Below are positions 1 to 54,315 of a DNA stretch of 54,315 bases, piece after piece. A program made the position numbers and the translations under genes. The notes below the pieces were generated by a model. The model saw nothing but the letters and a program-made list of their open reading frames with translations, was not told the origin of the DNA and did no database searches. Within the stretch, counting starts at the first letter, position 1; every line of letters begins with the position of its first letter. Source of the DNA: Chthoniobacterales bacterium (GTDB lineage: Bacteria; Verrucomicrobiota; Verrucomicrobiia; Chthoniobacterales; Terrimicrobiaceae). The stretch spans positions 1-54,315 of the forward strand of contig JACSRU010000121.1 in the NCBI GenBank assembly GCA_014879575.1. Direction: 5' to 3'.

Positions 1-69
<69 letters not shown>

Positions 70-345
70 GTCTGGCGGCCGGAGCCGCATGGGTTGTTCA
101 TCGGAAGCGTTAGTTATTGCGCCGGAAAAAGGGTGAAAAACGCCTGCCGCTGTCGCATCTGCGAAAACGGGCAGCGTTGTTCTCCCTGCTTCTGGCAGGA
201 GGGGAAGAGTAGCGTGCAGAGATTTCCTGTCAAAAACAAAAATTCCTCCGGAAAGCCTTTTATGACTCGGGGTGAAAAACTGGTTTTCCGGACTTTCCCT
301 GTTTCGGGATTCCGGCTATGAGCGGGAACAACTTTTCCCTGCTGT
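70..345. other. intergenic region without a recognisable gene
   Basis: This 276-bp gap separates the tRNA-Thr gene, transcribed leftwards, from ppk2, transcribed rightwards, so it should hold both promoters. A short hairpin CCTGC/GCAGG lies near 189-204 but has no T-run. I see no convincing -35/-10 pair. Small reading frames here have no recognisable protein character. Confidence 0.5.
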
Positions 346-1077
346 ATGGCCAACAAAGACCGCATCTCGCTCGACGGGCTCGATCAGTCCGGATCCCTCG
401 AACAAGAAGACTACAAGAAGCAACTCAAGCAGCACCAGCTCCAGCTTTTGAACATGCAAATGCAACTGCGCGATCAAAAACGCTCGGTGGTTCTCGTGAT
501 GGAGGGGCCCGATGCCGCCGGCAAGGGGGGAGCCATCAAGCGGGTGGTTGAACGTCTGGATCCCCGGCTGATCAAGGTGTATTCCATCGTCAAGCCGACG
601 CCGGAAGAACTGGCGCACCACTACCTGTGGAGATTTTGGACCAAACTTCCCGCAGAGGGGGAAATGACAATTTTTGACCGTTCCTGGTATGGGAGGGTGT
701 TGGTGGAACGGGTGGAAGCCTTTTGCTCGGGAGAGGAATGGAAGCGGGCCTACCGGGAAATCAACGAATTTGAACGCACCCTCACCGATGGGGGAACAGT
801 CCTCATCAAAATTTTCCTGCAAATCACCAAGGAGGAACAACTCGACCGCTTCAAACGGCGGGAGGCCGATCCCTACAAGCACTGGAAAATCAGCGATGAG
901 GATTGGCGGAACCGGCGGCATTGGAACGAGCACAACAAGGCAGCCGAAGACATGTTCGAAAAGACAAGCACGGACGTCGCACCCTGGACGGTCATCCCGG
1001 CGAACTTCAAATGGTATGCCCGGGTCAGGACGTTGAAAACTGTCTGCGCCCAGATCTCCAAAGTGCTGAAGGCCTGA
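346..1077 (+). CDS. polyphosphate kinase 2 family protein, single domain, Pap-like
   Basis: A 243-residue PPK2-family enzyme, which moves phosphate between polyphosphate and nucleotides in the cytoplasm. Visible motifs are the Walker A loop EGPDAAGKGG near residue 55, the Walker B/lid motif FDRSWYGRVLVERV near 107, and EDWRNRRHW and TSTDVAPWTVI further on. These last motifs resemble the C-terminal, catalytic half of polyphosphate:AMP phosphotransferases (Pap, class II), which are two-domain proteins; this one has a single domain. Phosphorylation of AMP to ADP is therefore a reasonable guess, but ADP or GDP as substrate cannot be excluded. It stands alone, convergent with ftsZ 11 bp away. The start at 346 has only a weak upstream GGGA. 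Confidence 0.92.
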   Translation: MANKDRISLDGLDQSGSLEQEDYKKQLKQHQLQLLNMQMQLRDQKRSVVLVMEGPDAAGKGGAIKRVVERLDPRLIKVYSIVKPTPEELAHHYLWRFWTKLPAEGEMTIFDRSWYGRVLVERVEAFCSGEEWKRAYREINEFERTLTDGGTVLIKIFLQITKEEQLDRFKRREADPYKHWKISDEDWRNRRHWNEHNKAAEDMFEKTSTDVAPWTVIPANFKWYARVRTLKTVCAQISKVLKA

Positions 1078-1088
1078 TCAATCGCCTT

Positions 1089-2420
1089 TCAGGGTTTCTT
1101 CAGCCGAAGAAATGTGGGCACATCCAAGTCTTCCCCCTCCACGATGGTGGGTTCGATTTTTTCAAATCTTCCGCGGGCGATCGGCTCGAACTGGAGGGTT
1201 TCCTGTTTGATTTTTTCCTGGGGAGGTTTGGTGGAAGGATGAGATTTCGCGGAGTGGGTTGCGGTGGCCCGCTCGGGTTTCGGCTGTCGGGGCGGTGCCG
1301 GTGGGGGCGGGGGTTCCGGAGCGGGCTCCTCTTCTTTTTCGGTCTCAAGATCGAGAATCGGCTCCGGTTCGGGAGAAACCAGCCTGGCAGGCACATGGCG
1401 CGCAGGCTCCTGACTGCGTTGAGGGCGGACGGAGGGAATCTCATGGGAAATGGTGGTTCCTTCCGTCTTGGCAAGAATCGTTACGAGAACAGGGGCGTTC
1501 TTGTCCGGCGTGGTGCTCACTCCGAGGTGGAGCATCGTGCCCTCGGACCCCTGGCGGCCGATTTCCTGCATGATCGCACTGACTTCCGAGAAGGAAAGTG
1601 ACGGAGGGCCGGATAAATGCACAAGGAGGCTTGCGGCTTCGTCGAGAAGGTGTCCGCGATCCAACAGGGGACTCTTCAGCGCTCGCTCCAGGGCTTCGTG
1701 CGCGCGGTTGTCCCCGGTTGCGGCACCCGTCCCAAAAAGACACCGCCCGGTTCCTGTGTTTAACACGGAAAGCAAATCGGGCAGGCCGATCCCGAGGGGA
1801 CCCGGAGCGGAGAGCAACCGGGTGATGGCCGAAAGACATCCGCAAAGCAACTCATCACACGCGGAAAATGTTTCCGTCACGCCGGATTTTGGCGCCGAAA
1901 GTTCCGCCATGCGGTCATTTTCAAAGTGGATGACCGCGTCGGCATGGGCGCGAATTTCCTGAAGTGCAGCCTCCGCCTGGAGGTTTCGCCGACGTCCCTC
2001 GAAAGAAAACGGGGTTGTCACGGCCGCAATCAGCAGGGCGCCGGACTGCTTCGCGACTTCGGCAACCAGCCCCCCCGCGCCGGAACCCGTGCCCCCGCCG
2101 AGACCGGCGCAAAGAAAAACAATGTCGGGTGCGGCGAGAGCTTCCTCGATCTCCCGCAGAGACTCCCTGGCGGCATCCATGCCGATCTCCGGATCCCCCC
2201 CCGCGCCGAGTCCCCTCGTGGCCAGTGGACCGAGAGAGACTTTCACCGGGGACACCGAGGTGGCCAGCGAATGTTGATCGGAGTTGATCGCCACCGTCTC
2301 GAAACCGGAACCTCCGGACATCGTCATGCGATCCGCCAGGTTGACTCCCGCATTCCCAAGCCCCACAAGGCACACACGAAGGGGTTGCGTTTGACTGAGA
2401 TATTTTGGGAAGGAAATCAT
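1089..2420 (-). CDS. ftsZ: cell division protein FtsZ, divergent
   Basis: Tubulin-like GTPase that forms the division ring. The ATG at 2420 overlaps the ftsA stop by 4 nt and gives 443 residues; longer upstream starts would lie inside ftsA. Nucleotide-binding loops are recognisable: T1 GLGNAGVN (about 20-27, less glycine-rich than usual), T3 GLGAGGDPEIG (70-80), T4 GGGTGSG (108-114) and FSFEGRRR (138-145). The T7 synergy loop, normally NVDFADV, reads GIGLPDL at 210-216: the usual Asn and first Asp are Gly and only the last Asp remains. A Pro/Glu-rich linker (about 335-425) leads to LDVPTFLR, the conserved C-terminal peptide that binds FtsA. It is the last gene of the dcw cluster. Polymerisation looks likely; GTP hydrolysis may be altered. 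Confidence 0.93.
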   Translation of the reverse strand: MISFPKYLSQTQPLRVCLVGLGNAGVNLADRMTMSGGSGFETVAINSDQHSLATSVSPVKVSLGPLATRGLGAGGDPEIGMDAARESLREIEEALAAPDIVFLCAGLGGGTGSGAGGLVAEVAKQSGALLIAAVTTPFSFEGRRRNLQAEAALQEIRAHADAVIHFENDRMAELSAPKSGVTETFSACDELLCGCLSAITRLLSAPGPLGIGLPDLLSVLNTGTGRCLFGTGAATGDNRAHEALERALKSPLLDRGHLLDEAASLLVHLSGPPSLSFSEVSAIMQEIGRQGSEGTMLHLGVSTTPDKNAPVLVTILAKTEGTTISHEIPSVRPQRSQEPARHVPARLVSPEPEPILDLETEKEEEPAPEPPPPPAPPRQPKPERATATHSAKSHPSTKPPQEKIKQETLQFEPIARGRFEKIEPTIVEGEDLDVPTFLRLKKP

Positions 2421-3646
2421 CGGCGGCTGGAAAAGGGGCTGATTTTTTTGAAAAAATTCCCGAGAAAACCTTTCAGGAAAGAGGATTCCGGCATTTCCGA
2501 CCGGACCGCCTGGGCATATTTCGCCAGACCGATGCACGTCGAAAACTGTGGGTTTTCATAAGCCGAGGTTGGACCGGAAACCGCCTGGGCCCGGGTCAAA
2601 TGCACGGGCATCCCAAAAACGGATTCCGCGATTCCGCGAATCCCCCGGATCTGGCTGCATCCGCCGGTGAGCATGACACCGGCGCCGATCAGGTGCTCCG
2701 ACACCTCGCCGGACAAACGTTTTTTCAAAAGCACGAAGAGTTCCTCGAGACGGGCATGCATGATCATGTTCAACATCTCGCGCTCGACTTCCTTCCCAGA
2801 GAACCCGGTGTCATTCTTCAAAACAATTTTTTCCCCGGGGAGGGATTTGCCGAGTTCCGCAGATCCTTCCTCGGTTTTGAGTTTCTCAGCGCGGGTGATC
2901 GGGATGCGGAGTCCGATCGAGATGTCGTTGGTGATATGGTCGCCGCCGACAGCCAGGACCCCACTGTGACGAACCGCTCCATCCAGGTAAACGATGTAGT
3001 CGGTGACACCGCCCCCGATGTCGATGACCAGTGCCCCGGATTCCTTTTGATTCTCTCCGAGCACGACCTGCGCGGAGGCCAGCGAACTTACGACCACATC
3101 CTCCACTTCGATATGGCACTCCTTGACGCAGCGGATCGAATTCTGGATCCGGTTCGTCACTCCGTGAATGATATGAAAGTCGGCCTCCAATCGGCTTCCC
3201 AACATCCCAACCGGATTGAGCACCCCCTCCTGTCCGTCCACGTAGTAATGCTGAATGATCGAGTGCAGGATGGCATTTTCCTTCGGCAGGCTGATTTCCT
3301 TCGCCTTGAATTCCACATCCTGGATTTCCTCCTCCGTGATCTCGCTGCTCTCCTCGGGAATGTTCGCAGAACCACGGTTGTTGAAGCTGCGGATGTGGCT
3401 TCCCGTAACGGCCAGCCAGACGCTCTCGATCTCGACGTCACTTTTTTCCTCGGCATCCGAGAGCGCATCGCGCACACAATTCGAAGCATTCTCAAAATCC
3501 ACGATCTCGCCCTTGCGAACGCCCCGTGAAGGGGTTTCCCCGACACCGAGAATGCGGATCCCCCCATTTTCCTGGCACTCCGCCACCACGGCGCAGACCT
3601 TTGTGGTTCCGATCTCCAAGCCAACCTGGATTTCCTTGCGGGCCAT
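2417..3646 (-). CDS. ftsA: cell division protein FtsA
   Basis: Actin-like ATPase that tethers FtsZ filaments to the cytoplasmic membrane and recruits the later divisome. The protein has 409 residues. The N-terminal phosphate loop LEIGTTKVCAVV, the second phosphate loop VIDIGGGVTDY and the adenosine motif LTGGCSQIRG are all visible. The tail SFLKGFLGNFFKKISPF is an amphipathic helix typical of the FtsA membrane anchor. The ATG at 3646 is chosen because it follows a strong GGAGG and overlaps the ftsQ stop as TGATG; the reading frame stays open further upstream but only inside ftsQ. It overlaps ftsZ by 4 nt. Confidence 0.96.
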   Translation of the reverse strand: MARKEIQVGLEIGTTKVCAVVAECQENGGIRILGVGETPSRGVRKGEIVDFENASNCVRDALSDAEEKSDVEIESVWLAVTGSHIRSFNNRGSANIPEESSEITEEEIQDVEFKAKEISLPKENAILHSIIQHYYVDGQEGVLNPVGMLGSRLEADFHIIHGVTNRIQNSIRCVKECHIEVEDVVVSSLASAQVVLGENQKESGALVIDIGGGVTDYIVYLDGAVRHSGVLAVGGDHITNDISIGLRIPITRAEKLKTEEGSAELGKSLPGEKIVLKNDTGFSGKEVEREMLNMIMHARLEELFVLLKKRLSGEVSEHLIGAGVMLTGGCSQIRGIRGIAESVFGMPVHLTRAQAVSGPTSAYENPQFSTCIGLAKYAQAVRSEMPESSFLKGFLGNFFKKISPFSSRR

Positions 3647-4605
3647 CAGTTTTTCCTCCCTCCGGTGGATGGCGTGCGTCCGCGACCACCGGCGACATGT
3701 TCGGCGGCAGACTGGGCCATCACGAACGTGACGGGCGTGTTTCTCCGCACCATCAGATTTACCGTATCCAGCTCGCGATTTGCATCCCGGCAATGTTCGA
3801 GCAATTGGCGCAACCGCCCGAGTTGTTCGGGAATGTCTTCCGTCGAAAATGTGATGTGGGCATTGCGGTCGCTGACCACGTCCACACAATACCCCTTCGA
3901 GATGTCCAGCGTGCGGATGTTCAAGAGGCATTCCGGCTGGCGGGCCACCTCGGCGATGAGCGCAAGCGCGCGCTGCAAATCCTCGCTGTGCAAAGGTTCC
4001 CCGTCGCGGATGTTCTCGCTGCGGACCCCGTAAATGATCGGAAGCTGATAGAATTCCGACTGGATGATTCGAGGTTTCATCAGGAAACCGGTTTCATCCA
4101 CAAGCAGGGATTTTTCCGGATCGAATGGATCGACCTCCTTCTCAAACGGGGCGACCCAGGCAACGGGCCGACGGGCGGTGAGTTTGATCGAAATCTCATC
4201 GGGCAGATGTCGCTCCATGGAAATCTCCTCAACCTGCGGAATGGCGCGAAGCGCCTTTTCCGCACGGGTGAGATCCACGCGGAAAATGTTGTCTCCCTCC
4301 TTGATGCCTGTTTCGGCGAGCGCTTCCTCGCGACTCAGAATTCCATCGAGATCCAGTGTCACCCGACGGAGGGTGTAGGCGGGATTATCATAGAAAAACT
4401 TGTCGAGCATCGTGGAGATTCCGAGCCAGCCGACCACGCAGACAACCACCAGAAGACTGACCGCCCAGAAGACAGAGCTGATTTTTTGCCTTCGCTGACG
4501 GCTGGCGGTCGTGTGGCGGACCTTCACATTGAGAAGGTGCTGGCCTTGTCCCGCAGGATGGAGCCTTCGGTTGCCACGAGAAGAATGTGAGAAACGGCGG
4601 ATCAT
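3646..4605 (-). CDS. ftsQ: cell division protein FtsQ (POTRA domain)
   Basis: Bitopic membrane protein of the divisome that links early and late division proteins through FtsL/FtsB. The 319-residue protein has a basic cytoplasmic N-terminus (1-42), one membrane segment near 43-65 and a POTRA-like region, where VTLDLDGILSREEAL and the FRVDLTRAEKALRAIPQVEEISMERHLPDEISI stretch (shown here only by its ends, FRVDLT and DEISI) are characteristic. A poorly conserved beta domain follows. Its start overlaps the ddl stop by 4 nt and its stop overlaps the ftsA start by 1 nt. FtsQ is weakly conserved in sequence, so the call leans on fold features and on the canonical ddl-ftsQ-ftsA-ftsZ order. Confidence 0.88.
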   Translation of the reverse strand: MIRRFSHSSRGNRRLHPAGQGQHLLNVKVRHTTASRQRRQKISSVFWAVSLLVVVCVVGWLGISTMLDKFFYDNPAYTLRRVTLDLDGILSREEALAETGIKEGDNIFRVDLTRAEKALRAIPQVEEISMERHLPDEISIKLTARRPVAWVAPFEKEVDPFDPEKSLLVDETGFLMKPRIIQSEFYQLPIIYGVRSENIRDGEPLHSEDLQRALALIAEVARQPECLLNIRTLDISKGYCVDVVSDRNAHITFSTEDIPEQLGRLRQLLEHCRDANRELDTVNLMVRRNTPVTFVMAQSAAEHVAGGRGRTPSTGGRKN

Positions 4606-5522
4606 GGGCTTCTTTTTTGCAGGGAGAGACCCGCGATTTCTTCGCAGAGCGCGGAAAAATCAAGTCCGACCACGGCGGCGGCCTTCGGCAGCAGGCTGGT
4701 TTCCGTCATCCCGGGAATCGTGTTGATCTCAAGGACATTTAAGGACCCATCGGGAGCCAGAAGAATGTCCACTCGGGAATAAACTTCGAGGGAAAGGGCC
4801 CGGCAGGCCGCCAGTGCCGCCGACTGAACGGCGGCAGTCGCCCCGGGGGAAATATGCGCCGGCACATGATACTCGGAAGCCCCCTTGGTATATTTGTGAT
4901 CGTAATCGTAGAATCCTTCGTTCGGAATGATTTCGATGACGGGGAGAGCTTCGCTGCCAAGAATCCCGACCGTCAGTTCACGCCCTGGGAAAAACTCTTC
5001 CACAAGAACACGATCCCCATAAAGGAAACAATCCTCGAGGGCGGCGGGAATTTCTTCCGGTGAGCGGACGATGTGAATGCCGACACTGGAACCCTGTCGG
5101 GGGGCCTTGAGAACGCAGGGAAATTTCCAATCCGCCGGTTCGTTCCTGCGGAGCGTAAACCAGGCGGAGGTCGGAACCCCGGCACGGGCGAAGCATTCCT
5201 TTGACTCAATTTTGTCAAAGGCCACGCGGCTGGCGGCCGCCCCCTCGCCGGTATAGGGAACTCCCAGGCCGTCGAGATAGGCCTGCACTTCGCCATCCTC
5301 ACCGAATGTTCCGTGAATCATGTTGTAAACAAGCCGCGTGTCAGCGGGCAGGCTGAACCCCGGCCCCGCGACATCCAGATCGGATACCCGGGCACCGCAT
5401 TTGCGAAGCGCCGCCGCCACGGCGGCACCGGAGCGCAGGGAAACCTCCCGTTCCTTTCCCGGCCCCCCCATCAGTAAAACGACCGGCAGATCTTTGAGAA
5501 TCCCCTCGTAATGCCTTTTCAT
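4602..5522 (-). CDS. ddl: D-alanine--D-alanine ligase
   Basis: ATP-grasp enzyme that joins two D-alanines for the pentapeptide used by MurF. It has 306 residues, the usual length. Visible motifs are GGPGKEREVSLRSG near the N-terminus, HGTFGEDGEVQAYLD, the ATP-grasp PCVLKAPRQGSSVGI, LVEEFFPGRELTVG, EIIPNEGFYDYDHKY and the metal-binding end VLEINTIPGMTETSLLPK. The gene lies between murC-murB and ftsQ and overlaps each by 4 nt. This position is common in dcw clusters. Nothing is unusual in the sequence. Confidence 0.97.
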   Translation of the reverse strand: MKRHYEGILKDLPVVLLMGGPGKEREVSLRSGAAVAAALRKCGARVSDLDVAGPGFSLPADTRLVYNMIHGTFGEDGEVQAYLDGLGVPYTGEGAAASRVAFDKIESKECFARAGVPTSAWFTLRRNEPADWKFPCVLKAPRQGSSVGIHIVRSPEEIPAALEDCFLYGDRVLVEEFFPGRELTVGILGSEALPVIEIIPNEGFYDYDHKYTKGASEYHVPAHISPGATAAVQSAALAACRALSLEVYSRVDILLAPDGSLNVLEINTIPGMTETSLLPKAAAVVGLDFSALCEEIAGLSLQKRSP

Positions 5523-7807
5523 GGATCCACCCCCACAATTTGAACTTCTGTTTCCAAATGGATTCCCCGCTCGCGGGCGGCAGCCGCCTGGATTTCCTCA
5601 ATGAGGGTGAGCACCTCGTCGGCCGTTGCCCCGCCATCGTTAACGATAAAGTTGCCATGCACTTCCGAAACCCGTGCGTGTCCAACCGTAAAGTTTTTGA
5701 AGCCCAGTTCCTCGATCAGGCGGCCTGCGGGAATGGGTTCCGGGTTTTTGAAAATGCAACCGGCACTCGAGGCAACCGGCTGGGAGGCCCTTCTCTTGGC
5801 AGCGGAAGTTTCCATCAGGCGGTCAATCTCATCCCGGTTTGTGGGCCGACCTTTGAGCACGGCTGAAAGGGCATAATTCTGCCGCAACATCGGCACGCTC
5901 CGGTAATGGATCTCGATTTCAGACGGGCTGCGGGTGAAGATGTTTCCATCCTGGTCACAAAATCTGACGCGCACAACCTGGTCAAACGTCTGGGAGCCCA
6001 TGGCGCCGGCATTCATGCGGAGACCCCCGCCAAGATTGCCGGGGATCCCCTCCATCCACTCGAATCCTCCGAGACTCGAAGCGCGGGCGAGCGAGGCAAG
6101 TTGTTTGAATTTTACTCCCACTCCGGCAGTGATTTCGTCCCCGTTGACTTCCTGGCGGAGAAACTCTCCCCGCGCCAGATGGGCGACAACGCCCGGAATG
6201 CCCCCATCGCGCACGAGAAGGTTGGATCCCCGTCCCATCACCAGGAAGGGAATCTCCTCGTCAAAACAGTATTGCACCAGATCGGCAAAGCCCTCTTCGG
6301 TCTCCGGTTCGACCCAGAACTGCGCGGGACCGCCAATGCGCATCGTGGTGTGCTTGGAGAGCGGTTCGTGAAGTTTGATGGTTCCGGGCCCCATCACGCC
6401 GAGCAGTTTTTCCCGCGTGGCAAGATCCTGCGCGAGTCGGGCACCGGCTTCATGGATATTTCCCGCGCCGAGGCTGATCACAAGATCCCCGTCCTCAAGG
6501 ATGACCGCCGCCGAACGGTGGATGCCCTCCACATCGGGAACATGCAGGGCGGAGGGATGTCCACAAGCCTTGAGCGCCTCGACAATTGTGGCGCCGGAAA
6601 CGCCGGGAATCGGTTTTTCACTGGCCGCATAGACATCCGCGACAAAGACATGATCCGCGTCGTCAAACGCCCGGCCAAACTGGTCCTTCAAAGCCAGCGT
6701 ACGGGTGTAGCGATGCGGCTGGAACATCGCGAGAATCCGCTTCCATCCGCCCGTGCGCGCCGTTGCAAGCGTGGCGGCAATCTCGGTGGGATGGTGTCCA
6801 TAGTCGTCCACGAGAAGGTGAGTCGTTGATTCGTAGCGAATCTCGAAACGTCTTCTGGCTCCCCGAAACGTCTCGAGGGCCGCTGCAATCCGCTCGAAGG
6901 GAATCCCCAGTTCCATGGCCAGCGCGATGATCGCCAGCGCATTCACCGCATTATGTGCCCCCGGAATGTTGAGAACAATTTTCCCGAGCTTCGTGCCCCG
7001 CTGACTCACCGTGAACCGGGAGCGGAAATTCTCGGTTTTCAGTCCCTCGATCCGGTAATCGCAATCCGCCGCATGGCCATAGGAAATCCCCTTCGGATGC
7101 GCCGCGCAGACACGCCGGGCGCCGACATCGTCCCCGCAGAAAAACACCTGGCCCGAGGTCTGCGCGATGAGCCTTGCATAGACGGCGTCAATCGCGGCGA
7201 GATCCTTGTAGAAATCGAGGTGTTCGGGCTCGATGTTCAGAACAATTGCCAGGGTGGGATGGTAATTGATGAGCGTCCCATCACTCTCGTCTCCTTCCGC
7301 CACAAAATACTCACCTTCGGAATCCCAGCGGGCATTCGTCCCGAGAATCGGAATTTCCGCGCCAACGTAATGCGAGGGCTTGAGTCCGCCAAAGCGGAGC
7401 ACATGGGTCGCCATGGCGGAGGTCGTGGTTTTCCCATGCATCCCACAAATCACGATTCCCTTCTTGGCCGCCATGACCGCCGCAAGGGCGTCCGCCCGGC
7501 GGGCCATGGGGAGGCCGAGACGACGGGCCTCGTCAAAAGCCGGATTGCCCGACTTGATCGCGGAGGAATAGATCACGATCTCCGCGTCGCGCACGCTCTC
7601 CGCCGACTGGGACGCCGCGAAATCCAGGCCTTTTTTCTGAAGTCGCTCGACCTCGACTGTCACAACCTTGTCCGACCCGCTGACCCGGTGGCCAAGGGCA
7701 AGCAAAAGGGCGGCTATGCCGCTCATCCCGGATCCTGCGACCCCGATCAAATGAACCCGTTTCGCGGCCGGTCCAGTGAGTGCTTCCTGGAGTTCCTTCG
7801 GTGTCAT
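5519..7807 (-). CDS. MurC-MurB fusion: UDP-MurNAc--L-alanine ligase / UDP-MurNAc dehydrogenase
   Basis: One 762-residue protein carries two successive cytoplasmic steps of UDP-MurNAc-peptide synthesis in reverse pathway order. Residues about 15-455 are MurC: HLIGVAGSGMSGIAALL (dinucleotide-like loop), the ATP loop GMHGKTTTSAM, VVAEGDESDGT-like FVAEGDESDGT, and DDYGHHPTEI. Residues about 470-762 are MurB: TMRIGGPAQFW, MGRGSNLLVRDGG for FAD, GIPGNLGGGLRMNAGAMG, and SSAGCIFKNP. In the last motif Cys replaces the usual proton-donor Ser, a change also seen in other MurB proteins. No stop or frameshift separates the halves. It overlaps murG and ddl by 4 nt each. Confidence 0.95.
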   Translation of the reverse strand: MTPKELQEALTGPAAKRVHLIGVAGSGMSGIAALLLALGHRVSGSDKVVTVEVERLQKKGLDFAASQSAESVRDAEIVIYSSAIKSGNPAFDEARRLGLPMARRADALAAVMAAKKGIVICGMHGKTTTSAMATHVLRFGGLKPSHYVGAEIPILGTNARWDSEGEYFVAEGDESDGTLINYHPTLAIVLNIEPEHLDFYKDLAAIDAVYARLIAQTSGQVFFCGDDVGARRVCAAHPKGISYGHAADCDYRIEGLKTENFRSRFTVSQRGTKLGKIVLNIPGAHNAVNALAIIALAMELGIPFERIAAALETFRGARRRFEIRYESTTHLLVDDYGHHPTEIAATLATARTGGWKRILAMFQPHRYTRTLALKDQFGRAFDDADHVFVADVYAASEKPIPGVSGATIVEALKACGHPSALHVPDVEGIHRSAAVILEDGDLVISLGAGNIHEAGARLAQDLATREKLLGVMGPGTIKLHEPLSKHTTMRIGGPAQFWVEPETEEGFADLVQYCFDEEIPFLVMGRGSNLLVRDGGIPGVVAHLARGEFLRQEVNGDEITAGVGVKFKQLASLARASSLGGFEWMEGIPGNLGGGLRMNAGAMGSQTFDQVVRVRFCDQDGNIFTRSPSEIEIHYRSVPMLRQNYALSAVLKGRPTNRDEIDRLMETSAAKRRASQPVASSAGCIFKNPEPIPAGRLIEELGFKNFTVGHARVSEVHGNFIVNDGGATADEVLTLIEEIQAAAARERGIHLETEVQIVGVDP

Positions 7808-8922
7808 GTGGCCGCCTCCTTTACCGCCCGCTCCATTTCCTCCGCGAGACAGTTCGATGCGGAACCGCTGGAGATTCCCCCTGCGGCCACGGCCATGCGT
7901 TCGCGGCGCTGATCGTCACCCAGCAAATTGGATATCATGGCCGCGAGCCTCTCGGCACCGGTTTCCCCCTCCGCGAGGATCTCGGCCGCCCCGGCCTTCA
8001 CATAAATCCTGGCATTGGCGGTTTGATGGTCATCGGTCGCAAACGGATACGGAATCAGGATGGAAGGCAGGGAAAACCGGGAGATCTCGCTCAGGCTCGA
8101 AGCTCCCGCGCGGGAAAGAACCGCATCGGCCGCCGAGTAAGCCTCCTCCATCCGGTGATGGAATGGCGAGACATAGTGCGGAATGCCATCGCGCTGGTAG
8201 TTCGCGGCGGCCAGCCGATCGTCCCGTTCCCCGGTGAGGTGGATGATCTGGATCTCCGATCCGTGCAGGAGTGGAGCCGATTTGAACAGGAGCTGGTTGA
8301 TTCCCGACGCGCCCTGGCTGCCACCCATGACGAGAAGCGTTTTCCTCTCCGGATCCAGGTGGAACAGCTTTCGGGCGGAGGCCCGATCCATGGGCTGGCC
8401 CAGATTTTTTCTCACAGGGGTTCCGGTGACGACACATTGCGCACGGGGGAGCAATTGTCGGGCCTCCTCAAACCCAAGAAACACCTTGGATGCAAACTTG
8501 GCAGCCAGGCGGTTTGCCCTGCCGGGAATGGCGTTGGATTCGTGGATGAATGCGGGCAACCCGCGCATCCGCGCGGCAAGCACCGGCGCCGTCGAGGTAA
8601 ACCCTCCCATGCCAAGAACGACCGATGGACGAAACTTGCGATAGATTTTCCCACAGTGGGAAAAACTCTCCCAAAACCGGCGGACAAAACGCACAAAGGC
8701 CGGGGAAACGATCATGCTGGGCAGTCCGATGGAAGGAAGCTTTTCGGAGCGAAACTCCGGCCGGGCCTTGAGTGCCAGCGTGTCGATTTCCTTCTCGGAG
8801 ACAAAAAGCAGCACCTCGTGCCCGCGGGCGTGAAGGGCTTCAGCCACGGCGAGGCCCGGAAACAGGTGTCCGCCGGTCCCCCCACAGGCGATGACCGCCC
8901 GAAATGGTGGCCCCTTCGTCAT
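7804..8922 (-). CDS. murG: UDP-GlcNAc:lipid I GlcNAc transferase MurG
   Basis: Membrane-associated GT28 glycosyltransferase that turns lipid I into lipid II. The chosen ATG at 8922 overlaps the ftsW stop as ATGA and gives 372 residues beginning MTKGPPFRAVIACGGTGGH, the expected N-terminal glycine-rich loop. GMGGFTSTAP, HESNAIPGRANR, the second glycine-rich GGSQGASGIN and the donor-binding SRAGASSLSEIS are all present. The open frame runs about 94 codons further upstream, but that part lies inside ftsW in another frame and is not MurG-like. It overlaps murC-murB by 4 nt. Confidence 0.97.
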   Translation of the reverse strand: MTKGPPFRAVIACGGTGGHLFPGLAVAEALHARGHEVLLFVSEKEIDTLALKARPEFRSEKLPSIGLPSMIVSPAFVRFVRRFWESFSHCGKIYRKFRPSVVLGMGGFTSTAPVLAARMRGLPAFIHESNAIPGRANRLAAKFASKVFLGFEEARQLLPRAQCVVTGTPVRKNLGQPMDRASARKLFHLDPERKTLLVMGGSQGASGINQLLFKSAPLLHGSEIQIIHLTGERDDRLAAANYQRDGIPHYVSPFHHRMEEAYSAADAVLSRAGASSLSEISRFSLPSILIPYPFATDDHQTANARIYVKAGAAEILAEGETGAERLAAMISNLLGDDQRRERMAVAAGGISSGSASNCLAEEMERAVKEAAT

Positions 8923-10082
8923 AGACGCGGCTGGATCTTTGCCGTCAGGAGTGCCGGGGCCAGACGGGGCACCAGCGGCTTCCCCTGGCGGTGAATGTTG
9001 ATGAGAATTCCGATCATGAAAAGGCAGACCATGAGATTTGAACCACCGTAACTGATGAACGGGAGGGGCATGCCCTTGTTGGGAAGCAGGGCAGTCGTGA
9101 CTCCGATGTTCACCACGGCTTGGAACGTGATCATCATCACCGCCCCAAAGCCGAGGAGCAAGCCAAAGCGATCCCGGGCATTCGTGGCAACCAGGCAACC
9201 GCACAGACAGAGCAGAAGATACCCGGCCGTCGTCACCAGGGTGATCCTCAGGCCAAGTTCCTCGCCAATCATCGGAAAAATAAAATCCGTGTGGGCATAC
9301 GGGGTGTAGAGCATTTTTTGTCGTCCTTCTCCCAAGCCGAGTCCGCTCATGCCCCCCGAGCCAAAGGCGATCAGACCCTGGAGTTGCTGATAGAACTCGT
9401 TCGGATATTTTTCGGGATGAAGAAACGCCAACAGGCGTCCCTGCCGCTCGGTGATATTCATCGCCAACAAAAAAACGCCGGTCACCCCCAATGCGCCGAG
9501 CAGCAGCAATCCTCGCAACGCGGCGCCGGCCACAAACAGCATGACAAGACCCGTCGCCCCGATAAGCGCCGTGTTTCCGATGTCCACCTCGAAGACGATC
9601 GGCACCAGAAGAATCCCCAAAATTCCCATCGGCGCAAGGAAGCCCATGAGAAACCCCTGGGAGGTTGATTCAAATTTGGAAAACCACCAGGCCAGAAAAA
9701 ACAGGGCGCCAATTTTTGCCACCTCGCTGGGCTGGAGCGTGCCAATCCCGATGTTGATCCAGCGGGACGAACCATTGATCCGGAGTCCAACCGGCGGGAC
9801 AAAGCACAGGAGCAGAAGCACAAAGGCGCCACCGAACCAAATCCACCAGGTTCGTTCCCAGAAATGATAATCCATGTTGGCGGCAAAAACGGCGACGCCA
9901 AGTCCGATGCCCAGCCACAGGATCTGCCTCTTGACGAAGAAGTAGATGTCCCCGTGACTGTCCTGCGCAAAGGCACTCGTGCTGAAGAGCATCACAACTC
10001 CCAGAACGAGCAGAGCCGAGACGATCAACAGGAGAATGTGAATGCTGTGTTTTTGCATGCCGAAAGGTGAAATGCCAGACAC
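8919..10082 (-). CDS. ftsW: SEDS peptidoglycan glycosyltransferase FtsW
   Basis: Polytopic SEDS-family protein that polymerises septal peptidoglycan together with its partner transpeptidase FtsI. It is 387 residues long and shows about ten hydrophobic segments. Family motifs are RINGSSRWINIG, LQPSEVAKI, the periplasmic HTDFIFPMIGEELGL and the C-terminal LPFISYGGSNL. The start could be 10082 or the ATG at 10058 (MQKHSIHILL); both leave a short gap of a few dozen bases after the LysM gene, the widest junction in this part of the cluster. It overlaps murG by 4 nt. Confidence 0.96.
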   Translation of the reverse strand: MSGISPFGMQKHSIHILLLIVSALLVLGVVMLFSTSAFAQDSHGDIYFFVKRQILWLGIGLGVAVFAANMDYHFWERTWWIWFGGAFVLLLLCFVPPVGLRINGSSRWINIGIGTLQPSEVAKIGALFFLAWWFSKFESTSQGFLMGFLAPMGILGILLVPIVFEVDIGNTALIGATGLVMLFVAGAALRGLLLLGALGVTGVFLLAMNITERQGRLLAFLHPEKYPNEFYQQLQGLIAFGSGGMSGLGLGEGRQKMLYTPYAHTDFIFPMIGEELGLRITLVTTAGYLLLCLCGCLVATNARDRFGLLLGFGAVMMITFQAVVNIGVTTALLPNKGMPLPFISYGGSNLMVCLFMIGILINIHRQGKPLVPRLAPALLTAKIQPRL

Positions 10083-10119
10083 CGGAAGTCACTCCGCGGG
10101 CTTCCGGAGCGGATTCCGC

Positions 10120-11043
10120 TCAGGGGACAATGAGTTTCTGCCCGATTTGAAGTTTGGTGGGATCCTGGATGTTGTTTGCCTTAATCAGGTCGTTGTATTT
10201 GACCTTCAGTTTTTTGGCGATCGAGTAGGGATTATCCCCCTTGGCGACCGTGTAGGTTTTGTCCGCAGAGGCCGGGGGTTCCTCCGATTTCGCGACAGGG
10301 GCCGGTACGGTCTTTGTCACCGCCTGGGGCTCAACACCCTCTGCGGCCGACGCGGTCTTGCCTTCGGATGCCTTCCCGGCCGGGACCGGTTTCAGGGCGG
10401 TGGTCTTTTTCTCCGAAGTTGGCACAACCTCCGGCGATTTTTTCGGCGGGGTTGCTTTGCTTTCGACCGTTTTCCCAGCGAGGGCATCGGGCTTTGCGGC
10501 GGATGTCCTGGCGGGAATCTTCAGGATCTGACCGACACGAATTGCCGAGTTGGCAGTGATGCCGTTTGCCTGTTCGAGAGCTTCAACGGTTGTCTTTTGC
10601 GCTGCGGCAATGCGTGTCAGCGTGTCCCCCGCCAAAACCGTGTAGGCCGGCCCACCCGTATCCGCTTGCGTGCTGACAGGCAGCTTCGCCGCAGTCGTCG
10701 GGGCCGCCGGACGCTCCGGGACGGTTTTGGATGCCGCAGGGGAACTCTGGGCTTTCGTTTCCACCTCCGCCGCAGCAGATGCCGCCGACTGGGTGGCGAC
10801 CTCTTTTGCACTCCCCTTGGCGGCGCGCTGACTCTTCAGCGAGTTAAAGGCAAAAACCCCGCCGACGGCCAAAACGTGCAACACGAGCACGACCAGCAGC
10901 GCATGGGAAAATTTCATGTTCGGCTCGGCCTCGCCGTCATAATCCTCGAAATCCTTTTCCGTGGCGGCGGCGCGCGCATGAAGGGTTTTCACCATTCTGC
11001 GCGGGGTTCTGCGTGGTGTTGGTGGGCGTGGCATGGGCTTCAT
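10120..11043 (-). CDS. LysM-domain membrane protein inside the dcw cluster
   Basis: A 307-residue protein with a basic Pro/Arg-rich cytoplasmic start, one membrane segment near 47-66, a long Ala/Pro/Lys-rich low-complexity region, and two LysM domains at about 134-177 (YTVLAGDTLTRIAA) and 263-307 (YTVAKGDNPYSIAKKLKV). LysM domains bind N-acetylglucosamine chains, so it probably anchors in the inner membrane and contacts peptidoglycan in the periplasm. No catalytic domain is visible. The ATG at 11043 follows the murD stop by one base, and ftsW follows, so it is embedded in the operon. A divisome or septal peptidoglycan-sensing role is inferred from position only. Confidence 0.88.
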   Translation of the reverse strand: MKPMPRPPTPRRTPRRMVKTLHARAAATEKDFEDYDGEAEPNMKFSHALLVVLVLHVLAVGGVFAFNSLKSQRAAKGSAKEVATQSAASAAAEVETKAQSSPAASKTVPERPAAPTTAAKLPVSTQADTGGPAYTVLAGDTLTRIAAAQKTTVEALEQANGITANSAIRVGQILKIPARTSAAKPDALAGKTVESKATPPKKSPEVVPTSEKKTTALKPVPAGKASEGKTASAAEGVEPQAVTKTVPAPVAKSEEPPASADKTYTVAKGDNPYSIAKKLKVKYNDLIKANNIQDPTKLQIGQKLIVP

Positions 11044-11044
11044 T

Positions 11045-12379
11045 TTATGTGGATTGGGTTTTGGATGGAAGTTTGTGGGTGAGTGATTTGAAAAGGTTTC
11101 CGCGCTCTCCGTAGTTGCGAAACATGTCGAACGAGGAAGTGCCGGGGGAAAACAACACGACGTTGCCGGACTCCGCCAGATCGGCTGCCAGGCGGACTGC
11201 TTCCTGCAAATCTTTTGCCTTGTGGCAGGGAGTATTCCGCCAGGATCCGGCAATCCGATCCTTCATCTCTCCGATGAGGACCGCCGCCCGGACCCGCTCG
11301 CGAACCAGCGGCTCGATCGCATCAAATTCAAACCCCTTGTCCTTTCCTCCGGCAATCAAAATGATGGGGGCCCCCTGCGAACGGATCGCCATTTCCATGG
11401 CATCCAGATTTGTGGCCTTGGAGTCGTTGATCCAGCGGACTCCATCGCGCAAGCGCACAAACTCGCACCTGTGAACGGGCGCGGTGTATTGCGTGACGGC
11501 ACCCGCCAGGTGATCGAGATCCACGTCGAGCGCGCACCCAATGGCCAGTGCCGCCATCAGGTTCTCCGCGTTGTGAATCCCCTGCAGGCGGGTTTCGTTC
11601 TGGTCCAGAACTTTCCGGCCCTGAAAGCAAATCACGCTTCCTTCCAACGTAAAGTCCGCCTCTTTCCGATGGGCACTGAATGTGATCTTCCGGGCGGCCA
11701 GTGGCGGCAACTCGGAGGCCGCATTGACAATCGCGACATCCGACGCGGTTTGATTTTCAAAAATTCTGAGCTTGGCTTCGCGGTATTCCTTCATGCCCGG
11801 ATACCTGTCGAGGTGGTTGGGACTGAGATTCAGCCAGACGGACACTTGCGGGTGGAAGGTTTTGATGGTCTCCAGCTGGAAGGAACTGACCTCGAGGATC
11901 ATGACATCCAGCTCCTGGCTTGAGCGCACCGCCGTGGCGAACGGGAGGCCGATATTTCCGCTTGCCATCGTTCGCACTCCGCAGGTTTTCAGCATCTCCG
12001 TGGTCAGTTCCGTGGTGGTGGTCTTGCCGTTTGTTCCAGTGATGGCGACCGTTGGGCAGGTGCATTCCTCGAAGGCCAGCTCAAGCTCCCCGATGACGGG
12101 AACCCTTTTCGCGAGAACATTTCGCACCAGCGGCACAACGGGATCAATCCCCGGACTCAGCACTGCGATATCGTAAGGCGAAGGGTCGCCCTCGGCCTCC
12201 GCTCCGAGAAGGACACGGATTCCCCGCCCCTCCAAGCCGGCGGCTTTTTCGCGCAGGCCCGGGTTGTCGCCGCTTTCGCAGACCGTCACTGCCGCCCCCT
12301 CTTCGGACAATAGCAGGGCGGCAGCCTCACCGCTGTGACCGAGTCCGAGCACGACTGCATTTTTTCCGCTGTAGATCAT
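11045..12379 (-). CDS. murD: UDP-MurNAc-L-alanine--D-glutamate ligase MurD
   Basis: Cytoplasmic Mur ligase that adds D-glutamate. The protein has 444 residues, usual for MurD. The N-terminal Rossmann segment VLGLGHSGEAAALLL, the ATP loop AITGTNGKTTTTELT, the LNLSPNHLDRY motif, INDSKATNLDAME and the C-terminal IILIAGGKDKG are visible. The mraY stop abuts its ATG directly (TAAATG), and the LysM gene begins one base after its stop. No anomalies were seen. Confidence 0.97.
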   Translation of the reverse strand: MIYSGKNAVVLGLGHSGEAAALLLSEEGAAVTVCESGDNPGLREKAAGLEGRGIRVLLGAEAEGDPSPYDIAVLSPGIDPVVPLVRNVLAKRVPVIGELELAFEECTCPTVAITGTNGKTTTTELTTEMLKTCGVRTMASGNIGLPFATAVRSSQELDVMILEVSSFQLETIKTFHPQVSVWLNLSPNHLDRYPGMKEYREAKLRIFENQTASDVAIVNAASELPPLAARKITFSAHRKEADFTLEGSVICFQGRKVLDQNETRLQGIHNAENLMAALAIGCALDVDLDHLAGAVTQYTAPVHRCEFVRLRDGVRWINDSKATNLDAMEMAIRSQGAPIILIAGGKDKGFEFDAIEPLVRERVRAAVLIGEMKDRIAGSWRNTPCHKAKDLQEAVRLAADLAESGNVVLFSPGTSSFDMFRNYGERGNLFKSLTHKLPSKTQST

Positions 12380-13510
12380 TTAACGAAGCTTGAGAGTGGC
12401 AAGACCCAGGAGGGCGAAAAGAACGGACATGATCCAGAACCTGACGATCACGGTGTTTTCCTTCCATCCGCTGAGTTCGAAGTGGTGGTGCAGGGGCGAC
12501 ATTTTGATGATTCTCTTCCCCGTAAGCTTGAAACTTGCGACCTGCAGGATCACCGACAGAGCCTCGATGACAAACACGCCCCCGACGATGACCAGCAACA
12601 ACTCCTGCTTGCAGCAGATCGCCACGGCTCCGAGCATCCCCCCGATCGCCAGCGAACCGGTGTCTCCCATGAACATCCGCGCCGGGTGGGCATTCCACCA
12701 AAGAAACCCCAGACAGGCCCCGAGCAGGGCAACACACAGAACGGTCAGCTCCCCGGAATAGGCCACGAAAGGAACCTGAAGATAGGTGGCGGCCTTGATA
12801 TTCCCCGCAAGGTAAACCAACACCGCGTAAGTGGCGGCAACGGTGGCCGTGCAGCCGGTGGCAAGACCGTCCAGGCCATCGGTGAGATTCACCGCATTCG
12901 ACGTGCCGACAAGCACCAACAGATAAAAGACAAACGTCCCCCATCCGAGACTGAAAATGAGGGGCTCCTTGGAGAAGGGGATGTTCAATTGCTGGGCAAT
13001 TCCGGCAAGCTTCGGGTTGGTGAGAAAGTAAATGGTGAAAACCGCCGCCAACACGCATTGGAGGGCGAACTTCAGCCGACTGCTGATCCCGGCGGAGCTC
13101 TTTTTTGTCACCTTCAACCAATCATCATAAAAGCCGATGGAGCCAAGAAAGAGGGTGCTGAAAAGCACGAGCCAGACAAATTCGTTTTCCGGTTTCGCCC
13201 AGAGCAACGTTGAAAGAACGACGGATCCCACGAGAAGGATTCCCCCCATCGTTGGTGTTCCCTTTTTTGCGCCGTGAAGCTCGAACAATTTATGAACTTC
13301 CTCCTTGCTTCGGATCGGCTGGCCGAACTTCAGGGAAATCAGCTTTCGGATGACCCAATTCCCAAAAATCAGACTGATCAGAAAGGCTGTGATGCCCGCG
13401 CAGATCGCCCGGAATGTGATATAGGAAAAGACGTTGAATGCCTTGAAGAAGTCATTGTTGATTTCCTGGGTCTGCGCCCACTGGCTGAGGTTTGAAAGGT
13501 AATAAAGCAT
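12380..13510 (-). CDS. mraY: phospho-MurNAc-pentapeptide transferase MraY
   Basis: Polytopic membrane enzyme that transfers phospho-MurNAc-pentapeptide from UDP to undecaprenyl phosphate, making lipid I. Its 376 residues include GTPTMGGILLVG, FYDDWLKVTKK, the catalytic-region NLTDGLDGLATG, FMGDTGSLAIGG and MSPLHHHFELSGWKE. About ten hydrophobic segments are apparent. Its ATG overlaps the murF stop as TGATG, and its stop touches the murD start codon. Family assignment is secure. Confidence 0.97.
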   Translation of the reverse strand: MLYYLSNLSQWAQTQEINNDFFKAFNVFSYITFRAICAGITAFLISLIFGNWVIRKLISLKFGQPIRSKEEVHKLFELHGAKKGTPTMGGILLVGSVVLSTLLWAKPENEFVWLVLFSTLFLGSIGFYDDWLKVTKKSSAGISSRLKFALQCVLAAVFTIYFLTNPKLAGIAQQLNIPFSKEPLIFSLGWGTFVFYLLVLVGTSNAVNLTDGLDGLATGCTATVAATYAVLVYLAGNIKAATYLQVPFVAYSGELTVLCVALLGACLGFLWWNAHPARMFMGDTGSLAIGGMLGAVAICCKQELLLVIVGGVFVIEALSVILQVASFKLTGKRIIKMSPLHHHFELSGWKENTVIVRFWIMSVLFALLGLATLKLR

Positions 13511-14877
13511 CAGGAGTCGAAATGTTTCAGAACGGCTTCCATGCGGGCGGACCGGCTGCCCTTGACAAGCACGACATCGCCGGGATGCGCCAGATTCGAG
13601 AGCAGGAGGGCGGCGGAGGCCGCATCGTCCACTTCATGAACTCTCCCCAGTCCGGTTTCGCGCGCCGCATCCGCCAGAGGAAGCGTCTCCCTGCCGACCG
13701 TGATCAGGATGTCCACATTTTTCCCCGCCACCGTTCCGGTGCGGCGGTAACCTTCGTGTTCGTAGTCGCCGAGTTCCCCCATGCGGCCCAGGACCGCAAT
13801 TCTCCGTCCGCCACCGGGCAGAGCCCGCAGCGTGCATAACGCGGCGACCATCGAATCGGGATTGGCATTATACGTGTCATCGAGAAAGGAAATCCCCCGA
13901 ATGCTCCGATGCTGGAGCCTTCCTCCGGTAAGGCGTGTTTTGGAGAGGCCCGAGACCGCAACCTCGGGGGAAATTCCGAATTCAACACCCGCCGCAACGG
14001 CTAGAAGGGCATTGCGAACCATGTGCGCGCCATGACAGGTGAGACTGGCCGGGAGGGACTGCCCTCCGGCATGCAGAACAAAAGAGCACCCCTCCCTGGT
14101 CTCGACAAGAGACGAAGCGGTCACACTCCCTGAGGTGAGGCCCGCACGGACGACGCGCGCCCGGGTCCGCGAGGCAAGAAAATCCGACTGGTCCTCCTCC
14201 GAGGAGAGCACAACGAATCCCTCCGGCGGGACCGCAGCCACCAAAGCACTCTTTTCGAGGGCGATCGCTTCGCGGGTTTTCAGAAATTCGATGTGTGCGA
14301 TGCCGATATTCGTGACAATCGCGGCATGCGGCTTCGCCAGGGCGGCCAGAGGGGCGATCTCTCCGGGATGGTTCATTCCGATCTCCCAGACCGCTGCGGT
14401 ATCCGCTGAACTGGCGGAGAGAATCGAGAGCGGGACGCCGATGTGGTTGTTCAGGTTGCCTTCCGTCTTAACGACCTTGTAGCCTGCGGACAGGACGCCC
14501 GCCGCAAATTCCTTGGTGCTCGTTTTTCCGTTGCTTCCGGTGATGCAAAGAACTTTCAGACTCAAACGGGATCGCCAGGCGGTCGCCAAACGGGTCAGGG
14601 CCTCCCATCCGGATTCCGCAAACAGAACCGGAAAATTCGAAGGCAGAGCGGAGGCCGCCGACTCCTTCTCGACCAGCACGGCGGCGGCTCCCCGCGCAAC
14701 GGCATCGCCCGCGAAAAGATTGCCGTCAAAATTGTCGCCCCGGAGCGCGACATACAAATCCCCAGGCTGGAGGGTTCGGGTATCCTTGGAGACTTTGGAA
14801 ACACGCAGGGTTCCATCCCCCCGAAGGAGTTTGGCTCCGGACATTTCCGCGATTTCTTTCAGTGGCAGGAGATCCAT
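13510..14877 (-). CDS. murF: UDP-MurNAc-tripeptide--D-Ala-D-Ala ligase MurF
   Basis: Final cytoplasmic Mur ligase, which adds the D-Ala-D-Ala made by Ddl. The ATG at 14877 (MDLLPLKEIAEM) is one base after the murE stop and gives 455 residues; the frame continues upstream only within murE. Features include the N-terminal VSKDTRTLQPGDLYVALRG, the ATP loop CITGSNGKTSTKEF, a GMNHPGEI motif, NIGIAHIEFL and DDTYNANPDSM. The C-terminal domain ends with VVLVKGSRSARME. It overlaps the mraY start by one base. Confidence 0.97.
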   Translation of the reverse strand: MDLLPLKEIAEMSGAKLLRGDGTLRVSKVSKDTRTLQPGDLYVALRGDNFDGNLFAGDAVARGAAAVLVEKESAASALPSNFPVLFAESGWEALTRLATAWRSRLSLKVLCITGSNGKTSTKEFAAGVLSAGYKVVKTEGNLNNHIGVPLSILSASSADTAAVWEIGMNHPGEIAPLAALAKPHAAIVTNIGIAHIEFLKTREAIALEKSALVAAVPPEGFVVLSSEEDQSDFLASRTRARVVRAGLTSGSVTASSLVETREGCSFVLHAGGQSLPASLTCHGAHMVRNALLAVAAGVEFGISPEVAVSGLSKTRLTGGRLQHRSIRGISFLDDTYNANPDSMVAALCTLRALPGGGRRIAVLGRMGELGDYEHEGYRRTGTVAGKNVDILITVGRETLPLADAARETGLGRVHEVDDAASAALLLSNLAHPGDVVLVKGSRSARMEAVLKHFDS

Positions 14878-14878
14878 T

Positions 14879-16348
14879 TTACAGGGTTTTTTTGTATGCC
14901 ATCGCCCGTTCGGCGACTTCGACATCGTCGAAGGGAATTCTGCGATCCGAAAATTCCTGGTAGTTTTCGTGGCCCTTGCCGGCAATGAGGACGATGTCGC
15001 CAGGTTCCGCGAGATGGATGGCCTGCCGGATGGCCTCCTCGCGGTCGGTGATTTTCTCGAAATTTGTCCTCCGCAATCCCACAGCAACATCCGCGAGAAT
15101 GGCTTCGGGATCCTCCCGGCGGGGATTGTCGGATGTCAGGATTGTCCAATCCGAGAATTCCTCCGCTGCGGCAGCCATGAGCGGGCGCTTGGCACGGTCG
15201 CGGTCGCCGCCGCATCCGAAGACGGTGAGAAGCCGGGCCGGCTTCAAATCCTTGAGCGTGCGGAGAACATTTTTCAGGGCATCGTCCGTGTGGGCATAAT
15301 CCACAAACACATGAAAGTTGCGCTTCCCGGGCACACGCTCCAACCGGCCGGGCACCTGGGGAGCCGAGGCCAAGGCGGCAATGGCACCTCGCAGTTCGAC
15401 CCCGCAGACCGTCGCTGCGGCAAGGGCTCCAAGAACATTGTAAATATTGAAAAGCCCGATGAGGGGCGTGCGCACGAGGAAGCTTTTCTTTTTTGCCTCG
15501 AGTTGGAAGACCGACCCGTTGCCGTCGAACCGGATCGCGCTCGCACGAAAGTCCACCCCGAGTCCGCGTCCGAAAGTCAGGGTTTTGAGTGTTCGTTTTC
15601 CGAGCTTTCCCACGAGCAGGTGTCCATACCGGTCATCCACGTTGACGACAGCTTTCCCCTTCTTTTCCGTCTGCGAGGCCAGCCCCTCGAAGAGAAGCGT
15701 CTTTGCCGCAAAATAGGCGTCCATCGACTGGTGGTAATCGAGGTGATCCTGTGTCAGGTTGGTAAAGACTGCCGCATCGAATGCGATGCCGCGCGCGCGG
15801 TGCTGCACCAGAGCATGGCTGGAAACCTCCATGGCGACCGCCCTTGAGCCACTGTCCCGCATGCGGGAGAGAAGTTCCTGAAGGTCCGTCGCTTCCGGCG
15901 TTGTCCTCGGCGCGGGAATTTCCTCGGCTCCCACGACGTATTTCACCGTGCCAAGGAGTCCGCAGCGGAGCGAGGCGGAATCCAGCAGGTGCTTCAGGAG
16001 GAACGCGGTGGTCGTCTTCCCATTGGTTCCCGTCACGCCCACGCATTTCATGGAACGATCGGGGTGTCCGTAAAATGTTGCGGCGATATCCGCCATGGCC
16101 GCCCGGGCATTCGGCACCCGAATGACCGGACAGGCGCACGCCCCGGGATCGGCTTCCGTGACAACCGCCGCGCTGCCATGACCCACCGCCTGCTGCACAA
16201 ACTCCGCACCGTTCGTTTTCGTCCCGGGCAACGCAAAGAAAAGACTCCCTTCCCCCGCCCGACGGGAGTCGTAGGAGAGCGACCGGATCTCAGGATTCGC
16301 GAGGATTTCCGGAAGCCCGGCGGACTGGAGCAACGCATTGAGCCTCAT
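14879..16348 (-). CDS. murE: UDP-MurNAc-dipeptide--diaminopimelate ligase MurE
   Basis: Mur ligase that adds the third peptide residue. The ATG at 16348 (MRLNALLQSAG) gives 489 residues and lies four bases after the ftsI stop. Visible motifs are the substrate-binding SYDSRRAGEGSLFFALPG, the ATP loop VTGTNGKTTTAFLL, NLTQDHLDYH, VFVDYAHTDDAL and the amino-acid selectivity motif DNPR. The DNPR motif is the established marker for meso-diaminopimelate rather than lysine. That predicts DAP-type peptidoglycan, which suits the two L,D-transpeptidases at 22948 and 53093. Confidence 0.97.
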   Translation of the reverse strand: MRLNALLQSAGLPEILANPEIRSLSYDSRRAGEGSLFFALPGTKTNGAEFVQQAVGHGSAAVVTEADPGACACPVIRVPNARAAMADIAATFYGHPDRSMKCVGVTGTNGKTTTAFLLKHLLDSASLRCGLLGTVKYVVGAEEIPAPRTTPEATDLQELLSRMRDSGSRAVAMEVSSHALVQHRARGIAFDAAVFTNLTQDHLDYHQSMDAYFAAKTLLFEGLASQTEKKGKAVVNVDDRYGHLLVGKLGKRTLKTLTFGRGLGVDFRASAIRFDGNGSVFQLEAKKKSFLVRTPLIGLFNIYNVLGALAAATVCGVELRGAIAALASAPQVPGRLERVPGKRNFHVFVDYAHTDDALKNVLRTLKDLKPARLLTVFGCGGDRDRAKRPLMAAAAEEFSDWTILTSDNPRREDPEAILADVAVGLRRTNFEKITDREEAIRQAIHLAEPGDIVLIAGKGHENYQEFSDRRIPFDDVEVAERAMAYKKTL

Positions 16349-16352
16349 GAAA

Positions 16353-18113
16353 TCAATTTGCCCTTTCCTTTTTTTGATCGTCCATGGCGAGCGGCCCCGG
16401 GAGTTCCGCGCGAAGTGCCGGGACCAGATCCAGATACCGCGCAGCGCGCTCTCCGATCCGGGAAAACACGGGAGCCGCAAGGAGTCCCCCGTAATTCAAA
16501 TTTGAGGCAACCTTGGCGTCGTCAAGCAGGACCAAGCAGACAAACCGGGGATTCTCCACGGGAAGATAACCCACGAAGGAGACCACATACTTTCCCGGGG
16601 CATACCCTCCGGTGGGACTCGCCTTCTGGGCAGTCCCGGTCTTTCCGGCGGTCGTAAAGCCTGCGACCTTCGCCAGTTGGGCGGTCCCCCCCTCCGCCAC
16701 AACACCCGAGAGAGCCCTGCCAACAAAGTTTGCAGTTTTTTTTGAGACGACCTCCCGGAGCATCTTTGGGGGCTTGTCCTGGACAACCCGCCCGTCCGCA
16801 TCCTCGATCGAACGGACAATCTGCGGGGCAAACAACCTTCCCCCATTGGCAACGACCGACATGCCCATGGTGATCTGCAACGGAGTGGCGGCGACCGATT
16901 GGCCCATCGCCATGCGGGTGATCGTCAACTTGTCCCAACGGTGCGGAGGATGCACAAGACCCGGAATTTCTCCGGGAAGTTCGATGCCGGATTTTTCGCC
17001 AAAGCCGAAACGCCGGACGTATTCGTAGTATTTGGCGTCCTTCATCATGAGCGCCATTTTTGCGGAGCCAATGTTCGAGGATTTCACAAGGATGTCGGCC
17101 ACGCCCATCGCGCCGTAACCGTGGTGGTCGCGCAAAATTTTCCCGCCGTAGGAAAATGCGCCGTTCTCGCAAAAGATCGAGGTCTTGTCATTGACGATTC
17201 CCTCGTTGATTGCGCCGGATGCCACGACAATTTTGAATGTGGATCCCGGCTCCACCATGTCCAGAATTGCGCGATTTTTCATCTCCTCGGGTTTGGCCTC
17301 GCCCGGGCGATTCGGATCAAAACACGGGCGGCTGGCCATGGCGAGGATCTCTCCGGTGTTCGGATCCATGAGAATGGCCGCCGCCATTTCGAGTTTGAGA
17401 TCCCGAAAGGCCGTATCCAGCTCCTCCTCAAGGATCGCCTGGAGTCCCATGTCAATTGTCAGCCTCACATTCAGGCCATGCACCGCCGGTTCCTCCTGTC
17501 CGCGATAGAGCATGATCTCCCTTCCGGTTCGGTCGTGCTCGATATACCGGTAGCCATCCTGCCCCCGGAGGTGGCTCTCCATCGTCATCTCCACGCCCTG
17601 AATTCCGCTTCCCTGATTGTTCAGAAACCCGAGCACGTGCCCAAGCATCTGTCCGTTCGGATATGTCCGCACGGCATCCTTCTCGAAGTAGATCCCGCGC
17701 AGATTGGCCGCCTGGATCGCCGCCTTGAGGGCCACCGCCTTTTCCTCCGGAAATTCGCGGCGGAGCACGATGTATTTTTTCTCGCTGGAGAGCCGGGCCC
17801 GCAGGTCTCCCTCGTCCTGTTCAAGGAAGGGGGCGGCGATTTTCGCCAGGGCGGCGGGATCCTGGATGTGGGAACCGTCAGCAACCACCGTGCGGACCGG
17901 AAGGTTCGAAGCGAGCAACTCGCCATTGCGGTCGAAGATCAACCCGCGCCGCGCGTGGATGACCATGCGCATCGTGTGCTTTTCCGCCGCCTTCTTGGCA
18001 TAGGATTGATGCTTGGTAACCTGGAGGTCCACCAATCGAACCGAGTAGGCGGTGAAAACCGCCGCGACGACAGCACAGACAACGCCCGCGCGTGTGCGTG
18101 CCGTCCACCTCAT
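16353..18113 (-). CDS. ftsI: division-specific transpeptidase FtsI (PBP3, class B PBP)
   Basis: Septal D,D-transpeptidase, partner of FtsW. The 586-residue protein has one N-terminal membrane segment (about 9-27), a PBP dimer domain (RRGLIFDRNGELLASNL), and a transpeptidase domain with the catalytic STFK motif in EPGSTFKIV, the SSN motif in VKSSNIGSAKM and the KTGTA motif in TAGKTGTAQKAS. No C-terminal PASTA domain is evident. Its start overlaps the ftsL-like stop as ATGA, and murE starts four bases downstream. Confidence 0.96.
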   Translation of the reverse strand: MRWTARTRAGVVCAVVAAVFTAYSVRLVDLQVTKHQSYAKKAAEKHTMRMVIHARRGLIFDRNGELLASNLPVRTVVADGSHIQDPAALAKIAAPFLEQDEGDLRARLSSEKKYIVLRREFPEEKAVALKAAIQAANLRGIYFEKDAVRTYPNGQMLGHVLGFLNNQGSGIQGVEMTMESHLRGQDGYRYIEHDRTGREIMLYRGQEEPAVHGLNVRLTIDMGLQAILEEELDTAFRDLKLEMAAAILMDPNTGEILAMASRPCFDPNRPGEAKPEEMKNRAILDMVEPGSTFKIVVASGAINEGIVNDKTSIFCENGAFSYGGKILRDHHGYGAMGVADILVKSSNIGSAKMALMMKDAKYYEYVRRFGFGEKSGIELPGEIPGLVHPPHRWDKLTITRMAMGQSVAATPLQITMGMSVVANGGRLFAPQIVRSIEDADGRVVQDKPPKMLREVVSKKTANFVGRALSGVVAEGGTAQLAKVAGFTTAGKTGTAQKASPTGGYAPGKYVVSFVGYLPVENPRFVCLVLLDDAKVASNLNYGGLLAAPVFSRIGERAARYLDLVPALRAELPGPLAMDDQKKERAN

Positions 18114-18478
18114 TGACGCAGTCCCTCGTTAAAGGCCGTGCGCAACACGCCATCTTCCGTGGCCCGAACCGGCGGCATCAGGCGGGCAATCACGTTGTCC
18201 TGGATCGGCTTCAGGGAGATAAATCCGTCGGCAATCCTTTGCTGGAGGGAACGGCGCGAGGAAAGTTCCGTCACACGGGCCAGCAGGCTTTCATTCTGGG
18301 CGCGCAGATCGGCGATCCGACGCTCCACCTGACGGATTTCCTCCGACAGGGTGAACTGCTGGGTTTTGATGTAGAGGAAGAACAGTCCACCGACTCCGAC
18401 AAGGAATGCCAGAAGAAGGCATCGGACCAGTGTGGTGAGGTGGACGGGATTGACTTGTTTTTTGCGATTCGTGTTCAT
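18110..18478 (-). CDS. ftsL: FtsL-like cell division protein
   Basis: Small bitopic protein (122 residues) with a basic N-terminus, one membrane segment near 17-38 (CLLLAFLVGVGGLFFLYI) and a following periplasmic coiled coil (EEIRQVERRIADLRAQNESL is its core). FtsL proteins share almost no sequence, so this rests on topology, size and position between rsmH and ftsI. In known systems FtsL joins FtsB and FtsQ and activates FtsWI. The ATG at 18478 overlaps the rsmH stop by 4 nt; the stop overlaps the ftsI ATG by 4 nt. Confidence 0.82.
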   Translation of the reverse strand: MNTNRKKQVNPVHLTTLVRCLLLAFLVGVGGLFFLYIKTQQFTLSEEIRQVERRIADLRAQNESLLARVTELSSRRSLQQRIADGFISLKPIQDNVIARLMPPVRATEDGVLRTAFNEGLRQ

Positions 18479-19443
18479 GGGGTTGTCTCCTGTAGTTTTT
18501 CCACAACACGGAGTTTGGCGCTCCGGGAGCGGGGGTTTTCTGTCGTTTCCTCGACGCCGGCGTCCATCGGATGCGGGGTCAGGAGTCGAAAAATGCGGGC
18601 GGGATTCCGGCGGGGTTCCGGCCACTCCGGGCGGTCGATCCATTCCTGGCTGCGATCGCGGAAGAAATGTTTGACGATCCGGTCCTCAAGCGAATGAAAC
18701 GTGATCACGGCCAGTCTGGCACCGGGCGCCAGGAGGGTCGGCAGAGTTTCCAGTGCCTCCCGAAGGGCACCCAATTCGTCATTTACCGCGATGCGCAGCG
18801 CCTGAAACACCCGCGTTGCGGGGTGTCGGCCACTTGTGCGTGGAGCCACGGAGGAGACGGCGGCGGCAAGATCGAAAGTTGTCTGGAACGGATGCCGAAC
18901 CCGCAGTGCGCCGATCCGTGCCGCAATCTGACTGGCGCGCGGCTCCTCGCCATATTCCCGAAAGATTTTCGCCAGATCAGCGACAGGGGCGGTATTGACA
19001 AGATCGGCGGCGCTGGGTGTCGAGGAACGGCTCATCCGCATGTCCAGCGGACCATCCTTCAGCAGCGCAAATCCCCGTTCTGCGGTATCCAACTGGTGGG
19101 AGGAAACCCCGATATCCAGCAGGGCTCCATCGAGCTTGCGCTGCACACCCAGACCGGCGAGAACACTTTCGGCCTCGCGGAAGTTTGCCTCCACGAGTCG
19201 AAGCCGATCACCGAATCGGGCCAGCCTGCGCCTCGCTTCCTCCATCGCCTCGGGATCCTGGTCGCACCCGATCACCTCCGCTCCGGACTCCAGCAAACGC
19301 TCCGTGTGCCCTCCCCCGCCGACAGTTCCGTCCAGGAACAGCATGCCGGGAGCGGGGCGCAGCAACGCAACGACCTCGTCCAACATCACGGGCACATGGT
19401 AGGCAGACCCGCTCTCGTCAGTTTTTCCCATGGGGATTTCCAT
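18475..19443 (-). CDS. rsmH: 16S rRNA (cytosine-N4) methyltransferase RsmH (MraW)
   Basis: SAM-dependent enzyme that methylates 16S rRNA C1402 and is the usual second gene of dcw clusters. Motifs are YHVPVMLDEVV, the SAM-binding DGTVGGGGHTE, LLDIGVSSHQLD, ERGFALLKDGPLDMRM, RVFQALRIAVNDEL and FHSLEDRIVKHFF. The start is uncertain: ATG codons lie at 19503, 19476, 19470, 19443 and 19431. I chose 19443 because RsmH proteins normally begin shortly before the HxPV motif. It overlaps ftsL by 4 nt. Confidence 0.95.
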   Translation of the reverse strand: MEIPMGKTDESGSAYHVPVMLDEVVALLRPAPGMLFLDGTVGGGGHTERLLESGAEVIGCDQDPEAMEEARRRLARFGDRLRLVEANFREAESVLAGLGVQRKLDGALLDIGVSSHQLDTAERGFALLKDGPLDMRMSRSSTPSAADLVNTAPVADLAKIFREYGEEPRASQIAARIGALRVRHPFQTTFDLAAAVSSVAPRTSGRHPATRVFQALRIAVNDELGALREALETLPTLLAPGARLAVITFHSLEDRIVKHFFRDRSQEWIDRPEWPEPRRNPARIFRLLTPHPMDAGVEETTENPRSRSAKLRVVEKLQETTP

Positions 19444-19611
19444 TAGGTCTTCGCAGGCCAAGAAGTTCATAAGCATTCCGGGGTCGAATTTTGATTGTGT
19501 CATGACCAGACGGCTTTCCGTCGCCGGCTTTCCCGGTTCGAAAACCGAAGAAAAATGACCGGCCACCTTTTGCCATCAGGGCGTGTTCCTCATTGTGAAA
19601 TTGCCTTCATG
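19444..19611 (-). other. mraZ-rsmH spacer with two small hairpins
   Basis: This 168-bp spacer is the longest gap in an otherwise tightly packed cluster. On the minus strand it contains CGGTT-TTCG-AACCG (19534-19547), a UUCG-loop hairpin, and soon after ACGG-AAAG-CCGT (19510-19521). Neither is followed by a T-run, so they are not clear terminators. The spacer may simply hold the rsmH leader, or part of the RsmH N-terminus if an earlier ATG is used. Confidence 0.5.
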
Positions 19612-20067
19612 TTACAAGCCGCACTCCTCGGCGGCGGACTGCAAGGCCGCCCGATTGGCGGCTTCGGTTGCCTGGAAGTTCTCGGTGGACCAGATTTCGA
19701 TCCGGTCGTGGGATCCAAGGAAAACGACCTCGCCTCCCAGTCTCGCCCATTCACAGTGGGACTCGGGAAGGAGAATGCGCCCCTGCTTGTCGGTCGTCAC
19801 CGCGCGCGCCGAGGCATAGAAGGCCCGAATCGCCGCCCGCTTCTGCTGGGGAGTCAACCGCGTGGAGCTCTGGAAACGTTGAGCCCATTTCCCCAGCTCG
19901 TCCTCCCGCATGATCATCAACAAGGGCTCATTGGGGTGGGGCGCCACATGGAACTCATCCCCTTCGCCGGATACCCACGCAGACGGAATCGCAACACGCT
20001 TCTTCGCGTCGAGTGACCGCGGAAACGTGCCAGAATACGTCGTTGGCTTTGTGGATTCCTGACCCAT
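19612..20067 (-). CDS. mraZ: transcriptional regulator MraZ
   Basis: AbrB-fold DNA-binding protein that represses dcw clusters, the first gene of this cluster. The 151-residue protein has the two tandem half-domains with their DxxxR motifs: [14 protein letters not shown] near residue 18 and [13 protein letters not shown] near 90. The N-terminal extension [10 protein letters not shown] is slightly longer than in typical MraZ. Four putative MraZ boxes lie 29-63 bp upstream (20096-20130), so autoregulation is likely. It is divergent from rpsO. Confidence 0.95.
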
Positions 20068-20076
20068 GTTCTAGTA

Positions 20077-20130
20077 GGTATAAAGTGGCCTATCCCGCCA
20101 CAGTGCCCCACTTTTCACCACTTTTCCCCA
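20077..20130 (-). promoter_or_regulatory. MraZ-binding repeat array and candidate dcw promoter
   Basis: On the minus strand four pentamers TGGGG, TGGTG, TGGGG and TGGCG start exactly 10 bp apart (plus-strand 20126-20130, 20116-20120, 20106-20110, 20096-20100). This matches the known MraZ operator, TGGGN repeats separated by five bases. A candidate -10 element TATACC lies just downstream at 20077-20082, which would put the start of transcription only a few bases before the mraZ ATG. No clear -35 was seen. The boxes are direct sequence observations; their function is inferred from characterised MraZ systems. Confidence 0.82.
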
Positions 20131-20182
20131 CAACGGTCAATAGAAATCTCCTCAGTTTTTGGGATTTTTTAAGAAAGGATGT

Positions 20183-20228
20183 TCGGATAAAATTCGCTCG
20201 TATCCGACCCTTGGGAATCATCGATTCC
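20183..20228 (+). promoter_or_regulatory. rpsO leader with two stem-loops (candidate S15 autoregulatory RNA)
   Basis: Two perfect inverted repeats lie 80-130 bases before the rpsO start codon: TCGGATA/TATCCGA (20183-20189 with 20201-20207, 11-nt loop) and GGAATC/GATTCC (20214-20219 with 20223-20228, 3-nt loop). Ribosomal protein S15 autoregulates through structured leaders in several bacterial groups, but those leaders differ between phyla. This assignment is inference. The second hairpin could instead be a protein-binding palindrome. Confidence 0.4.
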
Positions 20229-20309
20229 GGCACCAAAATCATTTTCGGTCTTGCCATCCGGAGTTTGTCATGGAATCCTCTGCCCCCTCAAACACACAAA
20301 AAAAGAAAA

Positions 20310-20570
20310 ATGGCAAAGGCAGCACATGCAGAAGTCGATACGCTTCGACTCCACGAAAAAGACACCGGCAGCGCAGACGTTCAAATCGCGTTGCTGACCA
20401 AACGAATCAACGAACTCACCGAGCATCTCAAAGCCAACGTAAAGGACCACTCGTCCCGCCGCGGCCTGCTCAAACTCGTCGCCACCAGGCGGCGACTCCT
20501 CGATTACCTGAAGCGGACGGCTGCCGATCGCTATCAAGTGGTCCTCGAGAAACTTCAACTGCGTAAATAA
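20310..20570 (+). CDS. rpsO: 30S ribosomal protein S15
   Basis: Primary 16S rRNA-binding protein of the small subunit platform, 86 residues, close to the usual 88-89. The family core [39 protein letters not shown] (given by its ends) and RRRLLDYLK is evident. The ATG at 20310 follows an A-rich stretch with no strong ribosome binding site. It is followed by an intrinsic terminator and then pnp, the classic rpsO-pnp order. Upstream the frame stays open but is not S15-like. Confidence 0.97.
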
Positions 20571-20590
20571 CGCAATAAATCCACCGCGAT

Positions 20591-20619
20591 AAGCCCCGGC
20601 TCACGCTTCGGGGCTTTTT
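20591..20619 (+). terminator. intrinsic terminator between rpsO and pnp
   Basis: Stem AAGCCCCG (20591-20598) pairs with CGGGGCTT (20609-20616) around a 10-nt loop and runs into a T-tract ending at 20619. It sits 21 bp after the rpsO stop and would terminate or attenuate readthrough into pnp. Confidence 0.88.
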
Positions 20620-20669
20620 CGTATTTCCCTGCCGGCACCATCCGCCGACAAAACCAGAAAGGTAATATT

Positions 20670-22790
20670 ATGTCTCACACTGTTCACGCCCAGGTCGGGC
20701 AAACCCAATTAACCATCGAATCCGGAAAACTCGCCAAGCTCGCCGACGGTGCCGTCACCGTCCGCTCCGGCGAAACCATCGTCCTCGTGACCGCTGTGTC
20801 GGCCACCACCATCAAGGAAGGGCAGGACTTTTTCCCGCTCACTGTCGAATACAAGGAAAAAGCCGCTGCCGTCGGGAAGTTCCCGGGGGGATACTTCAAG
20901 CGCGAAGGCCGTCCCTCCGAGAAGGAAATTCTCGTTTGTCGGATGACGGATCGTCCGCTGCGCCCGTTGTTCCCGAAGGGCTATCTCTACGACACCCAGA
21001 TCATCACGCTGTTGCTCAGCGCCGACGGCCAGAATGATCCCGACATCCTCTCCATCAACGGTGCCTCGGCGGCCCTCGCGGTTTCCGACATCCCGTTTGC
21101 CGGTCCCATCGGCGCGGTGCGCGTCGGACGCGTCAACGGAGCTTTTGTGGCGAACCCCACCCATGACGAGCGCGCCCAGAGCGATCTCGACCTCATTTAC
21201 GTCGGAGATGGCGAGAAGGTCATCATGATTGAAGGCGCATCGGATGAAATTCCCGAAGACCAGTTCAACGCCGCGCTGGATTTTGCCCGCGAAAGCGTGA
21301 GGCAGATCGTGGCCGCACAGCGCGAACTCGCCGCCAAGGTCGGCAAGGCCAAGCGCACGGTGCCACTCTTCCAGGTCGCCGATTCGGTTCTCGAAATCGC
21401 CTACCAGGTCGCCGGTGACCGCATTGAGTCCGCAATCTACACCCCCGGAAAAGTTGCCCGGGGCAAGGCGGTGGATGCCCTGCGCAAGGAAGTGGAGGCC
21501 GCCGTTCTGGAAAAGTTTCCGACCGCCTCGAAGTTCGAAATTTCCCAGGCGTTCGATTACCTGCAGAAGAAGGCCTTCCGAATCAGCATCCTCGACAAAC
21601 AACAGCGTTGCGACGGACGCGGGCTGCACGACATCCGCCCCCTCTCGGGTGAAGTGGGACTCCTGCCGCGCTCGCATGGCTCGGCCCTGTTTTCCCGCGG
21701 TGAGACCCAGGCGATGGGGATCACGACGCTGGCTCCTGCGGATGAGGCGCAGAGCATTGACGCGTATGGCGGCGGCGAGGATACCAAGCGCTTCATTCTG
21801 CACTACAACTTCCCGCCGTTCAGCGTGGGAGAAACCGGCCGCTTTGGCGGTCAGAACCGCCGGGAGATCGGCCATGGCGCCCTTGCGGAACGTTCCATCG
21901 AACCGGTCATCCCCGACGAAAAGGACTTTCCGTATGCGGTGCGTGTCTCCAGCGAAGTGATGGAATCCAATGGCTCGACCTCGATGGCCACGGTTTGCGC
22001 CGGTGTGCTCTCGCTCATGGACGCCGGCGTCCCGCTCAAGCGCCCGGTCGCCGGCATCTCCGTCGGCTTGGTCACCGAGTATGAGGGCGAAACCCTCAAG
22101 CGCTACACCACGCTCACCGACATTATCGGCAGCGAGGATCACTTCGGCGACATGGACTTCAAACTTTGCGGCACCGAACTCGGCGTCACAGGATTCCAAC
22201 TCGATCTCAAACTTCCCGGGATCTCGCATGAGATCATGAAGGAAGCCGTCACGGAGGCCACCACGGCCCGCGCAAAAATCCTCGGCGTCATGCAGGGGAT
22301 CCTTGCCAGCCCGCGCACGACGATGAGTCCGTATGCCCCGCGCATCGAGACAATCCGCGTCAACCCGGATAAAATCGGCCTCATCATCGGCCCCGGCGGC
22401 AAGACGATCAAGGGAATCGTCGCCGAGACAGGTGCCGAGATCAACATCGAGGACGACGGATCGGTTCACATCTACTCCAGCAACGGAGACAGCCTCCAGC
22501 GCGCCAAGGAAATCATCCTTGGGATGACAAAGGAAATCACCGTCGGGGAAATCTACCAGGGCACGGTGGTTTCGATCAAAGAGTTCGGCGCCTTTGTCGA
22601 GGTGCTTCCCGGAAAGGACGGACTCGTCCACATCTCGGAACTCGCGGATTTTCGCGTCAACAAGGTTGAGGATGTCGTTAAAAACGGCGACTCGGTCTGG
22701 GTGAAGTGCATCGGCGTGGACGACAAGGGACGCGTCAAACTCAGCCGCAAGGCGGCAATGAAAGACCGCGACGAAGCCGCCTCCGCGTAG
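20670..22790 (+). CDS. pnp: polyribonucleotide nucleotidyltransferase (PNPase)
   Basis: Phosphorolytic 3'-5' exoribonuclease of the RNA degradosome, 706 residues. Two RNase PH-like cores are present: the first carries [20 protein letters not shown] and the second the catalytic [19 protein letters not shown] segment (given by its ends TTLTDI and HFGDMDFK). A KH domain ([15 protein letters not shown]) and an S1 domain ([21 protein letters not shown]) follow near residues 555-700. The ATG at 20670 has AAAGG upstream. Nothing is unusual in the sequence. Confidence 0.98.
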
Positions 22791-22813
22791 GGATTTCCCT
22801 CCCGCAGAAGGAA

Positions 22814-22848
22814 AACCCGGTCTTCCGAAAGGATGGCCGGGTTTTTTT
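22814..22848 (+). terminator. intrinsic terminator after pnp
   Basis: AACCCGG (22814-22820) pairs with CCGGGTT (22837-22843), and the stem extends inward with one mismatch to a GAAA tetraloop. A run of seven T follows to 22848. Strong rho-independent terminator geometry. Confidence 0.92.
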
Positions 22849-22947
22849 CTGCCCAAAAATCTCTCCAGACCCATGTCCGTTTGCTTTCCGATCTGGCCGC
22901 CGGGTGTCGGGTTTGATTTTTTGCGGAACATCGCGTAGGTGTTGGCA

Positions 22948-23796
22948 ATGAGATTCCTTGGGGCAGGGATTCTGATTTTCGCGCCGATTTGGGCGGTGGC
23001 GGAATCCCGGATTGTTCCCGACTCACCGAACGAAACGATTTCGCCACCCTTCGTCCCTTCCTCCTACGAAGAGATCCCTCCCGTCCCCTCCCCGCCCTCG
23101 CCACCGGATCTTGCTGCGGACCTCTTCCGCGCTGTGGCGGCGGCGGACACAAGCCTTGTGGGACAATTTCTGGATGCCGGGGCGGACGTGAATGCCAACC
23201 TGGTCCTTCCTCCCCCGAATGACCTCCTCGAAAGGTTCAAGGGCACCAGTCTCGAGTATTATTTGAGGGAGGAAAAGGGGCTTACCCCGCTGATGCTCGC
23301 GTCCGCCATGGGATATCCGGATGTTGTCAGATTGCTCCTCGAACGTGGGGCAAACCGCAATGCTCTCACAAAAAAACACCGAACCTTCGCTCTCTGGCTT
23401 GCGGGGCGGAACGGACACATCGAGGTCATGCAGCTCCTTCTGGGCAGGGATCCGGAATCGGACGGACAAAAAATTCGCATCTCGATTGCCGAGCAAACCG
23501 CCTGGCTCTGGAAGGGGGGAACCCTTGCGCGCACGATGCGGATTTCGACCGGACGCAAAAAGTTTCCCACACCGAAGGGGCGGTTTGTGGTGACGGATAA
23601 ATACCGGGATTGGAAATCAACCCTCTACCCGGCAAGGATGCCCTACTTTTTGCGCCTGTCCTGTAAGGATTTCGGCATGCATGCCGGAGTTGTGCCGGGA
23701 TATCCGGCTTCCCACGGATGCATCCGCCTCCCCCTTGCCGATGCAAAGGCCCTCTTCGCGGAAGTCCCCCTGGGAACCGTGGTAGAAATCGAATAA
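22948..23796 (+). CDS. ankyrin-repeat L,D-transpeptidase (YkuD family), exported
   Basis: A 282-residue exported protein. After a signal peptide (1-20, cleavage probably after AVA) and a Pro-rich linker come ankyrin-type repeats (about 55-165; [24 protein letters not shown] is the clearest, given here within 24 residues by its ends [11 protein letters not shown] and [10 protein letters not shown]). A YkuD catalytic domain fills 172-282, with His245 and the signature SHGCIRL whose Cys258 is the nucleophile. YkuD enzymes form 3-3 DAP cross-links or attach proteins to peptidoglycan. The ankyrin part suggests a protein partner. ATG 22948 is preferred over GTG 22939 because AGGTG precedes it. The fusion is unusual. 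Confidence 0.88.
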
Positions 23797-23798
23797 CC

Positions 23799-23822
23799 AT
23801 CGGAAAAATCCGATCATTTTTT
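23799..23822 (+). terminator. intrinsic terminator after the ankyrin-L,D-transpeptidase gene
   Basis: ATCGGA (23799-23804), a 4-A loop and TCCGAT (23809-23814) are followed by CATTTTTT. The hairpin starts 3 bp after the stop codon and separates this gene from manA. Confidence 0.85.
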
Positions 23823-23860
23823 GCATTGCGATCGAGAACTCGGTGGAAATAACTTTCCGC

Positions 23861-24805
23861 ATGCCCGAACCCATTTTTTTCGAACCCCTGCCGATGGAAC
23901 GTGTCTGGGGAGGGCGGCGATTCGCGGACTTGCCGGACAAGACGATGCCGGATGGCGCGCCGATTGGCGAGCTCTGGGAAATTGTGGATCGCGAGGATGC
24001 CCAGAGCCTCGTGCGTTCCGATCGGGGGAAGGGGCTCTCGCTTCACGACCTCTGGACCAGGCAACGCGCGGAGATATTCGGGGCGGCTTACGTCGCCCAG
24101 CCTGCTGCCCGTTTTCCCCTGCTGGTCAAACTTTTGGATGCCCGGGAGCGGCTTTCCGTGCAGGTGCATCCCCCGGCACATCTCGCACCTGCGCTCGGCG
24201 GGGAACCAAAAACCGAGGTCTGGTATTTTTTGGACGCGCTTCCGGATGCACACATCTATGCCGGCCTGCGCAAGGGAGTGACGCGGGAGATTTTTGAAAA
24301 GGCGCTTCACACGGGGGAGGTGGAAGGCACCCTGCACGAGATTCCGGTTGCGACCGGACAGAGCATCTTCATTCCGAGTGGTCGCCTGCATGCGATTGGC
24401 GAAGGCAACCTCATCGTCGAGATCCAGCAAAACAGCGACACCACCTATCGTGTCTTTGACTGGAACCGGATGGGGCTCGATGGAAAACCCCGGACGTTGC
24501 ACATTGGGGAATCGCTGGCCTCCATTGATTTCGACGATTTCGAGCCTCCGGTCAGGGATGTCGGGGAAACAACGGTCGCCAGTTGTCCGCTCTTTGATGT
24601 GAAAAAGTTGTTCCTGACCTCTTCCTGCGATGTGCGCCCGAAGGGACGTTTCGCCCTTGTAACGGTCGTTGACGGCACCGTGCTCTGCGGAGGCAGTCGC
24701 TTCGGAAAGGGACAGTTTTTCCTCGTGCCCGCCTGCGATTCAGACGCCGCGTTGACGCCGGAGGCCACTCCCGCCCAGATCCTGATCACAACTCTTCCGC
24801 CATAG
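23861..24805 (+). CDS. manA: mannose-6-phosphate isomerase, class I short form
   Basis: Zinc cupin enzyme that interconverts mannose 6-phosphate and fructose 6-phosphate. From the ATG at 23861 it has 314 residues, the length of the short Bacillus-type ManA. Zn ligand motifs are visible: SVQVHPP (Gln and His), KTEVWYFL (Glu) and PSGRLHAIGEG (His). The C-terminal cupin ends in GKGQFFLVPAC. An upstream in-frame GTG at 23843 would add six residues. No other sugar-nucleotide genes are adjacent. It converges with fabF. Confidence 0.9.
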   Translation: MPEPIFFEPLPMERVWGGRRFADLPDKTMPDGAPIGELWEIVDREDAQSLVRSDRGKGLSLHDLWTRQRAEIFGAAYVAQPAARFPLLVKLLDARERLSVQVHPPAHLAPALGGEPKTEVWYFLDALPDAHIYAGLRKGVTREIFEKALHTGEVEGTLHEIPVATGQSIFIPSGRLHAIGEGNLIVEIQQNSDTTYRVFDWNRMGLDGKPRTLHIGESLASIDFDDFEPPVRDVGETTVASCPLFDVKKLFLTSSCDVRPKGRFALVTVVDGTVLCGGSRFGKGQFFLVPACDSDAALTPEATPAQILITTLPP

Positions 24806-24850
24806 GGCAAACTCATAATGCCCCCCCAGGTCAAGCCCTTCGGGTTCCGG

Positions 24851-26101
24851 CTACTCGATCGCCTTGATCAAAAGGGTGGAATTATGCCCGCCGAAGCCGA
24901 ATGAGTTGCTGATCACGGTCTTAAGTTTCGCCTCGCGCGGCACATTTGGCACGCAGTCCAGGTCGCACTCCGGATCCTGATTTTCGAGATTGATCGTTGG
25001 TGGGACCACCCCATGCTTCATGGCAAGGGCGCTGGCGGCCAGTTCCACACCACCGGCGGCGCCAAGCAGATGGCCGGTCATGGATTTTGTCGCGCTGACC
25101 ATCACCGTTTTGGCATGATCGCCCAAGGCCGTTTTGATTGCCTTGGTTTCGCAAATGTCCCCAAGCCCCGTCGATGTGGCGTGGGCATTGATGTAGTCAA
25201 TCTGTTCCGGATTCACCCCGGCATGGTTCATGGCGATCTTGATGGACCGCGCGGCACCTTCGCCTTCCGGCATCGGGGCGGTCATGTGATAGGCGTCCGC
25301 CGTGCAGCCGTAGCCGGCAATCTCACAGTAAATGTTGGCGCCACGGCGTTTGGCATGTTCGTATTCCTCGAGGACCATGATGCCGGCCCCCTCGCTCATG
25401 ATGAAGCCATCGCGATCACGATCGAAGGGACGACAGGCCTTTTCCGGCTCATCATTGCGCAGGCTCACCGCCTTCATCGCGGAGAAGCCGCCGATCCCGA
25501 GAGGCGTGAGAGTGGCCTCGCAACCGCCTGCCAAAAAAATGTCCGCATCACCAAACTTGATGATGCGCCAGGCCTCGCCGAGCGAGTTATTCGCGGTGGC
25601 GCACGCGGTGACAATACACATGTTCGGACCACGCAGATCGTATTCCATCGAGACAATTCCGCTGGCCATGTTCGAAATCATCATCGCGATTGTGAACGGG
25701 GAGACCCGGGAAGGCCCGCGTTCCAAAAGACGCTTGCACTCGTCCTCCATGCTGCGCAGCCCCCCAATCCCGCTCCCGATCATTACCCCGAAGCGGTTGT
25801 GATCGACCACCCCGAGGTCGATTCCGGAATCCTCGAGTGCCATCTTCGCCCCCGCCATGGCAAACTGGGTGAATCGGTCGGTGCGCTTTGCGGATTTCGG
25901 GTTCTTAAAATAGGGGGCGGCCTCGAAATTTTTGATTTCACCGGCAATCTTGCAATCGAAATTGGTCGAGTCGAAGGCCGTATATCGGCTGATGCCGCTG
26001 CGCCCCTCGGTCAGGGATTGCCAGAATGTCAACAGGTCGTTGCCAATGGGAGTGACAACTCCCATGCCGGTCAGAACTACTCTTCGTTCATTCATGTTCA
26101 T
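24851..26101 (-). CDS. fabF: beta-ketoacyl-ACP synthase II
   Basis: Condensing enzyme of type II fatty acid synthesis that extends acyl-ACP with malonyl-ACP. The protein has 416 residues. The catalytic triad is clear: Cys in VTACATANNS, His in NAHATSTGLGD and His in MTGHLLGAAGG; GFGGHNSTLL closes the fold. The start may be 26101 or the ATG two codons later at 26095; neither has a visible Shine-Dalgarno sequence, and a long hairpin (26106-26136) sits directly upstream. No acpP or fabD gene is next to it in this window. Confidence 0.97.
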   Translation of the reverse strand: MNMNERRVVLTGMGVVTPIGNDLLTFWQSLTEGRSGISRYTAFDSTNFDCKIAGEIKNFEAAPYFKNPKSAKRTDRFTQFAMAGAKMALEDSGIDLGVVDHNRFGVMIGSGIGGLRSMEDECKRLLERGPSRVSPFTIAMMISNMASGIVSMEYDLRGPNMCIVTACATANNSLGEAWRIIKFGDADIFLAGGCEATLTPLGIGGFSAMKAVSLRNDEPEKACRPFDRDRDGFIMSEGAGIMVLEEYEHAKRRGANIYCEIAGYGCTADAYHMTAPMPEGEGAARSIKIAMNHAGVNPEQIDYINAHATSTGLGDICETKAIKTALGDHAKTVMVSATKSMTGHLLGAAGGVELAASALAMKHGVVPPTINLENQDPECDLDCVPNVPREAKLKTVISNSFGFGGHNSTLLIKAIE

Positions 26102-26105
26102 TAGT

Positions 26106-26136
26106 GTGGGTTTGTTTCGATTGCGAAACGGCCCAC
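26106..26136 (-). promoter_or_regulatory. interrupted inverted repeat in the fabF leader
   Basis: Outer arms GTGGG (26106-26110) and CCCAC (26132-26136) enclose a perfect hairpin GTTTCG-ATTG-CGAAAC (26114-26129). The element lies 5 bp before the fabF ATG and replaces the place where a ribosome binding site is expected. It could be a translational control hairpin or an operator. There is no T-run that would make it a terminator. Confidence 0.45.
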
Positions 26137-26191
26137 TTGACGGGATGTCCGCAGGCTTGGAAATGAAATTTTTTCCCGGGGCTTGGTCAAG

Positions 26192-26431
26192 CTAAAAGAA
26201 CGGGGGTTTCCTGCGTTCGTTCAGGCTTCCGCATCGCGGGCAGGCAGGCAGGACAACCTGCGAAGCATCCGAAAATTCCATGCTGCAAACCCGGCAGCGC
26301 AGTCGCTTCGCCAGTGAGCGGCTTGCCGCCCGGCGGCGCGCGACCTCATAGCCGATCCACACAATAAAAATCCCGGAGAGAAACACCAACAGGCAAACGA
26401 ATACGAGCCAGGTCAGTTCGATCCGGATCAT
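26192..26431 (-). CDS. small membrane protein with C-terminal zinc ribbon
   Basis: A 79-residue protein of unknown function. It has one membrane segment (about 7-27, WLVFVCLLVFLSGIFIVW), a basic stretch, and a zinc-ribbon-like module with Cys46, Cys49, Cys64 and Cys67 (CRVC and CPRC). The ATG at 26431 overlaps the stop of the TonB-like gene as ATGA, so it belongs to the exbB-exbD-tonB set. I know no zinc-ribbon partner of Ton systems. A metal-sensing or assembly role is speculation. Confidence 0.72.
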   Translation of the reverse strand: MIRIELTWLVFVCLLVFLSGIFIVWIGYEVARRRAASRSLAKRLRCRVCSMEFSDASQVVLPACPRCGSLNERRKPPFF

Positions 26432-27159
26432 TGGGAAACCCGGGTCCGCACGTCGCACCCCCATTGAAAAGTCACAAACCCCCAAGCCATGCCTCCGGGG
26501 TTGGCTGAAAATCTGTTCCAGCGGAGAAGATTGGCCGCCTGGGCGTCAAGATCGGAGTCCCCGGTTCCCTGTTGCAGGAAGATGTGCGCCACCTGGCCGT
26601 TCCCGCGCACGGATACCAGGAATATGGCGGGTTCCGGATCAAAACCGGCTGGAATCAAAAAGACGGTTTCCTTTGGCAACGAGGGAACCCTTGCCGCAAG
26701 TTCCCCGTCGGCCACCAATCGCGTCGGCACCGGGCCCCGTTCCCCCGCCCCGGAGACGGAACTTTCCATTTTCATCGGAACCGGCCCGGCAAGGGTGGAA
26801 CGCGCAAGGTCGGGTTTTGTGGCAGCGGGAAGCGGATCGAGGGCTGGCTTGTCGGAAACATACCGGGGCACGTAGGCCACGGGGGGAAAAGCCTCCGGCA
26901 GACTCACCCCCCGCCCGGGCGCATAAACCGCCGGATCAGAGGATCGCAGCAACCCCTGCATCCGGGCCGCATCCGGACTGCCCGGGGGGATAAAATAGAT
27001 GTGCGCCGGATTGGGACCGGATTTTTCCGTCCGGGGATAAAGGATCGTAAACGCAAAAAACATTCCGCCATGCAGGAGCGCCGCCAGCAGGATCGTGACG
27101 GCCAGCATGGGATGCAGATGGTGGCGGCCCGGCCACTCGAAAATCAGCGTGTCCTTCAT
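26428..27159 (-). CDS. TonB-like energy transducer
   Basis: A 243-residue protein with one N-terminal membrane segment (about 18-40) and a long periplasmic region rich in Pro and Ala. The C-terminal 60 residues (FLVSVRGNGQVAHIFLQQGTG and WNRFSANPG are the clearest parts, the first trimmed: FLVSVRGNGQVAHIFLQ) resemble the beta-alpha-beta TonB C-terminal domain. The call is supported mostly by exbD and exbB immediately upstream, each junction overlapping by 4 nt. TonB uses the proton motive force harvested by ExbBD to open outer-membrane receptors; no TonB-dependent receptor is in this window. Sequence similarity to TonB is weak. Confidence 0.72.
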   Translation of the reverse strand: MKDTLIFEWPGRHHLHPMLAVTILLAALLHGGMFFAFTILYPRTEKSGPNPAHIYFIPPGSPDAARMQGLLRSSDPAVYAPGRGVSLPEAFPPVAYVPRYVSDKPALDPLPAATKPDLARSTLAGPVPMKMESSVSGAGERGPVPTRLVADGELAARVPSLPKETVFLIPAGFDPEPAIFLVSVRGNGQVAHIFLQQGTGDSDLDAQAANLLRWNRFSANPGGMAWGFVTFQWGCDVRTRVSQ

Positions 27160-27560
27160 CGGGAATTTTCCACGGTGCCCACCACTGTGGGATAACCGAG
27201 CTCGAGCGCGACCGTCATCACTCGTGCGATCAATTCAAAGGGGGCGAGACGATCCGCCTTGATCACGATGGTTCGCGTTCTTCCCTGTTGGGATTCCAGG
27301 CGGCTCCGGAGGGTTTCGAACGAGACCTGTTGGTTTTCAAAATACACGGCCGCCGCCGGGGCGGCCGTGACACTGACAACCTGGGGATCCCGCTGGGGAG
27401 CAAGAAGGAAAGGGGAATCAGGAACCGACACCGCCACTCCGGGCTGCAGAAGAAAGGATGTGCTGAGAATCAGGAAAAATACCAGAATCAGCACCACATC
27501 CAGGGCGGGCGCAATAAAGATGAGCGCCGGATGTGGCCAGGCTGTGCGGACAAGCTTCAC
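27156..27560 (-). CDS. exbD: ExbD/TolR-type biopolymer transport protein
   Basis: A 134-residue bitopic inner-membrane protein. The N-terminal segment (PALIFIAPALDVVLILVFFLI, about 11-32; Asp21 in APALDVVLIL) carries the membrane Asp that binds protons in ExbD/TolR. The periplasmic part contains IVIKADRLAPFELIARVM, which matches the family core. It overlaps exbB by 4 nt and the TonB-like gene by 4 nt. It could serve Ton or Tol function; the following TonB-like gene favours Ton. Confidence 0.88.
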   Translation of the reverse strand: MKLVRTAWPHPALIFIAPALDVVLILVFFLILSTSFLLQPGVAVSVPDSPFLLAPQRDPQVVSVTAAPAAAVYFENQQVSFETLRSRLESQQGRTRTIVIKADRLAPFELIARVMTVALELGYPTVVGTVENSR

Positions 27561-28183
27561 AGGGCGGTCGGTGGCTTTCTGGACGTGGTGATGACCTCGA
27601 TCGTTTCGATCGCGGCGCGTTCGATGTCGTGCAGCACGGCACTCACCCGGGCGGAGATGTAGCTGTGGGCAACGAATGCCGGAATCGCCACCGCAAGGGC
27701 GGCGGCCGAGGTCAACAGGCTTTCATGAACGCCCCCGGCAATCTCTGCGGCGGTGGCATATCCGCCATGAGCGGTGATTTGCTGGAAAGCATCCTGAAGA
27801 CCGAGAATGGTCCCAAGCAATCCGATGAGAGGCGTGGCGTAGGCGATTGTTCCAAGGAGGGCCAGGCTGCGCTCGAGGCGGGGGACTTCGAGCTGACCGG
27901 CTTCCTGCGCGATTTCGCGAAGCTCCGATCGCGGGGCATCGTGCTTCAAAATCACGGCATGGAGTACCCTCGGAACCGGACCGGGCGAACCGGCGCATTC
28001 CTGCAACGCCTCGGCAAAGTTGCCACGACGGAGCAGATTCGTGAGCCCCCGAAGAAAATCCCCCGTATGGATCGAGGCGCGGTGAAGCGCAAACAGACGA
28101 TCCAAAAAAATGCCGAGAGCACCGACGCTACAGAGGAGGATGATCCAGGTAAGCGGACCGCCTTTTTGCAGAAGTTCCAACAT
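27557..28183 (-). CDS. exbB: ExbB/TolQ/MotA-type proton channel protein
   Basis: A 208-residue inner-membrane protein with three hydrophobic segments (about 9-29, 115-137 and 152-176). The family signature is visible in LLGTIAYATPLIGLLGTILGL and in the HESLLTSAAALAVAIPA segment. ExbB pentamers hold the ExbD helices and drive TonB. A ribosome binding site (AGAGG) precedes the ATG at 28183. A GH1 lipoprotein gene ends 59 bp upstream on the same strand. Confidence 0.92.
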   Translation of the reverse strand: MLELLQKGGPLTWIILLCSVGALGIFLDRLFALHRASIHTGDFLRGLTNLLRRGNFAEALQECAGSPGPVPRVLHAVILKHDAPRSELREIAQEAGQLEVPRLERSLALLGTIAYATPLIGLLGTILGLQDAFQQITAHGGYATAAEIAGGVHESLLTSAAALAVAIPAFVAHSYISARVSAVLHDIERAAIETIEVITTSRKPPTAL

Positions 28184-28242
28184 GTTGCCAGCCTCTTACC
28201 ATCCCTCCGCGATTTGGGCGAGTCCGGATTTCCCTGGGAACA

Positions 28243-29610
28243 TCACCTCTCGACAAAGCCGGGCGGCATCTCGGGGGCGGTCGAAACATCATCCAGCAAA
28301 TTCGAGTCCTGCGAGCTGTCAATGAGGCCCCGATAAAAGAGGGCGGAGGGTCGCAGGAGACGCTTCCCGCTGGCGCGATCAAATTTTGCCATGCCGAAGG
28401 GCGCCTTGTATCCGTGGTGCCATTCGTAATTGTCCACAAGCGTCCAGACGAAGTATCCCCGGACGTCCGCCCCATCATGGAGTGCCTCCTTGACTTCGAG
28501 GATGTGGTTGAAGAGATAGCGCACCCGCTTGACGTCTTTGGCCGTGGCAATCCCATTTTCCGTTACCACAATCGGCTTGTGATAGCGCTTCTGCACTCTC
28601 TGGATTTGCTTGTAGAGGGAACGGGGCTGGATAATCCAACCCAGAAGGCTGTAGTTGCGCCCCCGACGGGCTTTTAGTGCCAGGAGGGCGGTGAAATCCG
28701 GATACTCGGTGTAGTAATAGTTAAACCCGATCAGATCGCAAACATCGAAAGTCCTGTCGAGATGGGTGAAATTGATCCGCTGCATGAGGTTGTAGTAAGC
28801 CCCGGTGGGATCGAACAATCCGTGCTCCCAATACGGCATGGCGGCAATGCTGAGAATGAGGGCATCCTTCCGTTTGGCCCGGATGATTTCCGCCGCTTTT
28901 CGGAACCCCCAGACACTTTCCTCAAGTGCCGCCGCGTGCGTGCCAAAACTGAAAAAATAGCCCGGCGGCCAAGTGGCGCTGATATAGCCGAGCGCAAGAT
29001 CCCCGTTGGGCTCGTTCTGCGGCGCAAAGGTTCTGACATACGGAGACATGGCGGCGACCACCTTCCCGACATAGGCGGGCCATCGTTCGCGGTAGAGGGG
29101 GTGCAGCCAGCGCGAATTCCGTCCCTTGGCAACCAGCCAGGAAGGAAACGTGAAGTGCCAGAGCGTGACAATCGGCTCGATGCCGGCCGCCTTGAGCTTG
29201 CGCGCCATCTCGACATACCTCCGGAGCGCGGCCTCGTTGTAGCGGCCCGGCTCGGGTTCGATCCTGGCCCACTCGATGCCGAACCGGTAATGGTTGACCC
29301 CGATTTTTTTCAGTGCCTCCAGATCCCGGTCAAAATGCGACCAGCTAAAAACCGCGTTGTCGCCCTTCGGAGGCACGCGGCCTGCCTCGGCAAACAAGTC
29401 CCAATCCGTCCGAAAGTCATTCGGCGATCCGGACTTTTCCCCGCGATCCTCATTCTGAAAGGAACTCGAGGCCACCCCCCACCAGAAGGGACCAGTGTCA
29501 ACCTTTGGCAGGGGCTTCGTCCGGTCAACCCTTGGAGCCGGTGGCGGCGTCACGCATCCGCTCAACGCACAAGTGATCGCGAACATGAGAAATGGAGGGA
29601 GACTTCTCAT
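28243..29610 (-). CDS. glycoside hydrolase family 1 lipoprotein (beta-glycosidase)
   Basis: A 455-residue GH1 retaining beta-glycosidase. The N-terminus MRSLPPFLMFAITCALSGC is a lipoprotein signal with lipobox LSGC (Cys19), so the enzyme is probably fixed to a membrane facing the periplasm or the outside, unusual for GH1 proteins, which are mostly cytoplasmic. Acid/base Glu200 lies in APQNEPNGD and the nucleophile Glu351 in VVTENGIA. YRFGIEWARIEP and YFVWTLVDNYEW are also typical. The natural sugar substrate is not evident. It precedes exbB on the same strand and may be co-transcribed. Confidence 0.9.
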   Translation of the reverse strand: MRSLPPFLMFAITCALSGCVTPPPAPRVDRTKPLPKVDTGPFWWGVASSSFQNEDRGEKSGSPNDFRTDWDLFAEAGRVPPKGDNAVFSWSHFDRDLEALKKIGVNHYRFGIEWARIEPEPGRYNEAALRRYVEMARKLKAAGIEPIVTLWHFTFPSWLVAKGRNSRWLHPLYRERWPAYVGKVVAAMSPYVRTFAPQNEPNGDLALGYISATWPPGYFFSFGTHAAALEESVWGFRKAAEIIRAKRKDALILSIAAMPYWEHGLFDPTGAYYNLMQRINFTHLDRTFDVCDLIGFNYYYTEYPDFTALLALKARRGRNYSLLGWIIQPRSLYKQIQRVQKRYHKPIVVTENGIATAKDVKRVRYLFNHILEVKEALHDGADVRGYFVWTLVDNYEWHHGYKAPFGMAKFDRASGKRLLRPSALFYRGLIDSSQDSNLLDDVSTAPEMPPGFVER

Positions 29611-29731
29611 CTTTCACCGCCTTCTCGCAGGAAGTTCTCCGGGAGGCGAGGCAAAAAACCAAAAAAATCTGGTGACACCGATCAAAAATATTGGCGGAAA
29701 ATCCGAAAAATGTCTTATTCTCTTCCCTGAC

Positions 29732-30397
29732 ATGCAACTCGCCGTGTCCAGTCGTTCCGCCCTCCCCCGCTACCAATCCGGTGATATCCGGTATGTGGTG
29801 AGCCTTCCGGATCCCGGCACCGAGGACGATCCCCTCCCCCTGCCCACCCACGCGAAAAAACTCCTTCAGCTCCGCTTCCACGATGTGGATGACATCGAGA
29901 TGCTGGCTCCACAATTTCGTAAGTGCCGCGCTCCGCAGAAGGAGCATGTCGAAGCCATCATCAAATTCTTTACGGAAATCAACCAGGCGGAGGCCAACGG
30001 CCAGGACCAATTTGCCATTCTCGTCCATTGTGAGTCCGGTCTCAGCCGCTCGGCCGCCTCGGCGATTATCGGGCTGACCTGTCTGGGCTATGACGCCAAA
30101 ACCGCGTTTGATATCGTCTGCGAGGCCAATCCCCACAGTCTGCCCAACCGCCGCATGCTCCGGATTGCGGACTCGATTTTTCAAAACACACACCTTTGCC
30201 AGATTGCCGAGGACCATCGGGCCGCGCTCTTCGACTATGCCGGCTACGAGGATCCCGTGAAAAAACTCGACCGGGATTACCGGGCCAGCCTCCGCTTCAA
30301 AATCGATCAGATGATCAAAAAGACGGCCAAGTTTTTCTCCCGGCTTCGTGGCTCTTCCGGCAGCGCGGCCCGGAAACTTCCGTCACACGCACATTAA
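29732..30397 (+). CDS. dual-specificity-type protein phosphatase
   Basis: A 221-residue cytoplasmic protein with the cysteine phosphatase loop HCESGLSRS: Cys100 is the nucleophile and Arg106 binds phosphate. A likely general acid lies in FHDVDDIEM (51-54). The C-terminal 75 residues are basic and of unknown role. Similar bacterial proteins are annotated as tyrosine or dual-specificity phosphatases; the substrate is unknown. The ATG at 29732 is chosen because the family-like sequence starts there. It is divergent from the GH1 gene and converges with an Hpt gene. Confidence 0.8.
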   Translation: MQLAVSSRSALPRYQSGDIRYVVSLPDPGTEDDPLPLPTHAKKLLQLRFHDVDDIEMLAPQFRKCRAPQKEHVEAIIKFFTEINQAEANGQDQFAILVHCESGLSRSAASAIIGLTCLGYDAKTAFDIVCEANPHSLPNRRMLRIADSIFQNTHLCQIAEDHRAALFDYAGYEDPVKKLDRDYRASLRFKIDQMIKKTAKFFSRLRGSSGSAARKLPSHAH

Positions 30398-30412
30398 GGA
30401 GCCGCCCGCCGG

Positions 30413-30766
30413 TCAGATCCCGCGCTTTTCCCGGACCTCAGCCTGCGACCTTTCGAAATTCTCCCGAGCTTCCCGCAACCAGATCGGCCCGCCGTCCAGA
30501 ATCTCGTTTTCCTTGATCTGATGTTCCAACCTGGCCATGGGGGCACTGACTCCGAGGAAGCCAAAATTGGCGGCACTGCCTTTGATTTTGTGCGCCGCAT
30601 CCTTTGCCCCATGGAGATCCCCCGCAGCGAGATGGTTTTCCAGCCTCGTAAAAAGTCCGGGCGTTTGTTCGAGGAACTCCCGATAGATTTCCACAAAATC
30701 CGGCGTGTAGCCATCGGCCATCATGTCCAGTTGTTCCCAGTCGATGAGTTCGTTTTCCGTGCTCAT
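30413..30766 (-). CDS. Hpt (histidine phosphotransfer) domain protein
   Basis: A 117-residue stand-alone Hpt domain, a four-helix bundle that relays phosphate between receiver domains. The motif AAHKIKGSAANFGF carries the phospho-accepting His59. The ATG at 30766 gives a compact domain; the frame stays open to 30895 but the added residues are not Hpt-like. No sensor kinase or response regulator gene is nearby, so it is an orphan here. It converges with the phosphatase gene 15 bp away. Confidence 0.88.
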   Translation of the reverse strand: MSTENELIDWEQLDMMADGYTPDFVEIYREFLEQTPGLFTRLENHLAAGDLHGAKDAAHKIKGSAANFGFLGVSAPMARLEHQIKENEILDGGPIWLREARENFERSQAEVREKRGI

Positions 30767-30873
30767 GGATCCGCACAGTTCTATCCCTTTGCGCCGGGAG
30801 ATCAAAGCGTTCTTTTCACGCAAATTTCCTGCGGTCGCAAAATTTTGCGGCAACCATTCCTTGGGCTCGGGGT

Positions 30874-32253
30874 TTGATTGTTGTGCTTGAACCACTGGAC
30901 AAACCCGGATGGACGCCTGGTGCGGCGGCCCATTTGTTGTGTCGCGCCGGCTTTGGAGGGACGCCTGCGGAAGTTCGGGCCCTCCATGCGCGGGGGCTTA
31001 ACGAGGCCGTTGATTCCCTGTTGGATGCCCCGGAGGACTCGGATCTTTTTCCCGCACCGTCCGCCTCAACACCGGAAGACCTGACCCAGCGGCGCGAGAG
31101 TCTCAAGGGAAAGACCGAGGAACAAAAACGGGAAATCCAATCCCTGATCCGCAGGGAAGATCAGAGTCGGATGTCCGAACTCCGCGCCTGGTGGCTGAAC
31201 CGGATGCGGTGGAGTCCCTCCCCGGCCCGCGAGAAAGCCGTCCTCTTCTGGCACGGACACTGGGCGACCAGCGTGGAGAAAGTTCGCTCGCCGTTTGCCA
31301 TGTGGCAGCAGAACGAGACACTCCGCGCGCATTCCCTTGGCGATTTTGAAGGCCTGGCACAGGAAGTCAGCCAGGATCCGGCAATGGTGCGTTATTTGGA
31401 CCTCGAACAGAGCAAGCGGGATCTGCCCAACGAGAATTTTGCGCGCGAACTCATGGAACTCTTCACCCTGGGAGAAGGACACTATGGGGAGGAGGACATC
31501 CAGGAAGCCGCCCGCGCCTTCACAGGATACCGCATCAACCCGAAAAACCAGCAGTTCCTCTTCGTCGAACGACAACACGACAACGGCGTAAAATCGTTCT
31601 TTGGCTTCGAGGGTCGGTTTTCCGGCGAGGATATCGTCGGCTTTCTTGTGGCAGATCCGCAGTGCGCACGATTTCTCGCCCGGAAGCTCTGGACATTCTA
31701 CGCGGCGGAGAATCCTCCTTCGAAACTTGTGGAGGCACTGGCGCAATCCTACCGGCAGAGCCAAATGGACCTGCGCAAATTTTTGGGAACACTTTTCCGG
31801 AGTCGCGAATTTTACAGCCCCGATGTCGTGCGCAAGCAGATCAAGAGTCCGGTTCAGTGGCTTGTGCAGGCCTGCAGGGAACTCTCCCTTCCCCTGCCCC
31901 AAGACTCCTCCGGGATCCTCCGCCAACTCGGTCAGACACTCTTTGCGCCTCCGAATGTGAAGGGGTGGGACGGCGGACGTTCGTGGATCAGTTCCGCCAC
32001 ACTGCTCCTGCGATATAATATCGCGGGAAACCTGGTTCGGTCGAGCGCACTGGATCCCGATGCCATTCTCCCGCCGACCCTCTCTCCGGAAGCCGCCTGC
32101 CAATCGCTCGGAGAGCGACTCTTTCACTTCACCATGACAGACGGCCTGCGAAACCAATTCCTTGCCTTTCTGAACGAGCATCCTGCGGATAAAAAGTTCC
32201 GCCGGGATCTGATCCACCTGATGATGAGCACCCCAGACTACCAGATCACATGA
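30874..32253 (+). CDS. DUF1800 family protein
   Basis: A protein of about 459 residues of the DUF1800 family, found with DUF1501 in Planctomycetota, Verrucomicrobiota and others. Recognisable parts are HLLCRAGFGGTPAEV near the N-terminus, VLFWHGHWATS, NENFARELMELFTLGEGHYGEEDI (given by its ends NENFARELMEL and HYGEEDI), AARAFTGYRI and PPNVKGWDGGRSWI. Function is unknown. No signal peptide is evident. The start is uncertain: TTG at 30874 or GTG at 30883; no ATG lies in the right place. Its stop overlaps the DUF1501 gene by 4 nt. Confidence 0.85.
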   Translation: MIVVLEPLDKPGWTPGAAAHLLCRAGFGGTPAEVRALHARGLNEAVDSLLDAPEDSDLFPAPSASTPEDLTQRRESLKGKTEEQKREIQSLIRREDQSRMSELRAWWLNRMRWSPSPAREKAVLFWHGHWATSVEKVRSPFAMWQQNETLRAHSLGDFEGLAQEVSQDPAMVRYLDLEQSKRDLPNENFARELMELFTLGEGHYGEEDIQEAARAFTGYRINPKNQQFLFVERQHDNGVKSFFGFEGRFSGEDIVGFLVADPQCARFLARKLWTFYAAENPPSKLVEALAQSYRQSQMDLRKFLGTLFRSREFYSPDVVRKQIKSPVQWLVQACRELSLPLPQDSSGILRQLGQTLFAPPNVKGWDGGRSWISSATLLLRYNIAGNLVRSSALDPDAILPPTLSPEAACQSLGERLFHFTMTDGLRNQFLAFLNEHPADKKFRRDLIHLMMSTPDYQIT

Positions 32254-33542
32254 ACAAGACGCTTCACACACGCAGACAGTTCCTCCGCACCTCGCTTCTC
32301 GGCGGGGCGGTCGCCTGGTCGGTTCCGGTTTTTCTGGAACGAACATTTTTTACCCTCGATGCGCTCGCTGCGGACTCCATGGCTCCAACAGGAAAAGACG
32401 AACCCATCTTGGTGATCCTCCAATTGGCGGGAGGGAATGACGGTCTCAACACCCTGGTGCCGTTCGCCGACGACGCCTATCACCGGACCCGACCGGGAAT
32501 CGCCATAAAAAATCCGCTGAAACTCAATGAGGCCGTCGGCCTCCACCCGCGACTCACCGGACTCCGGCAACTTTACGACGACGGACATCTGGGAATCGTG
32601 CAGGGAGTCGGCTATCCCAACCCCAACCGCTCCCACTTCCGCTCGACGGAAATCTGGCAGACGGCAAGCGATGCGCAAAAGGCCGAGGCGCACGGATGGA
32701 TCGGCCGTTATTTTGATGCGTGCTGCAAGGGGGCCGATCCCAGCGTGGGCGTCAGCATCGGCGCCCAGACCCCCCAGGCGTTCGCTGCGGCGGAACCCAA
32801 GGGAATCTCCTTTTCGAACCCCGAGCAATTCCGCTTCGCAAGCGAGAAGACCTCGGACCCCGCTGCGGCGGAGGAATTCTACCGCAATACCACCGAGCAG
32901 GCATCGGACGCGAATGCGGGAGCCAGCATCGGCATGCTGCAAGGTCCCGGGGGTGGAACGGGGGATACGATGGATTTTCTCCGGCGGACCGCGCTCGATG
33001 CCCAGATGAGTTCGGACAAGGTTCTTGAAATCACGAGAAAATCCAAGGCCTCGGTTTCCTACCCGCCGGGCAACCTCGCGAATTCGCTGAATCTCGTGGC
33101 CCGTCTGATCGGTGGCGGTCTGCCAACCCGGGTTTACTACGTCGGCCACGGCGGCTATGACACGCATACCAACCAGGCGGGTTCCCACGATCGCCTGATG
33201 GGGGAATTGGATGCCGCGCTCGCCGCCTTCACGTCCGACCTCAAGAGTCAGGGAAATTTCCACAGGGTCGCACTGATGACCTTCAGCGAGTTTGGCCGAA
33301 GGGTGGCGGAAAATGGCAGCGGGGGCACCGACCATGGAGCCGCTGCGCCACTTTTTGTGATGGGGGGAGCCGTCAAACCCGGACTGTATGGCACGGCTCC
33401 CAGTCTGACGAATCTGCACGATGGCGACCTCGTCCACAATGTGGACTTCCGCAGCGTTTACGCCACAGTCCTCAAGAATTGGCTGAAAGTGCCGGTGGAA
33501 CCCATCCTGCACCGTGCGTTTCCGACAATCGGATTTATTTGA
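32250..33542 (+). CDS. DUF1501 family protein with Tat-type signal
   Basis: A 430-residue DUF1501 protein, a family related to sulfatase/alkaline phosphatase folds. The N-terminus MNKTLHTRRQFLRTSLLGG carries a twin-arginine motif (RRQFL, 8-12), so export in folded form is likely. LVILQLAGGNDGLNTLVPF, HFRSTEIWQTA, YVGHGGYDTHTNQ and TFSEFGRRVAENGSGGTDHG are family landmarks; the His/Asp-rich ones suggest a metal site. It is coupled to DUF1800 by an ATGA overlap. The pair is thought to act together, but no function is established. Confidence 0.87.
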   Translation: MNKTLHTRRQFLRTSLLGGAVAWSVPVFLERTFFTLDALAADSMAPTGKDEPILVILQLAGGNDGLNTLVPFADDAYHRTRPGIAIKNPLKLNEAVGLHPRLTGLRQLYDDGHLGIVQGVGYPNPNRSHFRSTEIWQTASDAQKAEAHGWIGRYFDACCKGADPSVGVSIGAQTPQAFAAAEPKGISFSNPEQFRFASEKTSDPAAAEEFYRNTTEQASDANAGASIGMLQGPGGGTGDTMDFLRRTALDAQMSSDKVLEITRKSKASVSYPPGNLANSLNLVARLIGGGLPTRVYYVGHGGYDTHTNQAGSHDRLMGELDAALAAFTSDLKSQGNFHRVALMTFSEFGRRVAENGSGGTDHGAAAPLFVMGGAVKPGLYGTAPSLTNLHDGDLVHNVDFRSVYATVLKNWLKVPVEPILHRAFPTIGFI

Positions 33543-33562
33543 AAGCGAGCCCGTCGGAAATT

Positions 33563-33705
33563 CTCAGAACCTGGAAAAAAAGTGGTGGGCGGCAAGGCGC
33601 GGTGAGGGAGCCGATCCCCTGGGTTACGTGACTGGAGCCCAACGCGGCTGGACGCCGTTTTTCCGCCGCAAGCTGGCGGCTGGCACTTTTTTCACAGGTT
33701 CTCAG
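33563..33705. repeat. long imperfect inverted repeat between convergent genes
   Basis: The left arm (33563-33583) and right arm (33685-33705) pair at 18 of 21 positions, including a 7-A run against a 6-T run. The interior holds further hairpins: TGGGTT/AGCCCA near 33628-33649 and CCGCC/GGCGG near 33664-33679. It lies between the DUF1501 gene and pdxH, and its right arm covers the pdxH stop codon. It may be a bidirectional terminator or a small non-autonomous palindromic element. No flanking target duplication was identified. Confidence 0.5.
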
Positions 33706-34349
33706 GGTGCCAGCCGGGAAATCTTCCAGCCACTCCCATCTCTCTCATACAAAAACCGGTCGTGCAGCCGGTCGTGTCCGCCCTGCCAGAATTCCACACT
33801 CTCCGGAACCACCCGATACCCCCCCCACCCCTCCGGCATGGGGACTTCTCCGTCGGAGAACTTCCGTTTCAACTCCTCGTATTTTGCGAGAAGGATCTGG
33901 CGCGAGGAAATGACCGCGCTTTGATCCGACACCCAGGCTCCGAGTCTGCTGCCAAAGGGACGGCTTATGAAATAGGCCAACGACTCCGCGAGGGAAACTT
34001 TCTCGACAATCCCGGCGACTTCCACCTGCCGGGCCAGTGCCACCCAGGGGAAAAGCAGGGAGGCCCGGGGGTTTTCCGCAATGTGTCGGGCCTTCCGACT
34101 CCCGTAGTTTGTGAAAAACACAAATCCCCGCTCGTCATAGGCCTTCAAAAGAACCGTGCGGCAGGCAACCTTTCCGGAACGGTCAGCCGTCCCGAGCGTC
34201 AGGGCATTCGGTTCGGGGATTCCCGCAGTGCGCGCCTCCTCAAACCAGAGGCGGAATTGCTTCACCGGATCGGGATCGAGTTGCGCCTCCACCAATGGCT
34301 CGCGGTTATAATCGCAACGCAGGTGGTCAATGGGAAGGTTTTCTGACAT
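33702..34349 (-). CDS. pdxH: pyridoxamine/pyridoxine 5'-phosphate oxidase
   Basis: FMN enzyme that makes pyridoxal 5'-phosphate, 215 residues, the usual length. It shows RTVLLKAYDERGFVFFTNYGSRKA (ends RTVLLK and FFTNYGSRKA), ENPRASLLFPW, RQVEVAGIVEKV, ISRPFGSRLGAWVSDQS, and the C-terminal WGGYRVVPESVEFWQGG and RLHDRFLYER. The start is supported by an upstream GGAG. It stands alone on the minus strand, downstream of the nagA-like gene. Confidence 0.96.
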   Translation of the reverse strand: MSENLPIDHLRCDYNREPLVEAQLDPDPVKQFRLWFEEARTAGIPEPNALTLGTADRSGKVACRTVLLKAYDERGFVFFTNYGSRKARHIAENPRASLLFPWVALARQVEVAGIVEKVSLAESLAYFISRPFGSRLGAWVSDQSAVISSRQILLAKYEELKRKFSDGEVPMPEGWGGYRVVPESVEFWQGGHDRLHDRFLYERDGSGWKISRLAP

Positions 34350-34376
34350 GGCAAAAAAAGTCTCCGTCGCAAACGC

Positions 34377-35330
34377 TCACCCAGGTTGACCCTCTCCACC
34401 GGACGGAAGGGTGGGAAGGGTGATCCCGAAGCACCCGGCCACGGCCGTGGAGAAAAGGCGGCGGGCTTCCTGCGGCCCAATCCCAAGCCATTGCGCGATA
34501 TTGCGCACCCCGTCGTCGGGGGTGAGTGCCGACCCCGAAAAGGTCAGCTCTCCGGGAAGCCGGACAATCCGGTCCTCCCCCACATCCATCTCCCGACGCC
34601 CCAACTTGTAGCGTCCTGCGGGCGCACCGGCCGCAGACATGCAGTCCGTCGTGAATAACCTTTGGCCCTCGGGTTTGGCCCGGAAGTAGTTCTTCAGCAC
34701 ACCGGGAGGAAGATGAATCCCATCCGGGATAAAAAATGCGATCAGGTTGTCCCGGGCGAGAAGCCTTTGCACCACGTTGTTATGCCGGTGCATTTCCCCG
34801 GGAACCCCGTTTCCCAGATGCGTGCAGAATTTTGCCCCGGCGCCGATGGCGGCATCAATCTCCGCATCCGTGGCATTCGTATGCCCGAGCGAAACGGCAC
34901 AGCCGGATTCCACAATCCGCTTGATGACCGGAATGGCGCCGGGAAGCTCGGGCGCAAGGGTCACCAGACGAATGTGTCCTCCTGCGGCGGCCTGCAGGCG
35001 CTCATAGTCAGACCACGAGGGATTTCCCATCAGGGCGGGATCATGCGCCCCGCAGTATCCCTTCTCCGGGGAAATCCACGGCCCCTCCAAATGGTATCCG
35101 CAAATCGCATCGGCCACCCACCGATCGGCAGCCCGGATTCTTTCCATGTTCCGAAATTTCCCTTCCAGTGCCTCCACCCCATCGGTGACCAGCGTAAGAA
35201 AAATTCGGTGCGTCTCGTGCCTTTCCAGGGCGGCGACCGCCCGACGCATTTCCTCCACCGTCAAATCCTCCTGCTGGAAATCCACACCGGCAAAGCCGTT
35301 CATCTGGATGTCAAAAAGACTCTTACTCAT
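34377..35330 (-). CDS. NagA-like N-acetylglucosamine-6-phosphate deacetylase, catalytic core only
   Basis: A 317-residue amidohydrolase. Its core matches NagA: the start DIQMNGFAGVDF, metal Glu in YHLEGPWISP, metal His in SLGHTNAT and CTHLGNGVPGEM, substrate His in FIPDGIHLPPG and catalytic Asp in FTTDCMSAAGAPAG. NagA is usually about 380 residues; this one lacks both the N-terminal ~55 and C-terminal ~40 residues that build the small beta-sandwich domain. A strong GGAAGG precedes the ATG at 35330. Metabolism of GlcNAc-6-phosphate, for example from wall recycling, is likely, but the trimming leaves the substrate less certain. Confidence 0.85.
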   Translation of the reverse strand: MSKSLFDIQMNGFAGVDFQQEDLTVEEMRRAVAALERHETHRIFLTLVTDGVEALEGKFRNMERIRAADRWVADAICGYHLEGPWISPEKGYCGAHDPALMGNPSWSDYERLQAAAGGHIRLVTLAPELPGAIPVIKRIVESGCAVSLGHTNATDAEIDAAIGAGAKFCTHLGNGVPGEMHRHNNVVQRLLARDNLIAFFIPDGIHLPPGVLKNYFRAKPEGQRLFTTDCMSAAGAPAGRYKLGRREMDVGEDRIVRLPGELTFSGSALTPDDGVRNIAQWLGIGPQEARRLFSTAVAGCFGITLPTLPSGGEGQPG

Positions 35331-35573
35331 TGTCCCTTCCTTCCCGCAAAGGCCACCGCGCACCGGCGCATGGCAATCTTGCGGATGATTTTCATGGTTG
35401 CGTTATTCTCTGGAAACGGACTCTCCCGCGTTCTGTCGCGCATCCGTCCCGCACCAATCAATCCGGCTTCCCGCTGCCTTCGTCAATCCGGATATGCCCC
35501 TCCGAGGAGCTTTTTCGCCAAAAAATCGCAGCCCAGGTTTGATCTGTGGGGCAATGTTTGATTTTCTCGCCGG

Positions 35574-36494
35574 ATGCCGATCTACGAAGTTTGTGAAATG
35601 GGCGGGGCGACCCTCGATATTTTGGAAAAGGATGGGGTGCGGATTGTGGTGAATCGCGTCGGCGCGGAATTGATCAGCCTGGCCCGCTTGGATAAGGCCG
35701 GGGAGTGGCGGGGATTTTTCTATCGGGACGGAGACCCGTCCGAGCCTGCGACGGGATGGAAAAACCATGCGACTCTGATGGGATATTTTCTCCACCGGCT
35801 TTGGGAGGAACGCTCGCTCTACCGCGGCAAGGCTCTCTGCGGTGGCACGCATGGCTTCCTCCGGCACTTGACATTTGATGCGCCGGAAGTGCGCGAATCG
35901 AGTCTCGTGTATCGTGTGCCGTCCGACAGGGTGCCTCCGGAGGCATATCCGCTCAAGGTCTCCCTGGATCTGGGGTATTCGCTGACACCGGACGGGCTCC
36001 GCGTGGAATTTTCCTTCACCAATGAGGAACCCCAACTCGATGCGCACCTGAGCTTCGGCCTCCACCCCGGGTTTGCCGTCTCGTCACTCGCGTCGTGCCG
36101 ACTCCTCCTCCCACCCGGCACCTATGTCCGCCATTTTGCACCGGAGAATTTTCTCAACGGAAAGACGGAGGAAATCGTTTTCGCCGGTGGCGAAATGCCC
36201 TTCCCGAAGGAAAACCTTCCCGGTTCCTATCTCCTGGGGCTTGATGGCGTGCCGGATCGCATTTTCACCCTGGAGGATTTCGAGTCCGGTCGCCGTGTCG
36301 TGCTCGACTTTTCCGAAGTTCCATTCCTTACTCTGTGGAGCGACATGAATCCGTTTTTCTGCATCGAGCCCTGCTGGGGCCTGCCGGACTGCCAGCCTCC
36401 CACGGCCTTCGAGGACAAACCCGGCATCCAGGTGATCCCGCCCGGTGGGCGTCTGACACGCGGTTTTTCCATCCGACCCGACTTTCTGCCATGA
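35574..36494 (+). CDS. aldose 1-epimerase-like protein
   Basis: A 306-residue protein of the galactose mutarotase-like fold. Supporting features are LDILEKDGVRIVVNRVGAEL (the typical N-terminal strand pair), WKNHATLMGYFLHRLW, GTHGFLRHLTFD with the catalytic-type His, HLSFGLHPGFAV with a second His, and FFCIEPCWGLPD. These resemble LacX-type epimerase paralogs, whose substrates are often unknown. Start may be 35574 or the ATG at 35598. It is coupled by ATGA to a small membrane protein. A 243-bp divergent promoter region separates it from the nagA-like gene. Confidence 0.82.
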   Translation: MPIYEVCEMGGATLDILEKDGVRIVVNRVGAELISLARLDKAGEWRGFFYRDGDPSEPATGWKNHATLMGYFLHRLWEERSLYRGKALCGGTHGFLRHLTFDAPEVRESSLVYRVPSDRVPPEAYPLKVSLDLGYSLTPDGLRVEFSFTNEEPQLDAHLSFGLHPGFAVSSLASCRLLLPPGTYVRHFAPENFLNGKTEEIVFAGGEMPFPKENLPGSYLLGLDGVPDRIFTLEDFESGRRVVLDFSEVPFLTLWSDMNPFFCIEPCWGLPDCQPPTAFEDKPGIQVIPPGGRLTRGFSIRPDFLP

Positions 36495-36685
36495 TCACTT
36501 CCCTCCTTGCCTTCGCCATCCGACTGGCCCTGCTGGCGGTTATGACGTTTTGTTTTGTTGTGCTCTTCGAACACGGACCGTCAAATTACCTGCAAAACCT
36601 TCAGGCGGACTTTGTCAGGCTCCAGGCCCTCACAAACACCCCCGAGCCGACACCCACAAAAAAATCTCCCGACTCCGGGACTTGA
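36491..36685 (+). CDS. small single-pass membrane protein, unknown function
   Basis: A 64-residue protein: one long hydrophobic segment (about 4-25, LLAFAIRLALLAVMTFCFVVL) followed by a short hydrophilic tail rich in Thr, Pro and Lys. Its ATG overlaps the epimerase-like stop as ATGA, which supports it as a real gene. It ends 35 bp before the TPR gene. No homology recognised. It could be a membrane anchor or partner for either neighbour. Confidence 0.6.
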   Translation: MITSLLAFAIRLALLAVMTFCFVVLFEHGPSNYLQNLQADFVRLQALTNTPEPTPTKKSPDSGT

Positions 36686-36720
36686 TGAACGGGGGATGAC
36701 GCACTAGAGTCGGCACTTCT

Positions 36721-38115
36721 ATGGCTGTCAAAACTGAGAAGGATCTCCCAGAACAGTTTCGCGCGACATGGCTCAAGGCGATGAGCGCGATGCAACTCCG
36801 CAATTTCGGCTATGCCGTCCAGCTTCTTCAGCCACTCCTGAAAGCGCACCCAGAATTCCTGGCCGGACGTCAATTGGCCCGCAGGGCGGCTGTTTCCAAA
36901 AATACCGGGAAAAAGGGTGCCTTCAGCGGACTCTCCAGCACCTCGTTCAGCGCGATGAAAATCCAGGGCCTGATCAAAAAGGATCCGGCTGCCGCGATGG
37001 ATGCCGCAGAAAAAATCCTGGAAAACGATCCCTACAATCCCCAGGTCAACCAGCTCCTGCGGGAAGCCGCCCTGGCGGCCAACATCCCCGAGGTGGCGGC
37101 CTTTGCCCTGGAGACCATCATCGAGGGCCAACCCCGCGATACAAAAGTCCTGCATGAACTCGCCCGGCATCACATGCAACAGGGGCATCCGCAAAAAGCG
37201 GTGGAAGTTTATGGCAAAATCACGGATATCACGCCGAACGACCTCGCCGCGATCAAGGGCGGCAAGGACGCGGCGGCGGCCGCCTCGATGCAAAAGGGCG
37301 GATGGGAACGTGAGGATACCACATACCGCGACCTCATCAAGGACAAGGACCAGGCGGTTTCCCTCGAACAGCAAAGCCGGGTGGTCCGCAGCGAGGAAAT
37401 GATCGAGCAGCTCCTCGAAGGCCTGCGCGCAAGGATCGAACGCGAGCCCGAGAGCGTGGATGCCGCCAGAAAAATTGCCGAGCTTTTCGAGCAAAAGGAT
37501 GATCTGGAGAACGCGACCAATTGGTATAACTACGCGGCCGGTCTGACCGGAAACTCGGACCAGGCACTCGTCCGAAAGGTCTCCGATCTGCGCCTCAAGC
37601 AATTCGACGTCGCCATCAAGGCCCGCGAGGATTTTGTGGCCGAAAATCCGGATTCCGAAGAGACCGCCCAATACAAAACCGAGTTGGATTCCCTCAGGGT
37701 CCAGCGGGGCGAGTTGCTTCTCGACGAGGCCAACAAGCGGGTGGAGCGCAATCCGACCGACCTGCAGGCCCGTTACGAGCTCGGGGAAATTCTTGTGAAC
37801 ATGGAACGGTATCAGGAAGCCATTCCCGAACTTCAGAAGGCCCGCATGAATCCGAATGCCCGCATCCGTTCCATGTGCCTCCTCGGGCAATGCTTCACGG
37901 CGCGGAACATGTATGATCTGGCGGCGAAGACCCTTTCGGATGCCGTTTCAGAACTCACTGCGATGGATGCCGTCAAGAAAGACGTCGTTTACAACCTGGG
38001 CCTCGTTTACGAAAAAATGGGCGACAAGGAAAAATCCGTCGGCTGCATGAAGCAAATCTACGAAGTGGACTACGGTTATCGCGACGTGGCGACCCGGGTC
38101 GAGAGTTCGTATTGA
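36721..38115 (+). CDS. tetratricopeptide repeat protein
   Basis: A 464-residue, probably cytoplasmic protein built from TPR-like helix pairs: MDAAEKILENDPYNPQVNQLL, VAAFALETIIEGQPRDTKVL, AVEVYGKITDITPNDLAAI and LLGQCFTARNMYDLAAKTL mark successive units. The middle (about 190-330) is charged and less repetitive. No signal peptide is evident, so it is likely a scaffold for protein interactions. Partners are unknown. It is transcribed with the epimerase/small-protein pair and converges with holA 6 bp away. Confidence 0.85.
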   Translation: MAVKTEKDLPEQFRATWLKAMSAMQLRNFGYAVQLLQPLLKAHPEFLAGRQLARRAAVSKNTGKKGAFSGLSSTSFSAMKIQGLIKKDPAAAMDAAEKILENDPYNPQVNQLLREAALAANIPEVAAFALETIIEGQPRDTKVLHELARHHMQQGHPQKAVEVYGKITDITPNDLAAIKGGKDAAAAASMQKGGWEREDTTYRDLIKDKDQAVSLEQQSRVVRSEEMIEQLLEGLRARIEREPESVDAARKIAELFEQKDDLENATNWYNYAAGLTGNSDQALVRKVSDLRLKQFDVAIKAREDFVAENPDSEETAQYKTELDSLRVQRGELLLDEANKRVERNPTDLQARYELGEILVNMERYQEAIPELQKARMNPNARIRSMCLLGQCFTARNMYDLAAKTLSDAVSELTAMDAVKKDVVYNLGLVYEKMGDKEKSVGCMKQIYEVDYGYRDVATRVESSY

Positions 38116-38121
38116 GTCCGT

Positions 38122-39228
38122 TCACGCGGACCGGGCCATAAACCCGGCCAGTAACCGGGTCAGAACCACCTCGTCGCTGACCTGGCTGGTGACCATTTGC
38201 AGATTGGCCTCCGCGCAGCCTTGGAACGCGCGGTGCAATTCCGCCGCAGTGTAGTGGACGGAGTTTCTCGCGGCCAAGCCCAACGGATAGGTGTTCAGTG
38301 TCCCATCCTTTTTTCTTGGCAAATGGTCCGTATCCGCCGCAGGGAGCTTGTTGAGCAGGGAACCAAAAAATTGGGGTTGGGAAGGTGCCTGGAGTTTGTG
38401 GCGAACCAACAGGTCTTTCACGAGAAGCAGGTTCCGGACGGTCGGCACGATGGAGGCCAGCAGGATGCCAACCCCCTTCTCCCCCTGCCGGAGAAGCTGG
38501 GAGAGCGTCTCCAGCGCGAGGGGAAGATCCCGCGCCGAGATGGCGTTGCCAATGTCAAAAATCCCGCTCGCGCGCGTCGCGGGAACAAGCTCCCTCACGT
38601 CGGCGGCCTCGATCGGATGCCCCGGTCCAAAGGCCGTCTCCAACTTGTCGAGTTCGTTGTCGAGTTGCCCGGCATCCAGCCCGACCCGCGCCGCGAGGGC
38701 TTCCACCGCTTCGTGGGTGATTTTCAGCCCGCGGTCATGCGCCTTTTCCGCCGTCCAGGCAATGACCTCCTCCTCCCCGGCGCGAAATCCGAGGTCGGGT
38801 TTGTCGTGGAGGCTCGTCTTGCAGAGTTTGATGAGTTTTTGGTAGGTCGTGCGCCGCTTGTCCGGTGCGGGGGCACTCATCAAAAAGACCACGCCTTCGG
38901 GCAGCGGCGCCTTCAGCACATCGAGGAGAGCCTCGAGTGCTGTCGCGACGGACTCGGAACGTCCGACGACGGAATCGGCAAAAAATGTCGTGCTTTTGAA
39001 CCAGACCAATTTCGTCCCCCCAAGAAACGGCAACGTCAATAGGGCCTGGGTCGCGGCATGAATTTTCTCCACCGCCACGCCCACCGTATCCACCGCCCCA
39101 TCAATCGTCTCAAGGCTGAAGGCATCCGCGCCAGGTGCCAGTTCGGCCGCCAGCGCAATGGCCGCCTTTTTGACAGCCACTTCATCGGAGCCGGTAACGA
39201 AATAGGCGGACGGTTTTTTGGGCGGCAT
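38122..39228 (-). CDS. holA: DNA polymerase III delta subunit
   Basis: Clamp-loader subunit that opens the beta clamp. The ATG at 39228 (MPPKKPSAYFVTGSDE) gives 368 residues. The family pattern is visible in YFVTGSDEVAVKKAAIALAAE (start only: YFVTGSDE), PFLGGTKLVWFK, LLMSAPAPDKRRTTYQKL-type VFLMSAPAPDKR, VGLDAGQLDNELDKLETAFG and IFDIGNAISARDLPLAL. HolA proteins are weakly conserved, but this arrangement is characteristic. It lies downstream of the PiT gene, and the two reading frames are separated by 46 bp. Confidence 0.9.
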   Translation of the reverse strand: MPPKKPSAYFVTGSDEVAVKKAAIALAAELAPGADAFSLETIDGAVDTVGVAVEKIHAATQALLTLPFLGGTKLVWFKSTTFFADSVVGRSESVATALEALLDVLKAPLPEGVVFLMSAPAPDKRRTTYQKLIKLCKTSLHDKPDLGFRAGEEEVIAWTAEKAHDRGLKITHEAVEALAARVGLDAGQLDNELDKLETAFGPGHPIEAADVRELVPATRASGIFDIGNAISARDLPLALETLSQLLRQGEKGVGILLASIVPTVRNLLLVKDLLVRHKLQAPSQPQFFGSLLNKLPAADTDHLPRKKDGTLNTYPLGLAARNSVHYTAAELHRAFQGCAEANLQMVTSQVSDEVVLTRLLAGFMARSA

Positions 39229-39274
39229 ATTCGGAGAAACTACACGGACTCCCGGAAAATCACAATGCCCCGGC

Positions 39275-40771
39275 TTACCGCAGCCCAAGGAGGGCGATCA
39301 CGTTGAGCCCGAAGGCAAAAAGAACTGCTCCGAGAAAAATACAGACCGGCAGGGTCAGCACCCAAGCCAGGAGGATGTTCCGCAAGGTGGCTCGTTGGAG
39401 ACCGGATTTATTTGCGGCCATTGTGCCCGCCACGCCAGACGTGACGACATGGGTCGTGCTCACGGGAAATCCATAGTGACTGGCAATAAGGATCGTGCTC
39501 ATGGCAACAAGCCCGGCCGCTCCTCCCTGGGCGTAGGTCATATGGTGCCTGCCGATTTTCTCACCCACTGTTACGACAATGCGCTTGTAACCGATCATCG
39601 TTCCCAACCCGAGGGCGAGCGCCACCGCGTATTTGACCCAGTCCGGAATGAAGTTGGAGACTTCCCCGCCCGTTGTCCTCAGTCTGGCCGTCAAACCCAT
39701 GGTGGCGGGATCGGTCAAAACTCCGGATTTTTCCATTTTTGCGGTGGTTTTTGAGATGAGATAGATGTCGGCGCGCACGCTTCCCCGTTCGTTGGGCGGC
39801 AGGTCTTCAAGGGACTTCAAGGGTCCAAGCCTCCGGGACAAATCCTCGCACTGAAAAACGAGCGCCCGAAAGACCGACTCGGTGGGTTTCATCGAAGACT
39901 TGAGATAGGATGTGAGTGTGGTTCTGGATTCCTGTTCGGTGATGGCGGCGTCCGAGGCGAGCTTGTCGAAGACCGTCCCAAGTGCCTTGGCCGACATCGC
40001 GACCTCGGCGACCGTCGCTTGCGGTGCGGACAACTTCAGCGCATAGGTCGCGGGCAGAATGCCCACCAGAATGAGAACAATGAGCCCCATGCCCTTTTGT
40101 CCGTCGTTCGAACCATGGGCAAAACTCACTCCGGTGCTGGAGACAACCAGGATCGCCCGAATCCAGAGCGGCGGCGGGGTGTCGCCCTTGGGTGCGCGAT
40201 AGAGGGAAGGCCTCTTGATGAGTGCCTTGCAGAGCAGAAGGAGGAGAGCCGATGCCAGAAAGCCCACGAGCGGGGAAATCAGGAGCCCCATCACAACCTC
40301 TCCGGCTTTCACCCAGTTGACCCCTTCGGAGATCGAACGCGTCGGCCCCATGAGCGCACTTGCGACACCCACCCCAATAATCGAGCCAATCAGCGTGTGG
40401 GAACTCGAAGCGGGGAGCCCCAGATACCAAGTCCCGACATTCCAGAGAATCGCCGAGATGAGCAGCGAAAAAACCATCGCAAACCCCGCAGCGGATCCCA
40501 CGTTCAAAACCAATTCCACCGGCAGCAGCGAAACAATCCCGAAGGCCACAAGTCCCGACGACGCCAGGACACCGATCAGATTCCAAACCCCCGACCAGAC
40601 CACCGCTGGAGTCGCCTTGAGCGTGTTCGTGTAGATGACCGTCGCCACGGCGTTTGCCGTATCATGAAATCCGTTCACAAACTCAAACCCCAGCGCGAGG
40701 AGCACCGCCAATACGAGGAATCCATACGTGATCAACGTGGGCTCAGAATAGACAACAGCGGCCAAAAACAT
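39275..40771 (-). CDS. PiT family inorganic phosphate transporter
   Basis: A 498-residue membrane permease that imports phosphate with protons or as a metal-phosphate complex. The two inverted PiT signatures are present: GFHDTANAVATVIYTNTL near residue 30 and VSFAHGSNDGQKGMG near 235, plus GLPASSSHTLIGSIIG and GFPVSTTHVVTSGVAG. A hydrophilic loop of about 110 residues sits in the middle, as in Pit proteins of this size. The ATG at 40771 is chosen from the first membrane segment. No phoU or DUF47 gene is nearby. Confidence 0.94.
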   Translation of the reverse strand: MFLAAVVYSEPTLITYGFLVLAVLLALGFEFVNGFHDTANAVATVIYTNTLKATPAVVWSGVWNLIGVLASSGLVAFGIVSLLPVELVLNVGSAAGFAMVFSLLISAILWNVGTWYLGLPASSSHTLIGSIIGVGVASALMGPTRSISEGVNWVKAGEVVMGLLISPLVGFLASALLLLLCKALIKRPSLYRAPKGDTPPPLWIRAILVVSSTGVSFAHGSNDGQKGMGLIVLILVGILPATYALKLSAPQATVAEVAMSAKALGTVFDKLASDAAITEQESRTTLTSYLKSSMKPTESVFRALVFQCEDLSRRLGPLKSLEDLPPNERGSVRADIYLISKTTAKMEKSGVLTDPATMGLTARLRTTGGEVSNFIPDWVKYAVALALGLGTMIGYKRIVVTVGEKIGRHHMTYAQGGAAGLVAMSTILIASHYGFPVSTTHVVTSGVAGTMAANKSGLQRATLRNILLAWVLTLPVCIFLGAVLFAFGLNVIALLGLR

Positions 40772-41040
40772 AAAAATGACCCCGTGAGAACAGTCGATTC
40801 CGGACCTCTCGGCAAGAAAGGAACGATTCCCCACACGCCCAAAAGGGACAAAATTTGAGCCAGCTCATGAAAACCACCCCCTCGGTCATCTTGTCACGAA
40901 GCCCACCCCCTATCGCCCGGCCGGATCTTTCCGCGCAAACCTTCGAAACCTTGCCATCCGGTCCGAGTGGCCGGTTCAATATCCTTCAAACCGGTCTGCA
41001 TATCACTCTTATAACGCTGGAGAGTCTGTTCCCGGAAATT
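40772..41040. other. intergenic region upstream of the PiT gene
   Basis: This 269-bp gap lies between the end of the YfhO-like gene and the start of the PiT gene, both on the minus strand. On that strand a TATAAG element near 41010-41015 could serve as a -10 for the transporter. I do not see a Pho box of the E. coli type. No convincing gene is present. Confidence 0.45.
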
Positions 41041-43350
41041 TCATTGCGCTGCGAAATCCAACCGATCACGCAAAGGCTTCCAGATAAACGCCGCAATCAC
41101 AGCCAAGGCGGAAACAAGTGAAAGCCAAACCCCTTCATAAAATCCCTTGGGCACATATTCGATCCGCAAATGATGCTGGCCTGCAGCCAACGGAATGGCA
41201 CGCATTGCGTAATTCGCCGGTTGAACTGTGTAGTTTGTCTGCACGCTGTCCGGCAGGGCAATAGCTCGCCAATCCTTTGAATACGAATCTGTCATGACCA
41301 GGATTGCCGCGCGATCCGTTCGGATGTTGAGCGTCCAATGGTCGGTGGATGAGTCCAGTACTTCGATTTGCGCTTGCGGGGGTTCCTTTTCAGGCGGTGG
41401 AATCGGTTCGGATTCGAGCAGTATTTCTCTGCTCAAGTCGAACCATGGCGAACGTAACTCCGCCAGCACCGCTTTCGGCTCCGGCAGAACCCGAAAGCTC
41501 GAATACAGTTTAAAGCGGGGAAATGGGTCGCCGAGGGGCGCAATTTCAATCTGTCCATCGGATTTTGGAACGAATGCAAACCGCCCGCGAAACATGGAGA
41601 GGATTGGATGCGGCGACCGAAAGGCCAGATATTGGTTTGCAGTCTCCGGATCGTTTCCCTGGCTCAAGTGCAGAAGCTGGGCATATCGTTTCAGCACTCC
41701 CGGATCGTAACCCCAGAGGTTCCCGCTCCGTATCATCATGGAAGCATCCGCGTTGAACAAGTTGAGCACACGGTAGTCGCCGGAATGTTGCTTCAAAAAA
41801 TCAACCACAGGCTTGTAGGTGAATGCTTCGAGAGGAAAATGAGCGATCGTTCCTCGGGCAAAAATGGTCAATTCGATCACCGCTGCAACGCATGCAACGG
41901 ATGCCGCCCTGGACCACCGGTTCGCTAAAAATAAACATCCGGAAAATCCAATGCAAAGCAGGCCAGACCATTGCAACGACCGGGCTGCGAGTGCCTGACC
42001 TGCCTGCAAGAGTGCTTCCTGATCAAATGCCGCAGGATTAAAATAGCACTCCCCAGTCACAAAAAGATCCTTCGCAATCTGGCGAATCGTTTCACCGGAA
42101 ACAAATGCCGCTGACAGCATCATTAATCCGCCCAGAAGAGCTCCCCCGACAGCCAGCGTGCGTGGAAAGGCTTCCCGTCGTAAAAGCCGGTCAACACCAA
42201 TGCCAGCAAACAGGGCGATAAAAAGACCGGCAAACAGAATAAACTTTGATGACCCGCGAAACGAACTGAATCCGGGAAGAACATGGAAAAGAATCTTGTG
42301 CAATGGCGTGTGGGCACCAAGAGCCAGCACGATCGCACAGACAAGCAGGATGAGAAGGCGCACACGCCCCGCATGGTCCTGTCTTCGTCCGCACCCAAAG
42401 GCTGCCAGGAAAAGCATGCCCACTCCGACATAGAAACTCATCTCCCACAGGTAACATCGCCCCCAATAGGGCACTGATCGCATGTCTCCAAAGAACCACG
42501 GCACACCCAACGTCAAAAGGTTTTCGGGAGGAAAGGAAAACATCGCGGAAAATTCGTAAGCAACCCCCCCCCCACGCACCGCTTCGGAGGTGGCGGCAAT
42601 CCCGGGCAAAAGTTGGGCGGCAGCCAGTAGCACCGCCAGCGGATAGATGCCCGCGAGTCCGAGGGCGGCCCACAGGGGGCGCGGCATGCCAATCAGGTGA
42701 ACAAGCGAATACAGTCCAGCCATGAGCGCTGTGAAATAGACATATTGCGGATGCCCGGCATAGACCTGCATTGCCACCGCGCCAGCCGAAAGGATCAGCC
42801 ATCCGGCGTGACGCCGAATCAACCAACGATCAATCCCTGCAAAAAGGAATGGAATCCAGGCCATCGAGCAAACATTTGAAAGGTGTCCGGCATAGATGTG
42901 GAGCATCACCGTTCCGCTGAACATCCCGGCCACTCCCGCCATAAAACCCGCTCCCGGCTTCAGTCCACGCAATGTCGCCCAGACATACATGCCAACACCA
43001 AGCAGAAAAATATGCAGCCCAAAGGACCAGTTGATCGCCGTTGCCAGGGGAAGAATAAGAAAAATCAGGTTGGGGGGGTAGAGGAGGGCGGACTGAAATT
43101 GTCCCAGGTAGGGAATGCCACTATAAATATAAGGATTCCATAGCGGGAGATTGCCATGGGCCATTTCTCCGAATCCAAACGCACGGGAAAAAAGGAAATG
43201 CAATGTCACGTCCGTCTGCCGGTCGGAAAGGACCTCCGTGGTGGAAAATAATTCCCGAGCCATGGGAAGCCACGCCACAACTGCCAGCAGAACAATCCAT
43301 GGCCCATGAATGGCCATCGCGCTCTTTGAGGGGTGAGCCTGCTTTTTCAC
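41041..43350 (-). CDS. YfhO-like polytopic membrane protein
   Basis: A 769-residue protein of the YfhO/GT-C-like family. About twelve membrane segments fill residues 15-500; the first periplasmic loop contains SDRQTDVTLHFLFSRAFGFG and PLWNPYIYSGIPYLGQFQSALL (end: GIPYLGQFQS), which is typical. The last 230 residues form a soluble domain with one final membrane helix. In Firmicutes YfhO glycosylates lipoteichoic acid; here a glycosyl transfer onto an envelope lipid is a guess. GTG start overlapping the methyltransferase stop (GTGA). The DNA is visibly more A/T-rich than the flanks. Confidence 0.85.
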   Translation of the reverse strand: MKKQAHPSKSAMAIHGPWIVLLAVVAWLPMARELFSTTEVLSDRQTDVTLHFLFSRAFGFGEMAHGNLPLWNPYIYSGIPYLGQFQSALLYPPNLIFLILPLATAINWSFGLHIFLLGVGMYVWATLRGLKPGAGFMAGVAGMFSGTVMLHIYAGHLSNVCSMAWIPFLFAGIDRWLIRRHAGWLILSAGAVAMQVYAGHPQYVYFTALMAGLYSLVHLIGMPRPLWAALGLAGIYPLAVLLAAAQLLPGIAATSEAVRGGGVAYEFSAMFSFPPENLLTLGVPWFFGDMRSVPYWGRCYLWEMSFYVGVGMLFLAAFGCGRRQDHAGRVRLLILLVCAIVLALGAHTPLHKILFHVLPGFSSFRGSSKFILFAGLFIALFAGIGVDRLLRREAFPRTLAVGGALLGGLMMLSAAFVSGETIRQIAKDLFVTGECYFNPAAFDQEALLQAGQALAARSLQWSGLLCIGFSGCLFLANRWSRAASVACVAAVIELTIFARGTIAHFPLEAFTYKPVVDFLKQHSGDYRVLNLFNADASMMIRSGNLWGYDPGVLKRYAQLLHLSQGNDPETANQYLAFRSPHPILSMFRGRFAFVPKSDGQIEIAPLGDPFPRFKLYSSFRVLPEPKAVLAELRSPWFDLSREILLESEPIPPPEKEPPQAQIEVLDSSTDHWTLNIRTDRAAILVMTDSYSKDWRAIALPDSVQTNYTVQPANYAMRAIPLAAGQHHLRIEYVPKGFYEGVWLSLVSALAVIAAFIWKPLRDRLDFAAQ

Positions 43351-44276
43351 AAGTCGGCGCGAGGTGCTACTTTGCGGGCAATCACCTGCATGCCACCACC
43401 GCGGAACGGAAAAGGAGCGCGCCAGAATGCGCTGCTGCCAAACAGCCGGTTGACTGTCCGACCCAAACGCGGCATCCGCTTGCCGACGACGCCAAAAATG
43501 TATTGCAGGTTGGTTGCCTTGCTGCAGGCGCGGACAGACACCACTTCAAAACCCGCTTTTTTCAGAAGCTTTGTGATGCTTGCGGGATCAAAATAGAACA
43601 GATGCTCATCTGGTTTGAGATGCACCCATCTTCTCCCCATAAGATGCCGCCAAGGACTTGCGGCATTTGGTGTATGAAGAAAAAACCATCCCCCAGGTTC
43701 AAGGATACGGGCCACTTCGATGGCCTCCACCAGAGGATCTTCAAAGTGCTCGATCACATCGTCCATAAAAACCGCGCGGAACGTTTCATCCGGAAAACCG
43801 GCGGCACGCAAACTCCCCGTCACCACCTTGAGTCCCAACTTTTCCCGGGCATACTCAGATGCAAAGGGCGACAACTCGACCCCCTCGGCAGACCAACCCC
43901 GGCGCACCGCTTCCTGCACAAGAAATCCGCCCGCGCACCCCACATCCAGAAGAGTTCCCTTGGGGGTCAGGCGTTCCAGATCATCAAGCTGGCGGCGGAA
44001 AAATGCCAAATGCAGATCCCGGTCGGCGAGATAATTTTGATAGCCAGTTGCGCTCTCCTCGCGCTCAAAATAGCTCTTATCAGCATACTTCGCTGCAATA
44101 CTTTCTCCGGTTAGGCGCGGACTCACAAACAGCAGATCACACGGCACGCATTTCACGATAGTTCTCCGGACTCCCTGCCCCTTCAGTGAATAAACCGTTT
44201 CCCCGGCAACCTTGCTGCAAATGGGACAGACAACATCTTGCAGGGGTGGACGGCAGTCAGTCATGGAGGGGATCAA
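43347..44276 (-). CDS. SAM-dependent methyltransferase with N-terminal zinc-binding motif
   Basis: A 309-residue class I methyltransferase. The N-terminus has four cysteines (Cys17, Cys20, Cys43, Cys46: CPIC and CVPC) that probably bind zinc. Motif I is LLDVGCAGGFLV near 109-120, and the post-I region AVFMDDVIEHFEDPL marks the Ubie/Methyltransf_11 type. Similar proteins methylate sugars or lipids in envelope polysaccharide loci. It is coupled to the YfhO-like gene, which suggests a shared envelope role. Start may be 44276 or the ATG at 44264. Confidence 0.88.
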   Translation of the reverse strand: MIPSMTDCRPPLQDVVCPICSKVAGETVYSLKGQGVRRTIVKCVPCDLLFVSPRLTGESIAAKYADKSYFEREESATGYQNYLADRDLHLAFFRRQLDDLERLTPKGTLLDVGCAGGFLVQEAVRRGWSAEGVELSPFASEYAREKLGLKVVTGSLRAAGFPDETFRAVFMDDVIEHFEDPLVEAIEVARILEPGGWFFLHTPNAASPWRHLMGRRWVHLKPDEHLFYFDPASITKLLKKAGFEVVSVRACSKATNLQYIFGVVGKRMPRLGRTVNRLFGSSAFWRAPFPFRGGGMQVIARKVAPRADL

Positions 44277-44347
44277 GAAAAAACGGCTTTACCATCCAAC
44301 TCAAGCTCAAACACGGAGGCAATAAGCCCAAAACACTGCGAAAAAGG

Positions 44348-44423
44348 TGGGGTGACCGACGGGACTCGAACCCGCAACAGCCAGAACCACAATCTGGAGC
44401 TCTACCATTGAGCTACGGCCACC
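44348..44423 (-). tRNA. tRNA-His (anticodon GUG)
   Basis: On the minus strand the gene begins GGTGGCCG, with the extra G-1 typical of tRNA-His, and ends CGGTCACC followed by an encoded CCA. The anticodon stem CCAGA/TCTGG encloses loop TTGTGGT, anticodon GTG. The T arm contains GGGTTCGAGTCCC. A T-run directly after the CCA may terminate transcription. Confidence 0.95.
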
Positions 44424-44514
44424 GGATGGGGCACCGCTGGAGGAAGCGGACGCCCGGAAGGATACAATCCCCTTCGAGGGGACTTTGTCAACGCGCTTCT
44501 TGCCAATCCCCGGC

Positions 44515-44541
44515 AACAAAGCCTGTTTTTTTCGAACAGGC
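44515..44541 (-). terminator. intrinsic terminator after fusA
   Basis: On the minus strand GCCTGTT (44541-44535) pairs with AACAGGC (44527-44521) around a 7-nt loop, and TTTGTT follows. It lies 18 bp after the fusA stop codon. Confidence 0.85.
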
Positions 44542-44558
44542 CTGGCTGCGGAAAGAGG

Positions 44559-46703
44559 TTAGTGTTTTTGGTCCAAAATCGCGGCTTTGACCTGCTCGGG
44601 AACCTGCTCGAAGTGGGAGGGCTCCATCGAATAGGAGGACCGGCCTTTGGAGAGGGAGCGGATCGCTGTGGCGTATCCGAACATCTCTGAAAGCGGAACC
44701 TCGGCATTGACCGTGCAAAGGTTGCCTTTGGTCTCGATGCCTATGATTTTCGCCCGACGACGGTTGAGATCGCCCATGATGTCCCCCTGGAATTCATCGG
44801 GAGTGATGTTCTCCACCTTCATGATCGGCTCAAGCAGGATGGGCTTCGCCTTTTTCAGGGCATCTTTCAGTGCAAAAATCGCCGCCATCTTGAAGGCCAT
44901 TTCATTCGAGTCCACGTCGTGGTAGCTGCCATCTATGATATCCACATGAACATCAATCACCGGATATCCGGCCACGACGCCGTTGAGGACCGCTTCGTTG
45001 AATCCCTTGATGACCGCCGGAATGAATTCCTTCGGAATGGTTCCGCCCACAACCTTGTTGTCGATTGTGATCCCCTTGCCACGCTCGTTGGGAGCCACCT
45101 TGCAGATGACGTGACCGTATTGGCCGCGTCCACCGGATTGCTTGACAAGTTTCCCTTCTCCGTCGGCGGGTGTCAGGATTGTCTCCTTGTAGGCAATCTG
45201 TGGTTTGCCGGAATTGGCCTCGACCTTGAACTCGCGGAGCATGCGGTCGCGAATGATTTCCAAGTGGAGTTCGCCCATGCCGGCGATAATGGTCTGTCCG
45301 GTATCCTCGTCCGTAAACACACGGAAGGTCGGATCTTCTTCGGCCAGGCGCTGGAGGGCGAGGCCCATTTTTTCCTGGTCCATCTTGGTCTTGGGCTCGA
45401 CGGACATCGAGATGACCGGGTCGGGAAACGAGGGGGGTTCCAAAAGAACCGGATGATCCTCGTCACAGAGCGTGTCTCCCGTCGTGATATTTTTGAGACC
45501 GACGATGGCAGCGATGTCCCCGGAGTAGCAGACGTCGATGTCCTCCCGCTTGTCCGCCTGAATCTGAATGAGTCGGCTGATGCGTTCCCGCTTGTTCGTC
45601 CGCGGATTATAAACGGTGTCGCCTTTCGAGAGCTTCCCGGAATAGACCCGGAAAAAGACGAGTTTGCCCACAAACGGATCACTCCAGAGCTTGAACGCAA
45701 GCGAGGAAAAATGGGCGTTGTCATCCGAGTGAATTTCCACCACCTCGGAGGGGTTGTCGGGATTCAGGGCCTTCACCGAAGGAATGTCGAGAGGGCTGGG
45801 TAGATAATCCAACACGGCATCCACGAGGAGTTGCACTCCCTTGTTTTTGAAGGCGGAGCCCCCAACAACCGGCACGAATTTATTGGCGATCGTCTGACGG
45901 CGGATTGCGGCTTTCAGATCCTCCTTGGTAATGGGCTTCTCCTCGAGATACATCATGCCCAACTCCTCATCGAGGTCACACATTTGTGCAACAAGGTCCT
46001 CGTAGGCCTTGTCGGTGGAGGCCTTCAACTCATCGGGAACCTCATGGATTTCATAGGTGGATCCCATCACGTCGTTGTCCTTGTAGATCACGGCCTTCTT
46101 ATTGACCACGTCGATCTGGCCCTTGAGAGAATCCTCACGCCCCAGGGGAATAAGAATCGGCCAGGCATTGGCACCCAGCTTCGCACGCATGCTGAGCACA
46201 GCGGCTTCAAAATCCGCGCCCGTGCGGTCCATCTTGTTGACAAAGGCAATGCGGGGCACTCCGTATTTTGTCGCCTGGCGCCACACGGTTTCCGACTGCG
46301 GTTGCACGCCGGCGACACCGCAGAAAACCGCGACGGCACCGTCGAGAACACGCAGCGAGCGCTCGACTTCCGCGGTAAAGTCCACGTGACCGGGGGTGTC
46401 AATGATGTTCACGCGCATCTTGATCCCCTCAAAAACCTTGTAGATCCCCTCCTCCGGTCGCTGCATCCAGGAACAGGTGGTGGCGGCCGAGGTGATCGTG
46501 ATCCCGCGTTCCCGCTCCTGCTCCATCCAGTCGGTCACCGTCGTCCCCTCATGCACCTCACCGATCTTATGGATCATTCCCGTGTAAAAGAGAATGCGCT
46601 CGGTCGTGGTGGTTTTGCCGGCATCAATATGCGCGGCGATTCCTATGTTGCGTGTGCGCTCAAGCGGAAAGGCGCGGTTCGGTGAGTTCGGATTTGCTGA
46701 CAT
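44559..46703 (-). CDS. fusA: elongation factor G
   Basis: Ribosomal translocase, 714 residues. The G domain carries G1 [13 protein letters not shown]2 [11 protein letters not shown]3 DTPGHVDF and G4 NKMD; domains II-V follow with GGRGQYGHV in domain IV. The ATG at 46703 ([21 protein letters not shown]) fits EF-G proteins; an in-frame start 72 bp upstream adds non-conserved residues. It is not flanked by rpsL, rpsG or tuf, so it lies outside a str operon, and may be one of more than one EF-G gene in this genome. It is divergent from aspS. Confidence 0.97.
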
Positions 46704-46904
46704 AAAAATGAAATGTGTCGTTTTCGTTTTGTGGTATCCCCGGGGGATTCCTCCCTCCCGAGACTCCCGCCGCACGAGTTTGCGGGAAGTGGGAACTTAT
46801 TCTACTCCGCCGGGGACTCAATAAAAAAGCGTCGCCAATGAAAAAATTGCCGTTCACTCAGTCTTGTTAAATGGCGGAATCCCGGTAGTTGTAGGGGTTT
46901 TCTC

Positions 46905-50742
<3,838 letters not shown>

Positions 50743-50767
50743 CAATCCACACCCTCATCGGGAGCCT

Positions 50768-52330
50768 CTACGCCACCCACTGCCCGCCCCCGCGTAAAAT
50801 GAAACCCTCGTCGGTCTTTTCGAACGTGAAGATCTTGCCCCCAAACGCCCGCTCGTGCGTGGAAATCTGAATTTTCCCGTCGGATTGCTTTTGAATCTGA
50901 TGGATAAGGGGAAGGATGTCGGGGCCGCAGGAAAGACCCAAAACGCTGGTGAAGACGGTCGTTCCACCGGCGGTCTTTTTTTCCATGCTCGGCGGTTTGA
51001 TCAACTTCCCGCTCTCGATGGCACCAAGCAAGGCAAGGACGTCCTCGTAGTCGGTTCCCTCATCGAGGGGGACGTAAAGAGTCATCGTCTTCAGGGGAAA
51101 CACGCGCACCCGTGAGTCGATGCGGTGCACTTCGTCGGAGGGATCACCCTGAAAACGAAAGCCGAAACCCAACAAATCGGATTCAGGATACAACTTGCGG
51201 ATGAATTCCCCGGGAATTTTCACAAGCAGAATTTGCCGGGTGGCCCATGTCGGATCCGTCGCGTCGGGAACCGGTTCGCACGTCACGCGGGCTCCGAATT
51301 GTCCGGAAGGATGCCCCAGCTCACCAATCCATATTTGTTCGATGGGCGAGGCGGCATGCTTCCCGGCGATTTCCCGAACTTGTCCCTCGAGTCCCTCGGG
51401 GAGTTCGGCCCGCGAATCCACTTCGATGTCCGAGGCGTTGTCAGGAAGCTCGCCCAGATCGAGCGGTGCGTCCTCCACGCGAATCTTGCGGGCCGGAAGG
51501 CTCCGGGAGGCCTTCCGGCTTTCCGGACGCGCCCGCAAAAAATATTCTCCGGGAAGAATCCCAGGGATCGCAAAGCGTCCGGTCTCATCGGAATGTCCGT
51601 GATAGGGCGGGCCCGGTGAGGCGGGAGTGAGAGTGACCGAGGCCGGAACCCATGCCGCACGGATCTTTCCGGAAACCACGTTTCCGCCCCCCAAGAGGAC
51701 CGGGGATTCGGCGGGCACGTGAATCGCCTGGGGATAGTCAAGCCACCGGCTGACCCGGCGGTCGGTTTTCACCTCGCTCAATACCCCGACCGTTCCGGAA
51801 CCTGAAGGCACCTTGGAAATTACAAAATTTCCGTCCTCCCCCACGGATGCCTGGCTTGTCCAAAATATCCCCCCTCCGGTTTCGTTCCGCTCGCGCGGAC
51901 GCTCCGTGCGCAGGAAACGCACCTTCCCGGAGGCGGTGTGGGGAACGGACGTTTTCCCGGCGATGGAATTCCATTCCTGCAGCCTCACCTCGGGAGTCTC
52001 CGCCGCAAGCACGACATCCGCCCAACCGCGTTCGTGCAGGATGACCCAGCGCCCGGCGGTTTCTTGTGTGACCTCAAGACCGCCGTCGGCAGGGATCGTA
52101 ACAGGCTTCTCACTATCGAAGAGCCCTTCAAATGCGCCGTCCACAATCCGGGCGAAATGGGTTTTCACAAGCGGAATCGCACGGGCTCCCCCGGCGGAAG
52201 AACCATCCGGAAAAAGGACGCGCGTCCCCGAAGCGTGCGCCGGAACACAAAGTGCGCTGACCGCCAGCACCCAAAGAAACCATCGCCGGACCACCAGGTG
52301 GCCGCCGGGGAACGGGGGGTGGCAATTCAT
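50768..52330 (-). CDS. secreted protein with carboxypeptidase regulatory-like domains
   Basis: A 520-residue exported protein of unknown function. The ATG at 52330 gives a signal peptide (MNCHPPFPGGHLVVRRWFLW then a hydrophobic run ending at AHA, about residue 33). The middle contains carboxypeptidase regulatory-like beta sandwiches (KIRAAWVPASVTLTPA, GHSDETGRFAIPGILPGEYFLRA, the latter given by its end GRFAIPGILPGEYFL). The C-terminal half includes MTLYVPLDEGTDYEDVLALL-type segments reminiscent of PilQ/secretin-associated repeats, with low certainty. The open frame continues upstream to 53044 only as antisense of the GNAT-like gene. It is divergent from that gene. Confidence 0.72.
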   Translation of the reverse strand: MNCHPPFPGGHLVVRRWFLWVLAVSALCVPAHASGTRVLFPDGSSAGGARAIPLVKTHFARIVDGAFEGLFDSEKPVTIPADGGLEVTQETAGRWVILHERGWADVVLAAETPEVRLQEWNSIAGKTSVPHTASGKVRFLRTERPRERNETGGGIFWTSQASVGEDGNFVISKVPSGSGTVGVLSEVKTDRRVSRWLDYPQAIHVPAESPVLLGGGNVVSGKIRAAWVPASVTLTPASPGPPYHGHSDETGRFAIPGILPGEYFLRARPESRKASRSLPARKIRVEDAPLDLGELPDNASDIEVDSRAELPEGLEGQVREIAGKHAASPIEQIWIGELGHPSGQFGARVTCEPVPDATDPTWATRQILLVKIPGEFIRKLYPESDLLGFGFRFQGDPSDEVHRIDSRVRVFPLKTMTLYVPLDEGTDYEDVLALLGAIESGKLIKPPSMEKKTAGGTTVFTSVLGLSCGPDILPLIHQIQKQSDGKIQISTHERAFGGKIFTFEKTDEGFILRGGGQWVA

Positions 52331-52402
52331 CGGGAAAACCCTACAAGAAGCCGGCGGTTTCTTCGAGCAACTTTTGCGGAAAAGTGGCGCCTGCGGTAGG
52401 AC

Positions 52403-53089
52403 TTGTCGAAAAATCAAATCCCGCATAGACAATACCCCGTGGCAGTGCCTTCTGAAATCACCATTCGTCATTACGAGCTCCGCGACAGAAACGCCGTGCG
52501 GCGGCTTTGTTGCGAGACCGGGTTTCTCGGGAAGCCGATTGACCCGATCTTCGAGGATCGCGAGTTGTTTGCCGACTACCTCACGGCCTACTACACGGAC
52601 ATCGAGCCCGAGTCCTCGTTTGTTCTGGAACAGGACGGCGTTGTCAAAGGCTACCTGCTGGGCTCCCGCCGTCCCCTGCGGCAGCAACTCCACGGCTTTT
52701 TCCACAACCTGAGACTCTTCGCCGTCGGACTGGCGAGGTATCCGCGATACAATCCCGCCACACGGGATTTCATCCACTGGATCCTGAAAAATTCCTGGCG
52801 CGAGGTTCCCGCCGCGCCCCGCAGGACCGCCCACTTTCATTTCAATGTGTTGCCCGAAGCCCAGAGTTTCGCGGGGACCCACGAAATGCTCAACGCCTAC
52901 TTCGATTATTTGAAGTCCCGGGGGGAAAAGGCGGTCTTCGGGCAGATGGTAACCTTCGAGTCCCGGCGCGGCGCAAAAGTTCTCGAGCGTTTTGGCTTCC
53001 GGGTCATCGCAAAGAAGGAGATCACGAAATATCGCGGGAAGCATCCGGAGGCGGTTTACCTCACGACCGCGATCAAGCAGCTCACCTGA
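52403..53089 (+). CDS. GNAT-like acetyltransferase domain protein
   Basis: A protein of up to 228 residues with the GNAT pattern: an N-terminal strand and helix (ITIRHYELRDRNAVRRLCCE), a central strand SSFVLEQDGVVKGYLLGSRR where the receptor strand lies, and a C-terminal FESRRGAKVLERFGFRVIAKKEI (the RRGAKVLERFGF core is the acetyl-CoA loop and helix). The substrate is unknown. Start codon choice is uncertain: TTG 52403, GTG 52439 or GTG 52445; the conserved part begins just after these. It is divergent from the secreted protein and converges with the L,D-transpeptidase. Confidence 0.75.
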   Translation: MSKNQIPHRQYPVAVPSEITIRHYELRDRNAVRRLCCETGFLGKPIDPIFEDRELFADYLTAYYTDIEPESSFVLEQDGVVKGYLLGSRRPLRQQLHGFFHNLRLFAVGLARYPRYNPATRDFIHWILKNSWREVPAAPRRTAHFHFNVLPEAQSFAGTHEMLNAYFDYLKSRGEKAVFGQMVTFESRRGAKVLERFGFRVIAKKEITKYRGKHPEAVYLTTAIKQLT

Positions 53090-53092
53090 GCC

Positions 53093-53761
53093 TTATTGAG
53101 AGGAGGCCGCCTGCAAGGCGGGTGCCTGATCCGCGATCACAACGGGACTGCCCACCTTCAACATCTGGAATAGCATCGCGGCGGTTTTCGGGCGCAGGCG
53201 AATGCAGCCGTGCGAAGCCGGTCGGCCGGGGACATGGCCAACATGCATGCCGACCCCCGAGTCGGTCAATCGCATCCAATACGGCATGCGGGCTCCCTGG
53301 AAGGTCGTTCCCTCCACGGGCACATGGGTTCGCGTGTCGGCGTCCTCGACCACGACCACGCCTGCGACATCCACAATCTTTCCGTAGAGATTTGAGGAAT
53401 ACTCCCTCTCTTTGGCCCGGACGCGGAACTCCCCGCTCGGCGTCGGATGCGAGCGCTTCCCGGTGGCCACTGGAAAATCCATGGCGATGCAACCGTTCAC
53501 GAGGAGCAGACCGCGTTGCTCGGAAAGAGAAATCTCGACAGAGGCATTGTCGGCCGTTGCCGCGGTCAGAAGCGGCTCGTTGCGATACGTGTCGGCCCTC
53601 CATCCTTTCCTGGCGCGCCAGGTCTGGTGTTCCGCGAGGGCGGTCGCCCGCTCTTCGGCGAGACGTTTCTTCTCCGCCTGCTCCTCGATGATGGCACAGG
53701 AGGACAGCGACAGGGCAAACGCCAGCATCGCCACCGGCTTCCAAGGACAACAATTCTTCAT
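53093..53761 (-). CDS. L,D-transpeptidase lipoprotein (YkuD family)
   Basis: A 222-residue lipoprotein: signal peptide with lipobox LSSC (Cys22), then a coiled, charged stretch (25-55), a linker, and a YkuD domain in the C-terminal half with His173 and the catalytic SHGCIRL (Cys186). It is a paralog of the ankyrin-L,D-transpeptidase at 22948, sharing the PASHGCIRL block. Likely roles are 3-3 cross-linking of DAP peptidoglycan or anchoring outer-membrane protein. The ATG at 53761 is fixed by the signal peptide. It is followed upstream by the STAS gene (8-bp gap). Confidence 0.92.
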   Translation of the reverse strand: MKNCCPWKPVAMLAFALSLSSCAIIEEQAEKKRLAEERATALAEHQTWRARKGWRADTYRNEPLLTAATADNASVEISLSEQRGLLLVNGCIAMDFPVATGKRSHPTPSGEFRVRAKEREYSSNLYGKIVDVAGVVVVEDADTRTHVPVEGTTFQGARMPYWMRLTDSGVGMHVGHVPGRPASHGCIRLRPKTAAMLFQMLKVGSPVVIADQAPALQAASSQ

Positions 53762-53769
53762 GGCCACGC

Positions 53770-54129
53770 TCAGGGCTTTCCCCCGTCGGCGCGCAGCCAA
53801 TCGAGCGCGGACGGCACGTCTTCGAAAATCGGATAGGCCGTGTCGAATTTCGCCAGGTCGAACATGCGCTTCACCTCGCCTTGAAGCGAGCAAACCGCCA
53901 GCCACCGGCCCTTGCGCGAAAGGTTCTTTCCCGCAAGGAAGAGTTCGCGGAATCCGGAACTGGCCATAAAATCCATTCCGCCCAGATCCACCAGGAGGTC
54001 GGTTTGTTCCTCGCCAGCCGTGAGAGCCGCCATGGTATCCTTGAGATCCCGCCAGGCAAAGGGATCCAGTTTGCCAGTGATATGGAGGATGTTGATGTTT
54101 CCGTCCCGGGTGGTGGTAAAAGCGGCCAT
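53770..54129 (-). CDS. STAS domain protein (anti-sigma factor antagonist-like)
   Basis: A 119-residue single STAS domain. LHITGKLDPFAWRDLKDTM is the first strand and helix, LLVDLGGMDFMASSGFREL contains the usual phospho-acceptor Ser (ASSG), and LAVCSLQGEVKRMFDLAKFD is the late helix region. Such proteins are regulated by anti-sigma-type kinases in partner-switching systems. No kinase or phosphatase partner is adjacent. The ATG at 54129 is chosen because the domain starts there; the frame continues upstream without STAS character. It probably forms an operon with the L,D-transpeptidase downstream. Confidence 0.88.
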   Translation of the reverse strand: MAAFTTTRDGNINILHITGKLDPFAWRDLKDTMAALTAGEEQTDLLVDLGGMDFMASSGFRELFLAGKNLSRKGRWLAVCSLQGEVKRMFDLAKFDTAYPIFEDVPSALDWLRADGGKP

Positions 54130-54230
54130 ACTCGGACCAGTAAAGGCGATGACCTGGCTTCCCGCAACGCGAAATTCCAGGGTGCGGGCAGGAAGGGCGC
54201 CTCTCCAATAAGTGCAAAAACGGGATGCCC

Positions 54231-54315
54231 TGCGCCAAAGGCGCATATGATTCAATAGCCCAGTCCGAAGGGCTGGGTTATTGAGAATCGTGGCATCCGG
54301 CCTGAAGGGCTGGGA
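54231..54315. repeat. REP-like palindromic repeats at window edge
   Basis: A perfect hairpin TGCGCC-AAA-GGCGCA lies at 54231-54245. At 54252-54284 a long palindrome has arms TCAATAGCCCAG and CTGGGTTATTGA, with inner pairing down to a GAA loop. A second copy of the core (CCTGAAGGGCTGGG) begins at 54300-54315 and is cut by the window end. Tandem GC-rich palindromes of this kind resemble REP elements, which are often tied to RAYT (IS200-like) transposases. No transposase is visible in the window. Confidence 0.7.

Follow-up and report, generated by a model that had tools for sequence, protein, structure and literature searches.

The MraZ protein represses the dcw cluster via repeats located upstream of its own gene in both E. 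coli and M. genitalium (PMC8475190, PMC7761207). For E. coli, both PMC7761207 and PMC8475190 credit the operator at mraZ1p to Eraso et al. 2014. In B. cenocepacia the dcw promoter contains four 7-nt repeats separated by 3-nt spacers, giving a 10-bp period, and MraZ binds the corresponding fragment in vitro (PMC7761207). More recently, in 2026, a cryo-EM structure became available that shows M. genitalium MraZ in complex with a '4 box promoter' (PDB 9sz7; see also 9r4j). Our search of the literature found no paper joining Verrucomicrobia, mraZ and 'division cell wall'.

The window analysed here, a 54,315-nucleotide stretch of a Chthoniobacterales genome, contains a locus that resembles each of these systems and differs from each in detail. 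The layout is similar in E. coli, where TGGGN boxes at 10-bp steps lie between the promoter and the mraZ start, at the head of the dcw cluster. However, the array of E. coli K-12 comprises three boxes and begins 38 bp past TTGACA, which places it beyond the -10, whereas the window has four boxes, the first 10 bp behind a -35-like TTGACC. Four repeats with a 10-bp period are also what is seen in B. cenocepacia, but there they are reported to follow the -10 and to overlie the start site (PMC7761207), while the array in the window begins right behind the -35-like hexamer. With M. genitalium the locus shares a four-box target and, judging from a predicted model, the same protein fold, although the Mollicutes boxes read AAAGTG[T/G] (PMC8475190) and the two MraZ proteins are distant, at 25% identity. 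A previous reading made from the sequence only had set the four boxes here against the three described in E. coli. A departure from what is known finds no support in this, as four boxes are already known from B. cenocepacia and PDB 9sz7, and four is the commonest number in the order.

The box array and the genes around it

On the minus strand upstream of mraZ, the motifs TGGGG, TGGTG, TGGGG and TGGCG follow one another with exact 10-bp phasing (box starts 20130, 20120, 20110 and 20100; Table 1), just as the sequence-only reading had described. A G precedes each of the four boxes, giving a common core of GTGG. An MraZ operator is expected to have at least three direct repeats that follow one another at 10-bp steps and share a GTG(G/T) core, and to lie at the dcw promoter ahead of the mraZ ATG; here, four GTGG repeats lie upstream of that ATG, at the predicted dcw promoter. 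The array occupies 20130-20096 and is separated from the mraZ start codon at 20067 by a gap of 28 bp. While the interval originally given, 20077-20130, does contain the boxes, its extent is too long, since 20077-20095 holds no further TGG box. Read along the minus strand toward mraZ, the region runs TTGACCGTTG TGGGGAAAAG TGGTGAAAAG TGGGGCACTG TGGCGGGATA GGCCACTTTATACCTACTAGAAC and then ATG. The leader immediately before mraZ (20068-20085) has no Shine-Dalgarno-like stretch. A AACCTAAA-like stretch in the mraZ leader is common to many members of the family.

Table 1. Positions of the boxes, candidate promoter elements and genes in the window
Feature	Position	Strand	Basis or remark
MraZ box 1, TGGGG	20126..20130	-	sequence; TGG invariant in four congeners
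MraZ box 2, TGGTG	20116..20120	-	starts 20 bp behind start of -35-like hexamer
MraZ box 3, TGGGG	20106..20110	-	sequence; TTGAC-anchored profile
MraZ box 4, TGGCG	20096..20100	-	sequence; TTGAC-anchored profile
Fifth 10-bp register, GGCCA, not a box	20086..20090	-	sequence
-35-like hexamer TTGACC	20135..20140	-	its start precedes that of box 1 by exactly 10 bp; putative promoter role
Possible weak -10, TGAAAA	20112..20117	-	17-bp spacing from TTGACC; putative, poor consensus match
TTGCCA, candidate -35 of rpsO	20251..20256	+	shared with congeners; putative role
rpsO (S15), divergent	20310..20570	+	PF00312, E 1.8e-31
mraZ, 151 aa	19612..20067	-	PF02381, TIGR00242, PDB MraZ chains, alignment
rsmH/mraW	18475..19566	-	PF01795, E 2.3e-100; open frame, true start probably inside
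ftsL/divIC-like	18110..18643	-	PF04977, 22.5 bits, below cut-off; cluster position
ftsI (PBP transpeptidase)	16353..18113	-	PF00905, PF03717
murE	14879..16480	-	translation and position (ORF list)
murF, mraY, murD, LysM-type ORF, ftsW, murG, murC-murB fusion, ddl, ftsQ-type ORF, ftsA, ftsZ	1089..15090	-	LysM-type and ftsQ-type ORFs by translation and position only

The protein encoded next to the array passes the Pfam cut-off for PF02381 (E 3.9e-14) and carries two DxxxR motifs, D20-R24 and D93-R97, both of which are invariant in the nine sequences aligned. Solved MraZ chains are the top fold match of its predicted model (mean pLDDT 85; Z 16-17), with M. genitalium MraZ in PDB 9sz7 giving a Z of 16.1 and an rmsd of 2.7 over 136 residues. 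Its score against TIGR00242, which is still its best NCBIfam match, is 68.1 bits and falls short of the equivalog cut-off of 98.35, a value that serves as an annotation threshold and not as a biological definition. Given the Pfam cut-off, the fold, the motifs and the position heading the dcw cluster, this low score suggests to us that the protein is a divergent MraZ.

Downstream of mraZ and collinear with it lies a complete dcw cluster, whose genes are presumably expressed as one transcript. Several features of this cluster were recorded in passing. MurC and MurB are encoded by one fused reading frame of 762 aa (5519-7807), an ORF of LysM type (10120-11253) is placed between murD and ftsW within the cluster, and FtsZ (1089-2537) is divergent, scoring 233.5 bits against a TIGR00065 cut-off of 295.2.

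Conservation of the phased boxes

To judge from its named relatives, the window belongs to Verrucomicrobiota, close to Chthoniobacter and 'Spartobacteria'. Of 58 genomes drawn from the genus, family and order, 53 yielded mraZ, and the order-level sample contained 50 readable mraZ upstreams, the window's own included. Searching these for phased boxes, a comparison that the sequence-only reading had proposed for TGGNG, recovered TGG boxes at 10-bp steps in 50/50, with at least three boxes in 46 (four boxes in 30 upstreams, three in 13, five in 2, six in 1 and two in 4). As a control, the other step sizes from 6 to 15 bp gave best runs of one or two boxes and only two single runs of three. Among four congeners the distance from the boxes to the ATG is identical and both the TGG cores (12/12) and TTGAC (5/5) are invariant; further upstream, 4 of 100 bases are. 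In relatives the boxes persist and stay with mraZ, and the genes that neighbour them upstream vary. Related arrays turned up in further families of the phylum as well as in Ezakiella and two Gemmatimonadota; at the level of the phylum the simple motif missed the mraZ ORF in 23 of 68 loci, so that phylum-wide counts are incomplete.

The arrays themselves show some variety. At the next 10-bp step after the last TGG box, TGT (mostly TGTCA) stands in 19 of the 50 upstreams and is likely a variant box. The longest TGG array that we saw in the order has six phased boxes before mraZ (L037 / L167, G035). Several families of the phylum have AGG (often TAGG) in place of TGG, with the 10-bp step unchanged, in 4 to 7 copies (L096, with seven, and L056, L074, L075, L091, L098 and L102), which suggests, from the sequences, a drift of MraZ box specificity. 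The mraZ upstreams of L108, L115 and L122 have 10-bp-phased GTG cores in which GTGG boxes are mixed with GTGTCA boxes.

Promoter register and competing explanations

In 34 of the 50 upstreams a TTGAC element is present 5-45 bp ahead of the first box; shuffled sequence gives 1.8 such cases (maximum 6). Of these 34 upstreams, 27 place TTGAC 10, 20, 30 or 40 bp from the first box, and six more are one base off. The remaining upstreams come mostly from one genus (f1g2), in which TTGC replaces TTGAC about 9 bp before box 1, and outside the order many families show a spacing of 8-11 bp between TTGAC and the first box. When the upstreams were anchored on TTGAC, the +20 and +30 registers, those of boxes 2 and 3 in the window, proved the most constant in the order, with +40 somewhat less so and +10 often absent.

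The downstream half of the putative promoter is less clear. The candidate -10, TGAAAA, is embedded in box 2 and its spacer, and the profile columns there are A-rich; A-rich spacers are also part of the MraZ motif, which weakens these columns as support for a -10. A scan of 19400-20700 with the sigma-70 consensus returned no promoter and no good -10 hexamer, and a search of the same interval against Rfam gave nothing over the curated threshold. In the window's own genome TTGAC-N18-TANNNT occurs 16 times, against 47 for the reversed pattern, leaving a canonical -35/-10 pair unsupported. Because there is no recognisable -10 and no enrichment of TTGAC/TANNNT, conservation is the one basis on which a promoter is assigned here.

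On this basis the boxes in Verrucomicrobiota seem to span the stretch from the spacer through the -10 region to the start. We propose, tentatively and with a little less than even confidence, that the geometry in this phylum differs from that of E. coli and Burkholderia: the boxes would begin some 10 or 20 bp past the -35 and keep helical register with it, and one box would sit over the -10 region, so that the core promoter would be fully occluded, and the weak -10 may need another factor. We regard such a tight interlock of boxes and promoter as a modest variant, and as only a slightly new point.

Could the array have arisen by chance in G-rich sequence, without any function? The box cores are, after all, only three or four bases long. 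Yet TGGNG-N5-TGGNG-N5-TGGNG has two overlapping matches in the window, both within the array, where shuffled windows lead us to expect 0.03, and simulation puts the expected number of runs of four TGG at 10-bp steps at 0.017 per window. Taken with the conservation in 50/50 upstreams and its step-size control, which refutes a chance origin, these figures make its probability practically nil. The exact three-box pattern has no second occurrence across the 3.6-Mb genome, and a search of the genome allowing one mismatch gave 38 matches, the array accounting for two, where the reversed pattern gave 18. Of the more box-like sites from this search, two were considered as further MraZ targets: one lies within a long ORF, the other where an ORF begins behind a regulator gene. 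Both were taken as chance, and neither makes a convincing second target. Conservation of the G-rich repeat could in principle reflect a DNA G-quadruplex, as a motif of this kind has been reported in the S. aureus mraZ promoter and similar ones in other bacteria (PMC11796246). We consider this extremely unlikely at the present locus. The conserved unit is TGG with a free fourth base (G in 95 of 183 boxes), and none of the 50 arrays has four GGG tracts at the box positions, a count that speaks to folds built from GGG tracts and does not address a weaker two-tetrad fold from GG tracts. As the fourth base is free and four GGG tracts occur in 0/50 arrays, recognition of GTGG by a protein would explain the conservation better than a quadruplex.

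The array also lies in the intergenic region that mraZ shares with rpsO, and the sequence-only reading had suggested that MraZ may touch the rpsO promoter too. For the boxes to control the divergent rpsO-pnp genes as well, or mainly, seems very unlikely. Adjacency of the two genes was seen in the window's genome only, as the search detected no rpsO in the flanks of any of the about 130 other mraZ loci (flanks mostly 1.5-3 kb, shorter at contig ends), and in congeners the boxes are kept although other genes sit upstream of mraZ. Conversely, no three-box run was seen in the rpsO upstreams of five relatives, comprising two congeners and three other family members (the closest congener, G003, was outside this set). 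Furthermore, rpsO has a conserved candidate element of its own, TTGCCA, which two congeners carry 56-61 bp ahead of the rpsO ATG and which, in the window, lies about 120 bp away from box 1. Because of the adjacency seen in one genome only, the box-free rpsO upstreams and this separate TTGCCA element, the suggestion finds no support and control of rpsO by MraZ is unlikely.

Proposed control of the dcw cluster

We read the four GTGG boxes as an MraZ operator, a reading in which we have high confidence and according to which MraZ would block the dcw promoter. In the model that we propose, a ring-shaped oligomer of MraZ, the product of the adjoining downstream gene, binds the boxes, with successive subunits placed on one face of the helix at one box per turn. 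The oligomer would cover a stretch of DNA that opens right after the -35-like TTGACC and ends at about the predicted transcription start, and RNA polymerase would be blocked at the promoter heading the mraZ-rsmH-ftsL-ftsI-mur-ftsW-ftsA-ftsZ cluster. The assignment as MraZ operator made in the sequence-only reading is well supported by comparative evidence, with boxes in every readable upstream of the order, linked to mraZ whatever gene lies upstream of it, and an intact MraZ. The autorepression of the dcw cluster that it also predicted is probable, given the conserved boxes and the complete collinear cluster.

With these results the range of the MraZ operator would grow to include a little-studied phylum, in which it is conserved throughout an order. 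They also agree with the idea that autorepression is an old and widespread rule for the division and cell-wall cluster. The fixed register between the -35-like element and the boxes offers a simple, testable reason for where the boxes are placed, and the varied box numbers and cores across the phylum provide a natural data set for the study of MraZ-DNA recognition.
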